Shown here piece after piece: positions 1 to 64,000 of a stretch of DNA of 64,000 nt; the stretch's first letter is position 1; every line of letters begins with the position of its first letter. The position numbers and the translations under genes were made by a program. The notes below the pieces were generated by a model, which ran no database searches, was not told the DNA's origin, and saw only the letters and a program-made list of their open reading frames with translations. Source of the stretch: Methylophaga sp. OBS4 (GTDB lineage: Bacteria > Pseudomonadota > Gammaproteobacteria > Nitrosococcales > Methylophagaceae); assembly GCF_026319305.1 (NCBI RefSeq), contig NZ_JAPDMV010000009.1, positions 1 through 64,000 on the forward strand. The letters are read 5' to 3'.

Positions 1-2
1 AG

Positions 3-31
3 ACTGATGGGCAACTGAGCTGCCCATCAGT
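3..31 (-). promoter_or_regulatory. Stem-loop just downstream of cbbL
   Basis: A perfect 11-bp stem (arms ACTGATGGGCA at 3-13 and TGCCCATCAGT at 21-31) closes a 7-nt loop, starting 10 nt past the cbbL stop in the direction of transcription. cbbS normally follows cbbL, so this is probably an intercistronic hairpin that stabilises or processes the cbbLS mRNA. It could also be a partial terminator; the sequence that would show a T-run lies outside the window. Confidence 0.6.
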
Positions 32-40
32 AGGCGGCGC

Positions 41-1459
41 TTACTTGTGCGCGACGTCGAGTTTGTCGACAGTATCAAATTCGAATTTGATTTCTTTCCA
101 GGTTTCCATCGCCATTTTCAGCTCTGGGCTGTGTTGGGCTGCTGCAGTCAGGATTTCTTTACCTTCTTTCTCCAGCTCGGCGCCATGGTTACGTGCTTCA
201 ACACAGGCTTCCAGCGCAACACGGTTAGCCGCAGCACCCGCTGCGTTACCCCAAGGGTGACCCAGGGTGCCGCCACCGAATTGCAGTACGGAATCATCGC
301 CGAAGATGTTGACCAGTGCAGGCATGTGCCATACATGGATACCACCGGAGGCAACAGGGAATACGCCGGGCATGGAACCCCAGTCTTGATCGAACATAAT
401 GCCACGTGCCCGATCTTCTTTGATGAATGAATCACGCATAATATCGATCCAACCCAAAGTCGCGGCGCGGTCACCTTCCAATTTACCGACCACAGTACCG
501 GAGTGCAGGTGATCACCACCTGACAGACGCAGCATCTTGGCTAATACGCGGAAGTGAATACCGTGGTTCGGGTTACGGTCCAATACCGCATGCATTGCAC
601 GGTGAATGTGCAGCAAGATGCCGTTATCACGACACCAGTTGGCCAAGCCGGTATTGGCAGTGAAACCGCCGGTCAGGTAGTCATGCATAATGATCGGTGC
701 GCCCAGTTCTTTGGCATGTTCGGCGCGTTTGTACATTTCTTCCGGGGTCGGTGCCGTCACGTTCAGATAGTGACCTTTACGTTCGCCGGTTTCCTGTTCA
801 GCTTTATCAATCGCTTCCATCACAAAGTCAAAACGCTGTCTCCAGCGCATAAACGGCTGTGAGTTAACGTTTTCATCGTCTTTGGTGAAGTCGAGACCGC
901 CACGCAGACATTCATAAACAGCGCGGCCGTAGTTTTTCGCAGATAAGCCCAGTTTTGGCTTGATGGTACAGCCCAGCAATGGACGACCATATTTGTTCAT
1001 AATATCGCGCTCAACCTGAATACCGTGTGGTGGTCCACCACAGGTTTTCACGTAAGCAATAGGAATGCGAACGTCTTCCAGACGCAGTGCACGTACAGCT
1101 TTAAAGCCGAATACGTTACCAACCATTGAGGTCAGTACGTTAACAACCGAACCTTCTTCGAACAGGTCTATTGGGTAAGCGATAAACGCATAAAAGGCTT
1201 CGTCATTACCGGGTACGTCTTCTATCGCGTAAGCGCGGCCTTTATAATAATCCAGGTCTGTCAGCAAGTCAGTCCAGACAGTAGTCCAGGTACCGGTCGA
1301 TGACTCGGCTGCTACAGCGGCAGCAGCTTCTTCACGGGGCACCCCTTCCTGTGGAATGACCTTGAAACAGGCCAGCAAATCAGTGTCTTTAGGGGTGTAC
1401 TCGGGCATCCAGTATGTTTCGCGATACTCTTTTACACCCGCTTGGTAGGTTTTTGCCAT
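41..1459 (-). CDS. cbbL: RuBisCO large subunit, form IA
   Basis: Ribulose-1,5-bisphosphate carboxylase/oxygenase large chain, the CO2-fixing enzyme of the Calvin cycle, acting in cytoplasm or carboxysome. The 472-residue product has the catalytic Lys in [10 protein letters not shown] (about K167) and the carbamylated Lys in [11 protein letters not shown] (about K193), the usual full length for form I. The N-terminus [17 protein letters not shown] is typical of form IA. I chose the ATG at 1459 because GAGGAG lies 8 nt upstream; an in-frame upstream start would add eight non-conserved residues. cbbS should follow beyond the left edge. It is divergent from cbbR, its likely activator. Confidence 0.97.
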
Positions 1460-1543
1460 GGTTATTACTCCTCTTGGTAGCAACCTAATTAATGTGGGGG
1501 TCTACTAGTTTACCCCTGCTACGCGACTTGTGTCGTAACCACT

Positions 1544-1572
1544 AAATTAGTTGACATTAGCCATAAGTACAA
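1544..1572 (-). promoter_or_regulatory. Candidate cbbL promoter
   Basis: In the cbbL-cbbR intergenic region the minus strand reads TTGTAC (1567-1572), a 17-nt spacer and TAATTT (1544-1549), a fair sigma70-type match about 85 bp before the cbbL start. The surrounding AT-rich stretch (about 1541-1610) is where CbbR would be expected to bind, but I see no decisive T-N11-A site. Inferred from sequence only. Confidence 0.4.
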
Positions 1573-1644
1573 GATAATAATTTTTATATTTATCATTTAC
1601 TTTTAGTTATACATGCACCATTCCAGGCATCACGGGTATACATC

Positions 1645-2568
1645 ATGATTCATGCGACTTTACAGCAATTCCGTTTATTCGAGGCTGTCGCCCGGTTGAA
1701 AAACTTCACCCGTGCTGCAGAAGAGGTGCATCTGACCCAGCCGGCGGTGTCGATTCAAATCAAACGGCTGGAAGAAAATATCGGCACACCCTTGCTGGAG
1801 CAGGTCGGCAAGCAGCTCCACCTCACCGTCGCCGGGCAGGAAGTCTATGATGCCTGCCGCGATGTATTGCAACGTCTGCATGAATTGGACTCGTCACTAG
1901 ATGATTTGAAAGACGAGGTCGCCGGTCCGGTCAACCTGGTTGTGGTCAGCTCAGCCAAATATTTTCTGCCTTATCTGCTCGGCAACTTTCTCGAGCGTTA
2001 CCCCAAGGTCAAACCCAGGCTGATGGTAACCAATCGCGCTCAACTACTTTCGCGGCTGTCTGCCAATGAGGATCATCTTTATATTATGGGCCAAGTACCC
2101 GACGAGTTGCCGGTAGAAGAATATCCTTTTCTGGAAAACGTGCTGGTTATTGTAGCGCGCCCTGATCATCCGTTGTGCAACAAAAAAAATATCAGTCTGG
2201 CAGAGATTGCCCGGGAGCATATTGTCGGTCGAGAACCGGGCTCGGGCACCCGTAAAGCGATAGAGGAACTGTTCGCCGATGCCGGCCTCAGCGTTTCACC
2301 TTATATCGAAATGAGCGGTGCCGACGAAATCAAACATGCGGTGATGGCCGGCTTGGGCATCGCAATTTTGTCGATGCACAGCCTGCAACTGGAGCTCGCC
2401 GCCAATAAACTCAAGATTCTTGATGTGGAGCAATTTCCATTACACCGCCGTTGGTATGCGGTGCATCGCAAAGGCAAAAAACTGTCCAAAGCCGCGCAAA
2501 CGTTTCTCGATTATCTGCAACAGGAAGGTGAAGCGGAAATTGCACATGTGCTCAATTCAGAATCATAA
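1645..2568 (+). CDS. cbbR: LysR-type regulator CbbR
   Basis: LysR-family transcription factor of 307 residues. The N-terminal winged helix-turn-helix (about residues 4-63, with FTRAAEEVHLTQPAVSIQIK) is followed by a LysR substrate-binding domain (about 90-295), which in CbbR senses metabolites such as NADPH or RuBP. Its position, divergent from cbbL across 185 bp, is the classic arrangement for control of the RuBisCO operon and is the main reason for naming it CbbR. The 3' end converges with ybaL, with only 6 bp between the stops. Confidence 0.9.
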   Translation: MIHATLQQFRLFEAVARLKNFTRAAEEVHLTQPAVSIQIKRLEENIGTPLLEQVGKQLHLTVAGQEVYDACRDVLQRLHELDSSLDDLKDEVAGPVNLVVVSSAKYFLPYLLGNFLERYPKVKPRLMVTNRAQLLSRLSANEDHLYIMGQVPDELPVEEYPFLENVLVIVARPDHPLCNKKNISLAEIAREHIVGREPGSGTRKAIEELFADAGLSVSPYIEMSGADEIKHAVMAGLGIAILSMHSLQLELAANKLKILDVEQFPLHRRWYAVHRKGKKLSKAAQTFLDYLQQEGEAEIAHVLNSES

Positions 2569-2574
2569 GGATCG

Positions 2575-4269
2575 TTACCTGACCATAACCTTTTCCAGTG
2601 CAAGACGCACCATGCTCTGTGCCAGCTCCTGTTCAGCAAACAAGATGGTGCCGCCCCCTTCTTTTTCCAGCAGCTCGGTTTCTTCTTCATTGTGACTGCG
2701 GAGCAGAATATCGACCTGCGGATTGAGCTGACGGGCAATCTCGATCATACGGCGGTTACGAAGCGTATCGGGCGTGGTGATCAATAAAATCCCTGCCCGG
2801 GCAATATGTGCCTGAATCAGCACAGCCGGTTCCGATGCGTCACCGGCGACAGCGTGCAGGCCTTTTTCACGCAGACTCTCAACCAGTTCCCGGTTCTGCT
2901 CTGCTACCACAAAAGGCAACTGCTGTTGTTGCAGCGTCTCAATAATATGCCGGCCAACACTGCCACAGCCAACCACCACCATATGACCTGAAATTCCCCG
3001 GGTTTCTGCGGTCATCGGCAGCTCTGCCAGCGGATCATCGGGGCGTTCAAGCAGGCGGGCCAGTTTTGAACGGGACCGAATCCAGGCCTGGGCCGGCTCG
3101 ATTAACAAAAAAACCAGATGATTGAGTGCAATTGAAATAAGGGCGCCGGCCAGAATGAGGCTGACACCTTGTTGTGACAATAACCCCAGGGAAAAACCGA
3201 GCCCTGCCAGAATAAAAGAGAACTCACCGATTTGCGCCAGGCTGGCCGATACTGTCAGCGCGGTATTTAGCGGATAACGGAAAGCAAGAATCAACAAAAA
3301 GGCGGCCAGCGATTTTCCCACCACAATAATCGTCACCACCACAATCACCTTCAACGGCTCTTGAATCAGGATATTCGGATCAAACAACATGCCTACCGAC
3401 ACGAAGAACAGCACTGAAAACGCATCCCTGAGAGGTAAAGACTCTTCAGCGGCCCGGTGACTGAGGTGAGACTCACTGATAATCATGCCGGCAAGAAAAG
3501 CGCCCAGCGCAAACGAGGCGCCAAATAATTCCGAAGAACCGTAGGCAATACCCACCGCCGCGGCAATCACGCTCAAAGTAAACAGCTCACGGGAGCCGGT
3601 ACCGGCCGCATAATTCAGCAACCATGGAAACAGCCGCCGGCCGATCACCAGCATCAACACAACAAACACTGAAATCTTGACCATGGTAATAAGCAACGGC
3701 CACAACACGTCCCAACCGGCCATATCACCCGCAGCGTTGCCGGCGAGCCAGCCGGACAGCGGCGGCAAAAATACCAAAGCCAGCACCATGGCCAAATCTT
3801 CAACTACCAACCAGCCAACCGCAATACGACCATTGACAGACTGGATTAACCCCCGCTGCTCCAGTGCTCTGACCAACACGACCGTGCTTGCTACAGAAAG
3901 CGCCAGCCCGAACATAAAGCTCGATCCCAAACTCCAGCCCCAAAAACGGGCGACACTCATACCCAGTGCAGTAGCTACCGCAATCTGTACAAGGGCGCCG
4001 GGTAAAGCGACTCGTCTGACCAGCAACAAATCTTTAAAAGAAAAATGAAGCCCGACACCGAACATAAGCAAGATGACCCCTATCTCGGCCAACTGGGCTG
4101 ACAGCCCGGCATCTGCAACAAACCCGGGGGTGGCGGGTCCGATCATGACGCCGGCAATCAAATAACCCACCAGGGCCGGTAACTTTAATCGATTAGCCAG
4201 GATCCCCAGAATCAGAGCAAGTCCCAGGCTGGCAGCAATGGTCGTAATCAACGTAATGCTATGAGGCAT
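2575..4269 (-). CDS. ybaL: YbaL/Kef-type cation:proton antiporter with RCK domain
   Basis: Monovalent cation:proton antiporter of the CPA2 family, inner membrane, 564 residues. The N-terminal two thirds is a multi-helix Na/H-exchanger domain. A cytoplasmic Rossmann RCK/TrkA-N domain begins at VVVGCGSVGRHI (about residue 430) and would bind nucleotide for gating. The N-terminus (GVILLMFGVGLHFSFKDLL) is strikingly like E. coli YbaL, so I prefer YbaL to KefB/KefC. The ATG at 4269 was chosen over an upstream TTG. It is convergent with cbbR; no functional link is evident. Confidence 0.88.
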   Translation of the reverse strand: MPHSITLITTIAASLGLALILGILANRLKLPALVGYLIAGVMIGPATPGFVADAGLSAQLAEIGVILLMFGVGLHFSFKDLLLVRRVALPGALVQIAVATALGMSVARFWGWSLGSSFMFGLALSVASTVVLVRALEQRGLIQSVNGRIAVGWLVVEDLAMVLALVFLPPLSGWLAGNAAGDMAGWDVLWPLLITMVKISVFVVLMLVIGRRLFPWLLNYAAGTGSRELFTLSVIAAAVGIAYGSSELFGASFALGAFLAGMIISESHLSHRAAEESLPLRDAFSVLFFVSVGMLFDPNILIQEPLKVIVVVTIIVVGKSLAAFLLILAFRYPLNTALTVSASLAQIGEFSFILAGLGFSLGLLSQQGVSLILAGALISIALNHLVFLLIEPAQAWIRSRSKLARLLERPDDPLAELPMTAETRGISGHMVVVGCGSVGRHIIETLQQQQLPFVVAEQNRELVESLREKGLHAVAGDASEPAVLIQAHIARAGILLITTPDTLRNRRMIEIARQLNPQVDILLRSHNEEETELLEKEGGGTILFAEQELAQSMVRLALEKVMVR

Positions 4270-4498
4270 ATTTTTTATCCACAAAAAAAATCTGGCAATC
4301 GCGGCAGGCCTTGCGTCTGTATAGCAGTTTGCAACAATTTAAAACCGCTGAACAAATTAGTCCGACGCAGACACAGATCGCGCAGAAAATTTTTGCCCAC
4401 CGGAAACTTCGTCACTACCGATCTTGCTGATTGATAATGAAAATAGACGCTGCCGAAATAGGCTTATCTCAAGTCTGATTTTCAACAGTCCCCGGCTA

Positions 4499-5005
4499 TC
4501 AGGGTTTCAATCTGGCATAGATAAACTCATCATAAAACTCGCCATTCTTGAACGCTGATTTCCGGGCAATCCCTTCCAGCTGATAGCCACATTTTTCAAC
4601 GACTCGCATAGACGCTTTGTTGGGTGCATAAACTGGTGCAAACAGCCTGACAATATCGGTCTCATTAAACACATACTCCGTCATCAGGGCCACCGCTCGC
4701 GTCGCAATTCCTCTGCCCCAGAAAGGTTGGCCCAGCCAGTAGCCTATTTCTGCCGAACGGCGGTTTTCATGCTGCCCCCTGGCTGCACCGACTATGCCCG
4801 TCAGCCGACCATCCACATCAATAACCCGGGTGAGTTCTGCCTTGGAACCGGTATTGACCCACCAAACAGCATCATCACGACTATAAGGAAATGGAATTCT
4901 GGATGACAAATATTTTGTGACCGCGTAATTATTGAGCAGTGAGGAAATCACATCGACATCACCCTCTGCGTAGCCTCTTAAACTGACATGCTGTAGATCC
5001 CGCAT
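4499..5005 (-). CDS. GNAT-family N-acetyltransferase (RimJ/RimL-like)
   Basis: A 168-residue acetyltransferase of the GNAT fold. The acetyl-CoA-binding region is recognisable in GYWLGQPFWGRGIATRAVALM (about residues 88-108), and the C-terminal NKASMRVVEKCGYQLEG is the usual RimJ/RimL signature. Members acetylate ribosomal-protein N-termini, amino acids or antibiotics; the substrate cannot be told from sequence. GAGG lies 4 nt before the ATG. It lies beyond the glnK/amtB terminator and is probably transcribed separately. Confidence 0.82.
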   Translation of the reverse strand: MRDLQHVSLRGYAEGDVDVISSLLNNYAVTKYLSSRIPFPYSRDDAVWWVNTGSKAELTRVIDVDGRLTGIVGAARGQHENRRSAEIGYWLGQPFWGRGIATRAVALMTEYVFNETDIVRLFAPVYAPNKASMRVVEKCGYQLEGIARKSAFKNGEFYDEFIYARLKP

Positions 5006-5058
5006 AAAACCTCACATGTTGCCGCGATAGTTTTATCATACGCTTAGGGCCTGAATAG

Positions 5059-5083
5059 AAAAACGCCGACAATTGTCGGCGTC
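5059..5083 (-). terminator. Rho-independent terminator after glnK-amtB remnant
   Basis: A perfect palindrome at 5063-5082 (half-site ACGCCGACAA) is followed on the minus strand by five T residues. It sits 26 bp past the amtB remnant stop and would end the glnK transcript. Confidence 0.8.
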
Positions 5084-5108
5084 TTAATTAAAACCCAAGC
5101 CGGTTAGG

Positions 5109-5318
5109 CTACTTATCGATGGTAAATTCCGGATAAGCCGTCATTCCGCACTCGCTGACGTCCATACCTTCGAGTTCCTCTTCTTCGGCCACCGTAGCTT
5201 TATCACTTTATTGATAATCAGCAGCACCAGCAGCCATCCACATGACCAATGCCGTACACATCAAGAAATAAAATGTATCCAGCGCATAACCGACCTCAAT
5301 AACCAGATTGTCCATCAT
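5109..5318 (-). pseudogene. amtB: amtB ammonium transporter remnant (internal deletion plus frameshift)
   Basis: Only the two ends of an AmtB gene survive. The first 31 codons read like a normal AmtB start, ending in ALVMWMAAG within the first membrane helix. Immediately after, in the +1 frame, VLLIINKVIKLR resembles the last membrane helix. Then the original frame resumes with the acidic cytoplasmic tail (AEEEELEGMDVSECG) and a natural stop at 5109. The original frame meets a TAA about codon 37. So the gene lost the bulk of its coding region (AmtB is normally about 400 residues) and one more base. It starts 8 bp after glnK, as in an intact glnK-amtB operon. Confidence 0.85.
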
Positions 5319-5326
5319 CGTCTCCC

Positions 5327-5665
5327 TTAAATTGCTTCATGGCCGGTTTCACTGGTTCTGATCCGAATGATCGACTCCAGATTCACCACAAAAATTTTGC
5401 CATCACCTACATTGCCTGTTTTGGCATGGCGGATAATCACTTCCGTGACTTTGTCCAAATCTTCATCTGCCACAGCCACTTCCAGTTTTATTTTAGGTTG
5501 GAAGGAAACCGTATATTCAGCGCCTCGATACAGGGCCGGATGCCCTTTCTGCCTGTCGTACCCCCTGATTTCACTCACCGTTAGCCCGCTAATGCCAGCC
5601 TCGTGCATGGCCGACCTCACAACCTCCAGAGCATGAGGGCGAATAATGGCCGTAATAATTTTCAT
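5327..5665 (-). CDS. glnK: Nitrogen regulatory protein P-II
   Basis: A 112-residue trimeric P-II signalling protein that binds ATP/ADP and 2-oxoglutarate and reports nitrogen and carbon status. Tyr51, the uridylylation site, lies in YRGAEYTVSF on the T-loop, and the B-loop TGNVGDGKIFV is intact, so the protein should be functional. Its usual partner, the AmtB channel, is a decayed remnant immediately downstream, so if this is GlnK it has lost its membrane target here. It could equally serve as the general GlnB; sequence alone does not separate the two. Confidence 0.93.
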   Translation of the reverse strand: MKIITAIIRPHALEVVRSAMHEAGISGLTVSEIRGYDRQKGHPALYRGAEYTVSFQPKIKLEVAVADEDLDKVTEVIIRHAKTGNVGDGKIFVVNLESIIRIRTSETGHEAI

Positions 5666-5948
5666 TGCTTGCTCCTGTTAGATTTCATGAAACTTAATTT
5701 ACCCCAGTGAATCACTGGAAATACTATGCCAAGATTATTTATTCAACATAAACAGGGCTTTATTAAATTTATGCGTGGATAAATGAGGAGAACTGAACCG
5801 AAGCAGTGCAACTGGGTGACCGGCCTGCGCCAGATTGGCGCGGGTTACTATGCAGCAACGTTGCAGCTGACAGTAAAAGCCGGTTTAACAGCTCTAAAAC
5901 CATGGGCAACTTCCGGCCTGCCTGGCAGCGAGTGCATACAGTGATGAA

Positions 5949-6572
5949 TCAGCGTGTTATCACTTCTGACACCCGTTGCTTTAAAACGGGCAATACCTCG
6001 AGTTCAAACCAAGGATTGCGTTTCAGCCAGATATTATTTCTTGGGCTGGGGTGGGGCAGAGGCATTATGGCAGGCCAGTATGTACGCCATGCCCGAACAG
6101 TGTCTGTCAGTGAGGCTTTCGCCTCGGGCAAATGATATGCCATGGCATAGTTGCCGATCACCAAGGTCAGTTGCAGATGACTTAAATGAGACAGCAGTTG
6201 CGCTCGCCAGGCTTCGGCACACTCCGGCCGTGGCGGTAGGTCACCGCTTTTAACCTTGCCCGGATAACAAAATCCCATCGGCAAAATAGCGAGCTTGTCA
6301 GCATCATAAAAAGTCTGTCGGTCCAAGCCCATCCAGTCACGCAGCCGATCACCACTGGCATCGTTAAATGGCACGCCGGTTTCGTGCACCTTCAAACCCG
6401 GAGCCTGACCGGCAATCAGAATTCGCGCTTCGGGGCTGAACTGCAACACAGGCTTGGGCCCCAGAGGCAAAAACTCACGACAAATAGTGCAATTAAGAAT
6501 ATCTGCATGTAATTGTTGCGCACTTTTCGCCAGTTGCTCCCGCCAGTCGTCGCCGGCAACATCGCCATCCAA
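5949..6572 (-). CDS. Uracil-DNA-glycosylase-family protein
   Basis: A 207-residue protein of the uracil-DNA glycosylase superfamily (family 4/5-like). Motif 1 appears as GQAPGLKVHETGVPFND (about residues 55-71) and motif 2 as PLPHPSPRN (about 170-178). A pair of cysteines near the start (NCTICREFLPLGPKP) resembles the cluster region of these proteins, but the full four-cysteine set is not obvious. Members remove uracil from DNA; many paralogues are untested. No ATG precedes the conserved region in frame, so the start is the TTG at 6572 or a nearby rare codon. Confidence 0.72.
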   Translation of the reverse strand: MDGDVAGDDWREQLAKSAQQLHADILNCTICREFLPLGPKPVLQFSPEARILIAGQAPGLKVHETGVPFNDASGDRLRDWMGLDRQTFYDADKLAILPMGFCYPGKVKSGDLPPRPECAEAWRAQLLSHLSHLQLTLVIGNYAMAYHLPEAKASLTDTVRAWRTYWPAIMPLPHPSPRNNIWLKRNPWFELEVLPVLKQRVSEVITR

Positions 6573-6844
6573 AAAAACATACGGTTACAACACTGATTTC
6601 CCCAGCTTAACTCGTAAAGCGTCTACCTTTTTCATAATCCGGCATGGCCACGCTTAAACAAGCGATATCAACAAAATAAAATAGTCTCGTTCATGAAAAA
6701 TACAAAGGAGCCCCGCGCAGGACTTTTATCATATATCCAGCCAAGCTAGAATTCAGATTGAGACTGAAAGAGTAGCGTGGGTTTTAAATCCATACTACTC
6801 TGTGTTTTAAAAGCCTGGGCTGATCGAAACGGGAGTGGGCGTTC

Positions 6845-7225
6845 ATGAATAACTGGCTGTATCTTTCCATTTTTGGGCTGTTGTTCGCCATCATCGCTTT
6901 GTGGACTTATTCCAAGGTTCGAGCATCCAGGAACAATAAACCGCACCCAGAAAAAATACAAAGCTTTCACTGCATCACTATTTACCCCTGTCCTGGCGCC
7001 TGTGAAAACGTCAAACAATTATGCGGCAAGAAATTTCTGGCCAGCGAAGCCCCCATATTGCCTGTTCCCGGTTGCACCGCCAAGCAATGCAGATGCGCGT
7101 ATCAACATTACGACGACCGGCGCAGCGGTAAGGATCGCAGACACGAATACATCGAAATGGAACGAGCCGCTTCTGAAAATGAGCATCGTGCTAAAAACAA
7201 ACCCGATCGTCGACAACAGGATTGA
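6845..7225 (+). CDS. Small cysteine-rich membrane-anchored hypothetical protein
   Basis: A 126-residue protein of unknown function. One N-terminal hydrophobic helix (about residues 4-22) would anchor it in the inner membrane. It is followed by a cytoplasmic cysteine-rich stretch (CPGACENVKQLCG and GCTAKQCRC) and a strongly charged C-terminus containing DRRSGKDRR. Five to six cysteines in so short a span suggest metal binding or disulfides. A GGGAG element lies upstream of the ATG. It stands alone between two minus-strand genes. I do not recognise the family. Confidence 0.6.
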   Translation: MNNWLYLSIFGLLFAIIALWTYSKVRASRNNKPHPEKIQSFHCITIYPCPGACENVKQLCGKKFLASEAPILPVPGCTAKQCRCAYQHYDDRRSGKDRRHEYIEMERAASENEHRAKNKPDRRQQD

Positions 7226-7417
7226 ACAGACTTCGGCGGTCTCGGTTAATTTTTATTTCCGGGAACTTGTCAGGGGAGGATATCACCTGGACACATGATC
7301 GAAAACCTGAATAGGGTGTCGAAGTAATAGATGAATTGGAGAAACTCTGGGTCACACTGCAGACCACTCTATGACCTTGGTTTCCCTTCACTCAGCTCGA
7401 TTCTTCTTTTCTTTTAA

Positions 7418-7897
7418 TTATTCGCCATAAAAATGTACTTTGAACCTATCTCTGAAGTTCTGATGGCAAGCGAGACAATTTCCCTGCACCTTGGCAAAGG
7501 CATCAATGACCTCTAAACCTTCTCTACGTCGTGCTGCCTCAGTCAAGTCTAGCGCCGCTTTATGGACCTGTTCATCATATCCCTTGAACTTAGCAGCGTC
7601 TCTCCCGATGAATTTTAGAATACGCATCTTCTCAACAAAAGGCGGCTGAGGATGATCGGCGATCTGAGTCGCAATTTCCGCAATCCGTGCCCAATCCTCA
7701 TGAGAAATAGCGCCGGCGATCTCCTGCATGTCCTTACCCATCTGTTGCATAATGCCCTGTAGCATCAAGCCCTCGGTGCCAGGCTTATCTTCATACGGCT
7801 CTTGCTCAGCTAAGCTTCCCTGAGCAGCCAATAAGGAAGGAGAAACTGACACAATAGTTAGCAACCCGATCAAAAATGTATTTTTGCAAAAACTCAT
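7418..7897 (-). CDS. Periplasmic c-type cytochrome (cytochrome c'-like)
   Basis: A 159-residue secreted protein with an N-terminal signal peptide (hydrophobic to about LLAAQG) and one C-terminal haem site CLACH about 12 residues from the end, inside NCLACHQNFRDRF. A single haem close to the C-terminus of an all-helical protein is the layout of cytochrome c'. Those proteins bind NO or act in stress protection. It overlaps the end of the RND gene by 4 bp (ATGA), so it is the last gene of the tetR-MFP-RND operon, an unexpected partner for an efflux pump. Confidence 0.75.
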   Translation of the reverse strand: MSFCKNTFLIGLLTIVSVSPSLLAAQGSLAEQEPYEDKPGTEGLMLQGIMQQMGKDMQEIAGAISHEDWARIAEIATQIADHPQPPFVEKMRILKFIGRDAAKFKGYDEQVHKAALDLTEAARRREGLEVIDAFAKVQGNCLACHQNFRDRFKVHFYGE

Positions 7898-10800
7898 TGG
7901 TTATTCCTTCTTTGGATATCGTTAAAGGTTTGCGCTGTTAACTCCTTGGAGGGTTCTAGGGCCTCTGGCACACATGTCCACCCCAAGTCGTCAAATAGCA
8001 CGTAGAGTGCTGGAATCACCAGCAACACCAAGGCGGTTGCAATGAACAGCCCGAACACTACGGCTATCACAAGAGGTTGGATGGCTGCCGCCTGGGTGCT
8101 GGACTCAGCCAGCAGGGGCAGCAAGCCAGCAATAGTGGTAGTGGATGAGATCAAGATCGCCCGCAAGCGATCACGGCTAGCCTGACCGGCAGCGGACGCT
8201 GCATCATGCCCCTTAGCGCGGTAGTTCTTAATAAACTGGATCAACAGGATTGCATTGTTGACTACGATGCCCGACAGTGAGGCCGCCCCGATCAATGAAG
8301 GCATTGAGAGATAGTAGCCCATGATCACATGGCCCCAGATGGCACCGATGAAGGCCAGCGGGATCGACAGCATCACAATCAGTGGCTCAATATAGCTGCG
8401 GAACTGAAATGACAGAATAACGAAAACCCCCACCAAACCGATCAGCAATCCGCGGCCGATGGAAGCCCCTGTCTCGGCGGAGCGGGCCACCTGGCCTTCG
8501 AAATTCGTCTCGACGGCGGGGTGACGGTCCCGAAAGCCATCGAGCCATTCGTCCTGTAAGTTGTCAACGATGGCCTGCCCGGAGGAACGGCGCGCATCCA
8601 CATTTGCCTCCACGGTCACCGTACGTTGCCCGTCGATACGGGTGATACGCGCCCAATCGCGCCGTTCGGTCATGTTGGCCACTACTTCCAACGGTACTCG
8701 GCTGCCGTCGGGTAGAGTGATAGTTTGATCGGCAAGATCGTCAAGGCTACTGCGATCGGCTTTAGCCTGACGCACCAGGATCTCAATATCCTGGTTGCCG
8801 ATGCGCTGAGTGTCGGCGATCTCACCGAGCAAAGCCGACCGTAACTGAGAAGCCACCTCTTCGGCGGTCAAGCCCAGGCCATGCGCACCTTCGGCGAGAG
8901 AGAAGGCCCGCTGGGGCTTGCCAAGGCGCAGGTCATCTATCACGTTGTAGACGGCCATATACCCCCCCAAGTGGGCAACAAGCTCCTGTGCCGCGGCCTT
9001 GAGGGTGTCGAGGTCCTCACCCTGCAAGCGTATCTCTACGGGGACACCGGCCGGCCCGAAGCCCGGCTCCTGGATAATCAGCCGCTCAAGGCCAATGATT
9101 TCGCCGATCTCCTCACGCCAGGCGGCGATCAGCTCATCTACGGTGACGCTGCGCCGCTCGGCGGTAAGCAGATCGACTATCACCGTGGCTACATGAGGTC
9201 CCGCCTCCCGGGCACTGGGATTGTGGTTGAAGCGCACCTGTACGGCCTCCACCAGCACTGCGCCGTCAGGCTGCTCGGGAGCGTAGCGCGCGTCGAGGCG
9301 TGCCATGGCCTCCTCCACCTGCGCGGCCGCTGCTTCGGTACGCTGGAGCGGCGTGCCCTGGGGCATCAGGATGCGCGCCTCCAACACATCACCATCAATA
9401 TCGGGCATCGCCTCACTGCCAATATGGCCACCGGTCATGAAGCCGGCGGAGCCCAGCAGGATTATCAGCAGCCCTCCCAGTACCGCGTGACGGAAGTGAA
9501 TGGCCAGGTCGGCCAGGCGCCCCACCCGCTCGCGGAACCCCTCAAAGCCGCGCTCGAAGGCGGCCCGCAGGCGGGAATCGTGGCTCTCGCGCAGCCGCGC
9601 CACACTGCTTTTTAGGTGGTGCGGCAGGATCCAAAAGGCCTCAAGCAGGCTGGCCGCCAAGGCGGCAATCAGCACCACCGGCAGCACCTCCAGCACCGCG
9701 CCCAGTTCGCCGGCCAGGAAGGAGAGCGGCACGAATACAACCACCGTGGTCAGAAAAGAAGAAAGCACACCAGGTAGCACTTGGCGGGTGCCGGCCACCA
9801 CCGCCTCTAACGGCGAGGAGATCTGCCGGGCATGGGCAACGATATTGTCGGTGATGACGATGGCGTCGTCCATGACAATGCCGATGGCCATCAACAACGC
9901 TACCAGTGTGATCATGTTGAGCGACAAGCCAGTAAGGCCCATTATGAGGAAGGCGCCCATGAAGGCAGCAGGCAACCCTAGCACTGCCCAAATTGCCAGC
10001 CGTGGACGGAAGAACAGGCTCATTACCAACACCACCAGCGCCAGGCCCATGATCCCGTTGCCAACCAGCATCTGCAGTCGGTCACGCACGATACCGGTCA
10101 TGTCCTGGGTCAGGGTAAGGTCGACCCCACTGTCGAAGCGCAGGCGCTCCGCCTCCAGCAGACCTTCCAAGGAGGTCTTTACCGACAGGGCGTCATCACG
10201 TAGCGACTTGCTTAGCTCCAGCACCAGAGCGGGCTTGCCGTTGAAGCGGATCGCCTCCTCTGGCCGCTCCCCCACCTCGCTCAGGGTGGCGATTTTGCCT
10301 AAGGTCAACTCGCCCCCCTCAGCATCAGAAACCACCACCAGCGAGGCCAGCTCGCGTAGCGAGCGGCGCTGGTCGGTGAATCGCAGCAGGATGTCCCGGT
10401 CAGGAGTCTCCAAAGTGCCCAATGGCAGGTCGAGGCTTTGGTGTGTCACCCTGCCGGCCAAGTCCCGAGCCGAAAGCCCATACTGTCCCAGCACTTCACG
10501 AGGGACCGCCACCTGCCACTGCCGCTGGGACATGCCGTGGATGTCCACCTTGGCCACCCCCGGCAGTGCCATCATGCGCTCCTCCAGCCGCAGGGCGTAG
10601 TCTTCCAACTGCCTCCGGGGCATGTCCCCGGTCACCGCCACCGCGGCTACCAGGTCGCTACGGTGCAGTTCGCGCACCACCGGCGCCTCGGCGCGGACCG
10701 GCAAGTCGGTGATGGCGCGCACCTCGGTCTGCAGCGCGTTTAGGAAACGGATGCCGTCGCCGCCGGGGATCATGGTGGCCGTGGCGCTAGCCAGGTTGTC

Positions 10801-11049
10801 TTGGGCGACGCAGGTGAACTCGTCGAGGTACTCGACACCCTTGACCGCATCATGGAGGCGCCGACAGACAGCATCCTCCACATCGGAGGCACTGGCACCG
10901 CGATAAACCACTTCCACGGAGACCTCCAGCGGACGATAGTCGGGGAAAGTCTCGCGCTTAAGTTGGGGTGCGGCGAACAGGCCGGCAGCAATCAGCAGCA
11001 CCAGTAGCAGGTTGGCTGCTGTAGGGTGGCAGGCAAACCAGCGGATCAT
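7894..11049 (-). CDS. RND efflux transporter permease
   Basis: Inner-membrane proton-driven efflux permease of the RND superfamily, 1051 residues, the normal size. It has an N-terminal helix, two large periplasmic loops and two sets of membrane helices. The helix-4 motif GIVMDDAIVITDN holds the paired Asp of the proton relay (as D407/D408 in AcrB). With its adaptor it would move a substrate out of the periplasm or inner membrane; the substrate is not evident. No outer-membrane channel gene is in the operon. The gene is visibly GC-richer than its neighbours (one sampled line at 9001 is about 67% GC), which suggests acquisition. It overlaps both adjacent genes by 4 bp. Confidence 0.92.
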   Translation of the reverse strand: MIRWFACHPTAANLLLVLLIAAGLFAAPQLKRETFPDYRPLEVSVEVVYRGASASDVEDAVCRRLHDAVKGVEYLDEFTCVAQDNLASATATMIPGGDGIRFLNALQTEVRAITDLPVRAEAPVVRELHRSDLVAAVAVTGDMPRRQLEDYALRLEERMMALPGVAKVDIHGMSQRQWQVAVPREVLGQYGLSARDLAGRVTHQSLDLPLGTLETPDRDILLRFTDQRRSLRELASLVVVSDAEGGELTLGKIATLSEVGERPEEAIRFNGKPALVLELSKSLRDDALSVKTSLEGLLEAERLRFDSGVDLTLTQDMTGIVRDRLQMLVGNGIMGLALVVLVMSLFFRPRLAIWAVLGLPAAFMGAFLIMGLTGLSLNMITLVALLMAIGIVMDDAIVITDNIVAHARQISSPLEAVVAGTRQVLPGVLSSFLTTVVVFVPLSFLAGELGAVLEVLPVVLIAALAASLLEAFWILPHHLKSSVARLRESHDSRLRAAFERGFEGFRERVGRLADLAIHFRHAVLGGLLIILLGSAGFMTGGHIGSEAMPDIDGDVLEARILMPQGTPLQRTEAAAAQVEEAMARLDARYAPEQPDGAVLVEAVQVRFNHNPSAREAGPHVATVIVDLLTAERRSVTVDELIAAWREEIGEIIGLERLIIQEPGFGPAGVPVEIRLQGEDLDTLKAAAQELVAHLGGYMAVYNVIDDLRLGKPQRAFSLAEGAHGLGLTAEEVASQLRSALLGEIADTQRIGNQDIEILVRQAKADRSSLDDLADQTITLPDGSRVPLEVVANMTERRDWARITRIDGQRTVTVEANVDARRSSGQAIVDNLQDEWLDGFRDRHPAVETNFEGQVARSAETGASIGRGLLIGLVGVFVILSFQFRSYIEPLIVMLSIPLAFIGAIWGHVIMGYYLSMPSLIGAASLSGIVVNNAILLIQFIKNYRAKGHDAASAAGQASRDRLRAILISSTTTIAGLLPLLAESSTQAAAIQPLVIAVVFGLFIATALVLLVIPALYVLFDDLGWTCVPEALEPSKELTAQTFNDIQRRNNQ

Positions 11050-12413
11050 GGCCGCTCTCCTGACGCCGCCGCAGCAATCCGTCGCTCCAGTACCTCATCA
11101 TGGTGGACAGCGAGCGTCATACCCTGAATCGCCGACGGAAGGTCGTTGACCACCACCCGTTCGCCTGGGGCAAGGCCAACCGCAATCACCGCCAAGTCCC
11201 CTTGCTCAAAGGCCACCTCCACTTCGCGGTGAACCAAGCGGTCCTCGTCATCGACCAGGAAAAGTTTACCCTGGTGAACGGCGGATGCCGGCACTGCCAG
11301 CAGCGGCTCAGGACTCTCCGTTGACAGGCGCACTTGGATGTACATATCGCGCTGCAACGGAGGTCTATTGGGCGGCAGGGCATTGCGATAGGGATCATCG
11401 ACCCGCACAACCACTCGCACCGTACGGGTGGCGGGATCCAGGCCGCTGGCCACCCGCACCATACGACCCGTCCACCCCACCCCCGGGGCACCCACCAGCT
11501 CCAGCTCAGCAGTAATGGCGGAGAAGTCGATCCGATCGCTCAGATCCATGGCGCCCTCGGATAGCCCATCCACCACAACGCTGCCCAGCAGGCGCCGTAA
11601 CATCGAAAAGGGAATACGTCCCTCTACCTCAGCAGCTGCTAGGCTATCGGCCTGAAACAGGTGCTGTCCCGATCCCACGAACTGGTAGAGTTCCACCCCC
11701 ACCTCACCCAAGCGCAGATCATATGGCGCCACGAAACGTGTATCCTCAAGATCACGCCGCGCTTGAGCAAGGTCGGTGTTAGTACGCTCGCGCTGGGCCG
11801 TCAACACCGCCCGCCGAGAGGGTAGCAGCGCCAGGGTGTTCTCCAGGGAGGCTACTGCCTGCCGCTGGGCCAGGGTGGTACGACGCTGCTCATCGAGCTG
11901 GGCGCGAGTCACCGCTCCGCCGCTGGCCAAGCGCTCAATGCGTGCAAGTTCCTGCTCGGCCAGCGCCAGGCGCTCGCGTTCCAGCACTAGTAGACCGCGG
12001 GTATTGGTTTCTTCGGCCTCCAACTGGGACAGTTCGGCAGCCAGGCTGGCCAGCCTGGCTTGGGTCTCGGCGATAACCAGCTCGTAACGGCTCGGGTCCA
12101 GCACAAGAAGCAAGGTTCCCTCGGGCAGAAGAGCGCCACTGGCCAAGTCCTGGTGCCGCGCTATTACCCGCCCCGACACATTGGCCACTGCTTGCCAAGT
12201 CTCGGCGGGTCGCGCTATACCGTGGCCGCGTGCCTCCAATCGGAATGCCAGAGGGCGGGCTTCAATTACGGTGACGCTGGTGAGTGTAGCTGTCGCATCT
12301 TGCCGCTCGGGGGGCTGGCGGTTGGTCACGAAGAACACCAGCAGGACTACGCCAATGATGAAGCCAGCCACCACCATGAGCACTCTGCCTATGTGTCGGA
12401 AAGAGAGATTCAT
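11046..12413 (-). CDS. RND periplasmic adaptor (membrane fusion protein)
   Basis: HlyD/AcrA-type adaptor of 455 residues. One N-terminal membrane helix (about residues 8-30) anchors it. Two lipoyl half-motifs (about 70-110 and 225-260) flank a long coiled-coil hairpin rich in Ala, Leu, Glu and Arg (about 115-220), followed by beta-barrel and membrane-proximal domains. It would bridge the RND pump to an outer-membrane channel. It is translationally coupled (4-bp overlaps) to tetR upstream and to the permease downstream, and shares their high GC content. Confidence 0.9.
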   Translation of the reverse strand: MNLSFRHIGRVLMVVAGFIIGVVLLVFFVTNRQPPERQDATATLTSVTVIEARPLAFRLEARGHGIARPAETWQAVANVSGRVIARHQDLASGALLPEGTLLLVLDPSRYELVIAETQARLASLAAELSQLEAEETNTRGLLVLERERLALAEQELARIERLASGGAVTRAQLDEQRRTTLAQRQAVASLENTLALLPSRRAVLTAQRERTNTDLAQARRDLEDTRFVAPYDLRLGEVGVELYQFVGSGQHLFQADSLAAAEVEGRIPFSMLRRLLGSVVVDGLSEGAMDLSDRIDFSAITAELELVGAPGVGWTGRMVRVASGLDPATRTVRVVVRVDDPYRNALPPNRPPLQRDMYIQVRLSTESPEPLLAVPASAVHQGKLFLVDDEDRLVHREVEVAFEQGDLAVIAVGLAPGERVVVNDLPSAIQGMTLAVHHDEVLERRIAAAASGERP

Positions 12414-13027
12414 CTGGATACTCCAGCGTCTGCACAGATGCCATTCAGGTAAATTTCAAAAACTGCCGGTGCCTTCTGCGCTATCTGAGACATATCACCA
12501 ACCATTAGCGATTGCATGACCAGTCCCTGCACAGTACCGACGAATTGGATGGCAGCGACGTCTATATCCAGTCCCGGCCTCAACTCACCAGCTTGGCTCG
12601 CTTCAACAAGCCTAGTCTCGACGCGTTCACGGTAGGCAAACAGCAGGGAGCGGATTACCCGACGGGCCGGAGTCTGGCGATCATGCTGCAACTGTCCAAG
12701 CATCAATCGTGGTACACCAGGATATTGAATGATGAAGGCAATGTGGGCGTTAAACATCGCCTCAAGCGCATCCAGTGGGCCTGCAGCACTATTGGCAGCC
12801 TCATCAAGCCTGCTAATCACGCGTCCGGCCACCCAGTTGGCGACAGACTCCCAGATTGCCTCCTTGCTTGGGAAATGCCGAAACAGAGCGCCTTGAGTGA
12901 CCTGCATGCGTTTGGCGATTTCTCCAGTAGTGATAGTGGCCGGATCCTCTTTGGCACAGATATCTATTACGGTTTCAACGGTGCGCTCACGGCGCTTCTC
13001 GGAGGAGAGATAGTGCTTTACTGACAT
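12410..13027 (-). CDS. TetR-family repressor of the efflux operon
   Basis: A 205-residue TetR-type regulator. The N-terminal helix-turn-helix (about residues 18-60, ITTGEIAKRMQVTQGALFRHF) is canonical, and the remaining helical domain would bind a ligand. I chose the ATG at 13027 over a TTG 15 bp upstream. It heads the operon, overlapping the adaptor gene by 4 bp, and a strong palindrome lies 15 bp before its start, so autorepression and ligand-induced release of the whole operon are expected. Confidence 0.9.
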   Translation of the reverse strand: MSVKHYLSSEKRRERTVETVIDICAKEDPATITTGEIAKRMQVTQGALFRHFPSKEAIWESVANWVAGRVISRLDEAANSAAGPLDALEAMFNAHIAFIIQYPGVPRLMLGQLQHDRQTPARRVIRSLLFAYRERVETRLVEASQAGELRPGLDIDVAAIQFVGTVQGLVMQSLMVGDMSQIAQKAPAVFEIYLNGICADAGVSR

Positions 13028-13041
13028 ACTTGCCCCGGACA

Positions 13042-13067
13042 AAAGATAGTAATTGATTACTATCTTT
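13042..13067 (-). promoter_or_regulatory. TetR operator palindrome
   Basis: Perfect inverted repeat with 11-bp arms (AAAGATAGTAA and TTACTATCTTT) around a 4-bp spacer, just upstream of the tetR start. Size and placement match an autoregulatory TetR-family operator covering the operon promoter. Confidence 0.75.
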
Positions 13068-13267
13068 ATATATTCCTATCAAGCGTGTCAAGATGAGCAG
13101 CAACCACAAAATCCGAAGTTAAGATTTTTTGACTGGTTGTCTGCGTCACACGTGATCAACCAAACCTTCCAGGTACCCCGCTTTTATGTGTGGTTAAGTG
13201 CTCAAAATAACTTGAGATAATAGATAAAGGCTGGGCTACATCAGATCACAATGACAATGTTTTCTAT

Positions 13268-14041
13268 TCAGAAGTAGTTATCGATTATTCTTGAAATACT
13301 CTTCAGTGTTTCAGAGTCATCGGTCAGTGATTCTGCCAGGCAGGCATAACAGGCTTGTTTCGGATTCACTCCTGATTTAATCATAATCGCACAATAAACC
13401 AACAATCGGGTTGAGGGCGCCTCTTCCAGATCATGTTCCTGTAAACGCCGCAAATCTTGTGCAAGACTAATCAGCAGCGAGGCTGTTTGCTTTTCTATAC
13501 CCGTTTCCTGGCACAGGATAACGGTTTCATGCTCTGCTTGGGGATAATCAAAACTCAGAGAAACAAAACGTTGCCGGGTACTCGGTTTCAGGCCTTTCAT
13601 TGCATTCTGGTAACCCGGGTTATATGACATGACTAACATAAAGTTGGGATGCGCCTGGATTAATTCTCCGGTCCGTTCCAATGGTAATTCACGACGGTGA
13701 TCAGAGAGTGGATGCAGTACAACCGTAGTATCCTTACGTGCTTCCACCACCTCATCAAGATAACAAATAGCGCCTTCACGGACAGCTCTGGTAAGCGGGC
13801 CATCTTGCCAGTATGTGCCACTGCCATCGATCAAGTGACGCCCAACCAGATCTGTCGCTGATAAGTCATCATGACAGGCGATGGTATATAAAGGTCGATC
13901 TAATTGTTCCGCCATATATTGAACAAAGCGGGTTTTGCCACAGCCAGTAGGCCCTTTCAACAAAACCGGTAAGCGGTTATAGGCCGCCGCATGGAAAATA
14001 TCGACTTCATTGTTTTGTGAAATATAATTTAAATTAGCCAT
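13268..14041 (-). CDS. norQ: NorQ, AAA+ activator of nitric oxide reductase
   Basis: A 257-residue MoxR/CbbQ/NorQ-type AAA+ ATPase. Walker A is GPTGCGKT (about residues 30-37), Walker B is ICYLDEVVEA, and the sensor region follows MLVMSYNPGYQ. Together with NorD it remodels or matures the NorCB enzyme, probably aiding insertion of the non-haem iron. The family also includes CbbQ of RuBisCO activation, but placement directly after norC-norB-norD makes NorQ the right name. It is last in the minus-strand operon, 18 bp after norD. Confidence 0.9.
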   Translation of the reverse strand: MANLNYISQNNEVDIFHAAAYNRLPVLLKGPTGCGKTRFVQYMAEQLDRPLYTIACHDDLSATDLVGRHLIDGSGTYWQDGPLTRAVREGAICYLDEVVEARKDTTVVLHPLSDHRRELPLERTGELIQAHPNFMLVMSYNPGYQNAMKGLKPSTRQRFVSLSFDYPQAEHETVILCQETGIEKQTASLLISLAQDLRRLQEHDLEEAPSTRLLVYCAIMIKSGVNPKQACYACLAESLTDDSETLKSISRIIDNYF

Positions 14042-14059
14042 AGGAATGATTCATCCATT

Positions 14060-15883
14060 TTAGTGTTTGGTCAGATTCAGATATAAACGAGGCAGTAGCA
14101 CGGGTAAACGTGCCGGATCGCTGATCAGACAAAAGCCCTGTTCGCCAAACAGGTAGGGCAGATAGTTATTTGCTTCGCGGTCGATAGTGATACAGAAGGG
14201 TTTGATCCCCTGTCTTTTAGCTTCAAGAATTGCATGGCGCGTATCTTCGATACCGTAACGTCCTTCATAGTGGTCTATATCGTTTGGTTTGCCATCTGAC
14301 AAAATCAGCATTAACTTCTGCTTGGTTTTTTGCTCTTTCAGTATTTCTGTAGATTGACGGATGGCTGTTCCCATACGGGTATAAAAACCGGGCTTTAACG
14401 CATGGATGCGGCCATAAACGCCATCTGATATAGGTTCATTAAAGTTTTTCAGCAGGTGATAACGGATTTGCTTGTTTTTAACTGAAGAGAAACCGTAAAG
14501 AGCAAAATTGTCACGACTTGACGCCAATGCTGAGGAGAAAACGGCTAAGCTGTCTTTGATGACATCAATAACTTTTTGTTCATCGTTAATACCGGCATCC
14601 GTCGACATGGAAATGTCTGCCAGCAAGAGACAGGATAAGTCACGGTGATCTTTGGTGAGCCGTCGGTAACAATCTGGCATATCGACTGATTGTGTCGGAT
14701 TGGACAGATGGTCTATCCAGGCATTTAAATCCAGTTCTTCCCCTTGAGACTGTCGGCTTAGCCAACGCCTTTCCGGTATTAACAATTCAAACTGCCTGCG
14801 AATTTTAAACGCTAATGCTCGCAGATGAACGGGCATTGGCATGGGTGTAGCTTCATCCGCTAAAAATGGCTGTAACAGACAAAAGTTGTCTCGCATTTGT
14901 TGCTTTTTATAATCCCACTCTGGCAGCAAAAGGCCTTCTCCCAGCGGCAATTCATCATTTACCGGAGAGGGCAAATCCATATCAAAGCGTATTTTGGCTG
15001 CACCGGCCCTGCGCTTTTTCGACAAGGTAATGACATCCATATCTTCAGCGGCGCTTTTGGCATCCTCATCCATATCTTCTTCTTGAGGCCGATCAACGGG
15101 AATATGTTCTGTCCAGCTGAATAAGCTTTCAAGTCTAAAAATCAACAAACCATCCGTTTCTTTACTGTCATCCTCACGAGTGGCTTGTTTACGTCCGGCA
15201 TTAGCTTCTTCAATAGCGTCTGGTTCAGATGCGTTTTCTTCCTCAGTTTCTTCTGCAGCTATGCTATCTAACGGCATCCAGGGTGAAGGATAGAGCCACA
15301 AGGGAACCGGTAAAGGGTTGAGTTTAGTTTCTATCAACCGTGTAATAGAGCCAGGCTGACTCAGTGCCTGCTGGATTTGTATTTCCTGTTCATTAATTGC
15401 TGATAGTTTTTTCCAATAACGCATGCGTTCATCAGAAATAGCTTCTACTAACTCGTGATAGCGGCGCTTCAGACCCGGTCTTTTCTCGAGCAGTTGTACC
15501 GTGGCAAGTTGGTTATCAGTAAACCACGAGTTCACCTTTGGCATTTGTGCAGCCATGGCCGTAAGCCAAAAATAAATATCTTCGTTAAGGCTTGTATCAG
15601 TACAAATTGATAACGTTGGCGGAAGTCGCAAGCAGCGTTCATCTTGCCAGGCCAGGTAGAAACGTTGCTGACTACCCGCTACCTTATCAATAAAACGGCG
15701 ATGGATTTTGAGCTTATGGGTATTGGCAGCCTCTATAGATTTGCCCGGGTCGCCCCCCATTGCTCGGTAATAAGTGGACAGTTCACTCTGCAGATCCGAT
15801 AGCGATACCAATGATTCTTGATGGTTGGTATTAGCTTTCTGGCTGATGAGCTTATGCCAGACTGTTCCAACGTATTCTTCCAT
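14060..15883 (-). CDS. norD: NorD, VWA-domain partner of NorQ
   Basis: A 607-residue cytoplasmic protein needed for active nitric oxide reductase. The C-terminal von Willebrand A domain (about residues 415-600) carries a complete MIDAS start, LLADISMSTD. The N-terminal region is helical. An acidic linker near residues 215-275 is of low complexity. NorD and NorQ form an ATPase/adaptor pair analogous to CbbO/CbbQ. It is separated from norB by 69 bp containing a hairpin. Confidence 0.88.
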   Translation of the reverse strand: MEEYVGTVWHKLISQKANTNHQESLVSLSDLQSELSTYYRAMGGDPGKSIEAANTHKLKIHRRFIDKVAGSQQRFYLAWQDERCLRLPPTLSICTDTSLNEDIYFWLTAMAAQMPKVNSWFTDNQLATVQLLEKRPGLKRRYHELVEAISDERMRYWKKLSAINEQEIQIQQALSQPGSITRLIETKLNPLPVPLWLYPSPWMPLDSIAAEETEEENASEPDAIEEANAGRKQATREDDSKETDGLLIFRLESLFSWTEHIPVDRPQEEDMDEDAKSAAEDMDVITLSKKRRAGAAKIRFDMDLPSPVNDELPLGEGLLLPEWDYKKQQMRDNFCLLQPFLADEATPMPMPVHLRALAFKIRRQFELLIPERRWLSRQSQGEELDLNAWIDHLSNPTQSVDMPDCYRRLTKDHRDLSCLLLADISMSTDAGINDEQKVIDVIKDSLAVFSSALASSRDNFALYGFSSVKNKQIRYHLLKNFNEPISDGVYGRIHALKPGFYTRMGTAIRQSTEILKEQKTKQKLMLILSDGKPNDIDHYEGRYGIEDTRHAILEAKRQGIKPFCITIDREANNYLPYLFGEQGFCLISDPARLPVLLPRLYLNLTKH

Positions 15884-15910
15884 ATTTGACTATACCCAGA
15901 CTGATAGTAA

Positions 15911-15940
15911 CCGGGGCCTTGGAGTATTCCAAAACCCCGG
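15911..15940 (-). promoter_or_regulatory. Hairpin between norB and norD
   Basis: Inverted repeat with outer arms CCGGGG/CCCCGG and inner arms TTGGA/TCCAA around a 4-nt loop. No T-run follows on the minus strand, so it is more likely an mRNA-stabilising or processing element that lowers norDQ relative to norCB than a full terminator. Confidence 0.5.
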
Positions 15941-15952
15941 CTTATCAAAACA

Positions 15953-17829
<1,877 letters not shown>

Positions 17830-17934
17830 AATGCCTCCTCATAATGGAAGTCTTTACCTTGATAGATAAATACATTTTTAGTTGTTCTCCGTCTTAAACA
17901 ATCCGAGCTAATTTTGCTTAACCCATAGGAGCCA

Positions 17935-17952
17935 TAGCCAGAACCATGCCAA
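17935..17952 (-). promoter_or_regulatory. Candidate sigma54 promoter of norCBDQ
   Basis: In the 316-bp norC-norR intergenic region the minus strand reads TTGGCAT (17946-17952), five bases and TGGCTA (17935-17940), giving the GG-N10-GC core of a -24/-12 sigma54 promoter. NorR, a sigma54 activator, is encoded divergently next door. NorR half-sites were not pinned down by eye. The rest of this gap shows no gene. Confidence 0.55.
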
Positions 17953-18119
17953 ATAGCTTTAACTGGTCTGTACCCGGCCATTGCATACGAAAAATTGCCC
18001 GCCAAACCGGGTGATACAAGGCCATTTTGTGATTATTCTGGCTATGGCTGATATGATTACGACTACGGTTTCTAAATAAACTGCTAAAGCATGTTGTTAT
18101 TTAGACAGCGCCCATAATG

Positions 18120-18134
18120 TTGTTAAAATAACAA
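18120..18134 (+). promoter_or_regulatory. Palindrome upstream of norR
   Basis: Perfect inverted repeat TTGTTA-AAA-TAACAA ending 11 bp before the norR start. It could be an operator for norR control (autoregulation, or an NO-responsive repressor). It is short and AT-rich, so chance is possible. Confidence 0.35.
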
Positions 18135-18145
18135 AAGTTGTACTT

Positions 18146-19705
18146 ATGACATCACCCGTTTTTTATAAAGCACTTATCCGCCTGGTTTCTGATATTTCCA
18201 GCGATCTACCTGCTGAGGAGCGCTATAGTCGCTTACTACAGGAAGTCGTGAATATCTTTCCTTGTGATGCTGCCGCATTACTCCAGTTTGAGAATGGTTA
18301 TCTAAAGCCTTTGGCAGTAAGGGGGCTATCGGTAGATACAATGGGCAGGCGTTTCAAAGTCGATGAGCACCCCCGGCTTCAAAGGCTTTTACATTCTCGT
18401 GATCCCGTCCGGTTTGCTGCAGACAGTGAGCTGCCGGATCCTTATGACGGACTTGTCGAAAACAGTGACCATAAGCTGCATGTTCACGACTGCATGGGTG
18501 CCTCACTGCATATTAATAATCGGCCGTGGGGGGTATTAACGCTGGATGCGATGGACCCCCGCCGTTTTGATCAAATTGAACCGGTTATTCTGAAAACATT
18601 TATTGGTCTTACCGAAGCGACAGTAAAAGCCGCCGGCCGTATTGCTGCATTAGCAGCCCGTGCCGAGCATGAACATCAAGTTGCTGCAACCCTGCAAGAA
18701 CAAAACCAGCAGGTGGAAATTGTGGGGAATAGTCCTGCAATAGAAAAATTACGCAATGAAATAGATGTGGTTGCACGGTCTGACCTGACCGTGCTGATTT
18801 TGGGTGAAACCGGGGTCGGTAAAGAATTAGTGGCGCGATCTGTGCATAACAAATCTCAACGAAATAAAAATTCATTGGTTTATATCAACTGTGCAGCATT
18901 ACCTGAAGGAATAGCAGAAAGCGAGTTGTTTGGTCATGTTAAAGGTGCTTTTTCCGGTGCAACAACTGACCGTGCCGGTAAATTTGAGATTGCACATGGC
19001 GGAACCTTGTTTCTTGATGAAATTGGTGAATTGCCGCTGTCTCTCCAGGCTAAATTATTACGAGTACTGCAAAGTGGTGAAATACAGAGGGTGGGCAGTG
19101 ATCGACATAGAGAAGTAGATGTACGAATTGTGGCGGCGACGAATCGCAACCTGCTTGAGGAAGTTGAGCAGAAACAATTTCGAGCCGACTTGTATCACCG
19201 CTTGTCTGTATATCCGGTCACCGTCCCACCGCTACGTGACCGGGAAAACGATATATTATTGCTGGCGGGTTATTTTATGGAGGCAAATCAACGCCGATTG
19301 GGTGTGAGAGGACTCAGGTTATCACAGGCGGCACAACAGGCTTTGCTGGCCTATAACTGGCCGGGAAATGTGCGTGAACTCGAGCATTTAATCAGTCGGG
19401 CTGCGTTAAAAGCAATAGCAGGTAAAAAACACCCAGACCCGGTTACATTGCAAGAAAAGAATTTAGGTTTGCACCTCGTTGTTTCGGAAACTGACTCTGT
19501 CGAGAAAGAGCTATTAACTGATTTAACGACAGAATGGAACCGGTTTAGTCATTTTGACAACATTCGTGATGCACAAGATGAGTTCCTCAGGTATCTGATT
19601 GAAGAGAGACTGAACCAGTTTGATGGTAACCGAAGTGCTGCAGCTCGTTCTTTGGGATTGGACAGAGGAAATTTTCACCGTTTGATGAAACGGTTGGAAC
19701 AATAA
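18146..19705 (+). CDS. norR: NorR, NO-responsive sigma54 activator
   Basis: A 519-residue enhancer-binding protein. The N-terminal GAF domain (about 1-170) keeps the LPDPYDG segment (97-103) near the expected non-haem iron ligands that sense NO. The AAA+ domain (about 190-430) has Walker A GETGVGKE (220-227) and the sigma54-contact loop GAFSGA (267-272), a Ser variant of the usual GAFTGA. A Fis-type helix-turn-helix ends the protein ([19 protein letters not shown]). It is divergent from norCBDQ and 23 bp upstream of norE. Confidence 0.93.
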
Positions 19706-19728
19706 AAATAGTTACCGCCGGAGTGTTT

Positions 19729-20304
19729 ATGAATCATAGCCTCAGTAGCAGACAAGCAAAGGTTTTGCCGGGTAATGCGGGTGTTTGGTTATTTATTTTT
19801 GTAGAGGTAACTACCTTTGCGTTATTTTTTCTGACCTATTCGGTTGTGTATCGTCTGAATTACAGCCTGTTTGATCAATATAAAGCTGTCTTGCATTTAG
19901 ACTTGGGCGTTATCAATACCGTCATGTTACTGACCGCCAGTCTGTTTGTAGCATTGGCTGTCAATAAAGCGCGATCGCAACAACATACACGTGTTGCCTG
20001 GCATTTGTTGCTGGCGATGCTCTGTGGCTTTGTTTATATCGGCATAAAATTTTGGGAGTGGCAGCAACTTTATAGTTTGGGTTATACCCTGCACACCAAC
20101 ACATTTTTCAGCTTTTATTTCTTTCTGACTTTATTCCACTGGTTGCACGTTATTCTGGCACTGATCATTCTGAATAATTTCCGCAGCCGTTACCAAAAAG
20201 CCAATCCTCCACCCGGCCTGGAAGGACTGCAGTCAGCGGGCAGCTACTGGCATATGGTCGATATGCTGTGGTTAATTCTGTTTCTACTGATATACATCGC
20301 CTGA
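19729..20304 (+). CDS. norE: NorE, cytochrome-oxidase-subunit-III-like protein
   Basis: Inner-membrane protein of 191 residues with about five helices, homologous to subunit III of haem-copper oxidases (motif FFSFYFFLTLFHWLHVILAL). NorE is an accessory factor for nitric oxide reductase activity; its exact role is not settled. I took the ATG at 19729, with GGAG 6 nt upstream, rather than the GTG two codons earlier. It lies between norR and norF in one operon. Confidence 0.88.
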   Translation: MNHSLSSRQAKVLPGNAGVWLFIFVEVTTFALFFLTYSVVYRLNYSLFDQYKAVLHLDLGVINTVMLLTASLFVALAVNKARSQQHTRVAWHLLLAMLCGFVYIGIKFWEWQQLYSLGYTLHTNTFFSFYFFLTLFHWLHVILALIILNNFRSRYQKANPPPGLEGLQSAGSYWHMVDMLWLILFLLIYIA

Positions 20305-20325
20305 ATTAACAGCGAGTCGTTAAAT

Positions 20326-20553
20326 ATGAAACTATGGTTTTACTGGCTATTCCTGATAACAGCAACTGTTATGATGGCCGGACTTAATATTAAAAGTCTG
20401 CAGTTGCTGATCATGCTGTTTACTATCGTAAAACTTCTTACGGTCAGTGAAGTGTTTATGGAATTGCATCATGCGCCGTTGCTCTGGCGCAACGCGATGC
20501 TGCTTTACTCTGTCGCGGTACCGCTAGTATGTTTTCTTATTATTACGGTTTAA
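20326..20553 (+). CDS. norF: NorF-like small membrane protein
   Basis: A 75-residue protein with two to three hydrophobic helices and a conserved central EVFMELHHAPLLWR segment, matching the short NorF/cytochrome-oxidase-subunit-IV-like proteins encoded next to norE. NorF supports nitric oxide reductase function. It is the last gene of norR-norE-norF. No strong Shine-Dalgarno is visible, so translation may depend on norE. Confidence 0.75.
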   Translation: MKLWFYWLFLITATVMMAGLNIKSLQLLIMLFTIVKLLTVSEVFMELHHAPLLWRNAMLLYSVAVPLVCFLIITV

Positions 20554-20690
20554 ATTAATGCCGGCAGTTGGGGCAGGCTGAGAGCTGACCAGCAGAATGA
20601 CTCTTGAACCTGAATATCTTGTTTAGTCAACATGGCCCGCCCCCGAGGATCGGCGATGTCAATAGACTCCACCAGACATTTCCGAACACA

Positions 20691-20724
20691 CAAAAACGCG
20701 AAACCCCGCACTGGGCGGGGCTTT
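20691..20724 (-). terminator. Terminator of tRNA-Met
   Basis: Stem CCCCGC (20704-20709) / GCGGGG (20715-20720) with a 5-nt loop, followed on the minus strand by TTT and then TTTTT 8 nt later. It lies about 35 bp beyond the tRNA 3' end. The 20554-20700 gap otherwise holds nothing I recognise. Confidence 0.55.
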
Positions 20725-20756
20725 GAGAATCACAGCGATCGCTGATGGAATGTATG

Positions 20757-20833
20757 TGGTGGCTATGGGTGGATTCGAACCACCGACCCCATCATTATGA
20801 GTGATGTGCTCTAACCAGCTGAGCTACATAGCC
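20757..20833 (-). tRNA. tRNA-Met (elongator, anticodon CAT)
   Basis: A 77-nt cloverleaf with the CCA end encoded. The acceptor stem GGCTATG/CATAGCC, D-loop AGCTCAGCTGGTTAGAGC, anticodon loop CTCATAA and T-loop GGTTCGAATCC are all intact. The acceptor pairing at the first base marks it as elongator, not initiator. Confidence 0.97.
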
Positions 20834-20847
20834 GTATGAAGCGCGCC

Positions 20848-20876
20848 ATTTTACGATGATGACTGCCAAATATCAA
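20848..20876 (-). promoter_or_regulatory. tRNA-Met promoter
   Basis: Minus strand TTGATA (20871-20876), 17-nt spacer, TAAAAT (20848-20853), ending 14 bp before the tRNA. This is a near-consensus sigma70 promoter. Confidence 0.7.
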
Positions 20877-20891
20877 GAACTAAAGCCATTT

Positions 20892-21923
20892 TTATAGCCA
20901 GTCGCTGAGCTGAATACCAAAGCCGATACTGTTGCTGTGGGCATCATAATCAATCAGGCTTTCACCATAACCATTAAACCATTGTACATAACCTCGAACA
21001 CGCTCGGTCAGCGGGAAACTCCAGCCCAGTTGTACAGCACCACGATTATCACCAAAGTCCAAATTGTTTCTGAGCATTACATCGAAGGTGTTATTTCCGA
21101 CTTTGTATAAGGCGCCCAGTTCAAAATTCCCCATATAGTCTTCGATATCAGGATTGTCATCATTATCACTGTCTTCTGGCACTCGCCACCAGGGTTTGAA
21201 TGAGAAATACAAGTCATCATATTCAAAAACGAAGTCGGCATAAACGCGGTTCCAGCTACGAGATAAGGTACCCGATTGACCATTGGATTGATGGGAGAAG
21301 CCGGTGCGGATAATCGAGTTTTTCACGCCAAACAGCTCAAAGTCATTTTGAAATGACAACCAGGCTTCAGGTTCATGATTGGAATCCCGAAAAGGGGCGG
21401 AGCCATCCTTGTTAAATTGCTGCCAGAAAGAACGGTTGGTGTAGGCTACAAACATATCCGCACGGTTATTGAACAACCCCCGGGCAACGGGCAGTTTCAG
21501 GCTAATCTGGAATTTGGTTTCCCAAGGTTGGAACTGTACATCCTCAGCCGGATCAGCCAGTTCAAACGGTCGCTCATTAGGTGAGCTCATATTGTTGCTG
21601 AGAATGATGTAGTTGGGCTTGTGTGGCAGCAACACGAAAGGATTGCGGGCTTCTTTCTTTTCCAGAAACAGGCGACGGCTAATCGCCGATTCAGTTTCCA
21701 CGCCATTTTCTGTGACTTCAACCCCCATATCATCAGTCGCCGTCTCCGCCATATCCTGCTGAGCCTGCTCTGATTGACAAAATTGCCTTAGCTCGCCGAT
21801 GGTAAGGGTATCGTCGGCGGTCGCCATTTGTCTGAGCAAACATTGATCAAACTGCCCGTCGGCCTCAATCACAAAAGGCCACCAGAACGCTGCCAGGAAC
21901 AGCGCAGACAGTATGCTTTTCAT
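20892..21923 (-). CDS. pldA: Outer-membrane phospholipase A (OMPLA)
   Basis: Outer-membrane phospholipase A1, 343 residues. It hydrolyses phospholipids displaced to the outer leaflet. An N-terminal signal peptide (MKSILSALFLAAFWW) leads to an extended pre-domain (about residues 25-110) and a 12-strand barrel. The catalytic His and Ser are in FSHQSNGQSG. The start at 21923 was chosen because it opens the signal peptide; the frame stays open 30 codons further upstream. E. coli PldA is about 289 residues, so the N-terminal region is longer here. Its stop is 15 bp from the tRNA-Met promoter. Confidence 0.88.
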   Translation of the reverse strand: MKSILSALFLAAFWWPFVIEADGQFDQCLLRQMATADDTLTIGELRQFCQSEQAQQDMAETATDDMGVEVTENGVETESAISRRLFLEKKEARNPFVLLPHKPNYIILSNNMSSPNERPFELADPAEDVQFQPWETKFQISLKLPVARGLFNNRADMFVAYTNRSFWQQFNKDGSAPFRDSNHEPEAWLSFQNDFELFGVKNSIIRTGFSHQSNGQSGTLSRSWNRVYADFVFEYDDLYFSFKPWWRVPEDSDNDDNPDIEDYMGNFELGALYKVGNNTFDVMLRNNLDFGDNRGAVQLGWSFPLTERVRGYVQWFNGYGESLIDYDAHSNSIGFGIQLSDWL

Positions 21924-22132
21924 AACTAACCCCGGCTTGAGTTTGAATGTTTCGAGAACTGATTGAATAGTTATAACAGACTGGCGACACATTGAAACGG
22001 AAATGCATAACATCGCCGGTAGAGATAGACCTGCGGCCAGACTGGTTAATTATACTAGCAATCTTGATAATAATTCGTTAGTCCAGGATAAACACTACCC
22101 GGTAAAAGCGCGAGCGACAGGGTGAAAACGGA

Positions 22133-23320
22133 CTAGGTGCCGGTCAGATAAATCATTTCCGGCGCTTCGTGCATCAAAAAGTTCTGATGCGAGATATTCC
22201 AGGCATAGGCGCCTGCCAGGCTGAACACTATCCAGTCCCCAATAGCTATCGAGTCGACGTGCTGCCGCCGCGCCAGGACATCTTTGGGCGTGCAAAGCTG
22301 CCCCACCAGCGTGACTTTCTGGTTTTCGATACTGACAGCATTACCACGCTGGCGTGGCAATATGCTGAACGGGTGATCGTGGCTTTGAGCCGCCGGCGTC
22401 CGGAAATGGTGTGTGCCGCCATGGCCGATAGCAAACCATTCACCAAGATTGTTTTTGATATCCAGCACCTCCATCACGTAAAAGCCGCAGGTAGCGGTCA
22501 CATAGCGGCCACACTCGAAACGCAGGCGAAAACGCTCGGCCTGCTGCTCGCAGATCACTGTGGGCAGTTGCTGGCAAAAACGCTGCCAGTCAAAATGCTG
22601 TGACGGGGACAGATAGTTAATACCCAGACCGCCGCCAACGTTAATCACCGGTACATCAATAGCAAACTGTCCGCACCACTTTCTCACGCTACGCAAATAA
22701 AGTCCGATCAATGCCAGATGATTATCGACGTTCAACTGATGTGACATCAGGTGAAAATGAAACCCTTGTAACTGCAACAGCGGCACTGCTTTTATCATGG
22801 CCAGCGCCTGTGGCAACTCCGATTCATCCAGTCCGAAAGGCGTCGGCTTGCCGCCCATGGTCAGGCGCGTGGTAGGCAGGCCTTCCAGGGCAATATTCAT
22901 TCGTAACATGATCTGCACCGGTGTCTGATGCCGGCTCACAATATCGGCCAAACGCTGCAGTTCGGTCAGGCTCTCGACATGAATAGTTTCAATCTGCTTG
23001 TCCACCGCCGACGTTAACTCTGCCGGCAATTTTCCCGGACCACCGAAAATCAGACGATGTTCGGGACAATGCTGCAGCAGCCAGTTCAGTTCGCCACCGG
23101 AAGCCGCTTCAAAGCCGTCAACATAAGGCTTCAATGTCTGCAGAATAGCCGGATCCGGATTGGCTTTGGCCGCATAAAAAAGCTCGCAGCCCGCCGGCAG
23201 CGCCGCTTTCATGTCGGCAATATGCCGGCGCAGCGCCGACAGGTCGTAAACATAACCACAAAATGGCGTTGAACGCTGTTGTTGTAACTGGCTAAGTTCC
23301 TGATTAACTGATGGGGTCAT
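22133..23320 (-). CDS. pvsE: PvsE-like PLP-dependent decarboxylase (siderophore)
   Basis: A 395-residue PLP enzyme of the alanine-racemase-fold decarboxylases (diaminopimelate/ornithine type). The Schiff-base Lys is in YAAKANPD (K52), the phosphate-binding glycines are in NVGGGLGINY, and the C-terminal CTPKDVLA and AGAYAWNISH segments match SbnH/PvsE-like enzymes. In vibrioferrin synthesis PvsE decarboxylates O-citryl-serine to the ethanolamine derivative. It is the last gene of the operon, 2 bp after pvsD. Confidence 0.85.
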   Translation of the reverse strand: MTPSVNQELSQLQQQRSTPFCGYVYDLSALRRHIADMKAALPAGCELFYAAKANPDPAILQTLKPYVDGFEAASGGELNWLLQHCPEHRLIFGGPGKLPAELTSAVDKQIETIHVESLTELQRLADIVSRHQTPVQIMLRMNIALEGLPTTRLTMGGKPTPFGLDESELPQALAMIKAVPLLQLQGFHFHLMSHQLNVDNHLALIGLYLRSVRKWCGQFAIDVPVINVGGGLGINYLSPSQHFDWQRFCQQLPTVICEQQAERFRLRFECGRYVTATCGFYVMEVLDIKNNLGEWFAIGHGGTHHFRTPAAQSHDHPFSILPRQRGNAVSIENQKVTLVGQLCTPKDVLARRQHVDSIAIGDWIVFSLAGAYAWNISHQNFLMHEAPEMIYLTGT

Positions 23321-23322
23321 GA

Positions 23323-25092
23323 TTATTGTTCCCCCATTGGATGCGCGATTTGCGTATAGTCGGCTTGCTTGTCGGCACGCTGCAGCAGACGTGTGCGAAG
23401 ATTGTTTTTTGATGGTATGGGGTGGCCGGCCAAGACGGCGACAATTTCGGGTTGATGACCCCAGGCTGAAAGTTTTTCTGCAAGCAGCGCCCAGCCTTGT
23501 TGCTCAAGCTGTCGGTCGCCGTCGGCCAGATGAAACAGTGCTTCTGACAGGTTATTGATCAACAGACAATAAGCAATACGTTGCCAGCCTTTCTCTCGTG
23601 AATAATAAATTGACTGGCGGGCCCGCGCCGACAAGCCGTCCAGTTCGTGCTGCGGCCAACGAACAGGATCCAATTTGGTGCCTTCCAGATCACGGATCCA
23701 GATCCGCTGCGGGACCCCATCACCCAGCCCAATCAGCGTATTTTGCAGATGCGGTTCAAAAATAATGCCTTCATCAAAAAAGGCACTTAACACACCGGGC
23801 AGCAAGGCATCCAAATAAGCTGATAACCACAGCAAACCGGCCTGCTGGTAACTGATTTCGCGCTGACTAGCCAACACCTGTATACGGGCCGGTAATTGAC
23901 TCTCACCAAACCGGTCCCAGGCAAATACGGCCCCCGCCATCACAATCTCGTACTGCTGCCGCTCATCAGCTGTCAGGTTCTGCCGGTATAACAAACCGAA
24001 GCACTCCTGCAGATGGCGTAATTCCACTTCCTCACCCGCTTGAGCCAGCGTCGAAAAATCCAGGCTGGTTGCCGCAGGCTCGCGCATCAGGCGGAAAGCA
24101 GGATAATGTTTTTCCAGGCGTTGAAATGCCCCCTCCAGGCGCTCGCTCAGATATACGGCGCTCTCCAGTTCATACCAGGCATTCTTGCGCACACAATTGG
24201 TCAGGCGCACATGAATCGAACACTTCATAAAATAAGGCTGATCGGCGCGATACAGCGTTCTGACCGAAGAAGTGGGCGACAGGGTCAGTCCCCGGTAGCC
24301 CAATGGCGTGATCAGGCCGTGCTGGCTGGCGGCCTGATAAAGAGGCGAGCGTAAAATATGTTCCACCTCCCAGGGGTGACAGGGATAGCAGTTCTCTTCT
24401 CCGGCCAGCGTGCCCAGCATCGACAGCACATCCCGGGCACCACGCTGCTGCAGCAAAACCGGATCGATCCGGAACCAGAACAGCGAAAACTCGGCACCGA
24501 CTTCCGGCGCACAGCTCAGCAGATCCGGCATCGAAACGCCGGTGCGGCTTTTAGGTGTAGGATGAAACGGGTGGCCCCACAATAAACTTTGCTCACTGTT
24601 AATAAACGCATCATCGTTTTTGATGACCGGCGCGCTCAGGAAAGCATAGGTAACGGCAATACTGTTTTCAATCTGTTGCTGCAACTCGATATTCAGCGTT
24701 TGCTGCAGCACGGCGGCCATTTCCTTCAGCAGCACATTGATGGCATCAACAGCTGTTACCGGCCGCCAGGGACGACCAAACTGTTTAACAAACGGGGCGG
24801 AATTAAAACGGCCTCGGCTCAGCAGGCTCCACCGGTCCGCTTTGATCGCCAGCAACGCCTCACTCTGCGGCAGCGCCAGTTTGACTACTTCTCCCGGCAG
24901 CATTTTGCTGGTCAGCGCCAAAGGCAGATTACCAAGGGAGGAAACCGTCACCTGCCCGGCAGGCAGCGCAAACTCACGGATATAACAGTTTAGCAAGGCG
25001 GTAAAGGTCTGGTACTCCGCTTCCACCCGCAGTGAATCGACCAACGGCTGGAATGAAGAAAAGGATTCATCGGCTGCTAGTAACGTTGACAT
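23323..25092 (-). CDS. pvsD: PvsD-like IucA/IucC siderophore synthetase
   Basis: NRPS-independent siderophore (NIS) synthetase, 589 residues, of the IucA/IucC family. WGHPFHPTPKSRTG (about residues 145-158) is the family ATP-binding motif, and KCSIHVRLTNCVRK and IFEPHLQNTLIG are further signatures. PvsD joins citrate to serine in vibrioferrin synthesis. I took the ATG at 25092 (AGGAG 7 nt upstream), which overlaps the end of the MFS gene by 26 bp. Substrate assignment rests on gene order, not on residues. Confidence 0.88.
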   Translation of the reverse strand: MSTLLAADESFSSFQPLVDSLRVEAEYQTFTALLNCYIREFALPAGQVTVSSLGNLPLALTSKMLPGEVVKLALPQSEALLAIKADRWSLLSRGRFNSAPFVKQFGRPWRPVTAVDAINVLLKEMAAVLQQTLNIELQQQIENSIAVTYAFLSAPVIKNDDAFINSEQSLLWGHPFHPTPKSRTGVSMPDLLSCAPEVGAEFSLFWFRIDPVLLQQRGARDVLSMLGTLAGEENCYPCHPWEVEHILRSPLYQAASQHGLITPLGYRGLTLSPTSSVRTLYRADQPYFMKCSIHVRLTNCVRKNAWYELESAVYLSERLEGAFQRLEKHYPAFRLMREPAATSLDFSTLAQAGEEVELRHLQECFGLLYRQNLTADERQQYEIVMAGAVFAWDRFGESQLPARIQVLASQREISYQQAGLLWLSAYLDALLPGVLSAFFDEGIIFEPHLQNTLIGLGDGVPQRIWIRDLEGTKLDPVRWPQHELDGLSARARQSIYYSREKGWQRIAYCLLINNLSEALFHLADGDRQLEQQGWALLAEKLSAWGHQPEIVAVLAGHPIPSKNNLRTRLLQRADKQADYTQIAHPMGEQ

Positions 25093-26245
25093 CTTGAGGC
25101 TCCTTGAGCATGAGTAGAAATACGATAATGAATGCCGTGCAGGCCACCAGCGATGACGCAATGAAAGGGGCACGGGTATCCACATAGCTGCAGAGCCAGC
25201 CGGCTACAACACCCGCTATCACACCGGCCCATTTACCCACTGCGTCCAGCCGGCCAAACCATGAACCAGCACTCTGTTTGAGCGTTGCCTGACTGATCAA
25301 TTGATTAAGGCCGCAATACGCCAGAAAAATACCGATGCCGAACATTATTCGGGCAGCCACCAAAGCCATGCTGCTGTCCAGAAAGGCTTGCCAGCCGGCC
25401 GCCAGCATCAGTAATAACAAGCCGAGTGCCAGGTGTCGGTGATCTTGCCGGCGTTGATGCATCAGCGGCAGCAATAACAGATAAAACAAATGCGGCAGGC
25501 TGTACAACACTCCGACAGCGCTGGCCTGGCTGACCCAATGACTGGCATAAGGCAGGAAATAAGGGAACGTCACCACCATCGAAAAAGTGAACAGAAACTG
25601 TAATAACAGCAACCAAGCCAGCGGCCACGATTGCCGGTCAGCCGCGGTTTTGCCTTTTATGCCGGCCGCTTGCGCCAGCTGCGCTGATAAGCTGTGCTCT
25701 ACCGGCAAAAAGAGCGCCAGTAACAATCCGGTCAGGGGCAGCAGGGCCAGCCACAGATAAAGACGCTGCGGCGATGCAGTATAGATCTCCAGCAACAGGC
25801 CCAATCCAATCGGCGCCAGCACCAGTGCCAAGCGGGCGGTAAACTGCGTCCAATTTAATGCCTTGCCCAAGGCCCCAGTGTCGAATTGCTCTGCCAGATA
25901 ACTATTGGCCGCCGCCAGCGTACCGCCGAACAGCCCCTGCATCACCAGCGCCAACACAAAGATCGGCAAAGACGGTGCAATCCCGGCCAGCACGAATGCC
26001 AGCACCAAGCCGCCCAAAGCACGCAGCAACGAGGTTTTACGGCCAAAACGATCGGCAAACTTACCCCACCACGGTGCGGTTAACGCCGTCATCACTGTTG
26101 GCAGGCTGAACATTACGCCTATCCATAAGCTGTCAGCAGCCACGCCCAGACCGGATAACAGACGGGGCAGGAACAGCGGCATACCGAGCACGGTAAATGC
26201 CGCCAGAAAGTGGCAGGCCAGGACTACCGGTAAAACACGTCCCAT
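25067..26245 (-). CDS. pvsC: PvsC-like MFS siderophore exporter
   Basis: Major facilitator transporter of 392 residues with about 12 membrane helices. The loop 2-3 motif WWGKFADRFGRKTSLL is the MFS signature. Placed between the two NIS synthetase genes, exactly as pvsC is, it most likely exports the finished siderophore across the inner membrane. Its ATG shares one base with the pvsB stop (TGATG), so translation is coupled. Confidence 0.87.
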   Translation of the reverse strand: MGRVLPVVLACHFLAAFTVLGMPLFLPRLLSGLGVAADSLWIGVMFSLPTVMTALTAPWWGKFADRFGRKTSLLRALGGLVLAFVLAGIAPSLPIFVLALVMQGLFGGTLAAANSYLAEQFDTGALGKALNWTQFTARLALVLAPIGLGLLLEIYTASPQRLYLWLALLPLTGLLLALFLPVEHSLSAQLAQAAGIKGKTAADRQSWPLAWLLLLQFLFTFSMVVTFPYFLPYASHWVSQASAVGVLYSLPHLFYLLLLPLMHQRRQDHRHLALGLLLLMLAAGWQAFLDSSMALVAARIMFGIGIFLAYCGLNQLISQATLKQSAGSWFGRLDAVGKWAGVIAGVVAGWLCSYVDTRAPFIASSLVACTAFIIVFLLMLKEPQDVNVTSSR

Positions 26246-27954
26246 CAGCAGTACCCAAGCTGTAGAAAATTGGGGCCGGTATGACCGTAATATTTATTGA
26301 TATCGGCGGCGCCCGATGCCTGTTTGCTCAGCAGGCTGCCGCTCAATAATAGATATTTCACCGGTTGCACCGGCTCTTCAAACAGACAAGACCGGGCACA
26401 GTCGGTGGCCACGCCGGCATCATCAAGCTGTTGCAGTGTCCTGTTCAGGGCCTCACGCAGCGTTTGGTAACCGGCCTCCCGCTTCAGTACGCCCTGGTCG
26501 GCCAGGTTTTCCAGCACCGCAGCCAGACCCAACTGCAAGGTAATGGTAATAAACATCTGTGCCAGCGCCAGCTCGTTATCAACCCTGATCCGCTGATCCT
26601 GCAGCTGCGCCATCCGCTGCTGCAAATCAGGACATGCCGCGCTGAAACGCTGAGGCCATAAGCGGGCAGCATCATTGTCCTTCATCACCAAACTGAGCGG
26701 CTGGCCCGGCGTAAAGCTCAATACGGCATTTTGCTGGTTGGACTCCAAGGCGATGCCGTAACGCAGCCAAAGCGTCAGATGCACATCCGCCATCAGTTGG
26801 CAGTACTGCTGCCACCATGTAGCCACATCAGGCATATCAGGCTGCTCCAGTACATAGCAGAGATAAGGGCGGCCATCGGGCATCGGACTGCTCAAAGCCG
26901 CCACCGGCGCCAATGTTTCCTGCGACCGTGGCTGTGGATAACAACGCAATAAAAAGGCAAACAGTTTCTCGTCACCGAGATGACCGCAAAAGCTTTCATC
27001 GACATGGCGATAGCGGCCATGCAACAGCGGATCCCGGCTGGCCAATAACGGCAGCACTTCAGCAAACCACTGGCCGTCGTACAAGGTAGACGGTTTGATC
27101 AAGCGGATATTTTTCTGGCCCAAGGTGCGCATCGCCAGCGGCACTTTCAGATGTTGATCAGGATAGTCCGCCAATTGCACCGTGCGCACCGACAAGGTCG
27201 GATAAACCGGCAAACAGGGCTTCGGCGCCCGCAAAGCACCGGCGGGCAGGCTGTCAAGCTGCTGCCAGGTCAGCGGATGCACCGGAATAAGAAAATGGCT
27301 GCGCGCCAGATCTGCCGGCAGCCCCACTTGCTGAAAAGACGGCCACCAAGCTGGTTCGGCCTGGGGCGCAGTCAGTGTCAGCTGCTGGCGTTCCACAGCC
27401 AGCCAGTGCAAATCAAAGGCCTGGCAGAATTCCGGCGCATATTTCAACAGACTTGAATTATCAAAGCCAAACTTGGCGCGGGCCGTCGGATAATAAGGAT
27501 GATCAAGATAGCTGGCGATTTGATCGGCATGGCGTAACCGTTCTCCCCAGCTCTGCTGTTGTAACGGCCGCAACAGTTCATGTTGCAGTTGTCGATAAGC
27601 CTGCTGGCAGAACTCGCCTTGTTCGCATGCTGCTGCCGCTTCCTCGGCATATTGACGGTACAGATCCCTAGTTTCCTCATCCTGTTGGTACAACAGCTGC
27701 GTCAACCAGCACATGTAACCGGATTCGTGCTGCCAGTCTGAGCGGTGTACCTGCCACGACGGTGCAATGGCCACCCAGGGCTGCATATAATGACTGGCGC
27801 GGACAGCAAGCCTTAGGGGCTGCTCAAGATGATCAACATACAACCAGTGTTGGCCTTCATCTTCGACAATACGCCCGGCAGACAACAGATCGGCGACATT
27901 TTCGCGCAGGCAGGCGTTAATAATCCGCAGGGTGATGTAATCATGCTGACTCAT
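26245..27954 (-). CDS. pvsB: PvsB-like IucA/IucC siderophore synthetase
   Basis: Second NIS synthetase of the operon, 569 residues. The HPLTWQQL segment (about residue 240) after a PVHP-like motif, LSVRTV, and the C-terminal MKDNDAARLWP belong to the IucA/IucC fold. In vibrioferrin synthesis PvsB adds 2-oxoglutarate. The ATG at 27954 shares one base with the pvsA stop, with GGGAG upstream. The N-terminal active-site motif is less canonical than in the pvsD product, as often seen between the NIS types. Confidence 0.86.
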   Translation of the reverse strand: MSQHDYITLRIINACLRENVADLLSAGRIVEDEGQHWLYVDHLEQPLRLAVRASHYMQPWVAIAPSWQVHRSDWQHESGYMCWLTQLLYQQDEETRDLYRQYAEEAAAACEQGEFCQQAYRQLQHELLRPLQQQSWGERLRHADQIASYLDHPYYPTARAKFGFDNSSLLKYAPEFCQAFDLHWLAVERQQLTLTAPQAEPAWWPSFQQVGLPADLARSHFLIPVHPLTWQQLDSLPAGALRAPKPCLPVYPTLSVRTVQLADYPDQHLKVPLAMRTLGQKNIRLIKPSTLYDGQWFAEVLPLLASRDPLLHGRYRHVDESFCGHLGDEKLFAFLLRCYPQPRSQETLAPVAALSSPMPDGRPYLCYVLEQPDMPDVATWWQQYCQLMADVHLTLWLRYGIALESNQQNAVLSFTPGQPLSLVMKDNDAARLWPQRFSAACPDLQQRMAQLQDQRIRVDNELALAQMFITITLQLGLAAVLENLADQGVLKREAGYQTLREALNRTLQQLDDAGVATDCARSCLFEEPVQPVKYLLLSGSLLSKQASGAADINKYYGHTGPNFLQLGYC

Positions 27955-29120
27955 CAGGCAATCTCCCACGCCAGTTGCGCCAGCGTTTGCCGAGTCAGGT
28001 TCGACAGCGCCGCGTCATCTTCTGCCCGCAGATAGAGCACGCCCAGGTAATCTTTGTTGGAGTAAGTCAGGTTAATGCTCTCGCCTGCTTGTTTCAGCGG
28101 CTGGAAACTGACACCAGCAAGCTCGGGCACTGTCGGGGCTTGCTTTAAGATGCCTGGACGCTCGGCGACCAAATAATGGATCAAGGCCTGCTCCGCGGAT
28201 GTCTGTATCTGTGACAACGGTTGTCCGAGATGTAATTTCAGGATCGGCGTAAACCAGCCTTGGGGTAATAAACGATCAAGTAAAAACTCACGGCCATCGC
28301 CTATGCTGCGGTAATTGATTTCAACCAATACCGGACCGTTATCCGTGGCGATAAATTCACTGTGACAGACACCAAAACCCACACCAAACCGGCGGATCTG
28401 GTCAAGCGCTTCTGTTTGCCATTGCTGTGCCTGTTTTCCCGGCCAGCGTGCCTGCTTCTCAATAAAATACGGCGGCTCGGACAGTTCAACATCAAAACCG
28501 CCAATGGCTGTCACATCCTGCCCGTCACCCAGTGTTTCCAGTGTAAATAACGGGCCCTCAATAAAGGATTCCAGCAATAAGGATTCTTGCTGGGCAGACC
28601 GCTTTACCAGTTGCAGCAATGCTGCCGCATCATCCACCCGACTGACATCCATCGACGCCACCCCCTGGCTGGGTTTGACCACCAGCGGATAGGGCCAGTC
28701 CGCCTCAATTTTACCGCCGGGTAACAATTGCTTTGACCAGGTACTGGGCAAATCCAGCTGCTGCAAACGGCGGCGCATACGCAGCTTTTCTTTTGCCGCA
28801 TAACAGATCTGCCAGTTTTTCCCCGGCAGGTTAAGCGCGGCGGCAGCGATTGCAGTCGCGGTTTGCAGATGGTCGCTATTGGAAAATATTGCCGCCGGGC
28901 TGACACCTTTTTCGGTCAGGGCATCCAATATCGCCAGCGGATTGAACACATCACACTCGATGACGCTGACCCGGCGGCCCAGCAACGCGCTATGGGCTTT
29001 ACCATGATCAGTCAGCAGAATGATTTCATAGCCCAGCATCCGGGCCGCCGGTATAAAACCATCGACGACCGCGGCATTAACAACGTGCGTGACAAAAACA
29101 AAAGGAAGGGATTGCGGCAT
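27954..29120 (-). CDS. pvsA: PvsA-like ATP-grasp ligase
   Basis: ATP-grasp carboxylate-amine ligase of 388 residues. The central region (about residues 105-290) has the ATP-grasp features: WPYPLVVKPSQGVASMDVSR for nucleotide binding, LLLESFIEG, and the Mg ligands in VLVEINYRSIGDG. PvsA attaches alanine in vibrioferrin synthesis, forming an amide. The ATG at 29120 has AGAGG 7 nt upstream and is preferred to an upstream TTG. It lies 35 bp after the aldolase-like gene. Confidence 0.84.
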   Translation of the reverse strand: MPQSLPFVFVTHVVNAAVVDGFIPAARMLGYEIILLTDHGKAHSALLGRRVSVIECDVFNPLAILDALTEKGVSPAAIFSNSDHLQTATAIAAAALNLPGKNWQICYAAKEKLRMRRRLQQLDLPSTWSKQLLPGGKIEADWPYPLVVKPSQGVASMDVSRVDDAAALLQLVKRSAQQESLLLESFIEGPLFTLETLGDGQDVTAIGGFDVELSEPPYFIEKQARWPGKQAQQWQTEALDQIRRFGVGFGVCHSEFIATDNGPVLVEINYRSIGDGREFLLDRLLPQGWFTPILKLHLGQPLSQIQTSAEQALIHYLVAERPGILKQAPTVPELAGVSFQPLKQAGESINLTYSNKDYLGVLYLRAEDDAALSNLTRQTLAQLAWEIA

Positions 29121-29155
29121 AACGTTACCTCTGAAATTTTGAAAACAACGGGTTA

Positions 29156-29929
29156 TCAAGCAACTGTAGGGTGCATTTCATGCAGTCGCCCGGCGAGGGT
29201 TCGATACAGGAAACCGCGGTCCTCACCACAAAGAAAAGTGGTGACGCCGGCCTCGCGCCATAAACTGAGTTGCTCTGCGCTGCGCGGATTCGCGCAAAAA
29301 GGCATGCCATGCTGCTGACAGCGCTGCGCCAGCTGGCATAAGGCAAGTTGCACATCAGCATGCATCGGTTCCGGGCCCAGCCCCATATTCAGCGCCAGAT
29401 CCAATGCGCCTTCCATCACCATGCTGACGCCATCGACTTTCAGAATCTCATCAATGGCCGCTACGCCCGCCGCCGATTCAATCATCGGCACCAGTAACAA
29501 TTGCTGGTTCGCCAGGCTGATATAATCTGCCAGCGGCAATTTGCCGAAACCTGTTACTGAACCGCCGGTAATCCCACGCTTTCCTCTGGGCGGGAAAAAC
29601 ATGGCCTTGCTGATCTCAACCAGCTGGTCGACATTTTCTGCTTGCGGAACAACAATACCGGCGGCGCCCATATCAAGCACCCGGCCGATTTGCTTAAGAT
29701 CAACACTGGCCAGGCGTATGAGCGCTGCGCAGTGATTAGCCATCGCCAGCTGAATGCACTGCTTCAGCAGGGGTTCGTCATGCGGCAGATGCTCCAGATC
29801 CAGAATGACAAAGTCATAACCAGCGGTAGCGATCATTTCCACAATCACCGGATGGGGCACAGAGTTCAGTAAACCGTAAACAGGCTCTGAAGCCGACAAG
29901 GCGGCATTGATAGGTAAGGGTCTCAACAT
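29156..29929 (-). CDS. HpcH/HpaI-family aldolase, SbnG-like citrate synthase
   Basis: A 257-residue TIM-barrel enzyme of the HpcH/HpaI aldolase family. Metal and substrate residues are seen in DFVILDLEHLPHDE, MIESAAGVAAIDEI and VMEGALDLALN. The last segment resembles SbnG, which makes citrate from oxaloacetate and acetyl-CoA for staphyloferrin B, more than pathway aldolases. As first gene of a citrate-based siderophore operon it probably supplies citrate under iron starvation. The ATG at 29929 was chosen because an upstream GTG would place the Fur box inside the gene. Confidence 0.8.
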   Translation of the reverse strand: MLRPLPINAALSASEPVYGLLNSVPHPVIVEMIATAGYDFVILDLEHLPHDEPLLKQCIQLAMANHCAALIRLASVDLKQIGRVLDMGAAGIVVPQAENVDQLVEISKAMFFPPRGKRGITGGSVTGFGKLPLADYISLANQQLLLVPMIESAAGVAAIDEILKVDGVSMVMEGALDLALNMGLGPEPMHADVQLALCQLAQRCQQHGMPFCANPRSAEQLSLWREAGVTTFLCGEDRGFLYRTLAGRLHEMHPTVA

Positions 29930-29948
29930 ATGATTATCTAAATCTAAA

Positions 29949-29963
29949 TGATAACGATTATTG
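29949..29963 (-). promoter_or_regulatory. Fur box of the siderophore operon
   Basis: TGATAACGATTATTG matches the 7-1-7 Fur consensus TGATAATnATTATCA at 11 of the 14 defined positions and lies 20 bp before the first gene of the operon. Iron-dependent Fur repression of all six genes is expected. Confidence 0.7.
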
Positions 29964-30263
29964 TTTATTAATTGAGACCACACCTTAATTCAAAGCTCAG
30001 GCTTTGTAAAGGTAAGGAAGACGTGGAATTGTGACGGTGCTCACAAGAATGCTCTGCCAAAACACCATGGGGACGCTGGGCCCGTCAATATCACATTGAA
30101 AGAGCCCCTAATCGGGCGTTGGCATTCAAAGAGCACTTAGTCCGTGCATGTTGCAGGCAGGTTAATTTGCCGCTATTGCGTGAGAGAAGGTGTAGCTTTG
30201 TATAAATGACCGGGCTGAGAGGCGGACTTCTTTACCGCCAAGGCTTATCTGCGGCGATAAGGC
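29964..30263. other. Intergenic stretch upstream of the siderophore operon
   Basis: About 300 bp between the Fur box and the ychF terminator. I see no coding region, tRNA or clear riboswitch. A short hairpin (CTTATC/GATAAG near 30243-30260) is the only structure noticed. Confidence 0.4.
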
Positions 30264-30289
30264 AAGCCCCTTCCGTGCTGGAGGGGCTT
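30264..30289 (-). terminator. Probable ychF terminator hairpin
   Basis: Stem AAGCCCC (30264-30270) / GGGGCTT (30283-30289), 38 bp beyond the ychF stop. The T-run on the minus strand is weak, so termination is inferred from the stem and its position. Confidence 0.45.
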
Positions 30290-30326
30290 GAATGCATGTT
30301 ATTGAATCTGCCGGAACTGGGCTTTG

Positions 30327-31418
30327 TCAGACATTGAAGCGGAAGTGCATCACATCACCATCATTGATAATGTAGTCCTTGCCTTCCAACCTCCATTTGC
30401 CGGCATCTTTCGCACCCTGTTCACCGTTATATTGCACAAAATCATCATAACTGACGACTTCGGCGCGGATAAAACCTTTCTGAAAGTCGGTATGGATAAC
30501 GCCCGCACCTTCCGGTGCGGTGGCGCCCAGTTTGACGGTCCAGGCGCGCACTTCTTTGACCCCGGCGGTGAAGTAGGTATGCAGTCCCAGCAGTTGATAA
30601 CCACTGCGAATCACACGGTTCAGACCCGGTTCATCCAGCCCCAGCTCTTCGAGGAAATCGATTTTGTCGTCATCTTCCAGATCGGCAATTTCGGCTTCAA
30701 TCGCAGCGCAAATCGGTACCACAATGGCATTTTCTTTTTCTGCCAGTGCATTTACCGCATCCAGCGCAGGATTCTTTTCAAAACCGTCTTCCGCTACATT
30801 GGCGATATACATAGTCGGTTTGACGGTCAGCAGGTGCAAACCATTCATCAAAGCCCGCTGCTCCTTGTCCAGATTCATGGCTCTGACCGGCAATCCCTGA
30901 TCCAGGTGATCACGCATTTGCATCAGCAGTTCCAGACGGGCCCTGGCGGCTTTATCACCGCTTTTGGCATCACGGGCAGTTTTAGTCGTGGCTTTTTCAA
31001 CACTTTCCAGGTCGGCCAGAGCCAGCTCGGTGTTGATAACCTCGATATCATCCAACGGCGAAACCTGACCGGCGACATGCACCACATTGTCATCTTCAAA
31101 ACAACGCACCACATGTGCAATCGCATCGGTTTCACGGATATTAGCAAGAAATTTATTGCCCAGACCTTCGCCTTTGGATGCGCCGGCTACCAAACCGGCG
31201 ATATCGACAAATTCCATCGTGGTAGGCAATACCCGTTGCGGTTTGACGATTTCCGCCAGTTTATCCATGCGCGGATCCGGTACCGGTACAATGCCGACGT
31301 TGGGTTCGATGGTACAAAACGGATAGTTCTGGGCATCGATACCAGCCTGGGTCAACGCATTGAATAAAGTTGATTTGCCCACATTCGGCAGGCCGACAAT
31401 ACCGCACTTAAATCCCAT
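30327..31418 (-). CDS. ychF: Ribosome-associated ATPase YchF (OLA1 family)
   Basis: Universally conserved Obg-like P-loop protein of 363 residues that prefers ATP and associates with ribosomes. G1 is GLPNVGKST (about residues 8-16) and G3 is DIAGLV. The family-typical C-terminal TGS domain (about 280-363) ends in [10 protein letters not shown]...[10 protein letters not shown]. It is the last gene of the run from the TPR protein to ychF, 8 bp after pth, a pairing seen in many Gammaproteobacteria. Confidence 0.95.
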
Positions 31419-31426
31419 GATGAATC

Positions 31427-31999
31427 CTATTGTGAGTGAAGCCAGTTCATGGCCTTATCCAGATTACCGGACAAGATCTCTGGCAATATACGTAATACGT
31501 TATCGATGGCAGTTTCCATCTGTTGACGATCCGCTGCCGAGGGTTTGCTCAACACGTAGTCAGACACCAGGCGACTGTGCCCCGGATGACCGATACCCAG
31601 CCGACAGCGCAGAAAATTCTTGCCCCCGGTCTGCGCAATAATGTCTCTCAGACCATTGTGGCCGCCATGGCCGCCATCGCGCTTCAGTCGTGCGGTGCCT
31701 GGCTCCAGATCCAGTTCATCGTGCACTACCAGCATATTTTGCAGGGGAATTTTATAAAAATTAGCCAATGCCGCAACAGATTGACCGCTACGGTTCATAA
31801 ATGTGAGTGGCTTGAGGAGATACAGCTTGTGCTCAGATAAAGAGCACTGAACCAACTGACCATGATAACGATTCTGAACACTAAAGTTCGCACCGAGATC
31901 CCGCGCCAGCTGGTCCAGCAGCCAGAACCCGACATTATGCCGGGTTTGTTCGTATTGGGAGCCGGGATTGCCCAGCCCAGCGATGATCCAGCTAGCCAT
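31427..31999 (-). CDS. pth: Peptidyl-tRNA hydrolase
   Basis: Recycles peptidyl-tRNA released from stalled ribosomes, 190 residues. The catalytic His is in [12 protein letters not shown] (about residue 20), and the conserved FMNRSGQSV and [10 protein letters not shown] segments are present. The family length is normal. It sits between rplY and ychF with gaps of 23 and 8 bp, so the three are surely co-transcribed. Confidence 0.96.
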
Positions 32000-32022
32000 T
32001 CAGCTCCCCAATATTGACTGAA

Positions 32023-32706
32023 TTACTCTTCAGTTGCTTCTTCTTCACCGCCTTCTTCTTCAGCTGTTTCGGAAGGTTCTTCTTCAACGGCTTGCACGCG
32101 AGGCATGTGAATGCTGGCAACGGCCTGGTCGTAAGAAGAACGTTCGCCTTCTTCCAGCGCTTCTTCCTGGCCATGTGACAATGCTGTCAGGCTGACGCCT
32201 TTTGGCAATACCAGTTCAGACAGGTGAACCGAACCATCCATCTCAACGGCTGACAGATCCACTTCAATATATTCAGGCAGATCTTGCGGCAGACAGGATA
32301 CTTCAACCTCTGAAATCATGTGTGAAATCTGACCGCCGTCTTTAACGCCAGGCGCAACGTCTTCACCCAGGAAGTGAAGCGGTACTGTCATGGTCATCGC
32401 ATGTTTAGCATCAATACGCAGGAAATCAGCGTGAATGATTTTGTTGTCGTTGGCAGGGTGACGTTGCAGATCTTTCAAAACGACCTGATCTTTCTTGCCA
32501 TCAATAACCAGCGTCAAGATATGAGCATAGAATGCTTCTTCGGCCAAATGACGAATGAACTGGTTATGATCCAGAGACACAGACACAGGCTCTTTGTCTG
32601 CCCCGTAAACCACTGCTGGTACTTTGCCCGCATGACGAAGGCGGCGGCTCGCACCTTTCCCCTCATCAGTACGTGCTTCAGCATGTACTTCGAATAAATT
32701 TTCCAT
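32023..32706 (-). CDS. rplY: 50S ribosomal protein bL25 (Ctc form)
   Basis: 5S-rRNA-binding ribosomal protein of the long Ctc/TL5 type, 227 residues. An N-terminal L25 domain (about 5-95, with RRLRHAGKVPAVVYG) is joined to a beta-rich C-terminal domain. The tail from about residue 200 is almost all Glu, Ala and Ser, low complexity but common in this family. I chose the ATG at 32706 (GGAG upstream) over a TTG four codons earlier. Its leader contains two terminator-like hairpins. Confidence 0.95.
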   Translation of the reverse strand: MENLFEVHAEARTDEGKGASRRLRHAGKVPAVVYGADKEPVSVSLDHNQFIRHLAEEAFYAHILTLVIDGKKDQVVLKDLQRHPANDNKIIHADFLRIDAKHAMTMTVPLHFLGEDVAPGVKDGGQISHMISEVEVSCLPQDLPEYIEVDLSAVEMDGSVHLSELVLPKGVSLTALSHGQEEALEEGERSSYDQAVASIHMPRVQAVEEEPSETAEEEGGEEEATEE

Positions 32707-32721
32707 CTTTTTCTCCAAGAT

Positions 32722-32765
32722 AAAAACGGACCTTCCGGTCCATTAAAAATACCGCCCTCAGGCGG
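32722..32765 (-). terminator. Two tandem terminator/attenuator hairpins between prs and rplY
   Basis: Read on the minus strand, CCGCC-TGAG-GGCGG followed by TATTTTT (32745-32765) comes first. GGACC-GGAA-GGTCC followed by GTTTTT (32722-32741) comes second, 16 bp before the rplY start. Both have stem, loop and U-run of intrinsic terminators. They would cut read-through from prs, or act as attenuators for the rplY-pth-ychF segment. Confidence 0.7.
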
Positions 32766-32816
32766 CTAAAGCCTCACCCGCGACCAGGTTCGGCGCAATT
32801 AAACCGGCAGAACCGG

Positions 32817-33803
32817 TTAATCCATGTACAAGGAGCTGACAGACTCCTCGTTACTGATTCTGTACATCGCCTCAGCCAGCATTTCCGCTATGCTGAGTAC
32901 GCGAATTTTGTCGCAAGCCTCTGCATTGGGTTGTAGCGGGATGGTGTCCGTCACCACCAGCTCATCCAAAATAGAGTTGCTGATATTCTTAACAGCGGGG
33001 CCCGATAACACCGGATGCGTGGAATACGCCACCACGCGGGTTGCCCCATGTTCTTTCAAAGCGGTTGCGGCAGCACACAATGTGCCTGCCGTGTCGACCA
33101 TATCATCAATCAAAACACAGACACGATCTTCAACATCACCGATAATGTTCATGACTTTGGCTTCGTTGGCACGCGGACGGCGTTTATCAATAATCGCCAG
33201 CTCCACATCCAGATGTTTCGCCAAAGCGCGGGCACGTACCACACCACCGACATCAGGTGAAACCACCACCAGATCCTGATATTTATGCTTCCAGATATCG
33301 CCCAGCAATACAGGTGAAGCATAGACATTATCCACAGGACAGTCGAAAAAGCCCTGGATCTGATCAGCATGCAAATCTACGGTCAATACCCGATCAGCGC
33401 CGACACCGGTCAGCATATTCGCCACCACCTTGGCCGTAATTGCAACCCGGGCCGAGCGTGGACGGCGATCCTGGCGTGAGTAGCCGAAATAAGGCACAAC
33501 CAGCGTAATACGTTTGGCTGAGGCGCGACGAATCGCGTCGGTCATCACCATCAATTCCATCAGATTATCATTGGTCGGCATGCAAGTCGGTTGCACAATA
33601 AATACGTCCTTGCCACGGACATTATCGAGAATCTCGACCATCACTTCACCGTCGCTGAATTTTTCAACGGTGGCTTTACCAATGGAGATATTGAGGAAAT
33701 TGGCGATATCTTGAGCCAGACGACGATTGGCATTGCCGGTGAATACCATCATGCGGCTGTCGGCTGTACGTTGCTGTAACTGGAGAAGTCGGTTTTGGGT
33801 CAC
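32817..33803 (-). CDS. prs: Ribose-phosphate pyrophosphokinase
   Basis: Makes PRPP from ribose 5-phosphate and ATP for nucleotide, histidine and tryptophan synthesis. The 5-phosphate-binding loop DDMVDTAGT and the flexible-loop [13 protein letters not shown] region are intact. The GTG start at 33803 gives 328 residues, about 13 more than typical homologues, which usually begin a few residues before VFTGNAN. The ATG pair near 33752 is therefore an alternative start, giving about 311 residues; neither has a good Shine-Dalgarno. It follows tRNA-Gln, as in many Gammaproteobacteria. Confidence 0.94.
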
Positions 33804-33842
33804 GGTAGAGGCGCCGAGTTTTCTATCATAAAAACAAAAGAG

Positions 33843-33917
33843 TGGCTGGGGTACCAGGATTCGAACCTGGGAATGCTGGGATCAAAACCCAGTGCCTTAC
33901 CGCTTGGCGATACCCCA
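33843..33917 (-). tRNA. tRNA-Gln (anticodon TTG)
   Basis: A 75-nt tRNA with encoded CCA. The acceptor stem TGGGGTA/TACCCCA, anticodon loop TTTTGAT and T-loop GGTTCGAATCC are intact. It lies between ispE and prs on the same strand, a conserved placement. Confidence 0.97.
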
Positions 33918-33936
33918 ACTGTAAAAACTCATTCTA

Positions 33937-34797
33937 TCATCTTGCAGTCACATCTGACTTCTTTGAAGTCAATGCGAATGTAGTGAGTGGCGACCGGTTA
34001 CAGCCTTTGGCCACAAAACCCTGCCAGTTGGAGGGCAGATTATCCACTACTTTTTGTGCTTCTGCTTGATTATCAAAATCAGCAAAAACGCAGGCCCCTG
34101 TTCCAGTCATCCTCGGCGCGGCGTATTTTGCCAGCCAATTCAGTGCATTTGCAACTGCCGGATAGTGCTTTCTCACTACAGCTTCACAGACATTCCTGCC
34201 TTCCCCCGAAAGGAAGCGCGATATTGTGATAGGTTCGCAGTCCCGTGTCAATTCAGAAGATGAAAATATTTCAGCGGTGGAAACATGGCAGTCCGGCACA
34301 ATCACTGCAAACCAAGGTTCTGTGGGCGATATTGGCGTCAATTTTTCACCCACCCCTTCAGCCCAGGCGGCATGACCCGCAATGAAAACGGGGACATCTG
34401 CGCCTAATTTCAGTCCGATTTGCGCTAATTCAGCGGCAGAAAGATGGCACTGCCAGAGCGCGTTCAGCGCCACCAATGTGGTGGCCGCGTTGGAACTTCC
34501 ACCCCCTAAACCACCGCCCATGGGCAGGCGTTTTTGCACCGAAATCAGCGCCCCTTTTTGTACGCCGGCATATTGTTGCAACAGCCGCGCAGCGCGCAGA
34601 ATCAGATTATTTTCATCGCTCACCCCTGCTACAGGCGCAGTAAGTTGCAGACGTGTATCCTCTGTCACATCGAACTGCAGACTGTCACCATAATCAAGGA
34701 ACTGAAACGCTGTTTGCAGCTCATGATAGCCATCACTGCGGCGGCCCGTAATGTGGAGAAAAAGGTTTAACTTAGCCGGTGCCGGCCAGTCATTCAC
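33937..34797 (-). CDS. ispE: 4-diphosphocytidyl-2-C-methyl-D-erythritol kinase
   Basis: GHMP kinase of the non-mevalonate isoprenoid pathway, 286 residues. N-terminal [16 protein letters not shown] carries the catalytic Lys. The ATP-binding GHMP loop is [18 protein letters not shown] (about residues 91-108). Its start overlaps the lolB stop by 4 bp. Gene order lolB-ispE-tRNA-Gln-prs is standard for the class. Confidence 0.96.
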
Positions 34798-35393
34798 TTG
34801 GGACGTCTCCAGTCAGACACTACCAGTCGCACACTCAGATCGGGATGTTTCATAAAGACTTTGGAGGGCATGGAATAATTCTCAAACGGCATATAGCGCA
34901 AAAATTCGATTTCCCATCCAGCCTGTTTCAGCAAAGTCAGCCGTCCTTTTGCATCCAGTTGCTGACTATCCACCGGCAGTTGCGAATACGGAATCCCGCG
35001 GATCCAGTCACGCAGCGCACTCACCGGTAATAACCAGCCCATCGCTTCTGCCAGCAACTGCTCGGGAGTAGCCGCCGTCATTTTTTCACCGTCATCCAGC
35101 GTCAGCGTCACTTGCCGGTCATTGCCATCCAGAATAATGCCGCCCTGTGCAAATGGCCCGGAGAGCTTGATAAGATAATTTTCGCCCTGTTCCTGCCAGC
35201 TGATCCCGGCATTCCAGCCTTCTTTACCCTGAATAATGACGGTGCGTCCACGAAAAGCCCAATCCCCCATCTCGGCCTGCTGCTGTTGATGGGCCAGCCA
35301 AAGCGTTTCGGCAGGATCACCGGGTTCCTGCTGCCAGACAGGCGCGCAGGCTGTCATCGTAACAGCCAGCAGTGCAACCAGCAGACGCCTCAT
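34794..35393 (-). CDS. lolB: Outer-membrane lipoprotein receptor LolB
   Basis: Accepts lipoproteins from periplasmic LolA and inserts them in the outer membrane. The 199-residue protein has a lipoprotein signal peptide ending at the lipobox LAVTMTAC (Cys at about 16). It keeps LolB features such as [10 protein letters not shown] and the late YSQLPVDSQ region. It overlaps both neighbours by 4 bp. Confidence 0.92.
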
Positions 35394-37174
35394 TTACCGT
35401 ACCTGCGCATGGTTTCCCGTAACAGTTTGTTATCGGAGTCCTGCTTAATGCCTTGTTGCCAGACCTGCATGGCTTCGTCTTTTTTACCTTGCTCCCACAG
35501 CACTTCACCAAGATGAGCAATAAACTCAACATCTGGCTGGATCTGTATAGCTTCCCGCAAATATTTCTCGGCCTTTTCCAGATCGCCCAGCCGGTAATAG
35601 ACCCAGCCCAGACTATCAAGATAAAACGGATCACCCGGCTTGATCTGCAGCGCCTTGTTGATCAATTGCAAGGCTTCCTGATGACGATCAGTGCGGTCAG
35701 TCAGCGTATATCCCAATGCATTCAGAGCCTGTGCGTTGTCAGGTTCTTTTGCCAAAATCATGCGCAAATCGGCTTCCAGCACATCCAGTTTATCCAGTGA
35801 CTCGGCCACCATAGCCCGGCTGTATAACACTTCATTATTCTGTGGATATTGTTCCAGCGCTTCGGTAAGCAGATCAAAAGCGGCCTGCGGCAAACTCTGC
35901 TCCCGCAAGAACCCCGCCTCAAACAGGTAAAACTGCAACGCGCGTCGCGGCTGCTCATGACGCATCAGTTTCAGATGCTCACGCGCTTTATCAATCTGAC
36001 CGCGCTCTGCCAGCAGATTGATGTACTGGGTTTGGGCGGCATCAAAGCGATGACTTTGTGCCGGGACTGAGGCATACCAGACTAAAGCTGCATCAATATT
36101 GCCATTCAGCTCTTCCGCCAGCCCCATAAAATAGGCTGCCTGCTGGGTGGGGTCCCCCACTTTCAGCAGCTGACTGAAATAAGACTTGGCCTCCTGGCCG
36201 TTTTTTTCTTCCAATGCCAGCAGACCCAAAGCAAACAGCACGTCCCGGTTATTCGGATTTTCTGCATGCAGGGCATCAAAGATCTCCCGGGCTTCTTCAA
36301 TTTGGCCGCTCTCGCCCAACAATTTGCCGTAAGTAAAGCGTAATTCATTGCTGGCATCTTCATGTTTAGCTGCCTTGGCAAGCAGATTCAGACCTTCGTC
36401 AGCACGATTGGTACGTTGCAGGATTTCAGCCTTGAGTACCAGATAATCCTCATTCTGCGCCGCCGCCAGCAACGGATCCAAGGTGGCCAGCGCCTTGTTA
36501 TAGTCTTTATAAAAAGCCGCCATGCGGGCATAAGCAAAATGCGCTGCAGGGTGATTTTGCTTGAAAAGCTGCAATTGCTCCAGCGTCGACAGGGCTTGTT
36601 CCGGATCAGCCATTTCACTGAGGTTTTCAGAAATACGATCCAGATAAACTTTGGCTTTGTCCGGTTCCAGCGCCAGTGCATTATCAACAGCTTTGACCAC
36701 ACCATCATAATCACCGTCCAGCATCAGGAAGGGGGCTTGCATGATGTAAACATCGGCATCGCCGGGATCCACTTCAATCCAGCGTTCCAGCGCCCGATTT
36801 ATGCGTTGCTGGTTTCTTGAAAATGTCGCCACTTGGGCGCTGCGGCTGGCCAGTTCGGGCGAATCGACGAGTTCGGCAGCACGCTGATAAAGATCCACCG
36901 CAACGCCCATTTCACCACGTTGTCCGGCAATCTCTGCTGTTAGAATATAGTAGATTAGCTCAGGGGTCAGTGGCAGGTTGGCCGTATCTGTATTCGCTAA
37001 TTCTTGTCTGGATTGTGTCTCGATCTGCTCTGAGGAAGGCTCTGCATTATCAGAAGCCGTGGTTTGCTGTGCCGGGGTAGAGGCACAGGCAAACAGGAAT
37101 AGCGGCATACCACACAGGCCTGCGCGTTTCACGAATTGCTTGACATTCTTCCAGAATGATTGCGTTGAACCCAT
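35390..37174 (-). CDS. TPR-repeat lipoprotein
   Basis: A 594-residue protein with a signal peptide ending in a lipobox-like LFLFACAS (Cys at about 29), followed almost entirely by tetratricopeptide repeats (clear units from about 65 to 590, for example FYLDSLGWVYYRLGDLEKAEKYLREA). It is probably anchored at the outer membrane facing the periplasm and serves as a protein-interaction scaffold. Homologues sit before lolB in many Gammaproteobacteria; their function is not well defined. It begins the run lolB-ispE-tRNA-Gln-prs and is divergent from hemA. Confidence 0.9.
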   Translation of the reverse strand: MGSTQSFWKNVKQFVKRAGLCGMPLFLFACASTPAQQTTASDNAEPSSEQIETQSRQELANTDTANLPLTPELIYYILTAEIAGQRGEMGVAVDLYQRAAELVDSPELASRSAQVATFSRNQQRINRALERWIEVDPGDADVYIMQAPFLMLDGDYDGVVKAVDNALALEPDKAKVYLDRISENLSEMADPEQALSTLEQLQLFKQNHPAAHFAYARMAAFYKDYNKALATLDPLLAAAQNEDYLVLKAEILQRTNRADEGLNLLAKAAKHEDASNELRFTYGKLLGESGQIEEAREIFDALHAENPNNRDVLFALGLLALEEKNGQEAKSYFSQLLKVGDPTQQAAYFMGLAEELNGNIDAALVWYASVPAQSHRFDAAQTQYINLLAERGQIDKAREHLKLMRHEQPRRALQFYLFEAGFLREQSLPQAAFDLLTEALEQYPQNNEVLYSRAMVAESLDKLDVLEADLRMILAKEPDNAQALNALGYTLTDRTDRHQEALQLINKALQIKPGDPFYLDSLGWVYYRLGDLEKAEKYLREAIQIQPDVEFIAHLGEVLWEQGKKDEAMQVWQQGIKQDSDNKLLRETMRRYGK

Positions 37175-37290
37175 ATTAAAACGACCTGAACGTTTGATTT
37201 TGATAGAATGGTGTATTGTTCTTATCTGACACCAGACGATTGAATACGGCTGTAGAGTTTACCAGCATTTTAACGACGACTTTTCTCAAT

Positions 37291-38550
37291 ATGCATCTTG
37301 TTACCTACGGCATCAACCATAATACGGCCCCCGTGCACATTCGCGAACTGTTCGCCTTTGATGCAAACGAGTTACCGGCCGCACTCACTGCGCTCAATCA
37401 GCAAGAGTCCGTGGTTGAAGTAGTTATTTTATCAACCTGTAACCGTACAGAAATATACTGCTGTATTGATGATGACTCAGACAATGAGATCCTGGCTTGG
37501 TTGCATCAATTCCACCGGCAACAAGATGGCGTCATCACGCCGTATCTTTACCAATACCAGAACGGAGATGCGATTCGTCATTTACTTCGGGTGGCCTGCG
37601 GGCTGGACTCCATGGTGCTGGGGGAACCGCAAATCCTGGGGCAACTCAAAGACGCTTACAGTCAATCGCTGAACGCCGCTACCCTGGGGAAATCGCTGGG
37701 AAGATTGTTTCAGCACGCTTTTGCGGTCGCCAAGCAGGTTCGAACAGATACGGCCATTGGTAACAGCCCTGTTTCCGTAGCTTTTGCTGCTGTCAGCCTG
37801 GCTAAACAAATCTTCAGCAGCCTGGGTGAATCCACGGCATTGCTTATCGGTGCCGGTGACACGATTGAACTGGCCGCCAGACACCTGTTCGACAACGGCA
37901 TCAATAGACTCATTATTGCCAACCGCACTATCGAGCGTGCTCACAACCTCGCCACCCAAGTTGATGGTTATGCCATCAGTCTCAGTGAAATGCCCGCACA
38001 TTTGGCTGAAGCCGATATCGTGATCAGTTCAACCGCCAGCCAGTTGCCCATCCTCGGTAAAGGTGCGGTGGAAAGAGCGCTGAAAATTCGTAAACGCAAA
38101 CCTATTTTTATGGTCGATATTGCCGTACCCAGAGATATCGAAGCCGAGGTCGGACAACTGGAGGATATCTACCTCTACTGTGTCGATGACTTGCACGATA
38201 TTATCGAAGAAAATCTGCAATCGCGGCGTGATGCTGCTATGCAGGCAGAGGAAATCATTGATACCCAGGTTGATCATTTTATGGCCTGGCTACGCACTCA
38301 AGATGCAGTCCCGGTGATTAGAGCAATACGCGATGAAGCAGAAGAAATAAGTAAGCGCTCACTCGAAAAAGCCTTGCGTCAACTAGAACAAGGCATTAAA
38401 CCCGAGCTGGCCATGACCGAACTGGCCCGCACGCTGACCAATAAATTATTGCATGAACCCAGCCGGCAGCTACGCCAGTCCGGCTTTGATGAAGACGGCC
38501 ATTTGCTGGAATCAGCCCGCCGTCTGTTTAATATCAAGGATCAAAAGTGA
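37291..38550 (+). CDS. hemA: Glutamyl-tRNA reductase
   Basis: First committed step of tetrapyrrole synthesis: reduces glutamyl-tRNA to glutamate-1-semialdehyde with NADPH. It is 419 residues, matching the family. The catalytic Cys is in [13 protein letters not shown], the NADPH site is [16 protein letters not shown], and the conserved [14 protein letters not shown] is present. The ATG at 37291 opens the canonical [14 protein letters not shown]; the frame is open 25 codons upstream without homology. It overlaps prfA by 4 bp. Confidence 0.97.
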
Positions 38551-39635
38551 AAGAATCCATCGAGCAGAAACTGGAATCATTGGTCGACCGCCATGAAGAA
38601 ATCAGCGGTTTACTCGCGGATCCCGATACCATGGCCGACCAGAACAAGTTCCGCACTTTATCGCAAGAATATGCCCAGTTAGAGCCTGTTGTTAACAATT
38701 TCACTGCATATCGCCGCACGTTAGCAGCTATTGATGATGCTAAACTGATGTTGGAAGAAGAAGATGCAGAGATGCGGGAAATGGCCCGTGAGGAATTATC
38801 TCAGGCTGAACGGAAACAGAAAGAACTCGAACTCAACCTGCAAAAACTGTTGCTGCCCAAAGATCCGAACGATCAACGTAATATCTTCCTGGAAATCCGT
38901 GCCGGTACCGGTGGTGACGAAGCAGCCATTTTTTCAGGTGACTTGTTCAGAATGTACAGCCGTTATGCCGAAATCAGGCGCTGGAAGGTTGAAATCATTA
39001 ATGCTCAGGAAGGCGAACACGGCGGTTACAAGGAAATCATCTGTCGTATTGTCGGTGAAGGCGCCTACTCCAGACTGAAATTTGAATCCGGTGCCCATCG
39101 TGTGCAACGAGTACCGGAAACCGAATCACAAGGCCGTATTCACACCTCGGCCTGTACAGTCGCCATTCTGCCGGAAGTCGATGAAATTGATGAAATCGAT
39201 ATCAATCCCGCCGACATTCGTGTCGACACTTTCCGGGCCTCAGGCGCCGGTGGTCAGCACGTCAACAAAACCGACTCGGCTATCCGCATTACCCATATTC
39301 CGACCGGGATTGTGGTCGAATGTCAGGAAGAACGCTCACAGCATAAAAACCGCGCCAAGGCGATGTCGGTATTACAATCGCGCATTATGGCCGAGCAAAT
39401 CCAGAAACAGGAAGCCGAACAGGCCCAGACCCGTAAATCTCTGGTGGGCAGTGGCGACCGCAGTGAACGTATTCGCACCTATAACTACCCCCAAGGTCGT
39501 ATTTCCGATCACCGTATCAATCTGACACTATATAAGCTGAGTGAGATTGTTGAGGGTGACCTGGATCAGGTGATCGAACCGTTAATCAACGAATACCAAG
39601 CCGATCAGCTGGCATTACTGTCGGGTGAAAACTAA
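38547..39635 (+). CDS. prfA: Peptide chain release factor 1
   Basis: Recognises UAA and UAG and triggers peptide release, 362 residues. The GGQ catalytic motif lies in [19 protein letters not shown] (about residues 230-248), and the stop-codon-reading tripeptide region is in the central domain. The GTG start overlaps the hemA stop (GTGA). The gene that often follows, prmC (GGQ glutamine methyltransferase), is not here. Confidence 0.97.
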
Positions 39636-39719
39636 CGACACTGCTACTATCCGACTTTTATTCCTGGCAGAACTCTTAACAAGGTCACCATCTCGTCTAA
39701 AGTAGATTTTAACGACTGA

Positions 39720-40031
39720 ATGGAGGATTCGAAAACGAGTATTTCACGCATTCTCTGTCTACTTGTTCTGTTAGCCAGTTTTGATGTCACTTTTGCTGAA
39801 ACGCAACTAGCAGTAAGAGAGAACATTGAACAGGAGGCCTCTTCTTTTAGGCCTGATTTGACGGCAACATTTGATGACGATAATAGTATTATCCCTCCAG
39901 CACTGGAGGCGCTTGACCCCGTTTTTAACTCGACTACAGACCCCGTGTGCCGGTCTCGTTCCGCCCCATTCCAACGCTATCGCCTTATCGCGATCAGAGC
40001 ACCACCCCATTCATCTTTCATTCCTGCCTAA
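39720..40031 (+). CDS. Hypothetical small secreted protein
   Basis: An open frame of 103 codons with a convincing signal peptide (ISRILCLLVLLASFDVTFA) and an unremarkable Pro/Arg-rich remainder. No Shine-Dalgarno precedes the ATG and I do not recognise a family. It may be a real small exported protein or chance. It fills most of the 460-bp gap between prfA and the CBS gene. Confidence 0.35.
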   Translation: MEDSKTSISRILCLLVLLASFDVTFAETQLAVRENIEQEASSFRPDLTATFDDDNSIIPPALEALDPVFNSTTDPVCRSRSAPFQRYRLIAIRAPPHSSFIPA

Positions 40032-40097
40032 CGCCCAAAGTCTTTAACTTGCCAAAATCGCAAGTTATCTCATATAGCGCATTGCTTTCAGGAGCTT

Positions 40098-40709
40098 ATG
40101 ATGAAAAAAATCCATTTAATGGCATTAGATAATGTTGAACACCTGGTTCAACCGGAAGATTTCAACGAAATCACCATCGACTCACCTGCACTAACTATTT
40201 TTACGGACTTTAAACAGCACTTACCTTTGGTCATCGATGCCGATACACCGGCAATGCAAGCAGATTACCTGATGAAAAAAGCACATGTCCGGCTCAAGCT
40301 GGTTGTTGATGAAAACAATGAGTTGATTGGTACCATTAGTTTGCAGGAACTTAATGGTCAGCATATTCAGATATTGCAGAATCAAGGCATAGATCGTGAG
40401 GATATCAATGTTCGTGATCTGATGATCCCACGCTCTCAACAAAAGGTGGTTAATTATCAGCAACTCGTCGATGCCACTATTGGTGACGTGCTTGATGCAT
40501 TGCAAAAAAATGGCACATCACATTGTTTGGTTGTTGATAAGGATCAACATCAAATACGTGGCATTATTTCCGCATCAGACATTGCAAGACGACTGCATAT
40601 ACCGGTGGAGATTGCAACGCCAACAACTTTTATTGATATCTTCAAAGCTGTCAATGGTATGGATCGCCCATTCAGTCCTTCAGAACAGTTTAATATTGTG
40701 AATCTTTAA
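40098..40709 (+). CDS. CBS-domain-pair protein
   Basis: A 203-residue protein. Two CBS motifs make one Bateman module (about residues 50-110 and 125-180; LKLVVDENNELIGTISLQEL and HCLVVDKDQHQIRGIISASD). Such modules bind adenine nucleotides and sense energy state, usually regulating a partner protein; no catalytic domain is attached. AGGAG lies 5 nt before the ATG. The 3' end, including the stop codon, lies in a 22-bp tandem duplication. No partner is evident from context. Confidence 0.8.
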   Translation: MMKKIHLMALDNVEHLVQPEDFNEITIDSPALTIFTDFKQHLPLVIDADTPAMQADYLMKKAHVRLKLVVDENNELIGTISLQELNGQHIQILQNQGIDREDINVRDLMIPRSQQKVVNYQQLVDATIGDVLDALQKNGTSHCLVVDKDQHQIRGIISASDIARRLHIPVEIATPTTFIDIFKAVNGMDRPFSPSEQFNIVNL

Positions 40710-40732
40710 ATTTAATATTGTGAATCTTTAAA
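40689..40732. repeat. Exact 22-bp tandem duplication over the CBS gene stop
   Basis: The 22 bases at 40689-40710 (TTTAATATTG...TTTAAA) are repeated exactly at 40711-40732. The first copy encodes the last codons and stop of the CBS-protein gene. The second repeats them in the 3' untranslated region. It looks like a recent slippage duplication. Confidence 0.9.
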
Positions 40733-40741
40733 TCAGTGGAA

Positions 40742-40783
40742 ATGGGCAAGGCCTGACTAAAACCATAGTCAGGCCTTGCCCAT
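40742..40783. terminator. Bidirectional terminator between CBS gene and hemF
   Basis: A perfect 18-bp stem (left arm 40742-40759, right arm 40766-40783; core GGGCAAGGCCTGACTA) with a 6-nt loop lies between two convergent genes. TTTT follows on the plus strand at 40786-40789. It would end transcription in both directions. Confidence 0.8.
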
Positions 40784-40787
40784 AGTT

Positions 40788-42256
<1,469 letters not shown>

Positions 42257-42339
42257 TTATCGTCTCTACAAATTCGTCATCGTGAGGCCAAAGGCGTGGT
42301 GATATAGTCTGGCATGGCCGTAGAGGCAAAAAGTTTCAC

Positions 42340-42560
42340 CCCGACCTATGGAGCTGGATTGCTTCGCTACGCTCGCAATGACACTCCAGGGCAACCGCAT
42401 AAAATCCCGACAAGAGACCCTTCGGCTTCGCTCAGGGTGACATCTTTTATGATCCACGTACCTTGCCGTCGATCAAAAACGGTGTCATGTCGACCGATAA
42501 CTGCTCCTGCGTTATCGGCATACCGTCCATCCCTGGACATAACCATAGCGGGAGGCATCT
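42340..42560. repeat. Dispersed intergenic repeat cluster, copy 1
   Basis: This 390-bp gap (42257-42647) contains no gene but several short sequence blocks. A GCTTCGCTACGCTCGCAATGAC block lies near 42361-42382, and a CCCTTCGGCTTCGCTCAGGG palindrome at 42418-42437. A GTCGACCG-N-AACTGCTCCTGC type block starts at 42489, running into GGCAT. Related blocks recur at 45.0-45.3 kb. Such sequences are scattered between genes in many proteobacteria and often give spurious short frames on the minus strand. Confidence 0.7.
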
Positions 42561-42647
42561 TGAGCAAAAACCCTACCCTATTAGATGATCCTCATGCTTT
42601 TTTTAAGATAGTTTCGTGCTCGTGCCCTGAATGACGTTCGTTGTTCC

Positions 42648-43520
42648 TTAACCACGCTGACGTTTTTTCACCATCATCTCTTCGATAAATGGTGTCAGAA
42701 TGATCTCCATCGCCAGTCCCATTTTGACACCCGGCACCACGATATTATTGGGCCGCGACATGAACGAGTCTTTCAGCATCGACAGGTAATAGGGAAAGTC
42801 CGCCATTTTGGGATCCTTGAAACGAATCACACACAGACTTTCATCAGATGTCGGGATCTCGCGCATCACAAACGGATTGGACGTATCAATCAAGGGTACC
42901 CGCTGGAAATTGATATGAGAGCGGGAGAACTGAGGGGTGATGTGGTGGATATAATCCGGCATGCGCTTGAGAATAATATCGACAACTGCATCCTGAGAAT
43001 AACCACGGTTAGCACAATCACGTTTGATCTTCTGAATCCATTCGATATTGATGACCGGCACCACCCCAATCAGCATATCGGTGTACTGCGCGATATTCAC
43101 TTCATCAGTCACCGCGCCACCGTGCAAACCTTCGTAAAACAGTACATCACTGTCGGAGTCGATTTCTTCCCATTCCGTGAACGTGCCGGGCGGCTGATTA
43201 TATTTCACCGCTTCCGATTCATCATGAATGTAATAACGCTTTTCACCACGACCGGTTTCAGCGTAGGTCTGGAACAGTTGTTCCAGCTTGTCCAGACAAT
43301 TGGCCTCCGGACCAAAGTGCGTCAGGGTTCTGCCCTCAGCCTCTGCTTTAGCCACTTCAGCCCGCATATCTTCACGGTTATAGCGGTGGAAACTATCACC
43401 TTCAACAACTACCGGCTTGATATTGGCCCGGCGAAACATATCCTCAAACGCATGTTTGACAGTTGAAGTACCGGCACCAGATGAACCGGTAACAGCGATA
43501 ATCGGATGGGATACAGACAT
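42648..43520 (-). CDS. prk: Phosphoribulokinase (copy 1)
   Basis: Makes ribulose-1,5-bisphosphate, the RuBisCO substrate, from ribulose 5-phosphate and ATP. The 290-residue protein belongs to the octameric proteobacterial class. Walker A is GSSGAGTST (12-20), and the LLFYEGLHGG-like segment, here DVLFYEGLHGG, holds the Walker B region. It is about 90% identical by eye to the second copy at 61779-62684 but stands apart from other Calvin genes, between tsaC and purD. Confidence 0.95.
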   Translation of the reverse strand: MSVSHPIIAVTGSSGAGTSTVKHAFEDMFRRANIKPVVVEGDSFHRYNREDMRAEVAKAEAEGRTLTHFGPEANCLDKLEQLFQTYAETGRGEKRYYIHDESEAVKYNQPPGTFTEWEEIDSDSDVLFYEGLHGGAVTDEVNIAQYTDMLIGVVPVINIEWIQKIKRDCANRGYSQDAVVDIILKRMPDYIHHITPQFSRSHINFQRVPLIDTSNPFVMREIPTSDESLCVIRFKDPKMADFPYYLSMLKDSFMSRPNNIVVPGVKMGLAMEIILTPFIEEMMVKKRQRG

Positions 43521-43546
43521 TAAGCCTTCTCCTTAGAATCAATTAG

Positions 43547-44836
43547 TTACTGTACCTGCTCACGAGCTACAGCACGATAGGCAATATCAGTACGGAAATA
43601 CGCATCTTGCCAGCTTATTCTCTTTAATGAGTTATACGCATTCACCTGCGCCTCGGCAACCGTGTTACCCAATGCAGTCACGCATAAAACACGACCTCCC
43701 GCAGTGACCACTTCGCCCTCTCGCAAAGCGGTGCCAGCATGAAACACTTTGCTGACAACAGAGTCTGCCTGATCCAGGCCGGCAATGATATCGCCTTTGC
43801 GATAGGCAGCAGGATAGCCCCCGGCAGCCATGACAACCCCCACCGCAGCACGCGGATCCCAGGATACCTCTACTTGGTGCAGACGTTTATCCAGAGCCGC
43901 TTCGCAAAGTGGCAATAAATCAGATTGTAAACGCATCAGAATCGGCTGTGTTTCCGGATCACCAAAACGGCAGTTATATTCGACTACGCGTGGTGAACCT
44001 TTTTCATCAATCATCAGACCGGCATAGAGAAAACCGGTGTAAGGCCTGCCATCTGCAGCCATGCCTTTCACTGTGGGTTCAATCACTTCCGTCATAATGC
44101 GATCGAACACCTCATCGGTGACAACCGGAGCGGGTGAATAAGCCCCCATACCACCGGTATTAGGACCTTTGTCACCATTATCACGGGCCTTGTGATCCTG
44201 TGACGTCGCCAACGGCAGAATATGTTCGCCATCAACCATCACAATAAAGCTGGCTTCCTCACCGGTCATAAACTCTTCCACCACCACCCGGTGGCCGGCT
44301 TCACCAAACGCATTACCGGACAGCATATCTTCTACTGCGGCAATCGCTTCGGCTTCAGTTTGAGCGACGATCACACCTTTACCTGCGGCCAAACCATCGG
44401 CTTTTACGACAATCGGCGCCCCCTGGGAGCGGATATAATCAGTGGCGGCAGCCACATCAGTAAAAACCTGATAAGCGGCGGTAGGAATATGATGGCGAGC
44501 CAGAAAATCTTTGGTGAAACTTTTGGAAGCTTCCAGTTCAGCTGCCGCCTTACTGGGTCCGAAACAACGCAGACCAGCTTCTTCAAAGGCATCGACAACA
44601 CCCATCACCAGTGGAATTTCAGGGCCGACAACTGTCAGCCCGATATCATTGTCACGGGCAAAATCAACCAGTCCGGCCAGATCTTCAACGGCAATATCGA
44701 CATTCTCGATATCAGGCTCATTTGCAGTGCCCGGGTTGCCCGGCGCCACAAAAACCTGAGAGCAGCGAGGAGACTGACTTAACTTCCAGGCCAGCGCATG
44801 TTCGCGGCCACCGCTACCAATCACCAAAACTTTCAT
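43547..44836 (-). CDS. purD: Phosphoribosylamine-glycine ligase
   Basis: Second step of purine synthesis: joins glycine to phosphoribosylamine using ATP. It is an ATP-grasp enzyme of 430 residues. N-terminal MKVLVIGSGGREHALAWKL is diagnostic, with ATP-grasp signatures PIVVKADGLAAGKGV and VVEYNCRFGDPETQ. The ATG at 44836 opens the canonical N-terminus; an open frame 20 codons upstream has no homology. purH, the frequent partner, is not adjacent. Confidence 0.96.
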   Translation of the reverse strand: MKVLVIGSGGREHALAWKLSQSPRCSQVFVAPGNPGTANEPDIENVDIAVEDLAGLVDFARDNDIGLTVVGPEIPLVMGVVDAFEEAGLRCFGPSKAAAELEASKSFTKDFLARHHIPTAAYQVFTDVAAATDYIRSQGAPIVVKADGLAAGKGVIVAQTEAEAIAAVEDMLSGNAFGEAGHRVVVEEFMTGEEASFIVMVDGEHILPLATSQDHKARDNGDKGPNTGGMGAYSPAPVVTDEVFDRIMTEVIEPTVKGMAADGRPYTGFLYAGLMIDEKGSPRVVEYNCRFGDPETQPILMRLQSDLLPLCEAALDKRLHQVEVSWDPRAAVGVVMAAGGYPAAYRKGDIIAGLDQADSVVSKVFHAGTALREGEVVTAGGRVLCVTALGNTVAEAQVNAYNSLKRISWQDAYFRTDIAYRAVAREQVQ

Positions 44837-45036
44837 AATTGTCTGCCAAATATGCTGAAAAACCGATAATAATACCGTAGATAGCTTGATTTCCAAATAA
44901 CTATCATTAGACGCCGCTCTGCCAGAGCTCGTTGTGCTTTTGATTCAGCAGGCCGGACTTTTACCAAACACGTCTTTGCGAAGCTGAAGGCTGCAGCCTT
45001 ACAGATCCCGGTCCCGGACCCGAGCTTCGCGAGGGG

Positions 45037-45262
45037 ACTGTCTTGTCGACCGCCAATTGCTCCTGCATTGGCGGCATATGATGGGCAGGACGCCCAAATG
45101 CCGCGATAGCAGGGATAGCGACAGCGGCCATCACATCCATGTGAATAACCGGAGTGGAGACATCTCGTAAAGATTTCTCGGCTACGCTCGAAATGACCGG
45201 TCCCTGTACCTGCCTCAGGATGACTTAACGGTGTCATGCCGACCGCAGCGGAGGCATCTCTC
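45037..45262. repeat. Dispersed intergenic repeat cluster, copy 2
   Basis: The 507-bp gap 44837-45343 holds no supported gene. From 45045 it carries GTCGACCGCCAATTGCTCC and the following GGCGGCAT block, closely related to 42489. At about 45172-45198 there is a GGCTACGCTCGAAATGACC block related to 42361, and at 45230 GGTGTCATGCCGACCG, related to 42481. The order of blocks differs from copy 1. Confidence 0.7.
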
Positions 45263-45343
45263 CTCAACTTCATTGCATTGCCAGCGGCTTTTAATTATCT
45301 TGGCTTTAGGCCGTCACTATTTACAAGGATCATAATAAATCTC

Positions 45344-46015
45344 GTGGAAGATCTAAAAACCTCCGAAGCCTGGCGCGTTTTCCGCATCCAGGCCGAACTG
45401 ATCGACGGCATTGAAACCCTGAATAATCTGGGGCCGGCCGTTTCTATTTTTGGCAGCGCCCGCTTGCTGGAAGATTCACCGTATTACGAAGCGGCTAAAA
45501 CCGTTGCCCGTGAATTATCCCAGGCGAACTTCTCAGTTATCAGCGGCGGCGGTCCCGGCATTATGGGCGCGGCCAATGAAGGCGCATTCAAACAAGGCGC
45601 CCACTCGGTCGGGCTCAATATCGAGCTGCCGCACGAACAATTAGCCAATCCCAGCCAGGATCTCAGCCTCAGTTTCCGTTATTTCTTTGTGCGCAAACTG
45701 ATGTTTGTTAAATACTCCATCGGTTATGTCGTTTTCCCGGGCGGCTTCGGCACCCTGGACGAGTTTTTCGAAGCGCTGACATTGATCCAGACACAGAAGA
45801 TTCGTCAGTTTCCGGTCATTTTGTATGGTTCATCGTTCTGGAACGACCTGATTGACTGGCTCAGTGAACAGCTTGTCGGACTGGGATGCATTGATGACGA
45901 TGATCTGTGTTTATTCCAGATAGTCGACACACCCGAACAGGTCCTGCCCATTATTCAGGATCATTTTTCCCGTATCGGTGCCCATCCGGAAGACGAACAA
46001 CGTTTCACCGTTTGA
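45344..46015 (+). CDS. LOG-family protein (TIGR00730-type)
   Basis: A 223-residue Rossmann-like protein of the LOG family, some members of which are cytokinin-nucleotide phosphoribohydrolases or other nucleotide hydrolases. The GGGPGIMGAANEGA and PGGFGTLDEFFE motifs form the active site. The bacterial substrate is usually unproven. I suggest the GTG at 45344: the open frame reaches back to 45236, but that extension is made of the dispersed repeat and lacks homology. Confidence 0.8.
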   Translation: MEDLKTSEAWRVFRIQAELIDGIETLNNLGPAVSIFGSARLLEDSPYYEAAKTVARELSQANFSVISGGGPGIMGAANEGAFKQGAHSVGLNIELPHEQLANPSQDLSLSFRYFFVRKLMFVKYSIGYVVFPGGFGTLDEFFEALTLIQTQKIRQFPVILYGSSFWNDLIDWLSEQLVGLGCIDDDDLCLFQIVDTPEQVLPIIQDHFSRIGAHPEDEQRFTV

Positions 46016-46101
46016 TCCAGGTCAAGATCATGTGTGTTAAACTTCTTCTTATCTGACTGTGTCAATATAATTGATGCAAAAAACCAAACAGGAACAAAGC
46101 C

Positions 46102-47484
46102 TTGAAACATTCCGTGCAATTCGATGCCGAGCTGATTCAACGCTACGACACCGCAGGTCCCCGCTATACTTCTTATCCCACCGCTGTGGAATTCCATGAA
46201 GGATTCAGCGAGCAGGATTACAAAACCCAGATCGCACTTTCCAATCAACGGGGCGGGCCATTATCACTTTATTTCCATCTGCCGTTTTGCGACACCGTTT
46301 GTTTTTATTGTGCCTGCAATAAAATCATCACCAAAAATCGGCGGCATGCCCAACCCTACCTCGACAACCTGCATCAGGAAATCGCCATGCAGGCAGCCTT
46401 GTTCGACTCGGACCGGGTTGTTGAACAGCTACATTGGGGCGGCGGCACCCCGACATTTATCAGTCACCAGCAAATGCGGGACCTGATGCTGGTCACCCGT
46501 GATCATTTCAAACTGGCTGATGATGAACAAGGTGAATTCTCCATTGAAGTGGATCCACGAGAAGCCGATGCGGAAACCATCGCCCTGCTGCGTGAGATAG
46601 GTTTTAACCGGCTCAGTCTGGGCTTGCAGGACTTTAACCCTGCCGTGCAAAAGGCCGTCAACCGCATCCAGAGTGAAAAAGAGACCTTTGCCGTACTTGA
46701 TGCCGCCAGGGCTAATGGCTTTCGCAGTATCAGCCTGGATCTGATTTATGGCTTGCCGCATCAGACGGTCGACAGTTTCAGTGAAACCCTGGACAAAGTC
46801 ATTGCCGTCTCTCCGGATCGTTTATCGGTGTTTAACTATGCCCATCTGCCCGGACTCTTCAAAACCCAGCGCCAGATCGACGATGACACCTTGCCCTCAC
46901 CGCAGGTCAAACTGGATATTCTGCAGCGCAGTATCGAAAAGCTCACCCAAGCCGGTTATGTCTATATCGGCATGGATCATTTTGCCAAACCGGACGATGA
47001 ACTGGCGCTGGCGCAACAGCAGCACAAGTTGTATCGCAACTTTCAGGGTTACTCCACCCATGCCGAATGCGACCTGATTGGCTTGGGCATTACCTCTATC
47101 GGCAGTGTCGGTGACAGCTATGCCCAGAATGTCAAAACGCTGGGCGAATACGACCAACATATAAAGCAAGGACAACTGCCGGGTTACCGTGGCATTGAAC
47201 TGAATGAAGATGACAAAATACGCCGCAGCGTGATTAACCGGCTGATTTGTGATTTTGCCCTTGATATTGCCGCGGTCGAAAAACAGCACAATATCGACTT
47301 TGCTGACTATTTTCATGATGTCTTTGCGCAACTTGAACAATTTGCCCACGATGGCCTGTTGCAGTATAACGGGGAACATATAGAGGTCTTACCCGCAGGG
47401 CGCTTGCTGATTCGTAATATCTGCATGGCTTTTGATCGATACAGCCAGCAGAAAAAACGGGAGCGCTTCTCCAAAGTTATATAA
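46102..47484 (+). CDS. hemN: Oxygen-independent coproporphyrinogen III dehydrogenase
   Basis: Radical SAM enzyme for haem synthesis without oxygen, 460 residues. The 4Fe-4S cysteines C63, C67 and C70 lie in FCDTVCFYCACNK. The upstream RYTSYPTAVEF and the GGGTPTFI segment are HemN hallmarks. The start is a TTG preceded by AGGAAC; no ATG fits. Its presence next to NO reductase genes in the same window fits a low-oxygen lifestyle. Confidence 0.95.
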   Translation: MKHSVQFDAELIQRYDTAGPRYTSYPTAVEFHEGFSEQDYKTQIALSNQRGGPLSLYFHLPFCDTVCFYCACNKIITKNRRHAQPYLDNLHQEIAMQAALFDSDRVVEQLHWGGGTPTFISHQQMRDLMLVTRDHFKLADDEQGEFSIEVDPREADAETIALLREIGFNRLSLGLQDFNPAVQKAVNRIQSEKETFAVLDAARANGFRSISLDLIYGLPHQTVDSFSETLDKVIAVSPDRLSVFNYAHLPGLFKTQRQIDDDTLPSPQVKLDILQRSIEKLTQAGYVYIGMDHFAKPDDELALAQQQHKLYRNFQGYSTHAECDLIGLGITSIGSVGDSYAQNVKTLGEYDQHIKQGQLPGYRGIELNEDDKIRRSVINRLICDFALDIAAVEKQHNIDFADYFHDVFAQLEQFAHDGLLQYNGEHIEVLPAGRLLIRNICMAFDRYSQQKKRERFSKVI

Positions 47485-47524
47485 GGACACCTCTAAAAAT
47501 TAGAATTTTCAGAGGTGTCCATAA
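47481..47524. repeat. Short palindrome flanked by ATAA direct repeats
   Basis: A 36-bp near-perfect palindrome (47485-47520; outer arms GGACACCTCT and AGAGGTGTCC, inner arms AAAATT and AATTTT) is flanked on both sides by ATAA. The left ATAA supplies the hemN stop. It looks like a tiny MITE or a leftover of insertion-sequence ends with target duplication. It may also act as a hairpin in the hemN-clcA mRNA. Confidence 0.55.
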
Positions 47525-47530
47525 GGCAGC

Positions 47531-49264
47531 ATGCTGGAGAAAATCAGACAATATTTTATTTTCGGTGACTCCGCGGCAAAACTCTACGGTCTGGCTATTC
47601 TCACCGGACTGCTGGCGAGCCTGGTTATCATCGCTTTTCGCCTGTTTATCGACTACAGCCAGATAGCCTTATTTCCCACAGCCAAAGTTGAAGATTTCGC
47701 CCATCTGCCCTGGCAATGGGTTCTCGGCCTGCCCATCGCCGGCGGCCTCATCATCGGTTTGATACTGCACAAACTCACACCCGAGCAACGTAACACCGGT
47801 GTTGTGCATGTCATTGAACGTCTCTCTTCCTATGAAGGCAGACTGCCCTGGCAAAATGCCCTGATACAATTTTTCGGCGCAAGCATAGCGCTTATCAGCG
47901 GCCATTCCGTCGGCCGCGAAGGCCCCAGTGTTCACCTCGGCGCCGCCGGCGGCAGTCTGCTCGCCACCGGCCTTGAGCTGCCCAATAACAGTGTCAGAAT
48001 TCTGGTCGCCTCCGGCTCTGCGGCGGCGATCGCCGCTTCCTTTAACACTCCGATTGCCGGTGTGATTTTCGCCATGGAAGTCATCATGATGGAATATCAT
48101 ATCGCCAGCTTTATTCCCATCATCCTCGCCTCCGTCACCGGCGCCGTGATAAGCCGCGTCACCTTTGGCGAAACCACCTTGTTTGCCAACCTATCCGCTG
48201 ATATGCAGTCATTATGGGAACTGCCTTATATCGTATTGATGGGTATTATGATCGGCGGGCTGGCGACGTTGTATCTTCGCAGCCTGCGATTTTTTTCCGG
48301 TTTTCTCACCCAACATCCGTTCTGGCTGCGCACCACCTATGCCGGCATCCTGGTTGGGCTCGCCGGTTTGCTGATGCCCGAAGTCATGGGCATGAGTTAT
48401 AACGCCATCAGCGGCATCTCAATGAACGAAATTGCGCTGGGCGCCTTAATCATGCTGATGCTGCTGAAACTATTACTTTCCACCGCCTGTGTCGGCCTCG
48501 GCATCCCCGGCGGATTAATTGGCCCGAGCCTGGTGGTCGGAGCCTGTGCCGGTGCCGCATTGGGCATTATCGGCCAGTCCTTATTTCCGGAACTGTCTTC
48601 ATCCACCACCTTTTATGCCGTAATTGGCATGTGCGCCATGATGGCCGCCACCCTCAAGGCGCCACTCGCCGCTGTAATGGCTTTAATCGAGCTGACCGCC
48701 AACCCCAATCTCATTCTGCCGGGCATGCTCGCGATCGTATTCTCCAGCCTGATTATTCATGACTATTTCAAACACGACGCTTTATTTATGACATTGCTGC
48801 GGACGCGTGGCCTAGATTTTCGTCACGATCCGATAACACAAACCTTACGACGCATCAGCGTCGCCAATGCCATGCAACGCAATTTTATCATCATGTCCCG
48901 CCACGTCAGCACCCAAGCCGCTGTGCAGGCCTTAAACTCCAACCCTGACTGGGTGTTGATTAAAGAAAACCGTGAACCGGTATCACTGATGCCCGCCGCC
49001 GATCTGGCCCGCGCCGTTAGTCTGGAAGAAAAAGAAGAAATGGATCTGATGCAGATCCCGGCCACCCGCCGCAATGTGCACAAGCTCTCTTTACACAGCA
49101 GCCTGCATGAAGCCGTGCAAGCCCTCAACAATCACCATGTTGAAGCGCTGTATGTCACGCGCATAACCGCACCGATGATCGAACGGACTTACGGCGTGCT
49201 GACCCGTGAAACTATCGAATCGCACTACCAACTGCCTGCTTCCGTCACCGCCAAACATCAATAA
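47531..49264 (+). CDS. CLC-family chloride channel/antiporter with CBS domains
   Basis: Chloride transporter of 577 residues. The membrane part (about 1-430) has about 18 CLC helices. SGHSVGREGPSVHLG carries the gating glutamate (E130, as E148 of E. coli ClcA), which suggests proton-coupled exchange, and GLGIPGGLIGPSLVVG is the third selectivity element. Two CBS domains (about 450-570) would regulate it. It follows hemN by 46 bp. Confidence 0.9.
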   Translation: MLEKIRQYFIFGDSAAKLYGLAILTGLLASLVIIAFRLFIDYSQIALFPTAKVEDFAHLPWQWVLGLPIAGGLIIGLILHKLTPEQRNTGVVHVIERLSSYEGRLPWQNALIQFFGASIALISGHSVGREGPSVHLGAAGGSLLATGLELPNNSVRILVASGSAAAIAASFNTPIAGVIFAMEVIMMEYHIASFIPIILASVTGAVISRVTFGETTLFANLSADMQSLWELPYIVLMGIMIGGLATLYLRSLRFFSGFLTQHPFWLRTTYAGILVGLAGLLMPEVMGMSYNAISGISMNEIALGALIMLMLLKLLLSTACVGLGIPGGLIGPSLVVGACAGAALGIIGQSLFPELSSSTTFYAVIGMCAMMAATLKAPLAAVMALIELTANPNLILPGMLAIVFSSLIIHDYFKHDALFMTLLRTRGLDFRHDPITQTLRRISVANAMQRNFIIMSRHVSTQAAVQALNSNPDWVLIKENREPVSLMPAADLARAVSLEEKEEMDLMQIPATRRNVHKLSLHSSLHEAVQALNNHHVEALYVTRITAPMIERTYGVLTRETIESHYQLPASVTAKHQ

Positions 49265-49277
49265 GCCATTATTTGGG

Positions 49278-49306
49278 TCAACAATCCGGCAAATCTCGGT
49301 TATAAT
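49278..49306 (+). promoter_or_regulatory. tRNA-Leu promoter
   Basis: A perfect TATAAT at 49301-49306 stands 12 bp before the tRNA. TCAACA at 49278-49283 serves as a -35 with a 17-bp spacer. Confidence 0.7.
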
Positions 49307-49318
49307 GCCCCATCTTAT

Positions 49319-49405
49319 GCCCAGGTGGTGAAATTGGTAGACACAAGGGACTTAAAATCCCTCGGCTTTGCGGCCGTGCCGGTTCGATTCCGGCCCTGGG
49401 CACCA
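49319..49405 (+). tRNA. tRNA-Leu (anticodon TAA)
   Basis: An 87-nt tRNA with long variable arm (CGGCTTTGCGGCCG) and encoded CCA. The acceptor stem GCCCAGG/CCTGGGC and anticodon loop CTTAAAA are intact. It marks the boundary between the core genes and the AT-rich accessory block to its right. Confidence 0.97.
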
Positions 49406-49413
49406 TAGAATAC

Positions 49414-49448
49414 AAAAGCCTCAACATCGATTGATGTTGGGGCTTTTT
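49414..49448 (+). terminator. tRNA-Leu terminator
   Basis: The stem (AAAAGCC-TCAACATC paired with GATGTTGG-GGCTTTTT, 4-nt loop) ends in a T-run. It lies 8 bp past the tRNA and 9 bp from the stop of the convergent accessory operon, so it may serve both. Confidence 0.85.
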
Positions 49449-49457
49449 ATATCAGCC

Positions 49458-51215
49458 TCAGTGTGCAATAAAGTCTAAACCCACTCTCGTGAAGTTACTG
49501 CCTAACTTCTGTAATAAATTTAGAGCGTATTCATAACGCAGTTGTGCAACAATCTTACACTGGCAGTTATTCAATGACATTTGCTGGCCGCTTGATGCTA
49601 ATTTGTTAATAGTGATTGTATTGTCACCCTGTATTCTCCCGCTATCATCCGCTATGAACAGACTCCAATGAGGGGAAGCAGCGTTATCCGTGGAGTCATA
49701 GAAACTATACTGCTCAATTTCACCAATTTGATTAACCCCTTTGATAAACAAGTAATTATTTGAGTTTATCTTCGTATCTAATGGGCCAGTTTTGCAGTGA
49801 AGCTTTACAGCCATGAAAGGTTTGCGGCCGGTTCCCACATCCTGAAATACTCCAATATTCTTTTGGTTGGGCACCAAATCACAGATGGGTGATAAACATA
49901 CCCATTTCTCACCATTTAACTCAAAAATATGACCCGTTTCAAGATGCCAACCTGTTATGTTGGGTTTACATGAAATATATGAATTATATTCTCTGATCGC
50001 ACGTTCATTTTCATTGCCATCAGAGAGGTCAACGTTGTAATGGTGTTTAGTTAACTCACCAATGCCTATACCGTTAAGATTTACACCAACAACTTTAGTG
50101 AGGTATTCACGAACTGTGGGTTTAATGTGGCTGCTCAGCAACTCAAGATGGCGATCTAATTGTGCATCTATCAGTGCATGCTTAAATTCTTCATTATCAA
50201 CAGAGATGAGGTTCTGATAAAACTTGGCTTGAGCATGACGACTACTCAAAGCAATATCTTCAGCAAGGACTCCTTCCTCCTCTAATGTCGCTCTAAGTTT
50301 TGATGATAGCAATCTACTTGGACTTGGCTTCCAATCGCTTAATGCCTTTAAAAGCTTATTAATCAAATCAACATCTTCTGCTTTCTGTACAAAAGTAATA
50401 AATCCTTGATTTGTCCTAACCCAATGTGGTCCACCTTGAGCAACATCAGACCACCTAACATCATGTCTTGACTCAGTATTGAAAACCGTTGAGTTGGTTC
50501 TTTCAAACTCACTGAGAGCCCAATAGAAGACATTAGACGGGGTTTGTTTTTCCCAGCCAAAGTCTCTGGTAATTTGATGAAATTCGGTAAAGGGGGGAGC
50601 GCCTTCTCTAATACTTTTCAAGGCAGTTCTGGGCTCTCTTCGAAACGTAATATACTGCTGAAAGTTTAGTGCTGCTCTAACTTTATTGAATACGTTTGGG
50701 TCAACATCTTCAGCATCTTGGATCACATCTCTTCCTGAAGTAATTTGATCATTTTTGCCCAAATCTGAGACACACGGACTTAAAAAAGACATCAGTATTC
50801 TTTCAAAAGGCTCGATTGGTTGAGATGATGTGTGGAGCACAATTAAATTAAAATGTTTATTGGAGAAAACTTTTTTTACTATCTCTACAGCCTTCTCACC
50901 TCTATCGTTTAATTCATAATCAAGAATTAGCAAATCTGACTGATGCAAGTGTTGTGACAGAGTTACTCTATCATTACCGTCACCTTCACCATTGTGAATA
51001 TCAACAATCAGGGCTGGATCACGATTTCTGAAGTTTTTAATAACGTTAAGAACTTCTTTTGGATTCGTCTGTGGTACCAATTGTTTATTATCAGCCTGTG
51101 CTACGAGCACTTGTTCGATCGTCGGATACTTATCATCAACTATCAATACTGAACGAATAGGCTCAATAAAAGCTTCCCATATATGGGACTCATATGCCTT
51201 TGCAAGCTCAATCAT
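49458..51215 (-). CDS. Receiver-domain protein of a methylation-linked conflict system
   Basis: A 585-residue protein. The N-terminal 150 residues look like a response-regulator receiver: acidic pair in RSVLIVDDKYP (D27, D28), phosphoacceptor Asp in DLLILDYELN (D99) and Thr/Ser in LIVLHTSSQ (about 129-131). Between the first and second strands lies a longer-than-usual insert. The remaining 430 residues match nothing I recognise: no helix-turn-helix, nuclease or ATPase motif is evident. It starts one base after the GHKL gene stop (ATG at 51215, preferred to a TTG 24 bp upstream), so the two are coupled. It is likely the phosphorylation target and effector of that protein. It is AT-rich like its neighbours. 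Confidence 0.72.
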   Translation of the reverse strand: MIELAKAYESHIWEAFIEPIRSVLIVDDKYPTIEQVLVAQADNKQLVPQTNPKEVLNVIKNFRNRDPALIVDIHNGEGDGNDRVTLSQHLHQSDLLILDYELNDRGEKAVEIVKKVFSNKHFNLIVLHTSSQPIEPFERILMSFLSPCVSDLGKNDQITSGRDVIQDAEDVDPNVFNKVRAALNFQQYITFRREPRTALKSIREGAPPFTEFHQITRDFGWEKQTPSNVFYWALSEFERTNSTVFNTESRHDVRWSDVAQGGPHWVRTNQGFITFVQKAEDVDLINKLLKALSDWKPSPSRLLSSKLRATLEEEGVLAEDIALSSRHAQAKFYQNLISVDNEEFKHALIDAQLDRHLELLSSHIKPTVREYLTKVVGVNLNGIGIGELTKHHYNVDLSDGNENERAIREYNSYISCKPNITGWHLETGHIFELNGEKWVCLSPICDLVPNQKNIGVFQDVGTGRKPFMAVKLHCKTGPLDTKINSNNYLFIKGVNQIGEIEQYSFYDSTDNAASPHWSLFIADDSGRIQGDNTITINKLASSGQQMSLNNCQCKIVAQLRYEYALNLLQKLGSNFTRVGLDFIAH

Positions 51216-51216
51216 G

Positions 51217-54186
51217 CTATTCCATTCCTTTGAATTCAATTACAAAATTTGCTCCATGTAATGGAGTTATATTCTTATCAATTTCATAACTAATTTTATG
51301 ACCACCAGCGGCAAGATTAGCCTTAGCTAAATACAGTCCAACACCTCTACCGCCACTCATTTTTCTGGTAAAAAATAATGAAAATAATTTCTGGACATCC
51401 AGTTCATCTACCCCTGGGCCATTATCTGAAACAAATACTTTGTCTCCGACTAAATCCAGCCTGATTTCCTTGTTATCAATATCAGAAACTTGTAACCAGT
51501 AACGACTGTTATTCACTAAGTTGATGAAGACGGGGAAAAGCCTGGCGGGCTGTTCAAAAACTCGAATCCGTTTGAATGTGTCTGTTGCATTAAACAAAAT
51601 ATTGCTGCTTTTTAGCTGGTTTGAGTAGAAAGCATCCAGATACTCATAAATTTCCTGACCGGTAATCCATTTTTGAACTCGTTGGCCTGATAATTTAAGT
51701 GGTGATAAAAACCTCAGTTGTCCTGTCAGTCCGTGATACCCCATCTGGAGTTGAGCTATTGCCTCTGACTGCTGCACCTCTTCAGGTAATTGATTGATTC
51801 CTTGCCCGATCATGTCATCATAGGATTGCAATTCATGTCCCAAAATTTCGACAGCAATCCCCAACTGAGCCAAAGAATTTAATCTTTCCACTTCTGAACG
51901 AAGTTCGTCATTTTCTTCAGTACCTGCAATAGCGAGCATCTCAAGATCAATACTTTCCGTCAGAGTCTCCAGAGCCCTGATATATGATTCAAAAACCTCT
52001 GTATTTTCATCATCGATTTGAGTCCTTACTTCTTCCATCAATGACAAACTCTCTCTCAGATCGAGACTCTTCATTTCAACCCGCTTCAAAAGTGGAAGTG
52101 TTGTTTCGTGGAAGATCTTATTTCTTTCGTCGATTAACGCGCTGATTCTCTGATTCTCTGCCTCATGTAGTGATGAAATTTCAGACTTCCACTTTCTAAT
52201 CCTACTGTGAATAAATCCGGCACTTTTTTGTCTCTGTTTTTCAAAGACCTCTAAAGGCTTAGGCGGTTTTATTCTCTGAATAGCCTCATGAATTTTTTGC
52301 TCCCATCTCTCAAGCATCGAATAACACATGCTCATCAGATATCGATATTCTCGATAAGCATCTTCTAAACTACCAAGTTCTTGAGGGGCTCCTGAGAGCC
52401 TATACTCTGCATATTCTGTACGAAATGACTCCAGCTCTTCTTGAGCTAGAAACAGCTCAGACTCTGATTCGATCTTGAGACTTTCAACGTAATCCGTTAG
52501 CTGTTCCGTTAGCTCTGGTAACTGTTTATTAAACCGCTTAAGTTTCCCTCTGAATTGAGATCGATGTTTTTTTCGGAGTTTATTTCTTTCTTGCCGGAGC
52601 TTTTCCTCTCTATTTGCAGCCTGAAGCTCAGGAAGTATTGTTTGTCTCAGCTCAGAATCAGTTCCAAAATATTTTCTGCCCGTGCGCATCAAAATATTTT
52701 CTATCAGCACTTTAAGAGTCTTTGCTGCAACGTTATCTATAAAACCTTCTCGGCCCGCCTTATCTTTAAGATTTGGGTTTTTTTCTCGACTCAATGCCAA
52801 ACGGCCGAACATCCTTCTGGCATTCCAAAACTCCCTTCCCGCATGTCTACTTCTTCGAGATTCAATTTCAAAAAAGTCATTATCAACTCGACCATAGGGC
52901 AAAACTCGTAAACTATTTCGGAACACCATGAAACCAGCATATTTTGATGCCATCGTTTCAAAATATTTAAACTCCTCTGCTGAGTGAGATGTATTTTGAG
53001 CTTGTTGCTCAAAAGTTGAAAAGTAGAGATCAACCGGACCAACTTTCCAGTCACGTCTTTGATGAATCTTGACGTCTTTTGGAGGATCGATCGTCAATGT
53101 TTTACCTTCTTCAACCCATTCCCCAAAAACTTTTATTTGGCCATGAAAAACACCCTTACCATCAATATAGCCATCAACCACATGTTCTAATTCTGTAGTT
53201 TTACTACGATTGAACTCTTTTGCCGGTCCCAATATTAATTTTGACTTGTCACTCTTATGAACAGAAACACTATAAGTAAACTCTGGATCGACCCCATTTA
53301 TATCAGGAATATTAGGGTCCCAAAATGGATCCACGAAACTGGATAAAGTCTCAAAAAAACGTTCTTGTGACCTTTGTTCCATTGGACCTGTAATTCCCTC
53401 TGACAAATAATTTCTCAGGTCGTAATTGATACCGGAAAGTAAAAGGGCTGTACCAGATGGACTTTCCTCATTCCAAACCTGCCACTTTTGAATATGCCTT
53501 TCTACAAAACGCGTATTGATTATTGTTTGTGCAATCTGTTCTGAAGGAACAACGTAGTTGTTGTCATCATTTTCTTCTTTGCTAATCCTGTCATATGTTT
53601 GCCAGGCTGCTTCTACACGCTGCTGATGCTCTTGGTCTTCAACATCGCCCCACACATTTGTGGTCAGTTTCTCGAATAACTCTGGCAATAAGTTGAACAG
53701 CTCCGACTTGTTATCAAACTGTGTTACGGGAATTTTTATATCTGACAAAATCAGAAACGGGTTTTCAAAAATGCGCCAATCTATTAAGGCAGCAACGAAA
53801 GAATTATTTTTTCGTTTTGAAACAAGCAGAAGAAGCGGCCCAAGGTTTGCTGATGAAAGACGACCTATACCCTTTTGCCCTTGCTTGGGTCTTGGCTTAA
53901 GACCATTTCGGTCTTCTTGCGGAGTCTTATTATTATTAAATTTGGACTCTGTTCCGACTACAAGCCATCGATCTACAAATTCTTGATAGGACATTCCATG
54001 ACCGTTATCAAGGATGTTTGCTACTGGCTCTTCTCCATCGTAGATATTAAGCTCAACAGAACTCGCGTAAGCATCATAAGCATTTTTCCACAGCTCAGAG
54101 ATAGCTGTAGGACAATCGGCGATTTGTTCTCTGCCGAGGTGATCGACTGTTCTTGCTTGCGTTCTGAAAGCAATCGATTCAATCAT
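51217..54186 (-). CDS. Double-GHKL ATPase / sensor-kinase-like protein
   Basis: A 989-residue protein with an ATPase domain at each end. The N-terminal GHKL domain is of the MutL/Hsp90/MORC kind: N-box ELWKNAYDA (31-39), G1 LDNGHGM (59-65), G2 GQKGIGRLS (103-111). A long charged, partly coiled-coil middle (about 530-770) follows. The C-terminus is histidine-kinase-like: a His in EILGHELQSY (about 784), N-box FINLVNNSRYW, G1 VSDNGPG and G2 GGRGVGLYLAK (about 945-955). The ATG at 54186 (CAGGAG upstream) overlaps the methyltransferase stop (ATGA). It could sense DNA or methylation status and signal to the receiver protein encoded next; that is inference. No membrane segment is seen. Confidence 0.8.
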   Translation of the reverse strand: MIESIAFRTQARTVDHLGREQIADCPTAISELWKNAYDAYASSVELNIYDGEEPVANILDNGHGMSYQEFVDRWLVVGTESKFNNNKTPQEDRNGLKPRPKQGQKGIGRLSSANLGPLLLLVSKRKNNSFVAALIDWRIFENPFLILSDIKIPVTQFDNKSELFNLLPELFEKLTTNVWGDVEDQEHQQRVEAAWQTYDRISKEENDDNNYVVPSEQIAQTIINTRFVERHIQKWQVWNEESPSGTALLLSGINYDLRNYLSEGITGPMEQRSQERFFETLSSFVDPFWDPNIPDINGVDPEFTYSVSVHKSDKSKLILGPAKEFNRSKTTELEHVVDGYIDGKGVFHGQIKVFGEWVEEGKTLTIDPPKDVKIHQRRDWKVGPVDLYFSTFEQQAQNTSHSAEEFKYFETMASKYAGFMVFRNSLRVLPYGRVDNDFFEIESRRSRHAGREFWNARRMFGRLALSREKNPNLKDKAGREGFIDNVAAKTLKVLIENILMRTGRKYFGTDSELRQTILPELQAANREEKLRQERNKLRKKHRSQFRGKLKRFNKQLPELTEQLTDYVESLKIESESELFLAQEELESFRTEYAEYRLSGAPQELGSLEDAYREYRYLMSMCYSMLERWEQKIHEAIQRIKPPKPLEVFEKQRQKSAGFIHSRIRKWKSEISSLHEAENQRISALIDERNKIFHETTLPLLKRVEMKSLDLRESLSLMEEVRTQIDDENTEVFESYIRALETLTESIDLEMLAIAGTEENDELRSEVERLNSLAQLGIAVEILGHELQSYDDMIGQGINQLPEEVQQSEAIAQLQMGYHGLTGQLRFLSPLKLSGQRVQKWITGQEIYEYLDAFYSNQLKSSNILFNATDTFKRIRVFEQPARLFPVFINLVNNSRYWLQVSDIDNKEIRLDLVGDKVFVSDNGPGVDELDVQKLFSLFFTRKMSGGRGVGLYLAKANLAAGGHKISYEIDKNITPLHGANFVIEFKGME

Positions 54187-55301
54187 GCGCACTCCTGTGC
54201 AGTTTCATGACTAACTGATGTTTCATCAGAACTACCCAGAAGCTGACTTATGTGATGAATGATGACTTTCCCCAGCTCAACAGGTACGGCATTACCAATT
54301 TGCTTACCGGCAGCAATCAAACCACCATAAAATACATAGCTATCCGGAAATGTCTGTATTCTTGCAGCCTGACGCAACGTAATTCCATGATGCTCTGTCG
54401 GGTGAACAAATCTGCCCTTTGAAGGGTTTATGCAAGCTGTGGTCATTGTAGGTGCAGATTGAAATGGATCTATTCTTCCGTACACATCTTTGTGTCCATC
54501 ATGCTTTTCATGACAAGGCAAAACACGCCCGGAGTCTTCCCTACTCCCACCGTTGATTGGGGTTTTTTTGAACACTTCTATGAGTTCTTTACCATGATTC
54601 ATGTGTTGATTATTTAAATCATCAACATTTACTGGTGTTGAAAACACACTTTGACATGCAACCCATGGCAGTAAAGAAGAGTCTTTTGGAATTTTATTTG
54701 GATGCGAATGTGTCGGTTTAGGAGGCCAGACAAAATCGCTGGTATTAATCTCTTCAGCAACGCCCAAAATAAAAACTCTGCGCCGTCTTTGAGGTACACC
54801 GTAATCTCTGGCATCGAGGACTATTGGCGCAAAAAGCTTATACCCAGACTTTTCTCCTTCTTCGTAAAATTTTGCCAAATAATCTTCGTGCCTTTTCCAT
54901 AAAATTCCAGGCACATTTTCCATTAAGAAAAGACGCGGTTTTAATTTTTTTACAAAACTAAAATAAGTGTGGATGAGTTTATTTCTCGGATCCCCAACAC
55001 CTGCATCACGAATTCGATGGGTTGAGAACCCTTGGCATGGTGGTCCGCCCAGTAACAGATCACATCTGCTATTCGTAAAAAAGGTTTCTTGTAGTTCCGC
55101 AGGATTCAGAGTTTCAACATCTAACTCGAAAAGCTCTGTCTGTTTGCTGATGGCGTTACAAATATTTTTTCTGTATGTTTCAGTTGCATGACGATCATTT
55201 TCTACAGCAAACTCCAAGCTATAACCCGCTTGAATTGCTGCAAGCGAAAACCCGCCAGCGCCAGCGAAAAGGTCTACAGCTTTCAGTCCCTTATATTGCA
55301 A
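54183..55301 (-). CDS. DNA (cytosine-5)-methyltransferase
   Basis: 5-methylcytosine methyltransferase of 372 residues with the family motifs in order: I DLFAGAGGFS (10-19), IV GGPPCQGFS with catalytic Cys89, VI ENV (128-130), VIII QRRRRVF and X QIGNAVPVELG. The target-recognition region (about 215-290) does not reveal the site. The start is TTG at 55301 with GAGAGG 7 nt upstream. It is first in an operon with the GHKL and receiver genes and divergent from a vsr gene, as expected for a methylase whose deamination products need Vsr repair. No cognate restriction enzyme is visible. Confidence 0.93.
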   Translation of the reverse strand: MQYKGLKAVDLFAGAGGFSLAAIQAGYSLEFAVENDRHATETYRKNICNAISKQTELFELDVETLNPAELQETFFTNSRCDLLLGGPPCQGFSTHRIRDAGVGDPRNKLIHTYFSFVKKLKPRLFLMENVPGILWKRHEDYLAKFYEEGEKSGYKLFAPIVLDARDYGVPQRRRRVFILGVAEEINTSDFVWPPKPTHSHPNKIPKDSSLLPWVACQSVFSTPVNVDDLNNQHMNHGKELIEVFKKTPINGGSREDSGRVLPCHEKHDGHKDVYGRIDPFQSAPTMTTACINPSKGRFVHPTEHHGITLRQAARIQTFPDSYVFYGGLIAAGKQIGNAVPVELGKVIIHHISQLLGSSDETSVSHETAQECA

Positions 55302-55342
55302 GATCTTTCCTCTCTCATGCTAACAAGCAGTTAGCCGCTTTT

Positions 55343-55412
55343 AATACAAATGTCTGTATTGTAGTCATAGAATGAGGATGTGCCTATAATAATTAGTATT
55401 TTCTAATATAGG
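55343..55412. promoter_or_regulatory. Divergent dcm-vsr control region with inverted repeats
   Basis: The 148-bp gap contains an inverted repeat AATACA-N6-TGTATT (55343-55360) and a longer imperfect one (55383-55412, ends CCTATA and TATAGG). The second overlaps a perfect TATAAT (55385-55390), the likely -10 for vsr. These could be operators by which the methyltransferase, or a host factor, balances expression. No separate C-protein gene is seen. Confidence 0.45.
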
Positions 55413-55449
55413 ACCTGGGTATATTTGTCTTAAAAAGAGGACAGGAGCT

Positions 55450-55911
55450 ATGGATACTCATAGACCCGAGGTTCGCAAAAAAAACATGCGAGCTGTAAAA
55501 AGCAAAAATACAAAACCGGAAATCATCATCAGGAAAGCCCTCCATGGCAGAGGTTTCCGATACAAACTTCATGACAAATCATTGCCCGGGAAACCTGATC
55601 TGGTTTTCCCTAAATACAGAGCAGTCATAGAAATATATGGTTGTTTCTGGCATGGCCATAACTGCAAAAAATTCTCGTGGCCGAATACAAATGAGGAATT
55701 CTGGAAAGAGAAAATTTCAAATAATAGAAGCAGAGACAGTAAAAATATCCATAGATTGATGCAATCCGGTTGGCGGGTGTTAATTATCTGGGAATGTTCG
55801 ATTAACGACAGGAACAGACTCTTAAAACCAGATTTGATAAATCTAATTTCAGATTGGCTTGTTCACGGTTACAGCTCAAGTGAAATCAATGGGACAACTA
55901 AATTAGGATAG
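55450..55911 (+). CDS. vsr: Vsr-type very-short-patch repair endonuclease
   Basis: Mismatch endonuclease that nicks 5' of T in T:G mismatches arising from deaminated 5-methylcytosine, 153 residues. The N-terminal MDTHRPEVRKKNMRAVKSKN, catalytic Asp in LPGKPDLVF (D50) and GCFWHGHNC (64-72) metal/His motif are all typical, as is the late IIWECSI cysteine. It is divergent from the cytosine methyltransferase. Its intact active site argues for real function. In many systems Vsr works with MutL and MutS; here a MutL-like GHKL ATPase is encoded in the same locus. Confidence 0.94.
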   Translation: MDTHRPEVRKKNMRAVKSKNTKPEIIIRKALHGRGFRYKLHDKSLPGKPDLVFPKYRAVIEIYGCFWHGHNCKKFSWPNTNEEFWKEKISNNRSRDSKNIHRLMQSGWRVLIIWECSINDRNRLLKPDLINLISDWLVHGYSSSEINGTTKLG

Positions 55912-55964
55912 TGAATCAAGGGCCCGAGTGATTCAAGGGGCCGTAATGATTCAAGGGGCCGTAA
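55912..55964. repeat. 18-bp tandem repeats after vsr
   Basis: TGATTCAAGGGGCCGTAA occurs twice in tandem (55929-55946, 55947-55964), preceded by a degenerate copy (55912-55928). The array starts at the vsr stop and marks the junction between the methyltransferase locus and the higA-hipBA segment. Confidence 0.85.
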
Positions 55965-56003
55965 CACTTGAATATAAATTCACCTCGTTTCCAAAGGGTA
56001 GAC

Positions 56004-56372
56004 TCAAGCGCGAGCATGCGGTGGTTTGATTAACGACTCCGCCGGGATACCCAGCTCCTGATTCAGCTTCCAGATCATTTTCAGCGTCAGTGAGCGCTTG
56101 TGATTCAGAATTTCATAAACACGATTGCTCTTACCGATCATGGGCTCCAAGTCTTTAACGCTCAGCCCTTTCTGCTCCATTTCAAACTTGATGGCTTCAA
56201 CCGGATCAGGGAAATCCAACGGGTAATGTTTGGCTTCATAGGCTTCCACCAGGGTCACCAGTACATCCAGCTCTTCGCCTTCAGGTGTATCCGGCGTGGC
56301 CGTCATCAGCTTTTCAATTTCTTTTAATGCCGCACGGTAGTCAGCATCAGTTCTAATAGGTTTGATATTCAT
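56004..56372 (-). CDS. HigA-type antitoxin, no toxin partner visible
   Basis: A 122-residue protein of the HigA-like antitoxin/transcription-regulator family. The N-terminal region MNIKPIRTDADYRAALKEIE is typical, and a Cro/C1-type helix-turn-helix occupies the C-terminal half (about 65-115, KGLSVKDLEPMIGKSNRVYEIL). The ATG at 56372 was chosen by this N-terminus. Such antitoxins normally follow a higB toxin gene, but the 95 bp upstream contain none and hipA comes next, so it looks orphaned. Confidence 0.8.
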   Translation of the reverse strand: MNIKPIRTDADYRAALKEIEKLMTATPDTPEGEELDVLVTLVEAYEAKHYPLDFPDPVEAIKFEMEQKGLSVKDLEPMIGKSNRVYEILNHKRSLTLKMIWKLNQELGIPAESLIKPPHARA

Positions 56373-56467
56373 AATTTCCACGCGCCAGCGTATGGCACGT
56401 CTCCCGCCCCTGTTCCGCGAGGCGCCGGTTTCATTCAAATAGTCTGCACATCAATCTGTGCCACCAG

Positions 56468-57742
56468 TCAGACATCAATCTTGAAATCCTCATGTAATGA
56501 TGTCCAATGAGCGCTTAACTTAGCTTTATGGTCCTCATCCATTGGTAATCCACTCAATGCTTGAGGCCATGATGCTCTCGCGGTTTCCATAACATCATCC
56601 AGATGGGGTTTTACTGCTCGCCAGGGAATACCTGCTTTTGTCGCCCAGTATTCAAAATGAGCCATCGATACTTTGTACCACTCTTTTGTTTTCCCAAGGT
56701 TCAAAGCAAATTGAACCTCGTCCTCGATATAAACGCTCGTGGTGACGATATCGTATGCCGGTGAAAGTCTAGGCGTTACTTTGTCCGGGTACAGAAAGCT
56801 CCAATTCTTGATGTGAGCATCGCCATTAGCCAGCAATATGTTTACCAATAAACGACGGGCAAATTGTTGAGTATCTGCTAGACCATCACCTGAAAAACCA
56901 TCAATGATCTTCCCTAACTGCTCGTAATTAGCCGATCTATATTTTTCGTGTGGATACTTAACCAGGATCTGAGCGAAGTCTTCCATATGAACACGCTCAT
57001 TACCCGCTCTATCGAAGCGTTTAATCGCAAAAGCGTATCTTTCATCCGGCAGATTTATTTGGGGTAAGTTATCAAGTTGATTGAGTTCAACGAGCTTAAT
57101 TTCTGGAATTTCAATACCTACCATTTCAGCCAGTGACATGGCAGTAAATTCATTCAGTGGCACATTTTTGTGCTGTGTTGAGGGTGTTTTGATGATCCAG
57201 TCCCCCAGCTCTCCCCCTTTTGTGAGGTTATAGCGTCCATCTTTCTCCTTCATCGAGAACTTTATTTGCACTCCAGCCAAGGAGAATTTGTTCTCACCAT
57301 CTCCAATATTAAACTCTACCGCTTTCGCTTTGCCATGTGTGCTAAGGACGCTTTCTGGCACTTCTTCTGGCCGCATTGGCCTGGCCACAATGGCTCCGGG
57401 TAAATCCTGGCCTAGATATGAAAAGAGATGAAACTCATCATCTATATGGATTTTTTTATGCTGCGTAATTAACTCCCTCAACGCCCCCTCTGGTAATAAG
57501 TTTGATAAGGTTGGATGAAGTCTCTGATTTCTGACCCAAGGCTCTGAAAGTCCTTTATCAACTCCGGGAAAAGAGGGGTGGGTAATCAAACTGAATGTTG
57601 GACGGTCGGGATTAGCGCGAAACGACCCTGCAAAAGTTAAAGCATTTCGACCATTATTGAAGCCAGCTAAGTAACCAACAAGCTCGCCATGTAAGGATAA
57701 CTCCAGAACCTGAACTTCGTTCATCTGCGCCGATGAAGTCAT
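56468..57742 (-). CDS. hipA: HipA-type serine/threonine kinase toxin
   Basis: Toxin kinase of 424 residues. E. coli HipA phosphorylates glutamyl-tRNA synthetase and causes persistence. Catalytic Asp308 is in LANGDAHIKN and Mg-binding Asp331 in LSPAYDI, matching D309 and D332 of HipA. The regulatory Ser is about S154 in KFSLAGVQIK. All key residues are intact, so it is probably active. It is downstream of hipB with a 4-bp overlap, the usual antitoxin-first order. Confidence 0.93.
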   Translation of the reverse strand: MTSSAQMNEVQVLELSLHGELVGYLAGFNNGRNALTFAGSFRANPDRPTFSLITHPSFPGVDKGLSEPWVRNQRLHPTLSNLLPEGALRELITQHKKIHIDDEFHLFSYLGQDLPGAIVARPMRPEEVPESVLSTHGKAKAVEFNIGDGENKFSLAGVQIKFSMKEKDGRYNLTKGGELGDWIIKTPSTQHKNVPLNEFTAMSLAEMVGIEIPEIKLVELNQLDNLPQINLPDERYAFAIKRFDRAGNERVHMEDFAQILVKYPHEKYRSANYEQLGKIIDGFSGDGLADTQQFARRLLVNILLANGDAHIKNWSFLYPDKVTPRLSPAYDIVTTSVYIEDEVQFALNLGKTKEWYKVSMAHFEYWATKAGIPWRAVKPHLDDVMETARASWPQALSGLPMDEDHKAKLSAHWTSLHEDFKIDV

Positions 57743-58062
57743 TCCTTATCCTCATCGAGCAAGCCTTTCCAGGGATCATCAGCAAATGTTTCATTTACGG
57801 TACTGCCAATAAATTGCTTCCTTTTTAAGCCGCTATCATTTTCTAGCACCTCCATAACGGCACTCAGTTTTTCTTGTGGGATCAACATCAGCTCGCTCTT
57901 AAGGCCCTTTGCAACCAGCTCTAAGGTATCTAAGCGAGGGTTCCCCTTTGTTTCCAGTCGGTTATATTGCTGACGAGACATTCCAACGCGAAGCATCATA
58001 TCTTTTTGCTTCAGCCCTAGGGTCATTCGTCTTTTTTTAAGTTGTGTAAGTAGCGAGCTCAT
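57739..58062 (-). CDS. hipB: HipB-type antitoxin and repressor
   Basis: A 107-residue XRE-family DNA-binding antitoxin. The helix-turn-helix (about residues 8-62: RMTLGLKQKDMMLRVGMSRQ, then QYNRLETKGNPRLDTLELV) is clear, and the C-terminal tail would contact HipA. It represses its own operon through the row of operators directly upstream and neutralises the HipA kinase. Confidence 0.92.
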   Translation of the reverse strand: MSSLLTQLKKRRMTLGLKQKDMMLRVGMSRQQYNRLETKGNPRLDTLELVAKGLKSELMLIPQEKLSAVMEVLENDSGLKRKQFIGSTVNETFADDPWKGLLDEDKE

Positions 58063-58066
58063 ATCA

Positions 58067-58211
58067 GAAACTCATAAGTTGCTTATCCAGATATAAGAAA
58101 CATACTAATTTCTTAACAAACAAATAGCAACATATAAGTTGCCATGCCATCAAAAAGAAACTTTTTAGACTCTTTTAAATATCAAAAGCGGAAAAGAAAC
58201 TTATTAGTTTC
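58067..58211 (-). promoter_or_regulatory. Array of HipB operators
   Basis: Repeated 16-bp palindromes of the form GMAAC-N6-GTTKC lie upstream of hipB. They are at 58067-58082 (GAAAC/GTTGC), 58097-58112 (GAAAC/ATTTC), 58127-58142 (GCAAC/GTTGC), 58157-58172 (GAAAC/GACTC, degenerate) and 58196-58211 (GAAAC/GTTTC, perfect). The first four are spaced exactly 30 bp apart, so dimers would lie on nearly the same face of the helix. The first ends 5 bp from the hipB start. Confidence 0.75.
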
Positions 58212-58446
58212 TCATGAATAGCTCAAGTCAAAGCGATTGAAATTACTTTTAGATGAGTGAAAGAGAGTATTTTTAGAGCGCGGATTCAACCGCCATCCTG
58301 TCGTTACGAATGGTGCCATTCTGCCTCAGGTGGGTCAATTTTCGATTGTCTTAGTGAGTCGGTTTTACATTGCCGGTGACAGGCCAAGCCAATACACAAC
58401 AAGCCTTAACGGCATGAGTTCGATTGAAGCCCCCTCAAGAATATCG

Positions 58447-58480
58447 AAGCCCGACACTGAAAAGTGTCGAGGGCTTTTTT
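58447..58480 (+). terminator. Strong plus-strand terminator with no gene in front
   Basis: A 12-bp stem (AAGCCC-GACACT paired with AGTGTC-GGGCTT, 2-nt bulge) with a 4-nt loop ends in six T. No plus-strand gene lies upstream between hipB and here, so it may close a small RNA transcribed from about 58250-58440. The rest of the 58212-58675 gap, including the fba leader, shows nothing else I can name. Confidence 0.65.
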
Positions 58481-58675
58481 ATCTCAGCCAACCATTCCTG
58501 TACTACCGCCATACTTGTCGTGGCCACCAACCCATAAAATATTTTTATATCTAGCATAAAAAATTATGTCTTTTCCTTATTGCCCATTTGTTCTAGATTG
58601 AAAAACCCCAGATTTTTCTGGTCATCAGTGACACGCTTTTCCGTCGATGGAATTGCAATTCGGAGGATGAATATT

Positions 58676-59734
58676 TTGGCTTTAATATCATTACGACAAC
58701 TGCTTGATTATGCAGCAGAGCAGGAGTTTGCAGTCCCTGCCTTCAACGTCAATAACCTGGAACAGGTCCAGGCTATCATGCAGGCAGCTGACGCTTGTGA
58801 CAGCCCGGTTATCATGCAGGGTTCTGCTGGCGCTAGAAATTATGCCGGTGAACCCTTCCTTCGCCACCTGATTCTGGCAGCAATTGAAAGTTACCCCCAC
58901 ATACCCGTAGTTATGCATCAGGATCATGGCTCTTCACCCGCTGTCTGTGCCAGAGCGATTCAGTCAGGTTTCAGCTCTGTGATGATGGATGGTTCATTGC
59001 TGGAAGATATGAAAACGCCGGCTGATTATGACTACAACGTGAAAGTCACACGTACCGTGGTCGATATGGCCCATGCTTGTGGTGTTTCTGTAGAAGGTGA
59101 GCTGGGCTGTCTCGGTTCTTTAGAAACGGGCATGATGGGTGAAGAAGATGGTCATGGCAGTGATGAACAACTTGATCACAGCCAGTTATTGACTGATCCC
59201 GATGAGGCCGTTGATTTTGTCAAACAAACTAATATCGACGCATTAGCGGTTGCGATTGGCACCAGTCACGGCGCGTACAAATTTACCAAGCCACCGACAG
59301 GTGATGTGCTGGCAATAAGCCATCTCAAAACCCTTCAGCAGAAACTGCCGAATACCCATTTTGTGATGCATGGTTCCAGCTCGGTGCCGCAAGACTGGTT
59401 GGAAGTCATCAACGCACATGGTGGCGATATCGGCGAAACTTACGGCGTACCTATCGAAGAGATCGTCGAAGGTATTAAATACGGCGTTCGCAAAGTCAAC
59501 ATCGACACCGACTTGCGGATGGCGGCCACCGGCGCAACACGGCAGTTTTTAACTGACAAGGCCAATGCCGCCAACTTTGATCCACGCAAATTCTACAAAG
59601 CGGCCACCGCCGCGATGCAGGACATTTGCCAGCAGCGTTATGAAGCGTTTGGCAGTGCCGGCCATGCCAGCAAAATCAAAGCTTTTTCATTAGAAAAGAT
59701 GATGGGCAAATACGCCCGTGGAGATTATGCCTAG
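58676..59734 (+). CDS. fba: Class II fructose-bisphosphate aldolase
   Basis: Zn-dependent aldolase joining triose phosphates to fructose- (or sedoheptulose-) bisphosphate for the Calvin cycle and gluconeogenesis, 352 residues. Metal and catalytic motifs [21 protein letters not shown] and the later [11 protein letters not shown] are present. I chose the TTG at 58676 because it opens the family N-terminus [14 protein letters not shown] and has GGAGG 9 nt upstream; an ATG at 58667 touches that Shine-Dalgarno. It is the first of fba-fbp-tpiA-prk. Confidence 0.95.
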
Positions 59735-59769
59735 CGCGTAGCTAATAACAACAATCCGACAATTCATAT

Positions 59770-59793
59770 CCAATCAACCTCAAGGTTGATTGG
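59770..59793. promoter_or_regulatory. Hairpin between fba and fbp
   Basis: A perfect inverted repeat with 11-bp arms (CCAATCAACCT and AGGTTGATTGG, 2-nt centre). No T-run follows, so it is more likely an mRNA stability element than a terminator. Confidence 0.5.
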
Positions 59794-59845
59794 GTACAAG
59801 GTTAAGAAACCATTCATTGTTAGATCGCATTTTTTGGAGCGATAA

Positions 59846-60844
59846 ATGAGCACACAAAAAACCTTAACCCAGTTCATCGTTGAACAGCAGCATGCGCTGC
59901 CTGATGAATCGGGTAACTTAAGTCAGTTGCTAAACGATATAGCAACTGCATGTAAACAAATCTCTCATACGGTTAGTCGGGGCGCCATTACTGGCATGTT
60001 GGGCGCCTCGCACTCAACCAATGTGCAGGGTGAAACCCAGAAACATCTCGACATTATTGCCAACGACATCATGGTCGATGCGCTGTCATGGACCGGTCAC
60101 CTGGCCGGGATGGTATCTGAAGAAATCGATGAACTGATCCCCATTCCGGATCATCACCCCAAAGGTAAATACCTGGTGTTGTTTGATCCGCTTGATGGTT
60201 CATCCAATATTGATATCAATCTCACCGTCGGCACTATTTTTTCCATTCTGCAAACAGACGAAACAGAAGCTGTTTCAACTACCCATTTCCTGCAAAAAGG
60301 CATCGAACAGGTCTGCGCCGGTTTTGTTCTGTACGGACCGGCAACGATGATGATTTTGACCACGGGTAATGGCGTCAACGGCTTTACCCTTGACCAGGAT
60401 ATCGGCGAGTTTGTGTTAACGCATCCCAACATGACCATTCCTGAAGACACTCATGAATTTGCCATCAACACATCCAATCAACGCTTCTGGGAAGCGCCGG
60501 TACAACGTTACATCGATGAATGCCTGCAAGGCGAAATCGGTCCGCGTGGCAAAAACTTCAATATGCGCTGGGTGGCGTCAATGGTCGCCGAAGTCTATCG
60601 GGTACTGACACGGGGCGGCATTTTTATGTACCCCTATGACAACCGTGTCGAGAATAACTCGGGTAAGTTGCGCCTGATGTATGAGGTCAACCCAATCGGC
60701 TTTATTGTCGAACAGGCAGGCGGTGCTTGCTCAACAGGGCGAGAACGCACCATGACCATTTCGCCTGACACGATCCATCAGCGAGTCCCGGTTATTTTAG
60801 GTTCCAAAAACGAAGTGGAACGCGTGGTTTCCTACCACCAATAA
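59846..60844 (+). CDS. fbp: Fructose-1,6-bisphosphatase class I
   Basis: Removes the 1-phosphate of fructose bisphosphate in gluconeogenesis and the Calvin cycle, 332 residues. The metal-binding DPLDGSSNID (about 112-121), the substrate-binding GGIFMYPYD and the GKLRLMYEVNPIGF segment identify class I. GGAG stands 7 nt before the ATG. It is probably co-transcribed with fba and tpiA. Confidence 0.96.
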   Translation: MSTQKTLTQFIVEQQHALPDESGNLSQLLNDIATACKQISHTVSRGAITGMLGASHSTNVQGETQKHLDIIANDIMVDALSWTGHLAGMVSEEIDELIPIPDHHPKGKYLVLFDPLDGSSNIDINLTVGTIFSILQTDETEAVSTTHFLQKGIEQVCAGFVLYGPATMMILTTGNGVNGFTLDQDIGEFVLTHPNMTIPEDTHEFAINTSNQRFWEAPVQRYIDECLQGEIGPRGKNFNMRWVASMVAEVYRVLTRGGIFMYPYDNRVENNSGKLRLMYEVNPIGFIVEQAGGACSTGRERTMTISPDTIHQRVPVILGSKNEVERVVSYHQ

Positions 60845-60880
60845 CACAAACCGTGCCACCAGATTATTGAGGAACAACCT

Positions 60881-61735
60881 ATGCGAAAACCACTCGTCGC
60901 TGGAAACTGGAAAATGAACAACCCTGTTGAGAGCCCGCAAATTCTGTTGCAGAACATCGTTTATAAAGCAGAACTGCTACACAGCATATTGAAAAAAACC
61001 GACACCGCGCCGGATGTCGATATCGCTATTTTTCCGCCCTCGGTCTATCTCAAAGACACACAAGAAGTGCTGACAGGAACCGGACTGCATTGGGGCGCAC
61101 AAAATGTGTCAGCCTATGACAAAGGCGCCTACACCGGTGAAATTTCGGCATCAATGCTAGTCGGGCTTGGCTGCGAATATGTGTTAATCGGCCACTCCGA
61201 ACGCCGCTGCCTGTATGAAAAACTGGAGCTGGATCAGCATGTGCTGGATCAAATCGTGGCTGAGAAATACGCGCAGGCGATTAATGAAAAGCTGACGCCG
61301 ATCATCTGTATTGGCGAAACCTTAGAAGATTATGAAGCCGGTAAAACAGAAGAAATCATCGCCAGATTACTGGACCTGTTGATTGAACACTGGGGCGCCA
61401 AATCCCTTGAACAAGTCGTCTTAGCTTATGAACCTGTGTGGGCCATTGGTACAGGCAAATCGGCCACGCCCGAGTGGGCACAGGAGGTACACGCCTTTAT
61501 GCGCCAACGCGTGGCAAGCCATGACCCAAAAACCGCCGACTCGCTCAGAATCCTGTACGGCGGCAGCGTCAAACCCGATAATGCCGCCTCGATTTTTGCC
61601 ATGCCTGATGTGGATGGCGGCCTGATCGGGGGTGCATCGTTAGCTGTTGAAGACTTTATGCACATCTGTTTTGCCGCCGCAGTCAAAAATTCGAAAATCG
61701 CTCCGAAGGACTTGCTGCAAACCGCAGCAACTTGA
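60881..61735 (+). CDS. tpiA: Triosephosphate isomerase
   Basis: Interconverts dihydroxyacetone phosphate and glyceraldehyde 3-phosphate, 284 residues. Substrate Lys is in AGNWKMN (K11), catalytic His in IGHSERR, catalytic Glu in AYEPVWAIGTG, and the phosphate loop in YGGSVKP. It is about 30 residues longer than usual because of extra sequence after residue 25 (KAELLHSILKKTDTAPD) and a longer C-terminus. It lies 36 bp after fbp. Confidence 0.95.
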   Translation: MRKPLVAGNWKMNNPVESPQILLQNIVYKAELLHSILKKTDTAPDVDIAIFPPSVYLKDTQEVLTGTGLHWGAQNVSAYDKGAYTGEISASMLVGLGCEYVLIGHSERRCLYEKLELDQHVLDQIVAEKYAQAINEKLTPIICIGETLEDYEAGKTEEIIARLLDLLIEHWGAKSLEQVVLAYEPVWAIGTGKSATPEWAQEVHAFMRQRVASHDPKTADSLRILYGGSVKPDNAASIFAMPDVDGGLIGGASLAVEDFMHICFAAAVKNSKIAPKDLLQTAAT

Positions 61736-61778
61736 GTCAGTGCAGCCCTCCAATAACCCCATTAAAAAGAAGGCTTAA

Positions 61779-62684
61779 ATGTCAGCATCCCATCCAATTA
61801 TTGCCGTTACCGGCTCTTCAGGCGCCGGCACATCTACTGTAAAGCATGCTTTCGAAGATATTTTCCGCCGGGCCAATATCAAACCCGTTGTCGTTGAAGG
61901 TGACAGTTTTCATAAATACAGCCGCGAAGAAATGCGCGCTGAAGTGGCTAAAGCGGAAGCAGAAGGCAGAACCCTGACCCACTTCGGCCCGGAAGCGAAT
62001 TGCCTGGATAAGCTGGAGCATTTGTTCCATACCTATTCCGAAACCGGCCGTGGCGAGAAGCGTTACTACATTCATGATAAGTGCGAAGCGGCCAAATACA
62101 ACCAAGACCCCGGCACCTTTACCGAGTGGAAAGAAATCGATAATGACAGCGATTTACTGTTTTACGAAGGTTTGCATGGCGGTGCGGTGACCGATGACGT
62201 CAATATCGCCCAGTACACCGATCTATTGATCGGCGTGGTGCCGGTTATCAACATCGAATGGATTCAAAAAATAAAACGTGACTGCTCCAACCGGGGTTAT
62301 TCGCAGGAGGCAGTGGTCGATGTCATCCTGAAGCGGATGCCGGATTATATTCACCACATCACGCCGCAGTTTTCACGCACCCATATCAATTTCCAGCGGG
62401 TGCCGCTGATCGATACCTCGAACCCGTTTGTGATGCGTGAAATCCCGACCGCGGATGAAAGCCTGTGCGTGATCCGTTTCAAAGAGCCGGAAAAGGCGGA
62501 TTTCCCCTATTACCTGTCGATGCTGAAAGACTCGTTTATGTCGCGGCCGAACAATATCGTGGTGCCGGGCGTGAAAATGGGCTTGGCGATGGAAATCATT
62601 CTGACACCATTTGTTGAAGAGATGATGGCGAAACGCAAGCGCGGTTTAAAGGCGCCGTCAACGCCAGCATCAAGAGTGGCGTAA
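61779..62684 (+). CDS. prk: Phosphoribulokinase (copy 2)
   Basis: Second phosphoribulokinase, 301 residues, about 90% identical by eye to copy 1 at 42648-43520 over 290 residues. It has the same Walker A GSSGAGTST (12-20) and active-site segments, plus an 11-residue tail. It is clustered with fba, fbp and tpiA and is probably the copy regulated with the Calvin cycle. The pair look like paralogues from a duplication within the lineage. Confidence 0.95.
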   Translation: MSASHPIIAVTGSSGAGTSTVKHAFEDIFRRANIKPVVVEGDSFHKYSREEMRAEVAKAEAEGRTLTHFGPEANCLDKLEHLFHTYSETGRGEKRYYIHDKCEAAKYNQDPGTFTEWKEIDNDSDLLFYEGLHGGAVTDDVNIAQYTDLLIGVVPVINIEWIQKIKRDCSNRGYSQEAVVDVILKRMPDYIHHITPQFSRTHINFQRVPLIDTSNPFVMREIPTADESLCVIRFKEPEKADFPYYLSMLKDSFMSRPNNIVVPGVKMGLAMEIILTPFVEEMMAKRKRGLKAPSTPASRVA

Positions 62685-62779
62685 CGCTTGATTTCACTCC
62701 CTGATTTTACCCCAGTTTAACGGACACCTCCGAAGCGCTCGGGGCGGTTCATCTTTTTGCTGACAACCGGAGTAACAAC

Positions 62780-64000
62780 ATGACAGAGTTCAATTCTTAT
62801 TCACAGGCCGACATAAAAAATCGTTGGCTAATAGCGCTGTCTGCCGTTGGTATACATATCTCGATCGGCTCCGTATATGCCTGGAGTGTATTTAACCTTC
62901 CGCTTAAAAATGCCTTTGACTGGGGGCAAAGCGATATCGCCATCACCTTTAGCCTGGCCATTTTTTTCCTTGGCATGTCGGCTGCCGTGATGGGCCATTT
63001 TGTTGAACGTCATGGCCCACGGAAATCCGGCATGGTCGCCGCTGCCTTTTGGGGTGTTGGCCTTATGGTCGCAAGCCTCGGGATCAAGCTTGGCGTCATT
63101 GAGATCCTCTGGTTAGGCTATGGAATACTGGGAGGCATTGGTCTCGGCATTGGCTACATCACACCGGTTTCGACCCTGGTGAAATGGTTTCCGGACCGGC
63201 GTGGTTTGGCAACCGGATTGGCAATTATGGGGTTTGGCTTTGGCGCGGCTATTGGTGGCCCGGTTTACGATCGCATTATGTCCAATGTTGCAGCCGCTAA
63301 GCTTGAACTCACCACAGCAGAATATCGAGCAGGCATAGCCAGCTACAATTCGGCCAAAAAGATGCTTAAAGATATTCAACTAAACAATGAGTCCGGTATC
63401 AACTACGACATGGAAAGATTGTTGGGCACCGTTAAAAATGGCAACAAGGAAGAGATACTGAATCTGTTGCCGGAAAAACTGACAAAAGATGCCAAACCCC
63501 AACTGGACAAGCTTAATACGGCACTGAACAGCCGGGAACTTACATCATTCTGGCAATTGAAAGGCTCAGAGCAGTTCAAGCGCGCCATTGCATCGGGGAT
63601 TTCGGTTACCTTTCTGGTCGCGGGCCTGACCTATCTGCTTATCATGATTGCGGCCGCAAGTTACATCACACGTCCGCCTCAAGGCTGGATGCCTGCCCGT
63701 ATGAAAGCTGATGTTGAATCCGGCAAAAAGAAATTGATACCGGATTTGACGCAGATGACCGCAAATGCAGCCATAAAAAAAGCGCCTTTCTATGGTTTAT
63801 GGACCATGATGTTTATCAACATCTCCTGCGGTATTGGCATCATTTACAGTGCCTCACCATTAGCACAGGAAAATATCGGGTTAACCCCTGGAGAAGCGGC
63901 TGCCGTGGTGGGAATGATGGCCATTTTTAATGGATTAGGCCGTATCGGCTGGGCATCTTTTTCCGACTTTCTGGGTCGTGCCAATACCTATACCCTATTT
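62780..64000 (+). CDS. OFA-family MFS transporter (cut by window end)
   Basis: A major facilitator protein of the oxalate/formate-antiporter family, 407 codons visible and still open at the right edge. The N-terminal SIGSVYAWSVFNLPLK and GGIGLGIGYITPVSTLVKWF are hallmarks of the family. Between helices 6 and 7 there is a hydrophilic insert of about 100 residues (about 175-275), longer than the usual central loop. CGGAG lies 8 nt upstream of the ATG. Substrate unknown; many members carry monocarboxylates. Confidence 0.85.
   Translation, partial: MTEFNSYSQADIKNRWLIALSAVGIHISIGSVYAWSVFNLPLKNAFDWGQSDIAITFSLAIFFLGMSAAVMGHFVERHGPRKSGMVAAAFWGVGLMVASLGIKLGVIEILWLGYGILGGIGLGIGYITPVSTLVKWFPDRRGLATGLAIMGFGFGAAIGGPVYDRIMSNVAAAKLELTTAEYRAGIASYNSAKKMLKDIQLNNESGINYDMERLLGTVKNGNKEEILNLLPEKLTKDAKPQLDKLNTALNSRELTSFWQLKGSEQFKRAIASGISVTFLVAGLTYLLIMIAAASYITRPPQGWMPARMKADVESGKKKLIPDLTQMTANAAIKKAPFYGLWTMMFINISCGIGIIYSASPLAQENIGLTPGEAAAVVGMMAIFNGLGRIGWASFSDFLGRANTYTLF

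Follow-up and report, generated by a model that had tools for sequence, protein, structure and literature searches.

The window analyzed here, a stretch of 64,000 nucleotides from Methylophaga sp. OBS4, contains six open reading frames on the minus strand (22133–29929), in the order SbnG-like gene and pvsA-B-C-D-E. This raises the questions whether these genes form a complete operon for a vibrioferrin-type siderophore, what the first gene contributes, and how the operon came to lie between ychF and pldA.

Gene content and predicted product of the operon

The initial annotation read the last five genes as pvsA-B-C-D-E, and both the Pfam domains and the comparison with Vibrio proteins bear this out (Table 1). 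The products are 42–58% identical to PvsA–E of Vibrio harveyi and V. diabolicus, and their genes have the same order and strand as in the vibrioferrin biosynthesis operon. The frames had also been described as overlapping, which holds for three of the five junctions (pvsA/B and pvsB/C by 1 nt each, pvsC/D by 26 nt) but not for pvsD and pvsE, separated by 2 nt, or for the SbnG-like gene and pvsA, separated by 35 nt. The start of the PvsD-like frame was set by its ribosome-binding site and by the overlap seen in homologs.

Table 1. Positions of the operon genes, the Fur-like site and the island boundaries in the window
Feature	Coordinates	Strand	Evidence
PvsE-like PLP decarboxylase	22133..23320	-	Pfam Orn/DAP/Arg decarboxylase; 57-58% identity to Vibrio
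PvsD-like NIS synthetase	23323..25092	-	Pfam IucA_IucC+FhuF; 44-45% identity to Vibrio
PvsC-like MFS exporter	25067..26245	-	Pfam MFS_1; 42-43% identity to Vibrio
PvsB-like NIS synthetase (IucA/IucC + FhuF)	26245..27954	-	Pfam; 47% identity to Vibrio
PvsA-like ATP-grasp ligase	27954..29120	-	Weak Pfam ATP-grasp; 47-48% identity to V. harveyi/V. diabolicus PvsA
SbnG-clade citrate synthase (predicted), HpcH/HpaI fold, 257 aa, first operon gene	29156..29929	-	phmmer, tree, residues, fold
Fur-like site, two overlapping 13/19 matches (29944, 29950), weak alone	29944..29968	-	Motif scan
8.3-kb island between ychF and pldA, cargo = siderophore operon only	22018..30330	.	Empty site in congeners, GC
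ychF 3' end, forming a copy of the 29-bp direct repeat, attachment-site-like	30331..30359	-	25/29 identical to other copy
Remnant ychF 3'-end copy upstream of pldA, then native-looking ychF-pldA spacer	21989..22017	-	Alignment with congeners

The locus shares its five pvs-type genes with Vibrio, but Vibrio has receptor genes adjacent to the operon and no SbnG-clade gene in the flanks examined. In the loci of Pantoea soli (on a plasmid) and Pantoea wallisii, an SbnG-clade gene directly precedes pvsA; unlike our locus, that of Pantoea soli has a receptor and a substrate-binding protein adjacent. In a comparison of 20 loci, Pantoea soli was the closest for SbnG, PvsB, PvsC and PvsE, and Zobellella scored 1–2 points above it for PvsA and PvsD. 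The vibrioferrin (xanthoferrin) xss cluster of Xanthomonas, given as mhpE-xsuA-xssA–E in the available part of PMC6804348, likewise has an SbnG-clade gene ahead of the pvsA–E homologs, but its receptor gene xsuA lies between that gene and xssA, whereas the locus studied here is devoid of a receptor.

We consider it likely that these genes constitute the full operon for making and exporting vibrioferrin or a closely related compound, with the first enzyme supplying citrate, carried as the cargo of an island at ychF. Under iron limitation, Fur repression of the operon would be lifted; the first enzyme would make citrate from oxaloacetate and acetyl-CoA, and PvsE would deliver the unit derived from serine by decarboxylation. 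Citrate, ethanolamine, alanine and 2-oxoglutarate would then be linked by the ATP-grasp enzyme and both NIS synthetases, export of the siderophore would follow through the MFS protein, and the ferric complex would re-enter through an unlinked FecA-like receptor encoded on another contig, C47, under a strong Fur-like site.

That the product is instead a different hydroxycarboxylate siderophore, either a vibrioferrin analogue or a compound resembling staphyloferrin B, seems unlikely to us, although every identity to the Vibrio proteins is below 60%, the substrate choice of NIS enzymes is not reliably readable from sequence, and the NIS enzymes also match SbnC/SbnF models, weakly and far under the cut-offs. 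The gene set and order are exactly those of pvsA–E, including the ATP-grasp enzyme, and the island has no SbnA/SbnB-like gene for diaminopropionate synthesis. Moreover, the Xanthomonas genes are 45–56% identical to those of the window, and the available part of PMC5130282 reports vibrioferrin production in this genus, seen by HPLC against a standard. A staphyloferrin-B-like system is described for Methylobacterium in the accessible portion of PMC9301485; lanthanide uptake, an additional role for the operon raised from that source, found no evidence here.

The Fur box claimed initially is present as a putative site just upstream of the start, and similar sites precede the same gene in relatives, but the match is weak: a score of 13/19 or better also occurred in 10 of 126 sampled 250-bp stretches along the window. 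A Fur-like 15-mer with three mismatches was found once before the operon (10 in the whole window, 3.0 expected), while the strict 19-mer search with at most three mismatches yielded no match and a search for promoters and terminators ahead of the first gene gave none on the operon strand. Both the position and the recurrence in relatives lend credit to the site. In X. campestris, a Fur box lies before mhpE (PMC1790865).

A receptor gene of the PsuA/PvuA type was not found within the island, in agreement with the earlier proposal that uptake is encoded elsewhere; the missing linkage does not by itself exclude biosynthesis. The likely candidate on C47 is 62–65% identical to receptors encoded within 10 kb of pvs genes in Marinobacter algicola, Halomonas beimenensis and Guyparkeria, and its gene has a Fur-like site scoring 17/19. 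It has an ortholog in one congener without pvs and could take up ferric citrate instead. For an inner-membrane importer, the single query used, the substrate-binding protein of the Pantoea locus, had no match in the organism's own genome, which is 83.6% complete.

The first gene and its relation to SbnG

The first gene product had been likened to SbnG of Staphylococcus aureus, which, as far as the available parts of PMC11308372 and PMC7139808 describe it, is a dedicated citrate supplier for the NIS siderophore staphyloferrin B. All lines of evidence obtained here uphold the resemblance. The best phmmer match is SbnG (4tv5, E 2.1e-56, vs 5e-27 for HpaI aldolases), and SbnG 4tv5 also ranks first in the Foldseek search with the predicted fold (rmsd 1.6), being the nearest solved structure. 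In the tree, the gene falls within a 51-row clade that contains SbnG (support 100/99), with Pantoea sequences as its nearest relatives. ATG 29929 is the most likely start of the gene, being where homologs begin; an earlier start at 29963 was discarded, since it falls inside the promoter region with the Fur-like site.

The main competing assignment is a class II aldolase with a catabolic role, of HpaI/GarL type, whose gene lies beside the operon by chance. The name mhpE of the Xanthomonas gene would point in this direction, as would the Pfam domain of the first gene (HpcH_HpaI) and the NCBIfam labels (HpaI, GarL), the latter all scoring under their cut-offs. Five catalytic residues are retained as well: E46, H47, R72 and D177, which we take to be active-site residues from HpaI aldolases, and E151, chosen because 4tv6 is the E151Q variant. 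Every active-site residue checked is thus present, as expected for SbnG, but these five are common to aldolases and alone are not diagnostic. The distinction comes from the residues of the SbnG clade (V93, G122, L133, A175, F211, C212, P215, R216 and R238), all found in the first gene product, and from the tree, in which 36 of 37 aldolase-scored rows lie outside the clade. These two results rule against a catabolic aldolase, which we regard as very improbable; the nearest fold and the linkage of SbnG-clade genes to siderophore genes in many genera speak against it too. The first gene thus belongs to the SbnG citrate-synthase clade, and its product would be predicted to form citrate from oxaloacetate and acetyl-CoA independently of metal. 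The gene partners in S. aureus are different (SbnA, SbnB and three NIS enzymes), as is the siderophore.

The initial annotation regarded the SbnG-like gene as an extra in a pvs operon that would make siderophore supply independent of the TCA cycle, to the benefit of an autotroph. Our survey of 80 named pvs loci, 76 of them complete, with SbnG-clade genes sought within about 10 kb, does not agree with this: such a gene accompanies 63 of the 76 complete loci, including those of Xanthomonas, Pseudomonas and Marinobacter. The exception is Vibrio, which carries pvs without it. The genome does encode a form-I-type RuBisCO large subunit, yet most carriers of the gene pair are heterotrophs, and its occurrence in Pseudomonas, Xanthomonas, Marinobacter and others leaves no link with autotrophy visible. 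An ordinary citrate synthase is encoded in the Methylophaga genome as well. Both the tree and the locus survey place the Xanthomonas gene at the mhpE position inside the SbnG clade, and since SbnG-type genes are usual outside Vibrio, mhpE is predicted to encode a citrate synthase.

A siderophore island between ychF and pldA

The setting of the operon, missed by the initial annotation, is new here. In 21 of the 22 congeners having ychF, pldA directly follows it, and the spacer, measured in nine of them, is about 53–67 bp; in the exception (G011), ychF is followed by other sequence, with neither pldA nor the operon. In our window the two genes are separated by the island (G+C 54.5%, measured over 22014–30326), flanked by the 29-bp repeat. 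The latter was recognized by comparing the spacers with those of congeners and was not among the 20 direct-repeat families listed by the scan. Judging from these comparisons, the operon was acquired horizontally, as an island that entered at the ychF 3' end, probably by site-specific integration. An ancestral operon lost from the other species seems extremely improbable: several congener assemblies are incomplete, but an SbnG gene occurs in 0 of 23 congeners and any NIS gene in only two of 23 (23–27% identical over the aligned stretches), ychF and pldA are generally adjacent, the duplication and the shift in GC mark an insertion, and the nearest kin of the SbnG gene in the tree is Pantoea.

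No integrase frame was found in 22018–30330, so the element is at most a cargo-only remnant or an island mobilized in trans. Among six viral contigs holding the ychF-end motif, four have a tyrosine integrase near it; the other two (L203 and L207) have none among the frames listed and resemble plain host DNA. Since other elements have this site next to their tyrosine integrases, an integrase acting in trans could move the cassette. We see roughly even chances for the combined reading that the SbnG-pvs operon moves as a cassette of cargo only, with the ychF 3' end as its attachment site, and that vibrioferrin systems outside Vibrio include SbnG-type citrate supply by default, as a component so far unnamed (mhpE in Xanthomonas).

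In summary, the view of the SbnG-type gene as an oddity of a vibrioferrin operon is corrected, as its presence is the usual state outside Vibrio among the loci examined. The 8.3-kb ychF island illustrates a compact route by which a species may obtain a siderophore in a genus mostly without such genes. If the cassette reading is true, a single step of 8.3 kb could be enough for a non-producing species to start making the siderophore, its receptor being gained independently.

Gene content of the operon and assignment of its first gene

Reading-frame analysis and a domain search identified six consecutive open frames on the minus strand at 22133-29929 (Table). The frames overlap at three junctions (1, 1 and 26 nt) and are separated by 2 nt and 35 nt at the other two, so that the overlaps described in the initial annotation hold for part of the operon; its operon start at 29963 was replaced by the ATG at 29929, most likely the start of the SbnG-like first gene, because homologues begin there.

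Judging by sequence similarity, the other five genes are pvsA-E homologues, and the order pvsA-B-C-D-E proposed for them was borne out, with 42-58% identity to Vibrio PvsA-E. Compared with Vibrio harveyi and V. diabolicus, identity is 47-48% (PvsA), 47% (PvsB), 42-43% (PvsC), 44-45% (PvsD) and 57-58% (PvsE); the corresponding values for Pantoea soli are 64%, 66%, 57%, 59% and 66%.

By PDB match, tree placement, clade-marking residues and predicted fold, the first gene belongs with SbnG, as had been suggested. In a phmmer search of PDB sequences, S. aureus SbnG (4tv5, E 2.1e-56; 4tv6, E 5.4e-56) is followed by an HpaI aldolase (E 5e-27). The tree was built from 87 rows, after 28 near-duplicate Xanthomonas and Pseudomonas rows had been removed from the 115 gathered (L003, L021 and L022 were already excluded as copies). 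Every siderophore-linked row falls, together with S. aureus SbnG and the window protein, in a 51-row clade (support 100/99), in which the closest relatives of the window protein are those of Pantoea (100/98). Of 37 aldolase-scored rows, 36 fall outside this clade; the exception, L133 (226 bits), has a very long branch and adjoins a PvsE-like gene. Residues E46, H47, R72, E151 and D177 are invariant across 78 SbnG-clade rows and likewise across 37 aldolases. The window protein has all clade-marking residues (V93, G122, L133, A175, F211, C212, P215, R216, R238), and position 93 of S. aureus SbnG itself is I. This list is partly circular, its two groups having been defined by HMM score, and the tree is therefore the better support. 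Each HMM was built from eight sequences, the window included, and the window's own HMM scores are meaningless. The AlphaFold model (mean pLDDT 90.9) has 4tv5 as its best structural match (rmsd 1.6).

Table. Features of the window around the operon and at the end of contig C5
Feature	Strand	Position	Remarks
Frame 1, HpcH/HpaI-fold protein	minus		first gene of operon
Frame 2, ATP-grasp protein	minus		
Frame 3, IucA/IucC synthetase	minus		
Frame 4, MFS transporter	minus		
Frame 5, second IucA/IucC synthetase	minus		
Frame 6, PLP decarboxylase	minus		
Repeat copy 1		30331-30359	end of ychF
Repeat copy 2		21989-22017	before pldA
RuBisCO large subunit, form-I-type		41-1483	very end of contig; NCBIfam PRK04208, 808.6 bits (cut-off 438)
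LysR-type regulator		1645-2568	divergent from RuBisCO large subunit gene

SbnG genes at pvs loci of other bacteria

Named genomes were searched for pvs loci by means of a PvsE alignment; of 571 confirmed, the best 80, biased toward close relatives, were analyzed. All of pvsA-E were present in 76 of these 80, and 63 of the 76 had an SbnG-clade gene, which is thus hardly the extra that it was taken for. Among the best 80 of 571, the gene lies directly before pvsA at 15 loci (Marinobacter, Pantoea, Zobellella, Limnobacter, Luteibacter, some Pseudomonas and an unclassified gammaproteobacterial MAG); before pvsA with a gap of ~2 kb, holding a receptor-type frame in all four loci checked, at 40 (most Pseudomonas, Xanthomonas, Dyella, Rhodanobacter, Azotobacter); directly after pvsE at seven (Halomonas, Litchfieldella, Guyparkeria, Marinobacterium, Methylomonas, Methylobacter); and on the opposite strand at one (Shewanella). 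At 13 of the 76 (Vibrio, Psychromonas, Psychrobacter, Reinekea, Marinomonas) there was none within flanks of about 10 kb. Among plasmid records of pvs, those of Pantoea soli, Cupriavidus necator H16 and Rhodococcus WAY2 include an SbnG gene, and those of Vibrio fortis, Vibrio THAF190c and Piscirickettsia have none within about 10 kb. A Pseudomonas mandelii JR-1 plasmid (L040) carries an SbnG-clade gene close to a Tn3-family transposase and without pvs neighbours.

In the class sample, PvsE was found at E 1e-110 or better in six of 369 genomes; three, including the window's own, have an SbnG gene in the cluster, and none was found within the stretches read in the other three. One of the latter (L191, G358:C1:560000-579000) has pvsA, pvsB and pvsC split into several frames, with pvsD and pvsE whole, and is apparently a decaying operon.

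The pairing is already known piecewise. The literature describes the Xanthomonas xss cluster as mhpE, xsuA and xssA-E (PMC6804348), a Fur box at X. campestris XCC3049 'mphE' and XCC3050 as a member of a six-gene cluster resembling pvuA-pvsABCDE (PMC1790865), vibrioferrin production by X. campestris (PMC5130282), and an SbnG-like enzyme in clusters for other citrate siderophores (review, PMC11308372). From the Xanthomonas loci of our scan and the tree, rather than from these papers, the gene at the mhpE position is assigned to the SbnG clade. No paper within our coverage named SbnG and vibrioferrin together, the primary SbnG and xanthoferrin papers, which may state the link, lying outside it; the link is not addressed in passages of PMC4465626 and PMC7756342, which name vibrioferrin and citrate synthase.

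An island at ychF

The SbnG gene was found in none of the 23 congeners, and NIS genes in two, merely 23-27% identical over aligned stretches. The siderophore cluster of these two (L023 in G002, L024 in G001) is of a different type, unlike pvs. ychF was detected in 22 congeners and is immediately followed by pldA in 21; the remaining one (G011) has a different sequence after ychF, without the operon. In the window, the operon lies between the two genes, with a 29-bp repeat at both island ends (copies 25/29 identical), and alignment shows that the sequence beyond the pldA-side copy resembles the native spacer of loci L173 and L178. G+C content is 54.5% in the island and 46.5% and 50.8% in its flanks. 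Among the island's reading frames there is no integrase. The degenerate ychF-end motif occurs at six loci in the viral contigs searched, four of which (L202, L204, L205, L206) have a tyrosine integrase within about 1.2 kb; the ychF 3' end may therefore be a recurrent attachment site used by other, unrelated elements. In passages of two papers matching ychF, genomic islands and integrases, ychF serves only as a marker gene.

Uptake, Fur sites and citrate supply

The window's genome (83.6% complete) has 12 TonB receptor matches. One of them, on contig C47 (L029/L188), shares 62-65% identity with the receptors that Marinobacter algicola, Halomonas beimenensis and Guyparkeria encode within 10 kb of pvs. 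Its identity is 39-47% with 12 other receptors linked to pvs, and just 26-32%, over short stretches, with the Cupriavidus receptor and one of two from Vibrio fortis. The gene on C47 is preceded by a Fur-like site (17/19). The receptor is FecA-like, and ferric citrate is therefore a possible ligand. One of the 23 congeners, G017, in which no NIS gene was seen, has an orthologue (73%). Another receptor (L037, G000:C4:75254-76540) is 51% identical to that of a Sodalis SbnG/IucA-IucC siderophore cluster. Outside the pvs operon, however, no IucA/IucC gene was found in this genome. On its contig C16, two 4170-bp stretches (L026 and L027, matches 6082-7251 and 51811-52980) are exact inverted copies, either a true inverted duplication or an assembly artefact.

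The Fur box proposed before the operon is present as a Fur-like site, but a weak one (13/19). Relatives with the SbnG gene in front have 12-16 of 19, with ten of 11 tested at 13 or more; those with it at the rear have 9-11 of 19 before the SbnG gene.

Beyond gene content, we infer every step of the pathway. PvsE would convert serine to ethanolamine for incorporation into vibrioferrin, alanine and 2-oxoglutarate would be further building blocks beside citrate and ethanolamine, and PvsA, PvsB and PvsD would act as tentatively proposed in PMC5577590. An ordinary citrate synthase is also encoded in the genome; the first enzyme of the operon would supply citrate for vibrioferrin.

Follow-up and report, generated by a model that had tools for sequence, protein, structure and literature searches.

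The gene under study lies on the minus strand of the window, by which we mean the whole 64,000-nucleotide stretch of Methylophaga sp. OBS4 DNA that was analyzed. Its reading frame stays open for 989 amino acids, from an ATG at 54186 to a stop at 51217; the plus-strand translation of 51217-54186 is full of stops and holds no open reading frame. Reading of the junctions places the gene in the middle of an operon: the TGA stop of a C5 cytosine DNA methyltransferase gene overlaps the kinase ATG (ATGA), and the gene of a response-regulator-like partner starts 1 bp past the kinase stop. The features of the locus are as follows.

55450-55911, plus strand: Vsr mismatch endonuclease, divergent from the methylase (Vsr, E = 2.1e-32)
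54183-55301, minus strand: C5 cytosine DNA methyltransferase, first gene of the operon (DNA_methylase, E = 3.1e-61)
51217-54186, minus strand: kinase, 989 aa, with a MORC-like GHKL-S5 module, a coiled coil, and a predicted DHp and CA core
53773-54108, minus strand: GHKL-1 (HATPase_c_3), residues 27-138, with putative catalytic Glu E31, N35 and D38 (Pfam; 56/56 covering homologs)
52648-53772, minus strand: S5/transducer-like region, residues 139-513, which completes the MORC/SMCHD1-type module (model residues 16-513 match Morc3 and SMCHD1)
51877-52647, minus strand: long helical or coiled-coil linker, residues 514-770 (predicted helices H511-568 to H747-797)
51694-51867, minus strand: DHp/HEF_HK domain, residues 774-831 (PF19191)
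51835-51837, minus strand: candidate phosphoacceptor H784
51232-51549, minus strand: CA kinase domain (HATPase_c), residues 880-985 (Pfam; histidine-kinase folds, Z about 18)
49458-51215, minus strand: response-regulator-like partner, 585 aa, Response_reg_2 plus output domain (PF19192, 63.5 bits against a cut-off of 27)
50817-51164, minus strand: receiver part 1 (beta1-beta4, alpha1-3), residues 18-133, with D27, D28, D99 and T129 (alignment; CheY-like, Z about 10)
50919-50921, minus strand: candidate phosphoacceptor D99 of the partner
50427-50816, minus strand: alpha4 and helical insert within the receiver, residues 134-263 (secondary structure of the model)
50325-50426, minus strand: receiver part 2 (beta5-alpha5), residues 264-297 (fold alignment to CheY)
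50382-50384, minus strand: invariant beta5 Lys K278 of the partner
49461-50324, minus strand: output domain, residues 298-585, helices followed by a beta-rich domain, with C445-D446 and R577-x-G579 (no Pfam family)

Three domains of the kinase exceed their Pfam curated cut-offs, namely HATPase_c_3 (residues 27-138; E = 2.8e-17, 63.4 bits against 25), HEF_HK (residues 774-831; E = 2.9e-7, 31.3 bits against 24.1), and HATPase_c (residues 880-985; E = 3e-12, 47.4 bits against 26.4), and their order is that of architecture group 1 of PF19191. As both GHKL domains score above the curated cut-offs, a chance match of motifs is excluded and the pair represents real domains. A preliminary description of this DNA had placed two Bergerat sets at about residues 31-111 and 784-955, on either side of a coiled-coil-rich middle, with a His in a GHE context upstream of the second. 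These coordinates are correct, residues 511-797 are predicted as long helices, and the H-box G783-H784-E785 falls within the DHp-like HEF_HK domain; the architecture that it observed is confirmed.

A single scan of 84,980 species genomes recovered 58 homologous loci, mostly full length, and the kinase was aligned across 57 sequences, the window included. All signature residues of GHKL-1 (E31-x3-N35-x2-D38, D60-x-G62-x-G64, and K105-G106-x-G108) are present in the 56 sequences that cover them, and the helical linker is the least conserved segment of the chain. The phosphotransfer proposal had been tied in advance to the conservation of H784, and this residue is found in 57/57 sequences, followed by an acid in 56/57 (E785), giving a conserved His-acid pair in the first DHp helix; the loss of conservation that was to have refuted the proposal is thus not seen. 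GHKL-2 carries N889-x3-N893, D921-x-G923-x-G925, and G946-x-G948-x-G950; both Asn residues are present in 57/57 sequences, G923, G946, G948, and G950 are invariant, and D921 is retained in 51/57, with Asn in the other six.

The two ATP sites differ at the residue four positions before the Mg-binding Asn, where GHKL-1 has Glu (E31) and GHKL-2 has Asn (N889). A Glu at this position is the water-activating residue of GHKL hydrolases such as MutL, Hsp90, and MORC, and kinases typically lack it; on these residues, GHKL-1 therefore looks like an ATPase site and GHKL-2 like a kinase site, in line with the preliminary description. Four residues after H784 the alignment shows G, S, T, E, A, or D. Histidine kinases with phosphatase activity have T or N here, and because neither is conserved we predict a trigger biased toward kinase activity, with no balance between kinase and phosphatase; phosphatase activity would be weak or lacking altogether.

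AlphaFold2 models were built with 56 sequences from the window and the homologous loci, and the kinase model (mean pLDDT 83.5) agreed with the assignments of the preliminary description at both ends of the chain. In VIA-align comparisons, residues 16-513 matched Morc3 (5ix2; Z 17.7, 328 aligned residues, 4.2 A) and SMCHD1 (6mw7; Z 16.2, 353 aligned, 5.0 A), and the C-terminus matched many histidine kinases, the best with Z 18.3 over 148 aligned residues at 2.2 A. Foldseek matches of the same model include DNA-bound MORC2 and GRP94, and with both tools the C-terminal matches span whole DHp-CA structures. The modeled fold and the motifs, with Asn in place of the catalytic Glu and N and G boxes present, support the histidine-kinase core that had been proposed for the C-terminal part.

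The N-terminal half is likewise supported, by its modeled fold, as a GHKL-S5 ATPase module of the MORC/SMCHD1 type, and it has both the catalytic Glu motifs and the S5-like transducer fold of the MutL/MORC/Hsp90 class. The earlier label "MutL/MORC-like" thus stands as regards the fold and E31, but it does not extend to the signature of MORC proper. That signature has been given as GhXhhpXXRhl in the available text of Iyer et al. 2008 (PMC2292703), whereas residues 418-428 of the window protein read GFMVFRNSLRV, with the Arg one place too late. Because the S5 motif is missed by this one position, "MORC-like" or paraMORC is an apt class name for the module and "MORC" is not. The likeness to eukaryotic MORC2, MORC3, and SMCHD1 lies in the fold of residues 16-513; in contrast to these proteins, the window protein lacks the strict S5 motif and has no CW, hinge, or other chromatin domain.

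The partner model reached a mean pLDDT of 90.9. Counted from the partner ATG (51215), D27, D28, D99, and K278 are invariant in 56 sequences and T129 is present in 54/56, such that the partner holds a full receiver set of DD pocket, candidate phosphoacceptor Asp, beta4 Thr, and beta5 Lys; the numbering of D99, already named as the acceptor to be tried, was right. CheY aligns across residues 17-297 of the model (Z about 10, 118-124 residues aligned). Since beta5 and alpha5 follow beta4 only after about 120 helical residues, the receiver in both model and alignment is split by a helical insert; counted from T to F, its length is 121-155 residues in every homolog. The Pfam Response_reg_2 match (residues 20-172) stops inside this insert and so excludes K278. 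Covariation between kinase and receiver was computed for 55 pairs (effective number 40) and gave no clear signal; DHp-receiver couplings made up 4 of the top 60 against 1.2 expected, and none linked the DHp to alpha1.

The remaining 288 residues of the partner make up the output domain. Ten output domains searched against Pfam gave no family above cut-off, a Foldseek search of PDB and BFVD with the model of the entire partner had no match at E <= 0.001, the VIA list for the whole model was filled by receiver domains, and a profile search of PDB based on the partner alignment likewise found no match. The polar positions that are invariant or nearly so are N411, C440, C445, D446, R560, Y563, and R577. 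Across the 56 homologs no His, Lys, or Glu of the output domain is invariant, and judging from the alignment the domain therefore lacks canonical HNH and PD-(D/E)xK signatures.

The operon association is widely kept. The partner directly follows the kinase gene in at least 55/57 loci, and a C5 methylase gene lies within about 5.3 kb of the kinase in 55/57, the other two being cut by contig ends. The methylase is directly upstream on the same strand in 42 loci, within 4 kb in 11, and at about 5.3 kb in 2; in 11-13 loci it is present at a different position or orientation. Vsr occurs in 21/57 loci, and among 105 immediate neighbors scanned the commonest family was HNH_2, in six. Pfam and PADLOC identified no endonuclease besides Vsr in the operon region of the window; PADLOC 2.0.0 returned only generic methylase and Vsr matches and weak REase_II matches to the N-terminal GHKL domain, with none to the partner. 

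Much of this arrangement is already on record. In the accessible text of Bellieny-Rabelo et al. 2021 (PMC8011034), HATPase_c_3+HEF_HK+HATPase_c proteins are linked to Response_reg_2, C5 methylases, and Vsr, and the soluble "group 1" architecture accounts for 174 of 222 proteins; the architecture, the partner, the R-M linkage, and the two-component reading were thus published from genomics. The window pair resembles theirs in domain order, the adjacent Response_reg_2 gene, and the C5 methylase and Vsr nearby, and differs in its HEF_HK score of 31.3 bits against 80-104 in other members, a modest score that places it in a divergent branch. The receiver boundary published there ends inside the insert, and that text does not describe the beta5 Lys or the output domain as such. 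Set against that text, our refinements are that the receiver is split, that an output domain is shared between branches, and that there is a compact branch, presented below. Among the literature naming HEF_HK or Response_reg_2, only this paper concerns the kinase-partner system, and the open-access literature contained no experimental study, whether biochemistry or phage test, of any family member.

Other known systems share parts of the design. The paraMORC GHKL-S5 ATPases of R-M systems, which adjoin C5 methylase and Vsr genes according to the available text of Iyer et al. (PMC2292703), resemble the window protein in the GHKL-S5 module, the intact motifs, and these neighbors; paraMORC1 is there given a conserved C-terminal extension that is not termed a kinase, whereas the extension of the window protein is a predicted histidine-kinase core. 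VcSduA is a GHKL-gated Shedu nuclease with demonstrated phage defense, in which the GHKL domain is hypothesized to gate the effector (PMC12137116). It shares a GHKL ATPase and a clamp-like middle with the window protein, but its effector is a fused nuclease, whereas the next step in the window system would be phosphotransfer to a separate protein. An unvalidated HATPase+REC gene set predicted as defense by DefensePredictor (PMC13092281) can be likened through the legend of its Fig. 5F, which gives no sequence.

A search with the output domain revealed a compact sister branch, which consists of a C5 methylase, a GHKL-kinase of 659-734 aa whose His sits in HEGR(R/K)PL, and a partner of 331-385 aa with an ordinary receiver that has no insert. 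It is found on plasmids of Enterobacter mori, Campylobacter jejuni, and Hymenobacter, in Fusobacterium vincentii, and in one genome (L115) of the window's own class. L115, Campylobacter, and Hymenobacter have the methylase next to the compact pair; the annotation of the Enterobacter stretch shows no such gene there, and for Fusobacterium the record carries no annotation. Compact and window-family kinases align end to end (hhalign 100%, E 1.9e-45), and the P-x-C-D-(L/I/M) core of the compact partners matches the window-family output domain (95.7%, E 1e-8, 50 columns), although the compact members scanned against Pfam matched neither HEF_HK nor Response_reg_2. The Hymenobacter set adjoins DUF3883, ATP-binding, and Z1-domain genes, the setting of MORC-type R-M systems, and the compact branch may correspond to the paraMORC1 of Iyer et al. 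The compact loci lie at 8103-12659 (L115), 5837-9059 (L118), 6017-10228 (L119), and 2865-6062 (L121).

One explanation for these observations is that the kinase is the sensor of an R-M-linked two-component system that would turn DNA sensing into phosphotransfer and a defense output, a reading to which we assign a probability of roughly 0.55. In such a system, the GHKL-S5 dimer would close with ATP on DNA that lacks, or wrongly bears, C5 methylation, and closure would be relayed through the helical linker to the DHp; the CA domain would then phosphorylate H784, from which the phosphate would pass to the partner's D99. Once phosphorylated, the partner would release or activate its output domain, which would act on foreign DNA or on the infected cell, the methylase would mark self DNA, and Vsr would repair the T:G mismatches left by deamination of 5-methylcytosine. 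The domains, the invariant catalytic residues, the folds, the operon, the methylase linkage, and the recurrence of the same three genes in the compact system speak for a sensor kinase. Against the reading as a whole stand an output domain to which no activity could be assigned and the lack of a restriction endonuclease both in the operon of the window and next to most homologs. DNA binding and methylation sensing by the clamp are suggested by the modeled fold and the gene linkage; signaling through the coiled coil, His-to-Asp transfer, and the antiviral output are steps that we infer. The preliminary proposal that one chain could convert DNA sensing into phosphotransfer is thus partly supported. 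If the chain of events holds, DNA state would be the input of a histidine kinase, MORC/MutL clamps would be joined to two-component signaling and restriction-modification, and the unexplained GHKL proteins of R-M operons would gain a concrete, testable mechanism. A more tentative extension, which we regard as possible though well short of probable, is that the window and compact systems are two arms of an unrecognized defense class in which a clamp ATPase reads C5 methylation and phosphotransfer activates a new PxCD/RxG effector domain; restriction would then run through an intermediate kinase cascade instead of cutting directly.

One may instead postulate that the pair is regulatory, tuning the neighboring methylase or an R-M system elsewhere through a kinase that senses DNA state and a partner that alters transcription or methylase activity, and is no direct antiviral trigger. 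Control of R-M systems is what the accessible text of PMC8011034 suggests, and most loci are missing a recognizable nuclease; the partner, however, has no recognized DNA-binding domain, and its Cys-Asp/RxG output core, invariant in two branches, looks more like an active or ligand site, and we consider a purely regulatory role unlikely. We think it more doubtful still that the C-terminal GHKL domain is only a second ATPase or dimer clamp, with a structural H784, a scaffold partner, and no phosphorelay. The variable phosphatase position, the Asn replacing D921 in a minority of sequences, and the low scores of the C-terminal domain against canonical kinase models would fit such a role, but the invariant His with its acid, the intact N-box and G2 box, the invariant Asp pocket of the receiver in the adjacent gene, and the matches to whole DHp-CA structures argue against it. 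Classical type II-like restriction, with the output domain as a nuclease whose cutting the kinase merely licenses, is improbable given the absence of PD-(D/E)xK and HNH signatures noted above, even though almost every locus has a linked methylase, Vsr accompanies it as it does many C5 R-M systems, and HgiDII-type restriction enzymes share the N-terminal GHKL domain (65.7 bits over residues 12-132, far below the 550-bit cut-off).

Returning to the sensor-kinase reading, decayed relatives bear on how the partner might behave. Of 5,426 complete E. coli genomes, 774 contain a stretch that matches the Serratia kinase gene over roughly its final 60%. At the two loci inspected (L143, 8118-11586; L144, 7124-10592), which lie beside ssrA with an integrase next to the tmRNA, the kinase is a 572-aa remnant without the N-terminal ATPase, the partner is intact, and the methylase is absent from the 16-18 kb viewed. 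This remnant is probably the published "group 2" form. The E. coli loci count against a constitutively toxic partner and fit a system that stays inactive when its sensor is lost, although they represent a single inherited event; given how many genomes carry the decayed relative, a laboratory model is within reach. Separately, the kinase gene of Methylobacter tundripaludum (L060, 8363-9449) is interrupted past residue 118 by foreign ORFs spanning about 1 kb, and that of Morganella (L052, 7989-10423) is split across two frames; the partner genes at both loci look intact.

The methylases of 52 loci have a specificity region between motifs VIII and IX (residues 185-308 of the window enzyme) whose sequence (GGSR..LPCH..H.GH.DVYGR) is kept between distant phyla, a hint that most homologous systems have one methylation site in common. 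The idea that the partner carries swappable target specificity gained no support, as conservation of the methylase recognition region (47%) is close to that of the whole enzyme (49%); divergence-corrected comparison of the methylase with any kinase or partner segment gave partial correlations of -0.12 to 0.21 and no signal.

The window system was probably acquired laterally, as none of 23 sampled same-genus genomes has a full-length homolog. The island is flanked by a chloride-channel gene next to a tRNA-Leu (47531-49405) and a fructose-bisphosphate aldolase gene (58670-59731), which are 9 kb apart in the window and roughly 50-75 kb apart in same-genus genomes, a difference in spacing that places the island at a rearrangement point. 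Beside the R-M genes, at 56004-58062 on the minus strand, a HipB-HipA pair precedes an HTH protein that matches PADLOC PD-Lambda-2_B in its N-terminal part (145.6 bits), and this set is possibly a second defense or toxin-antitoxin operon.
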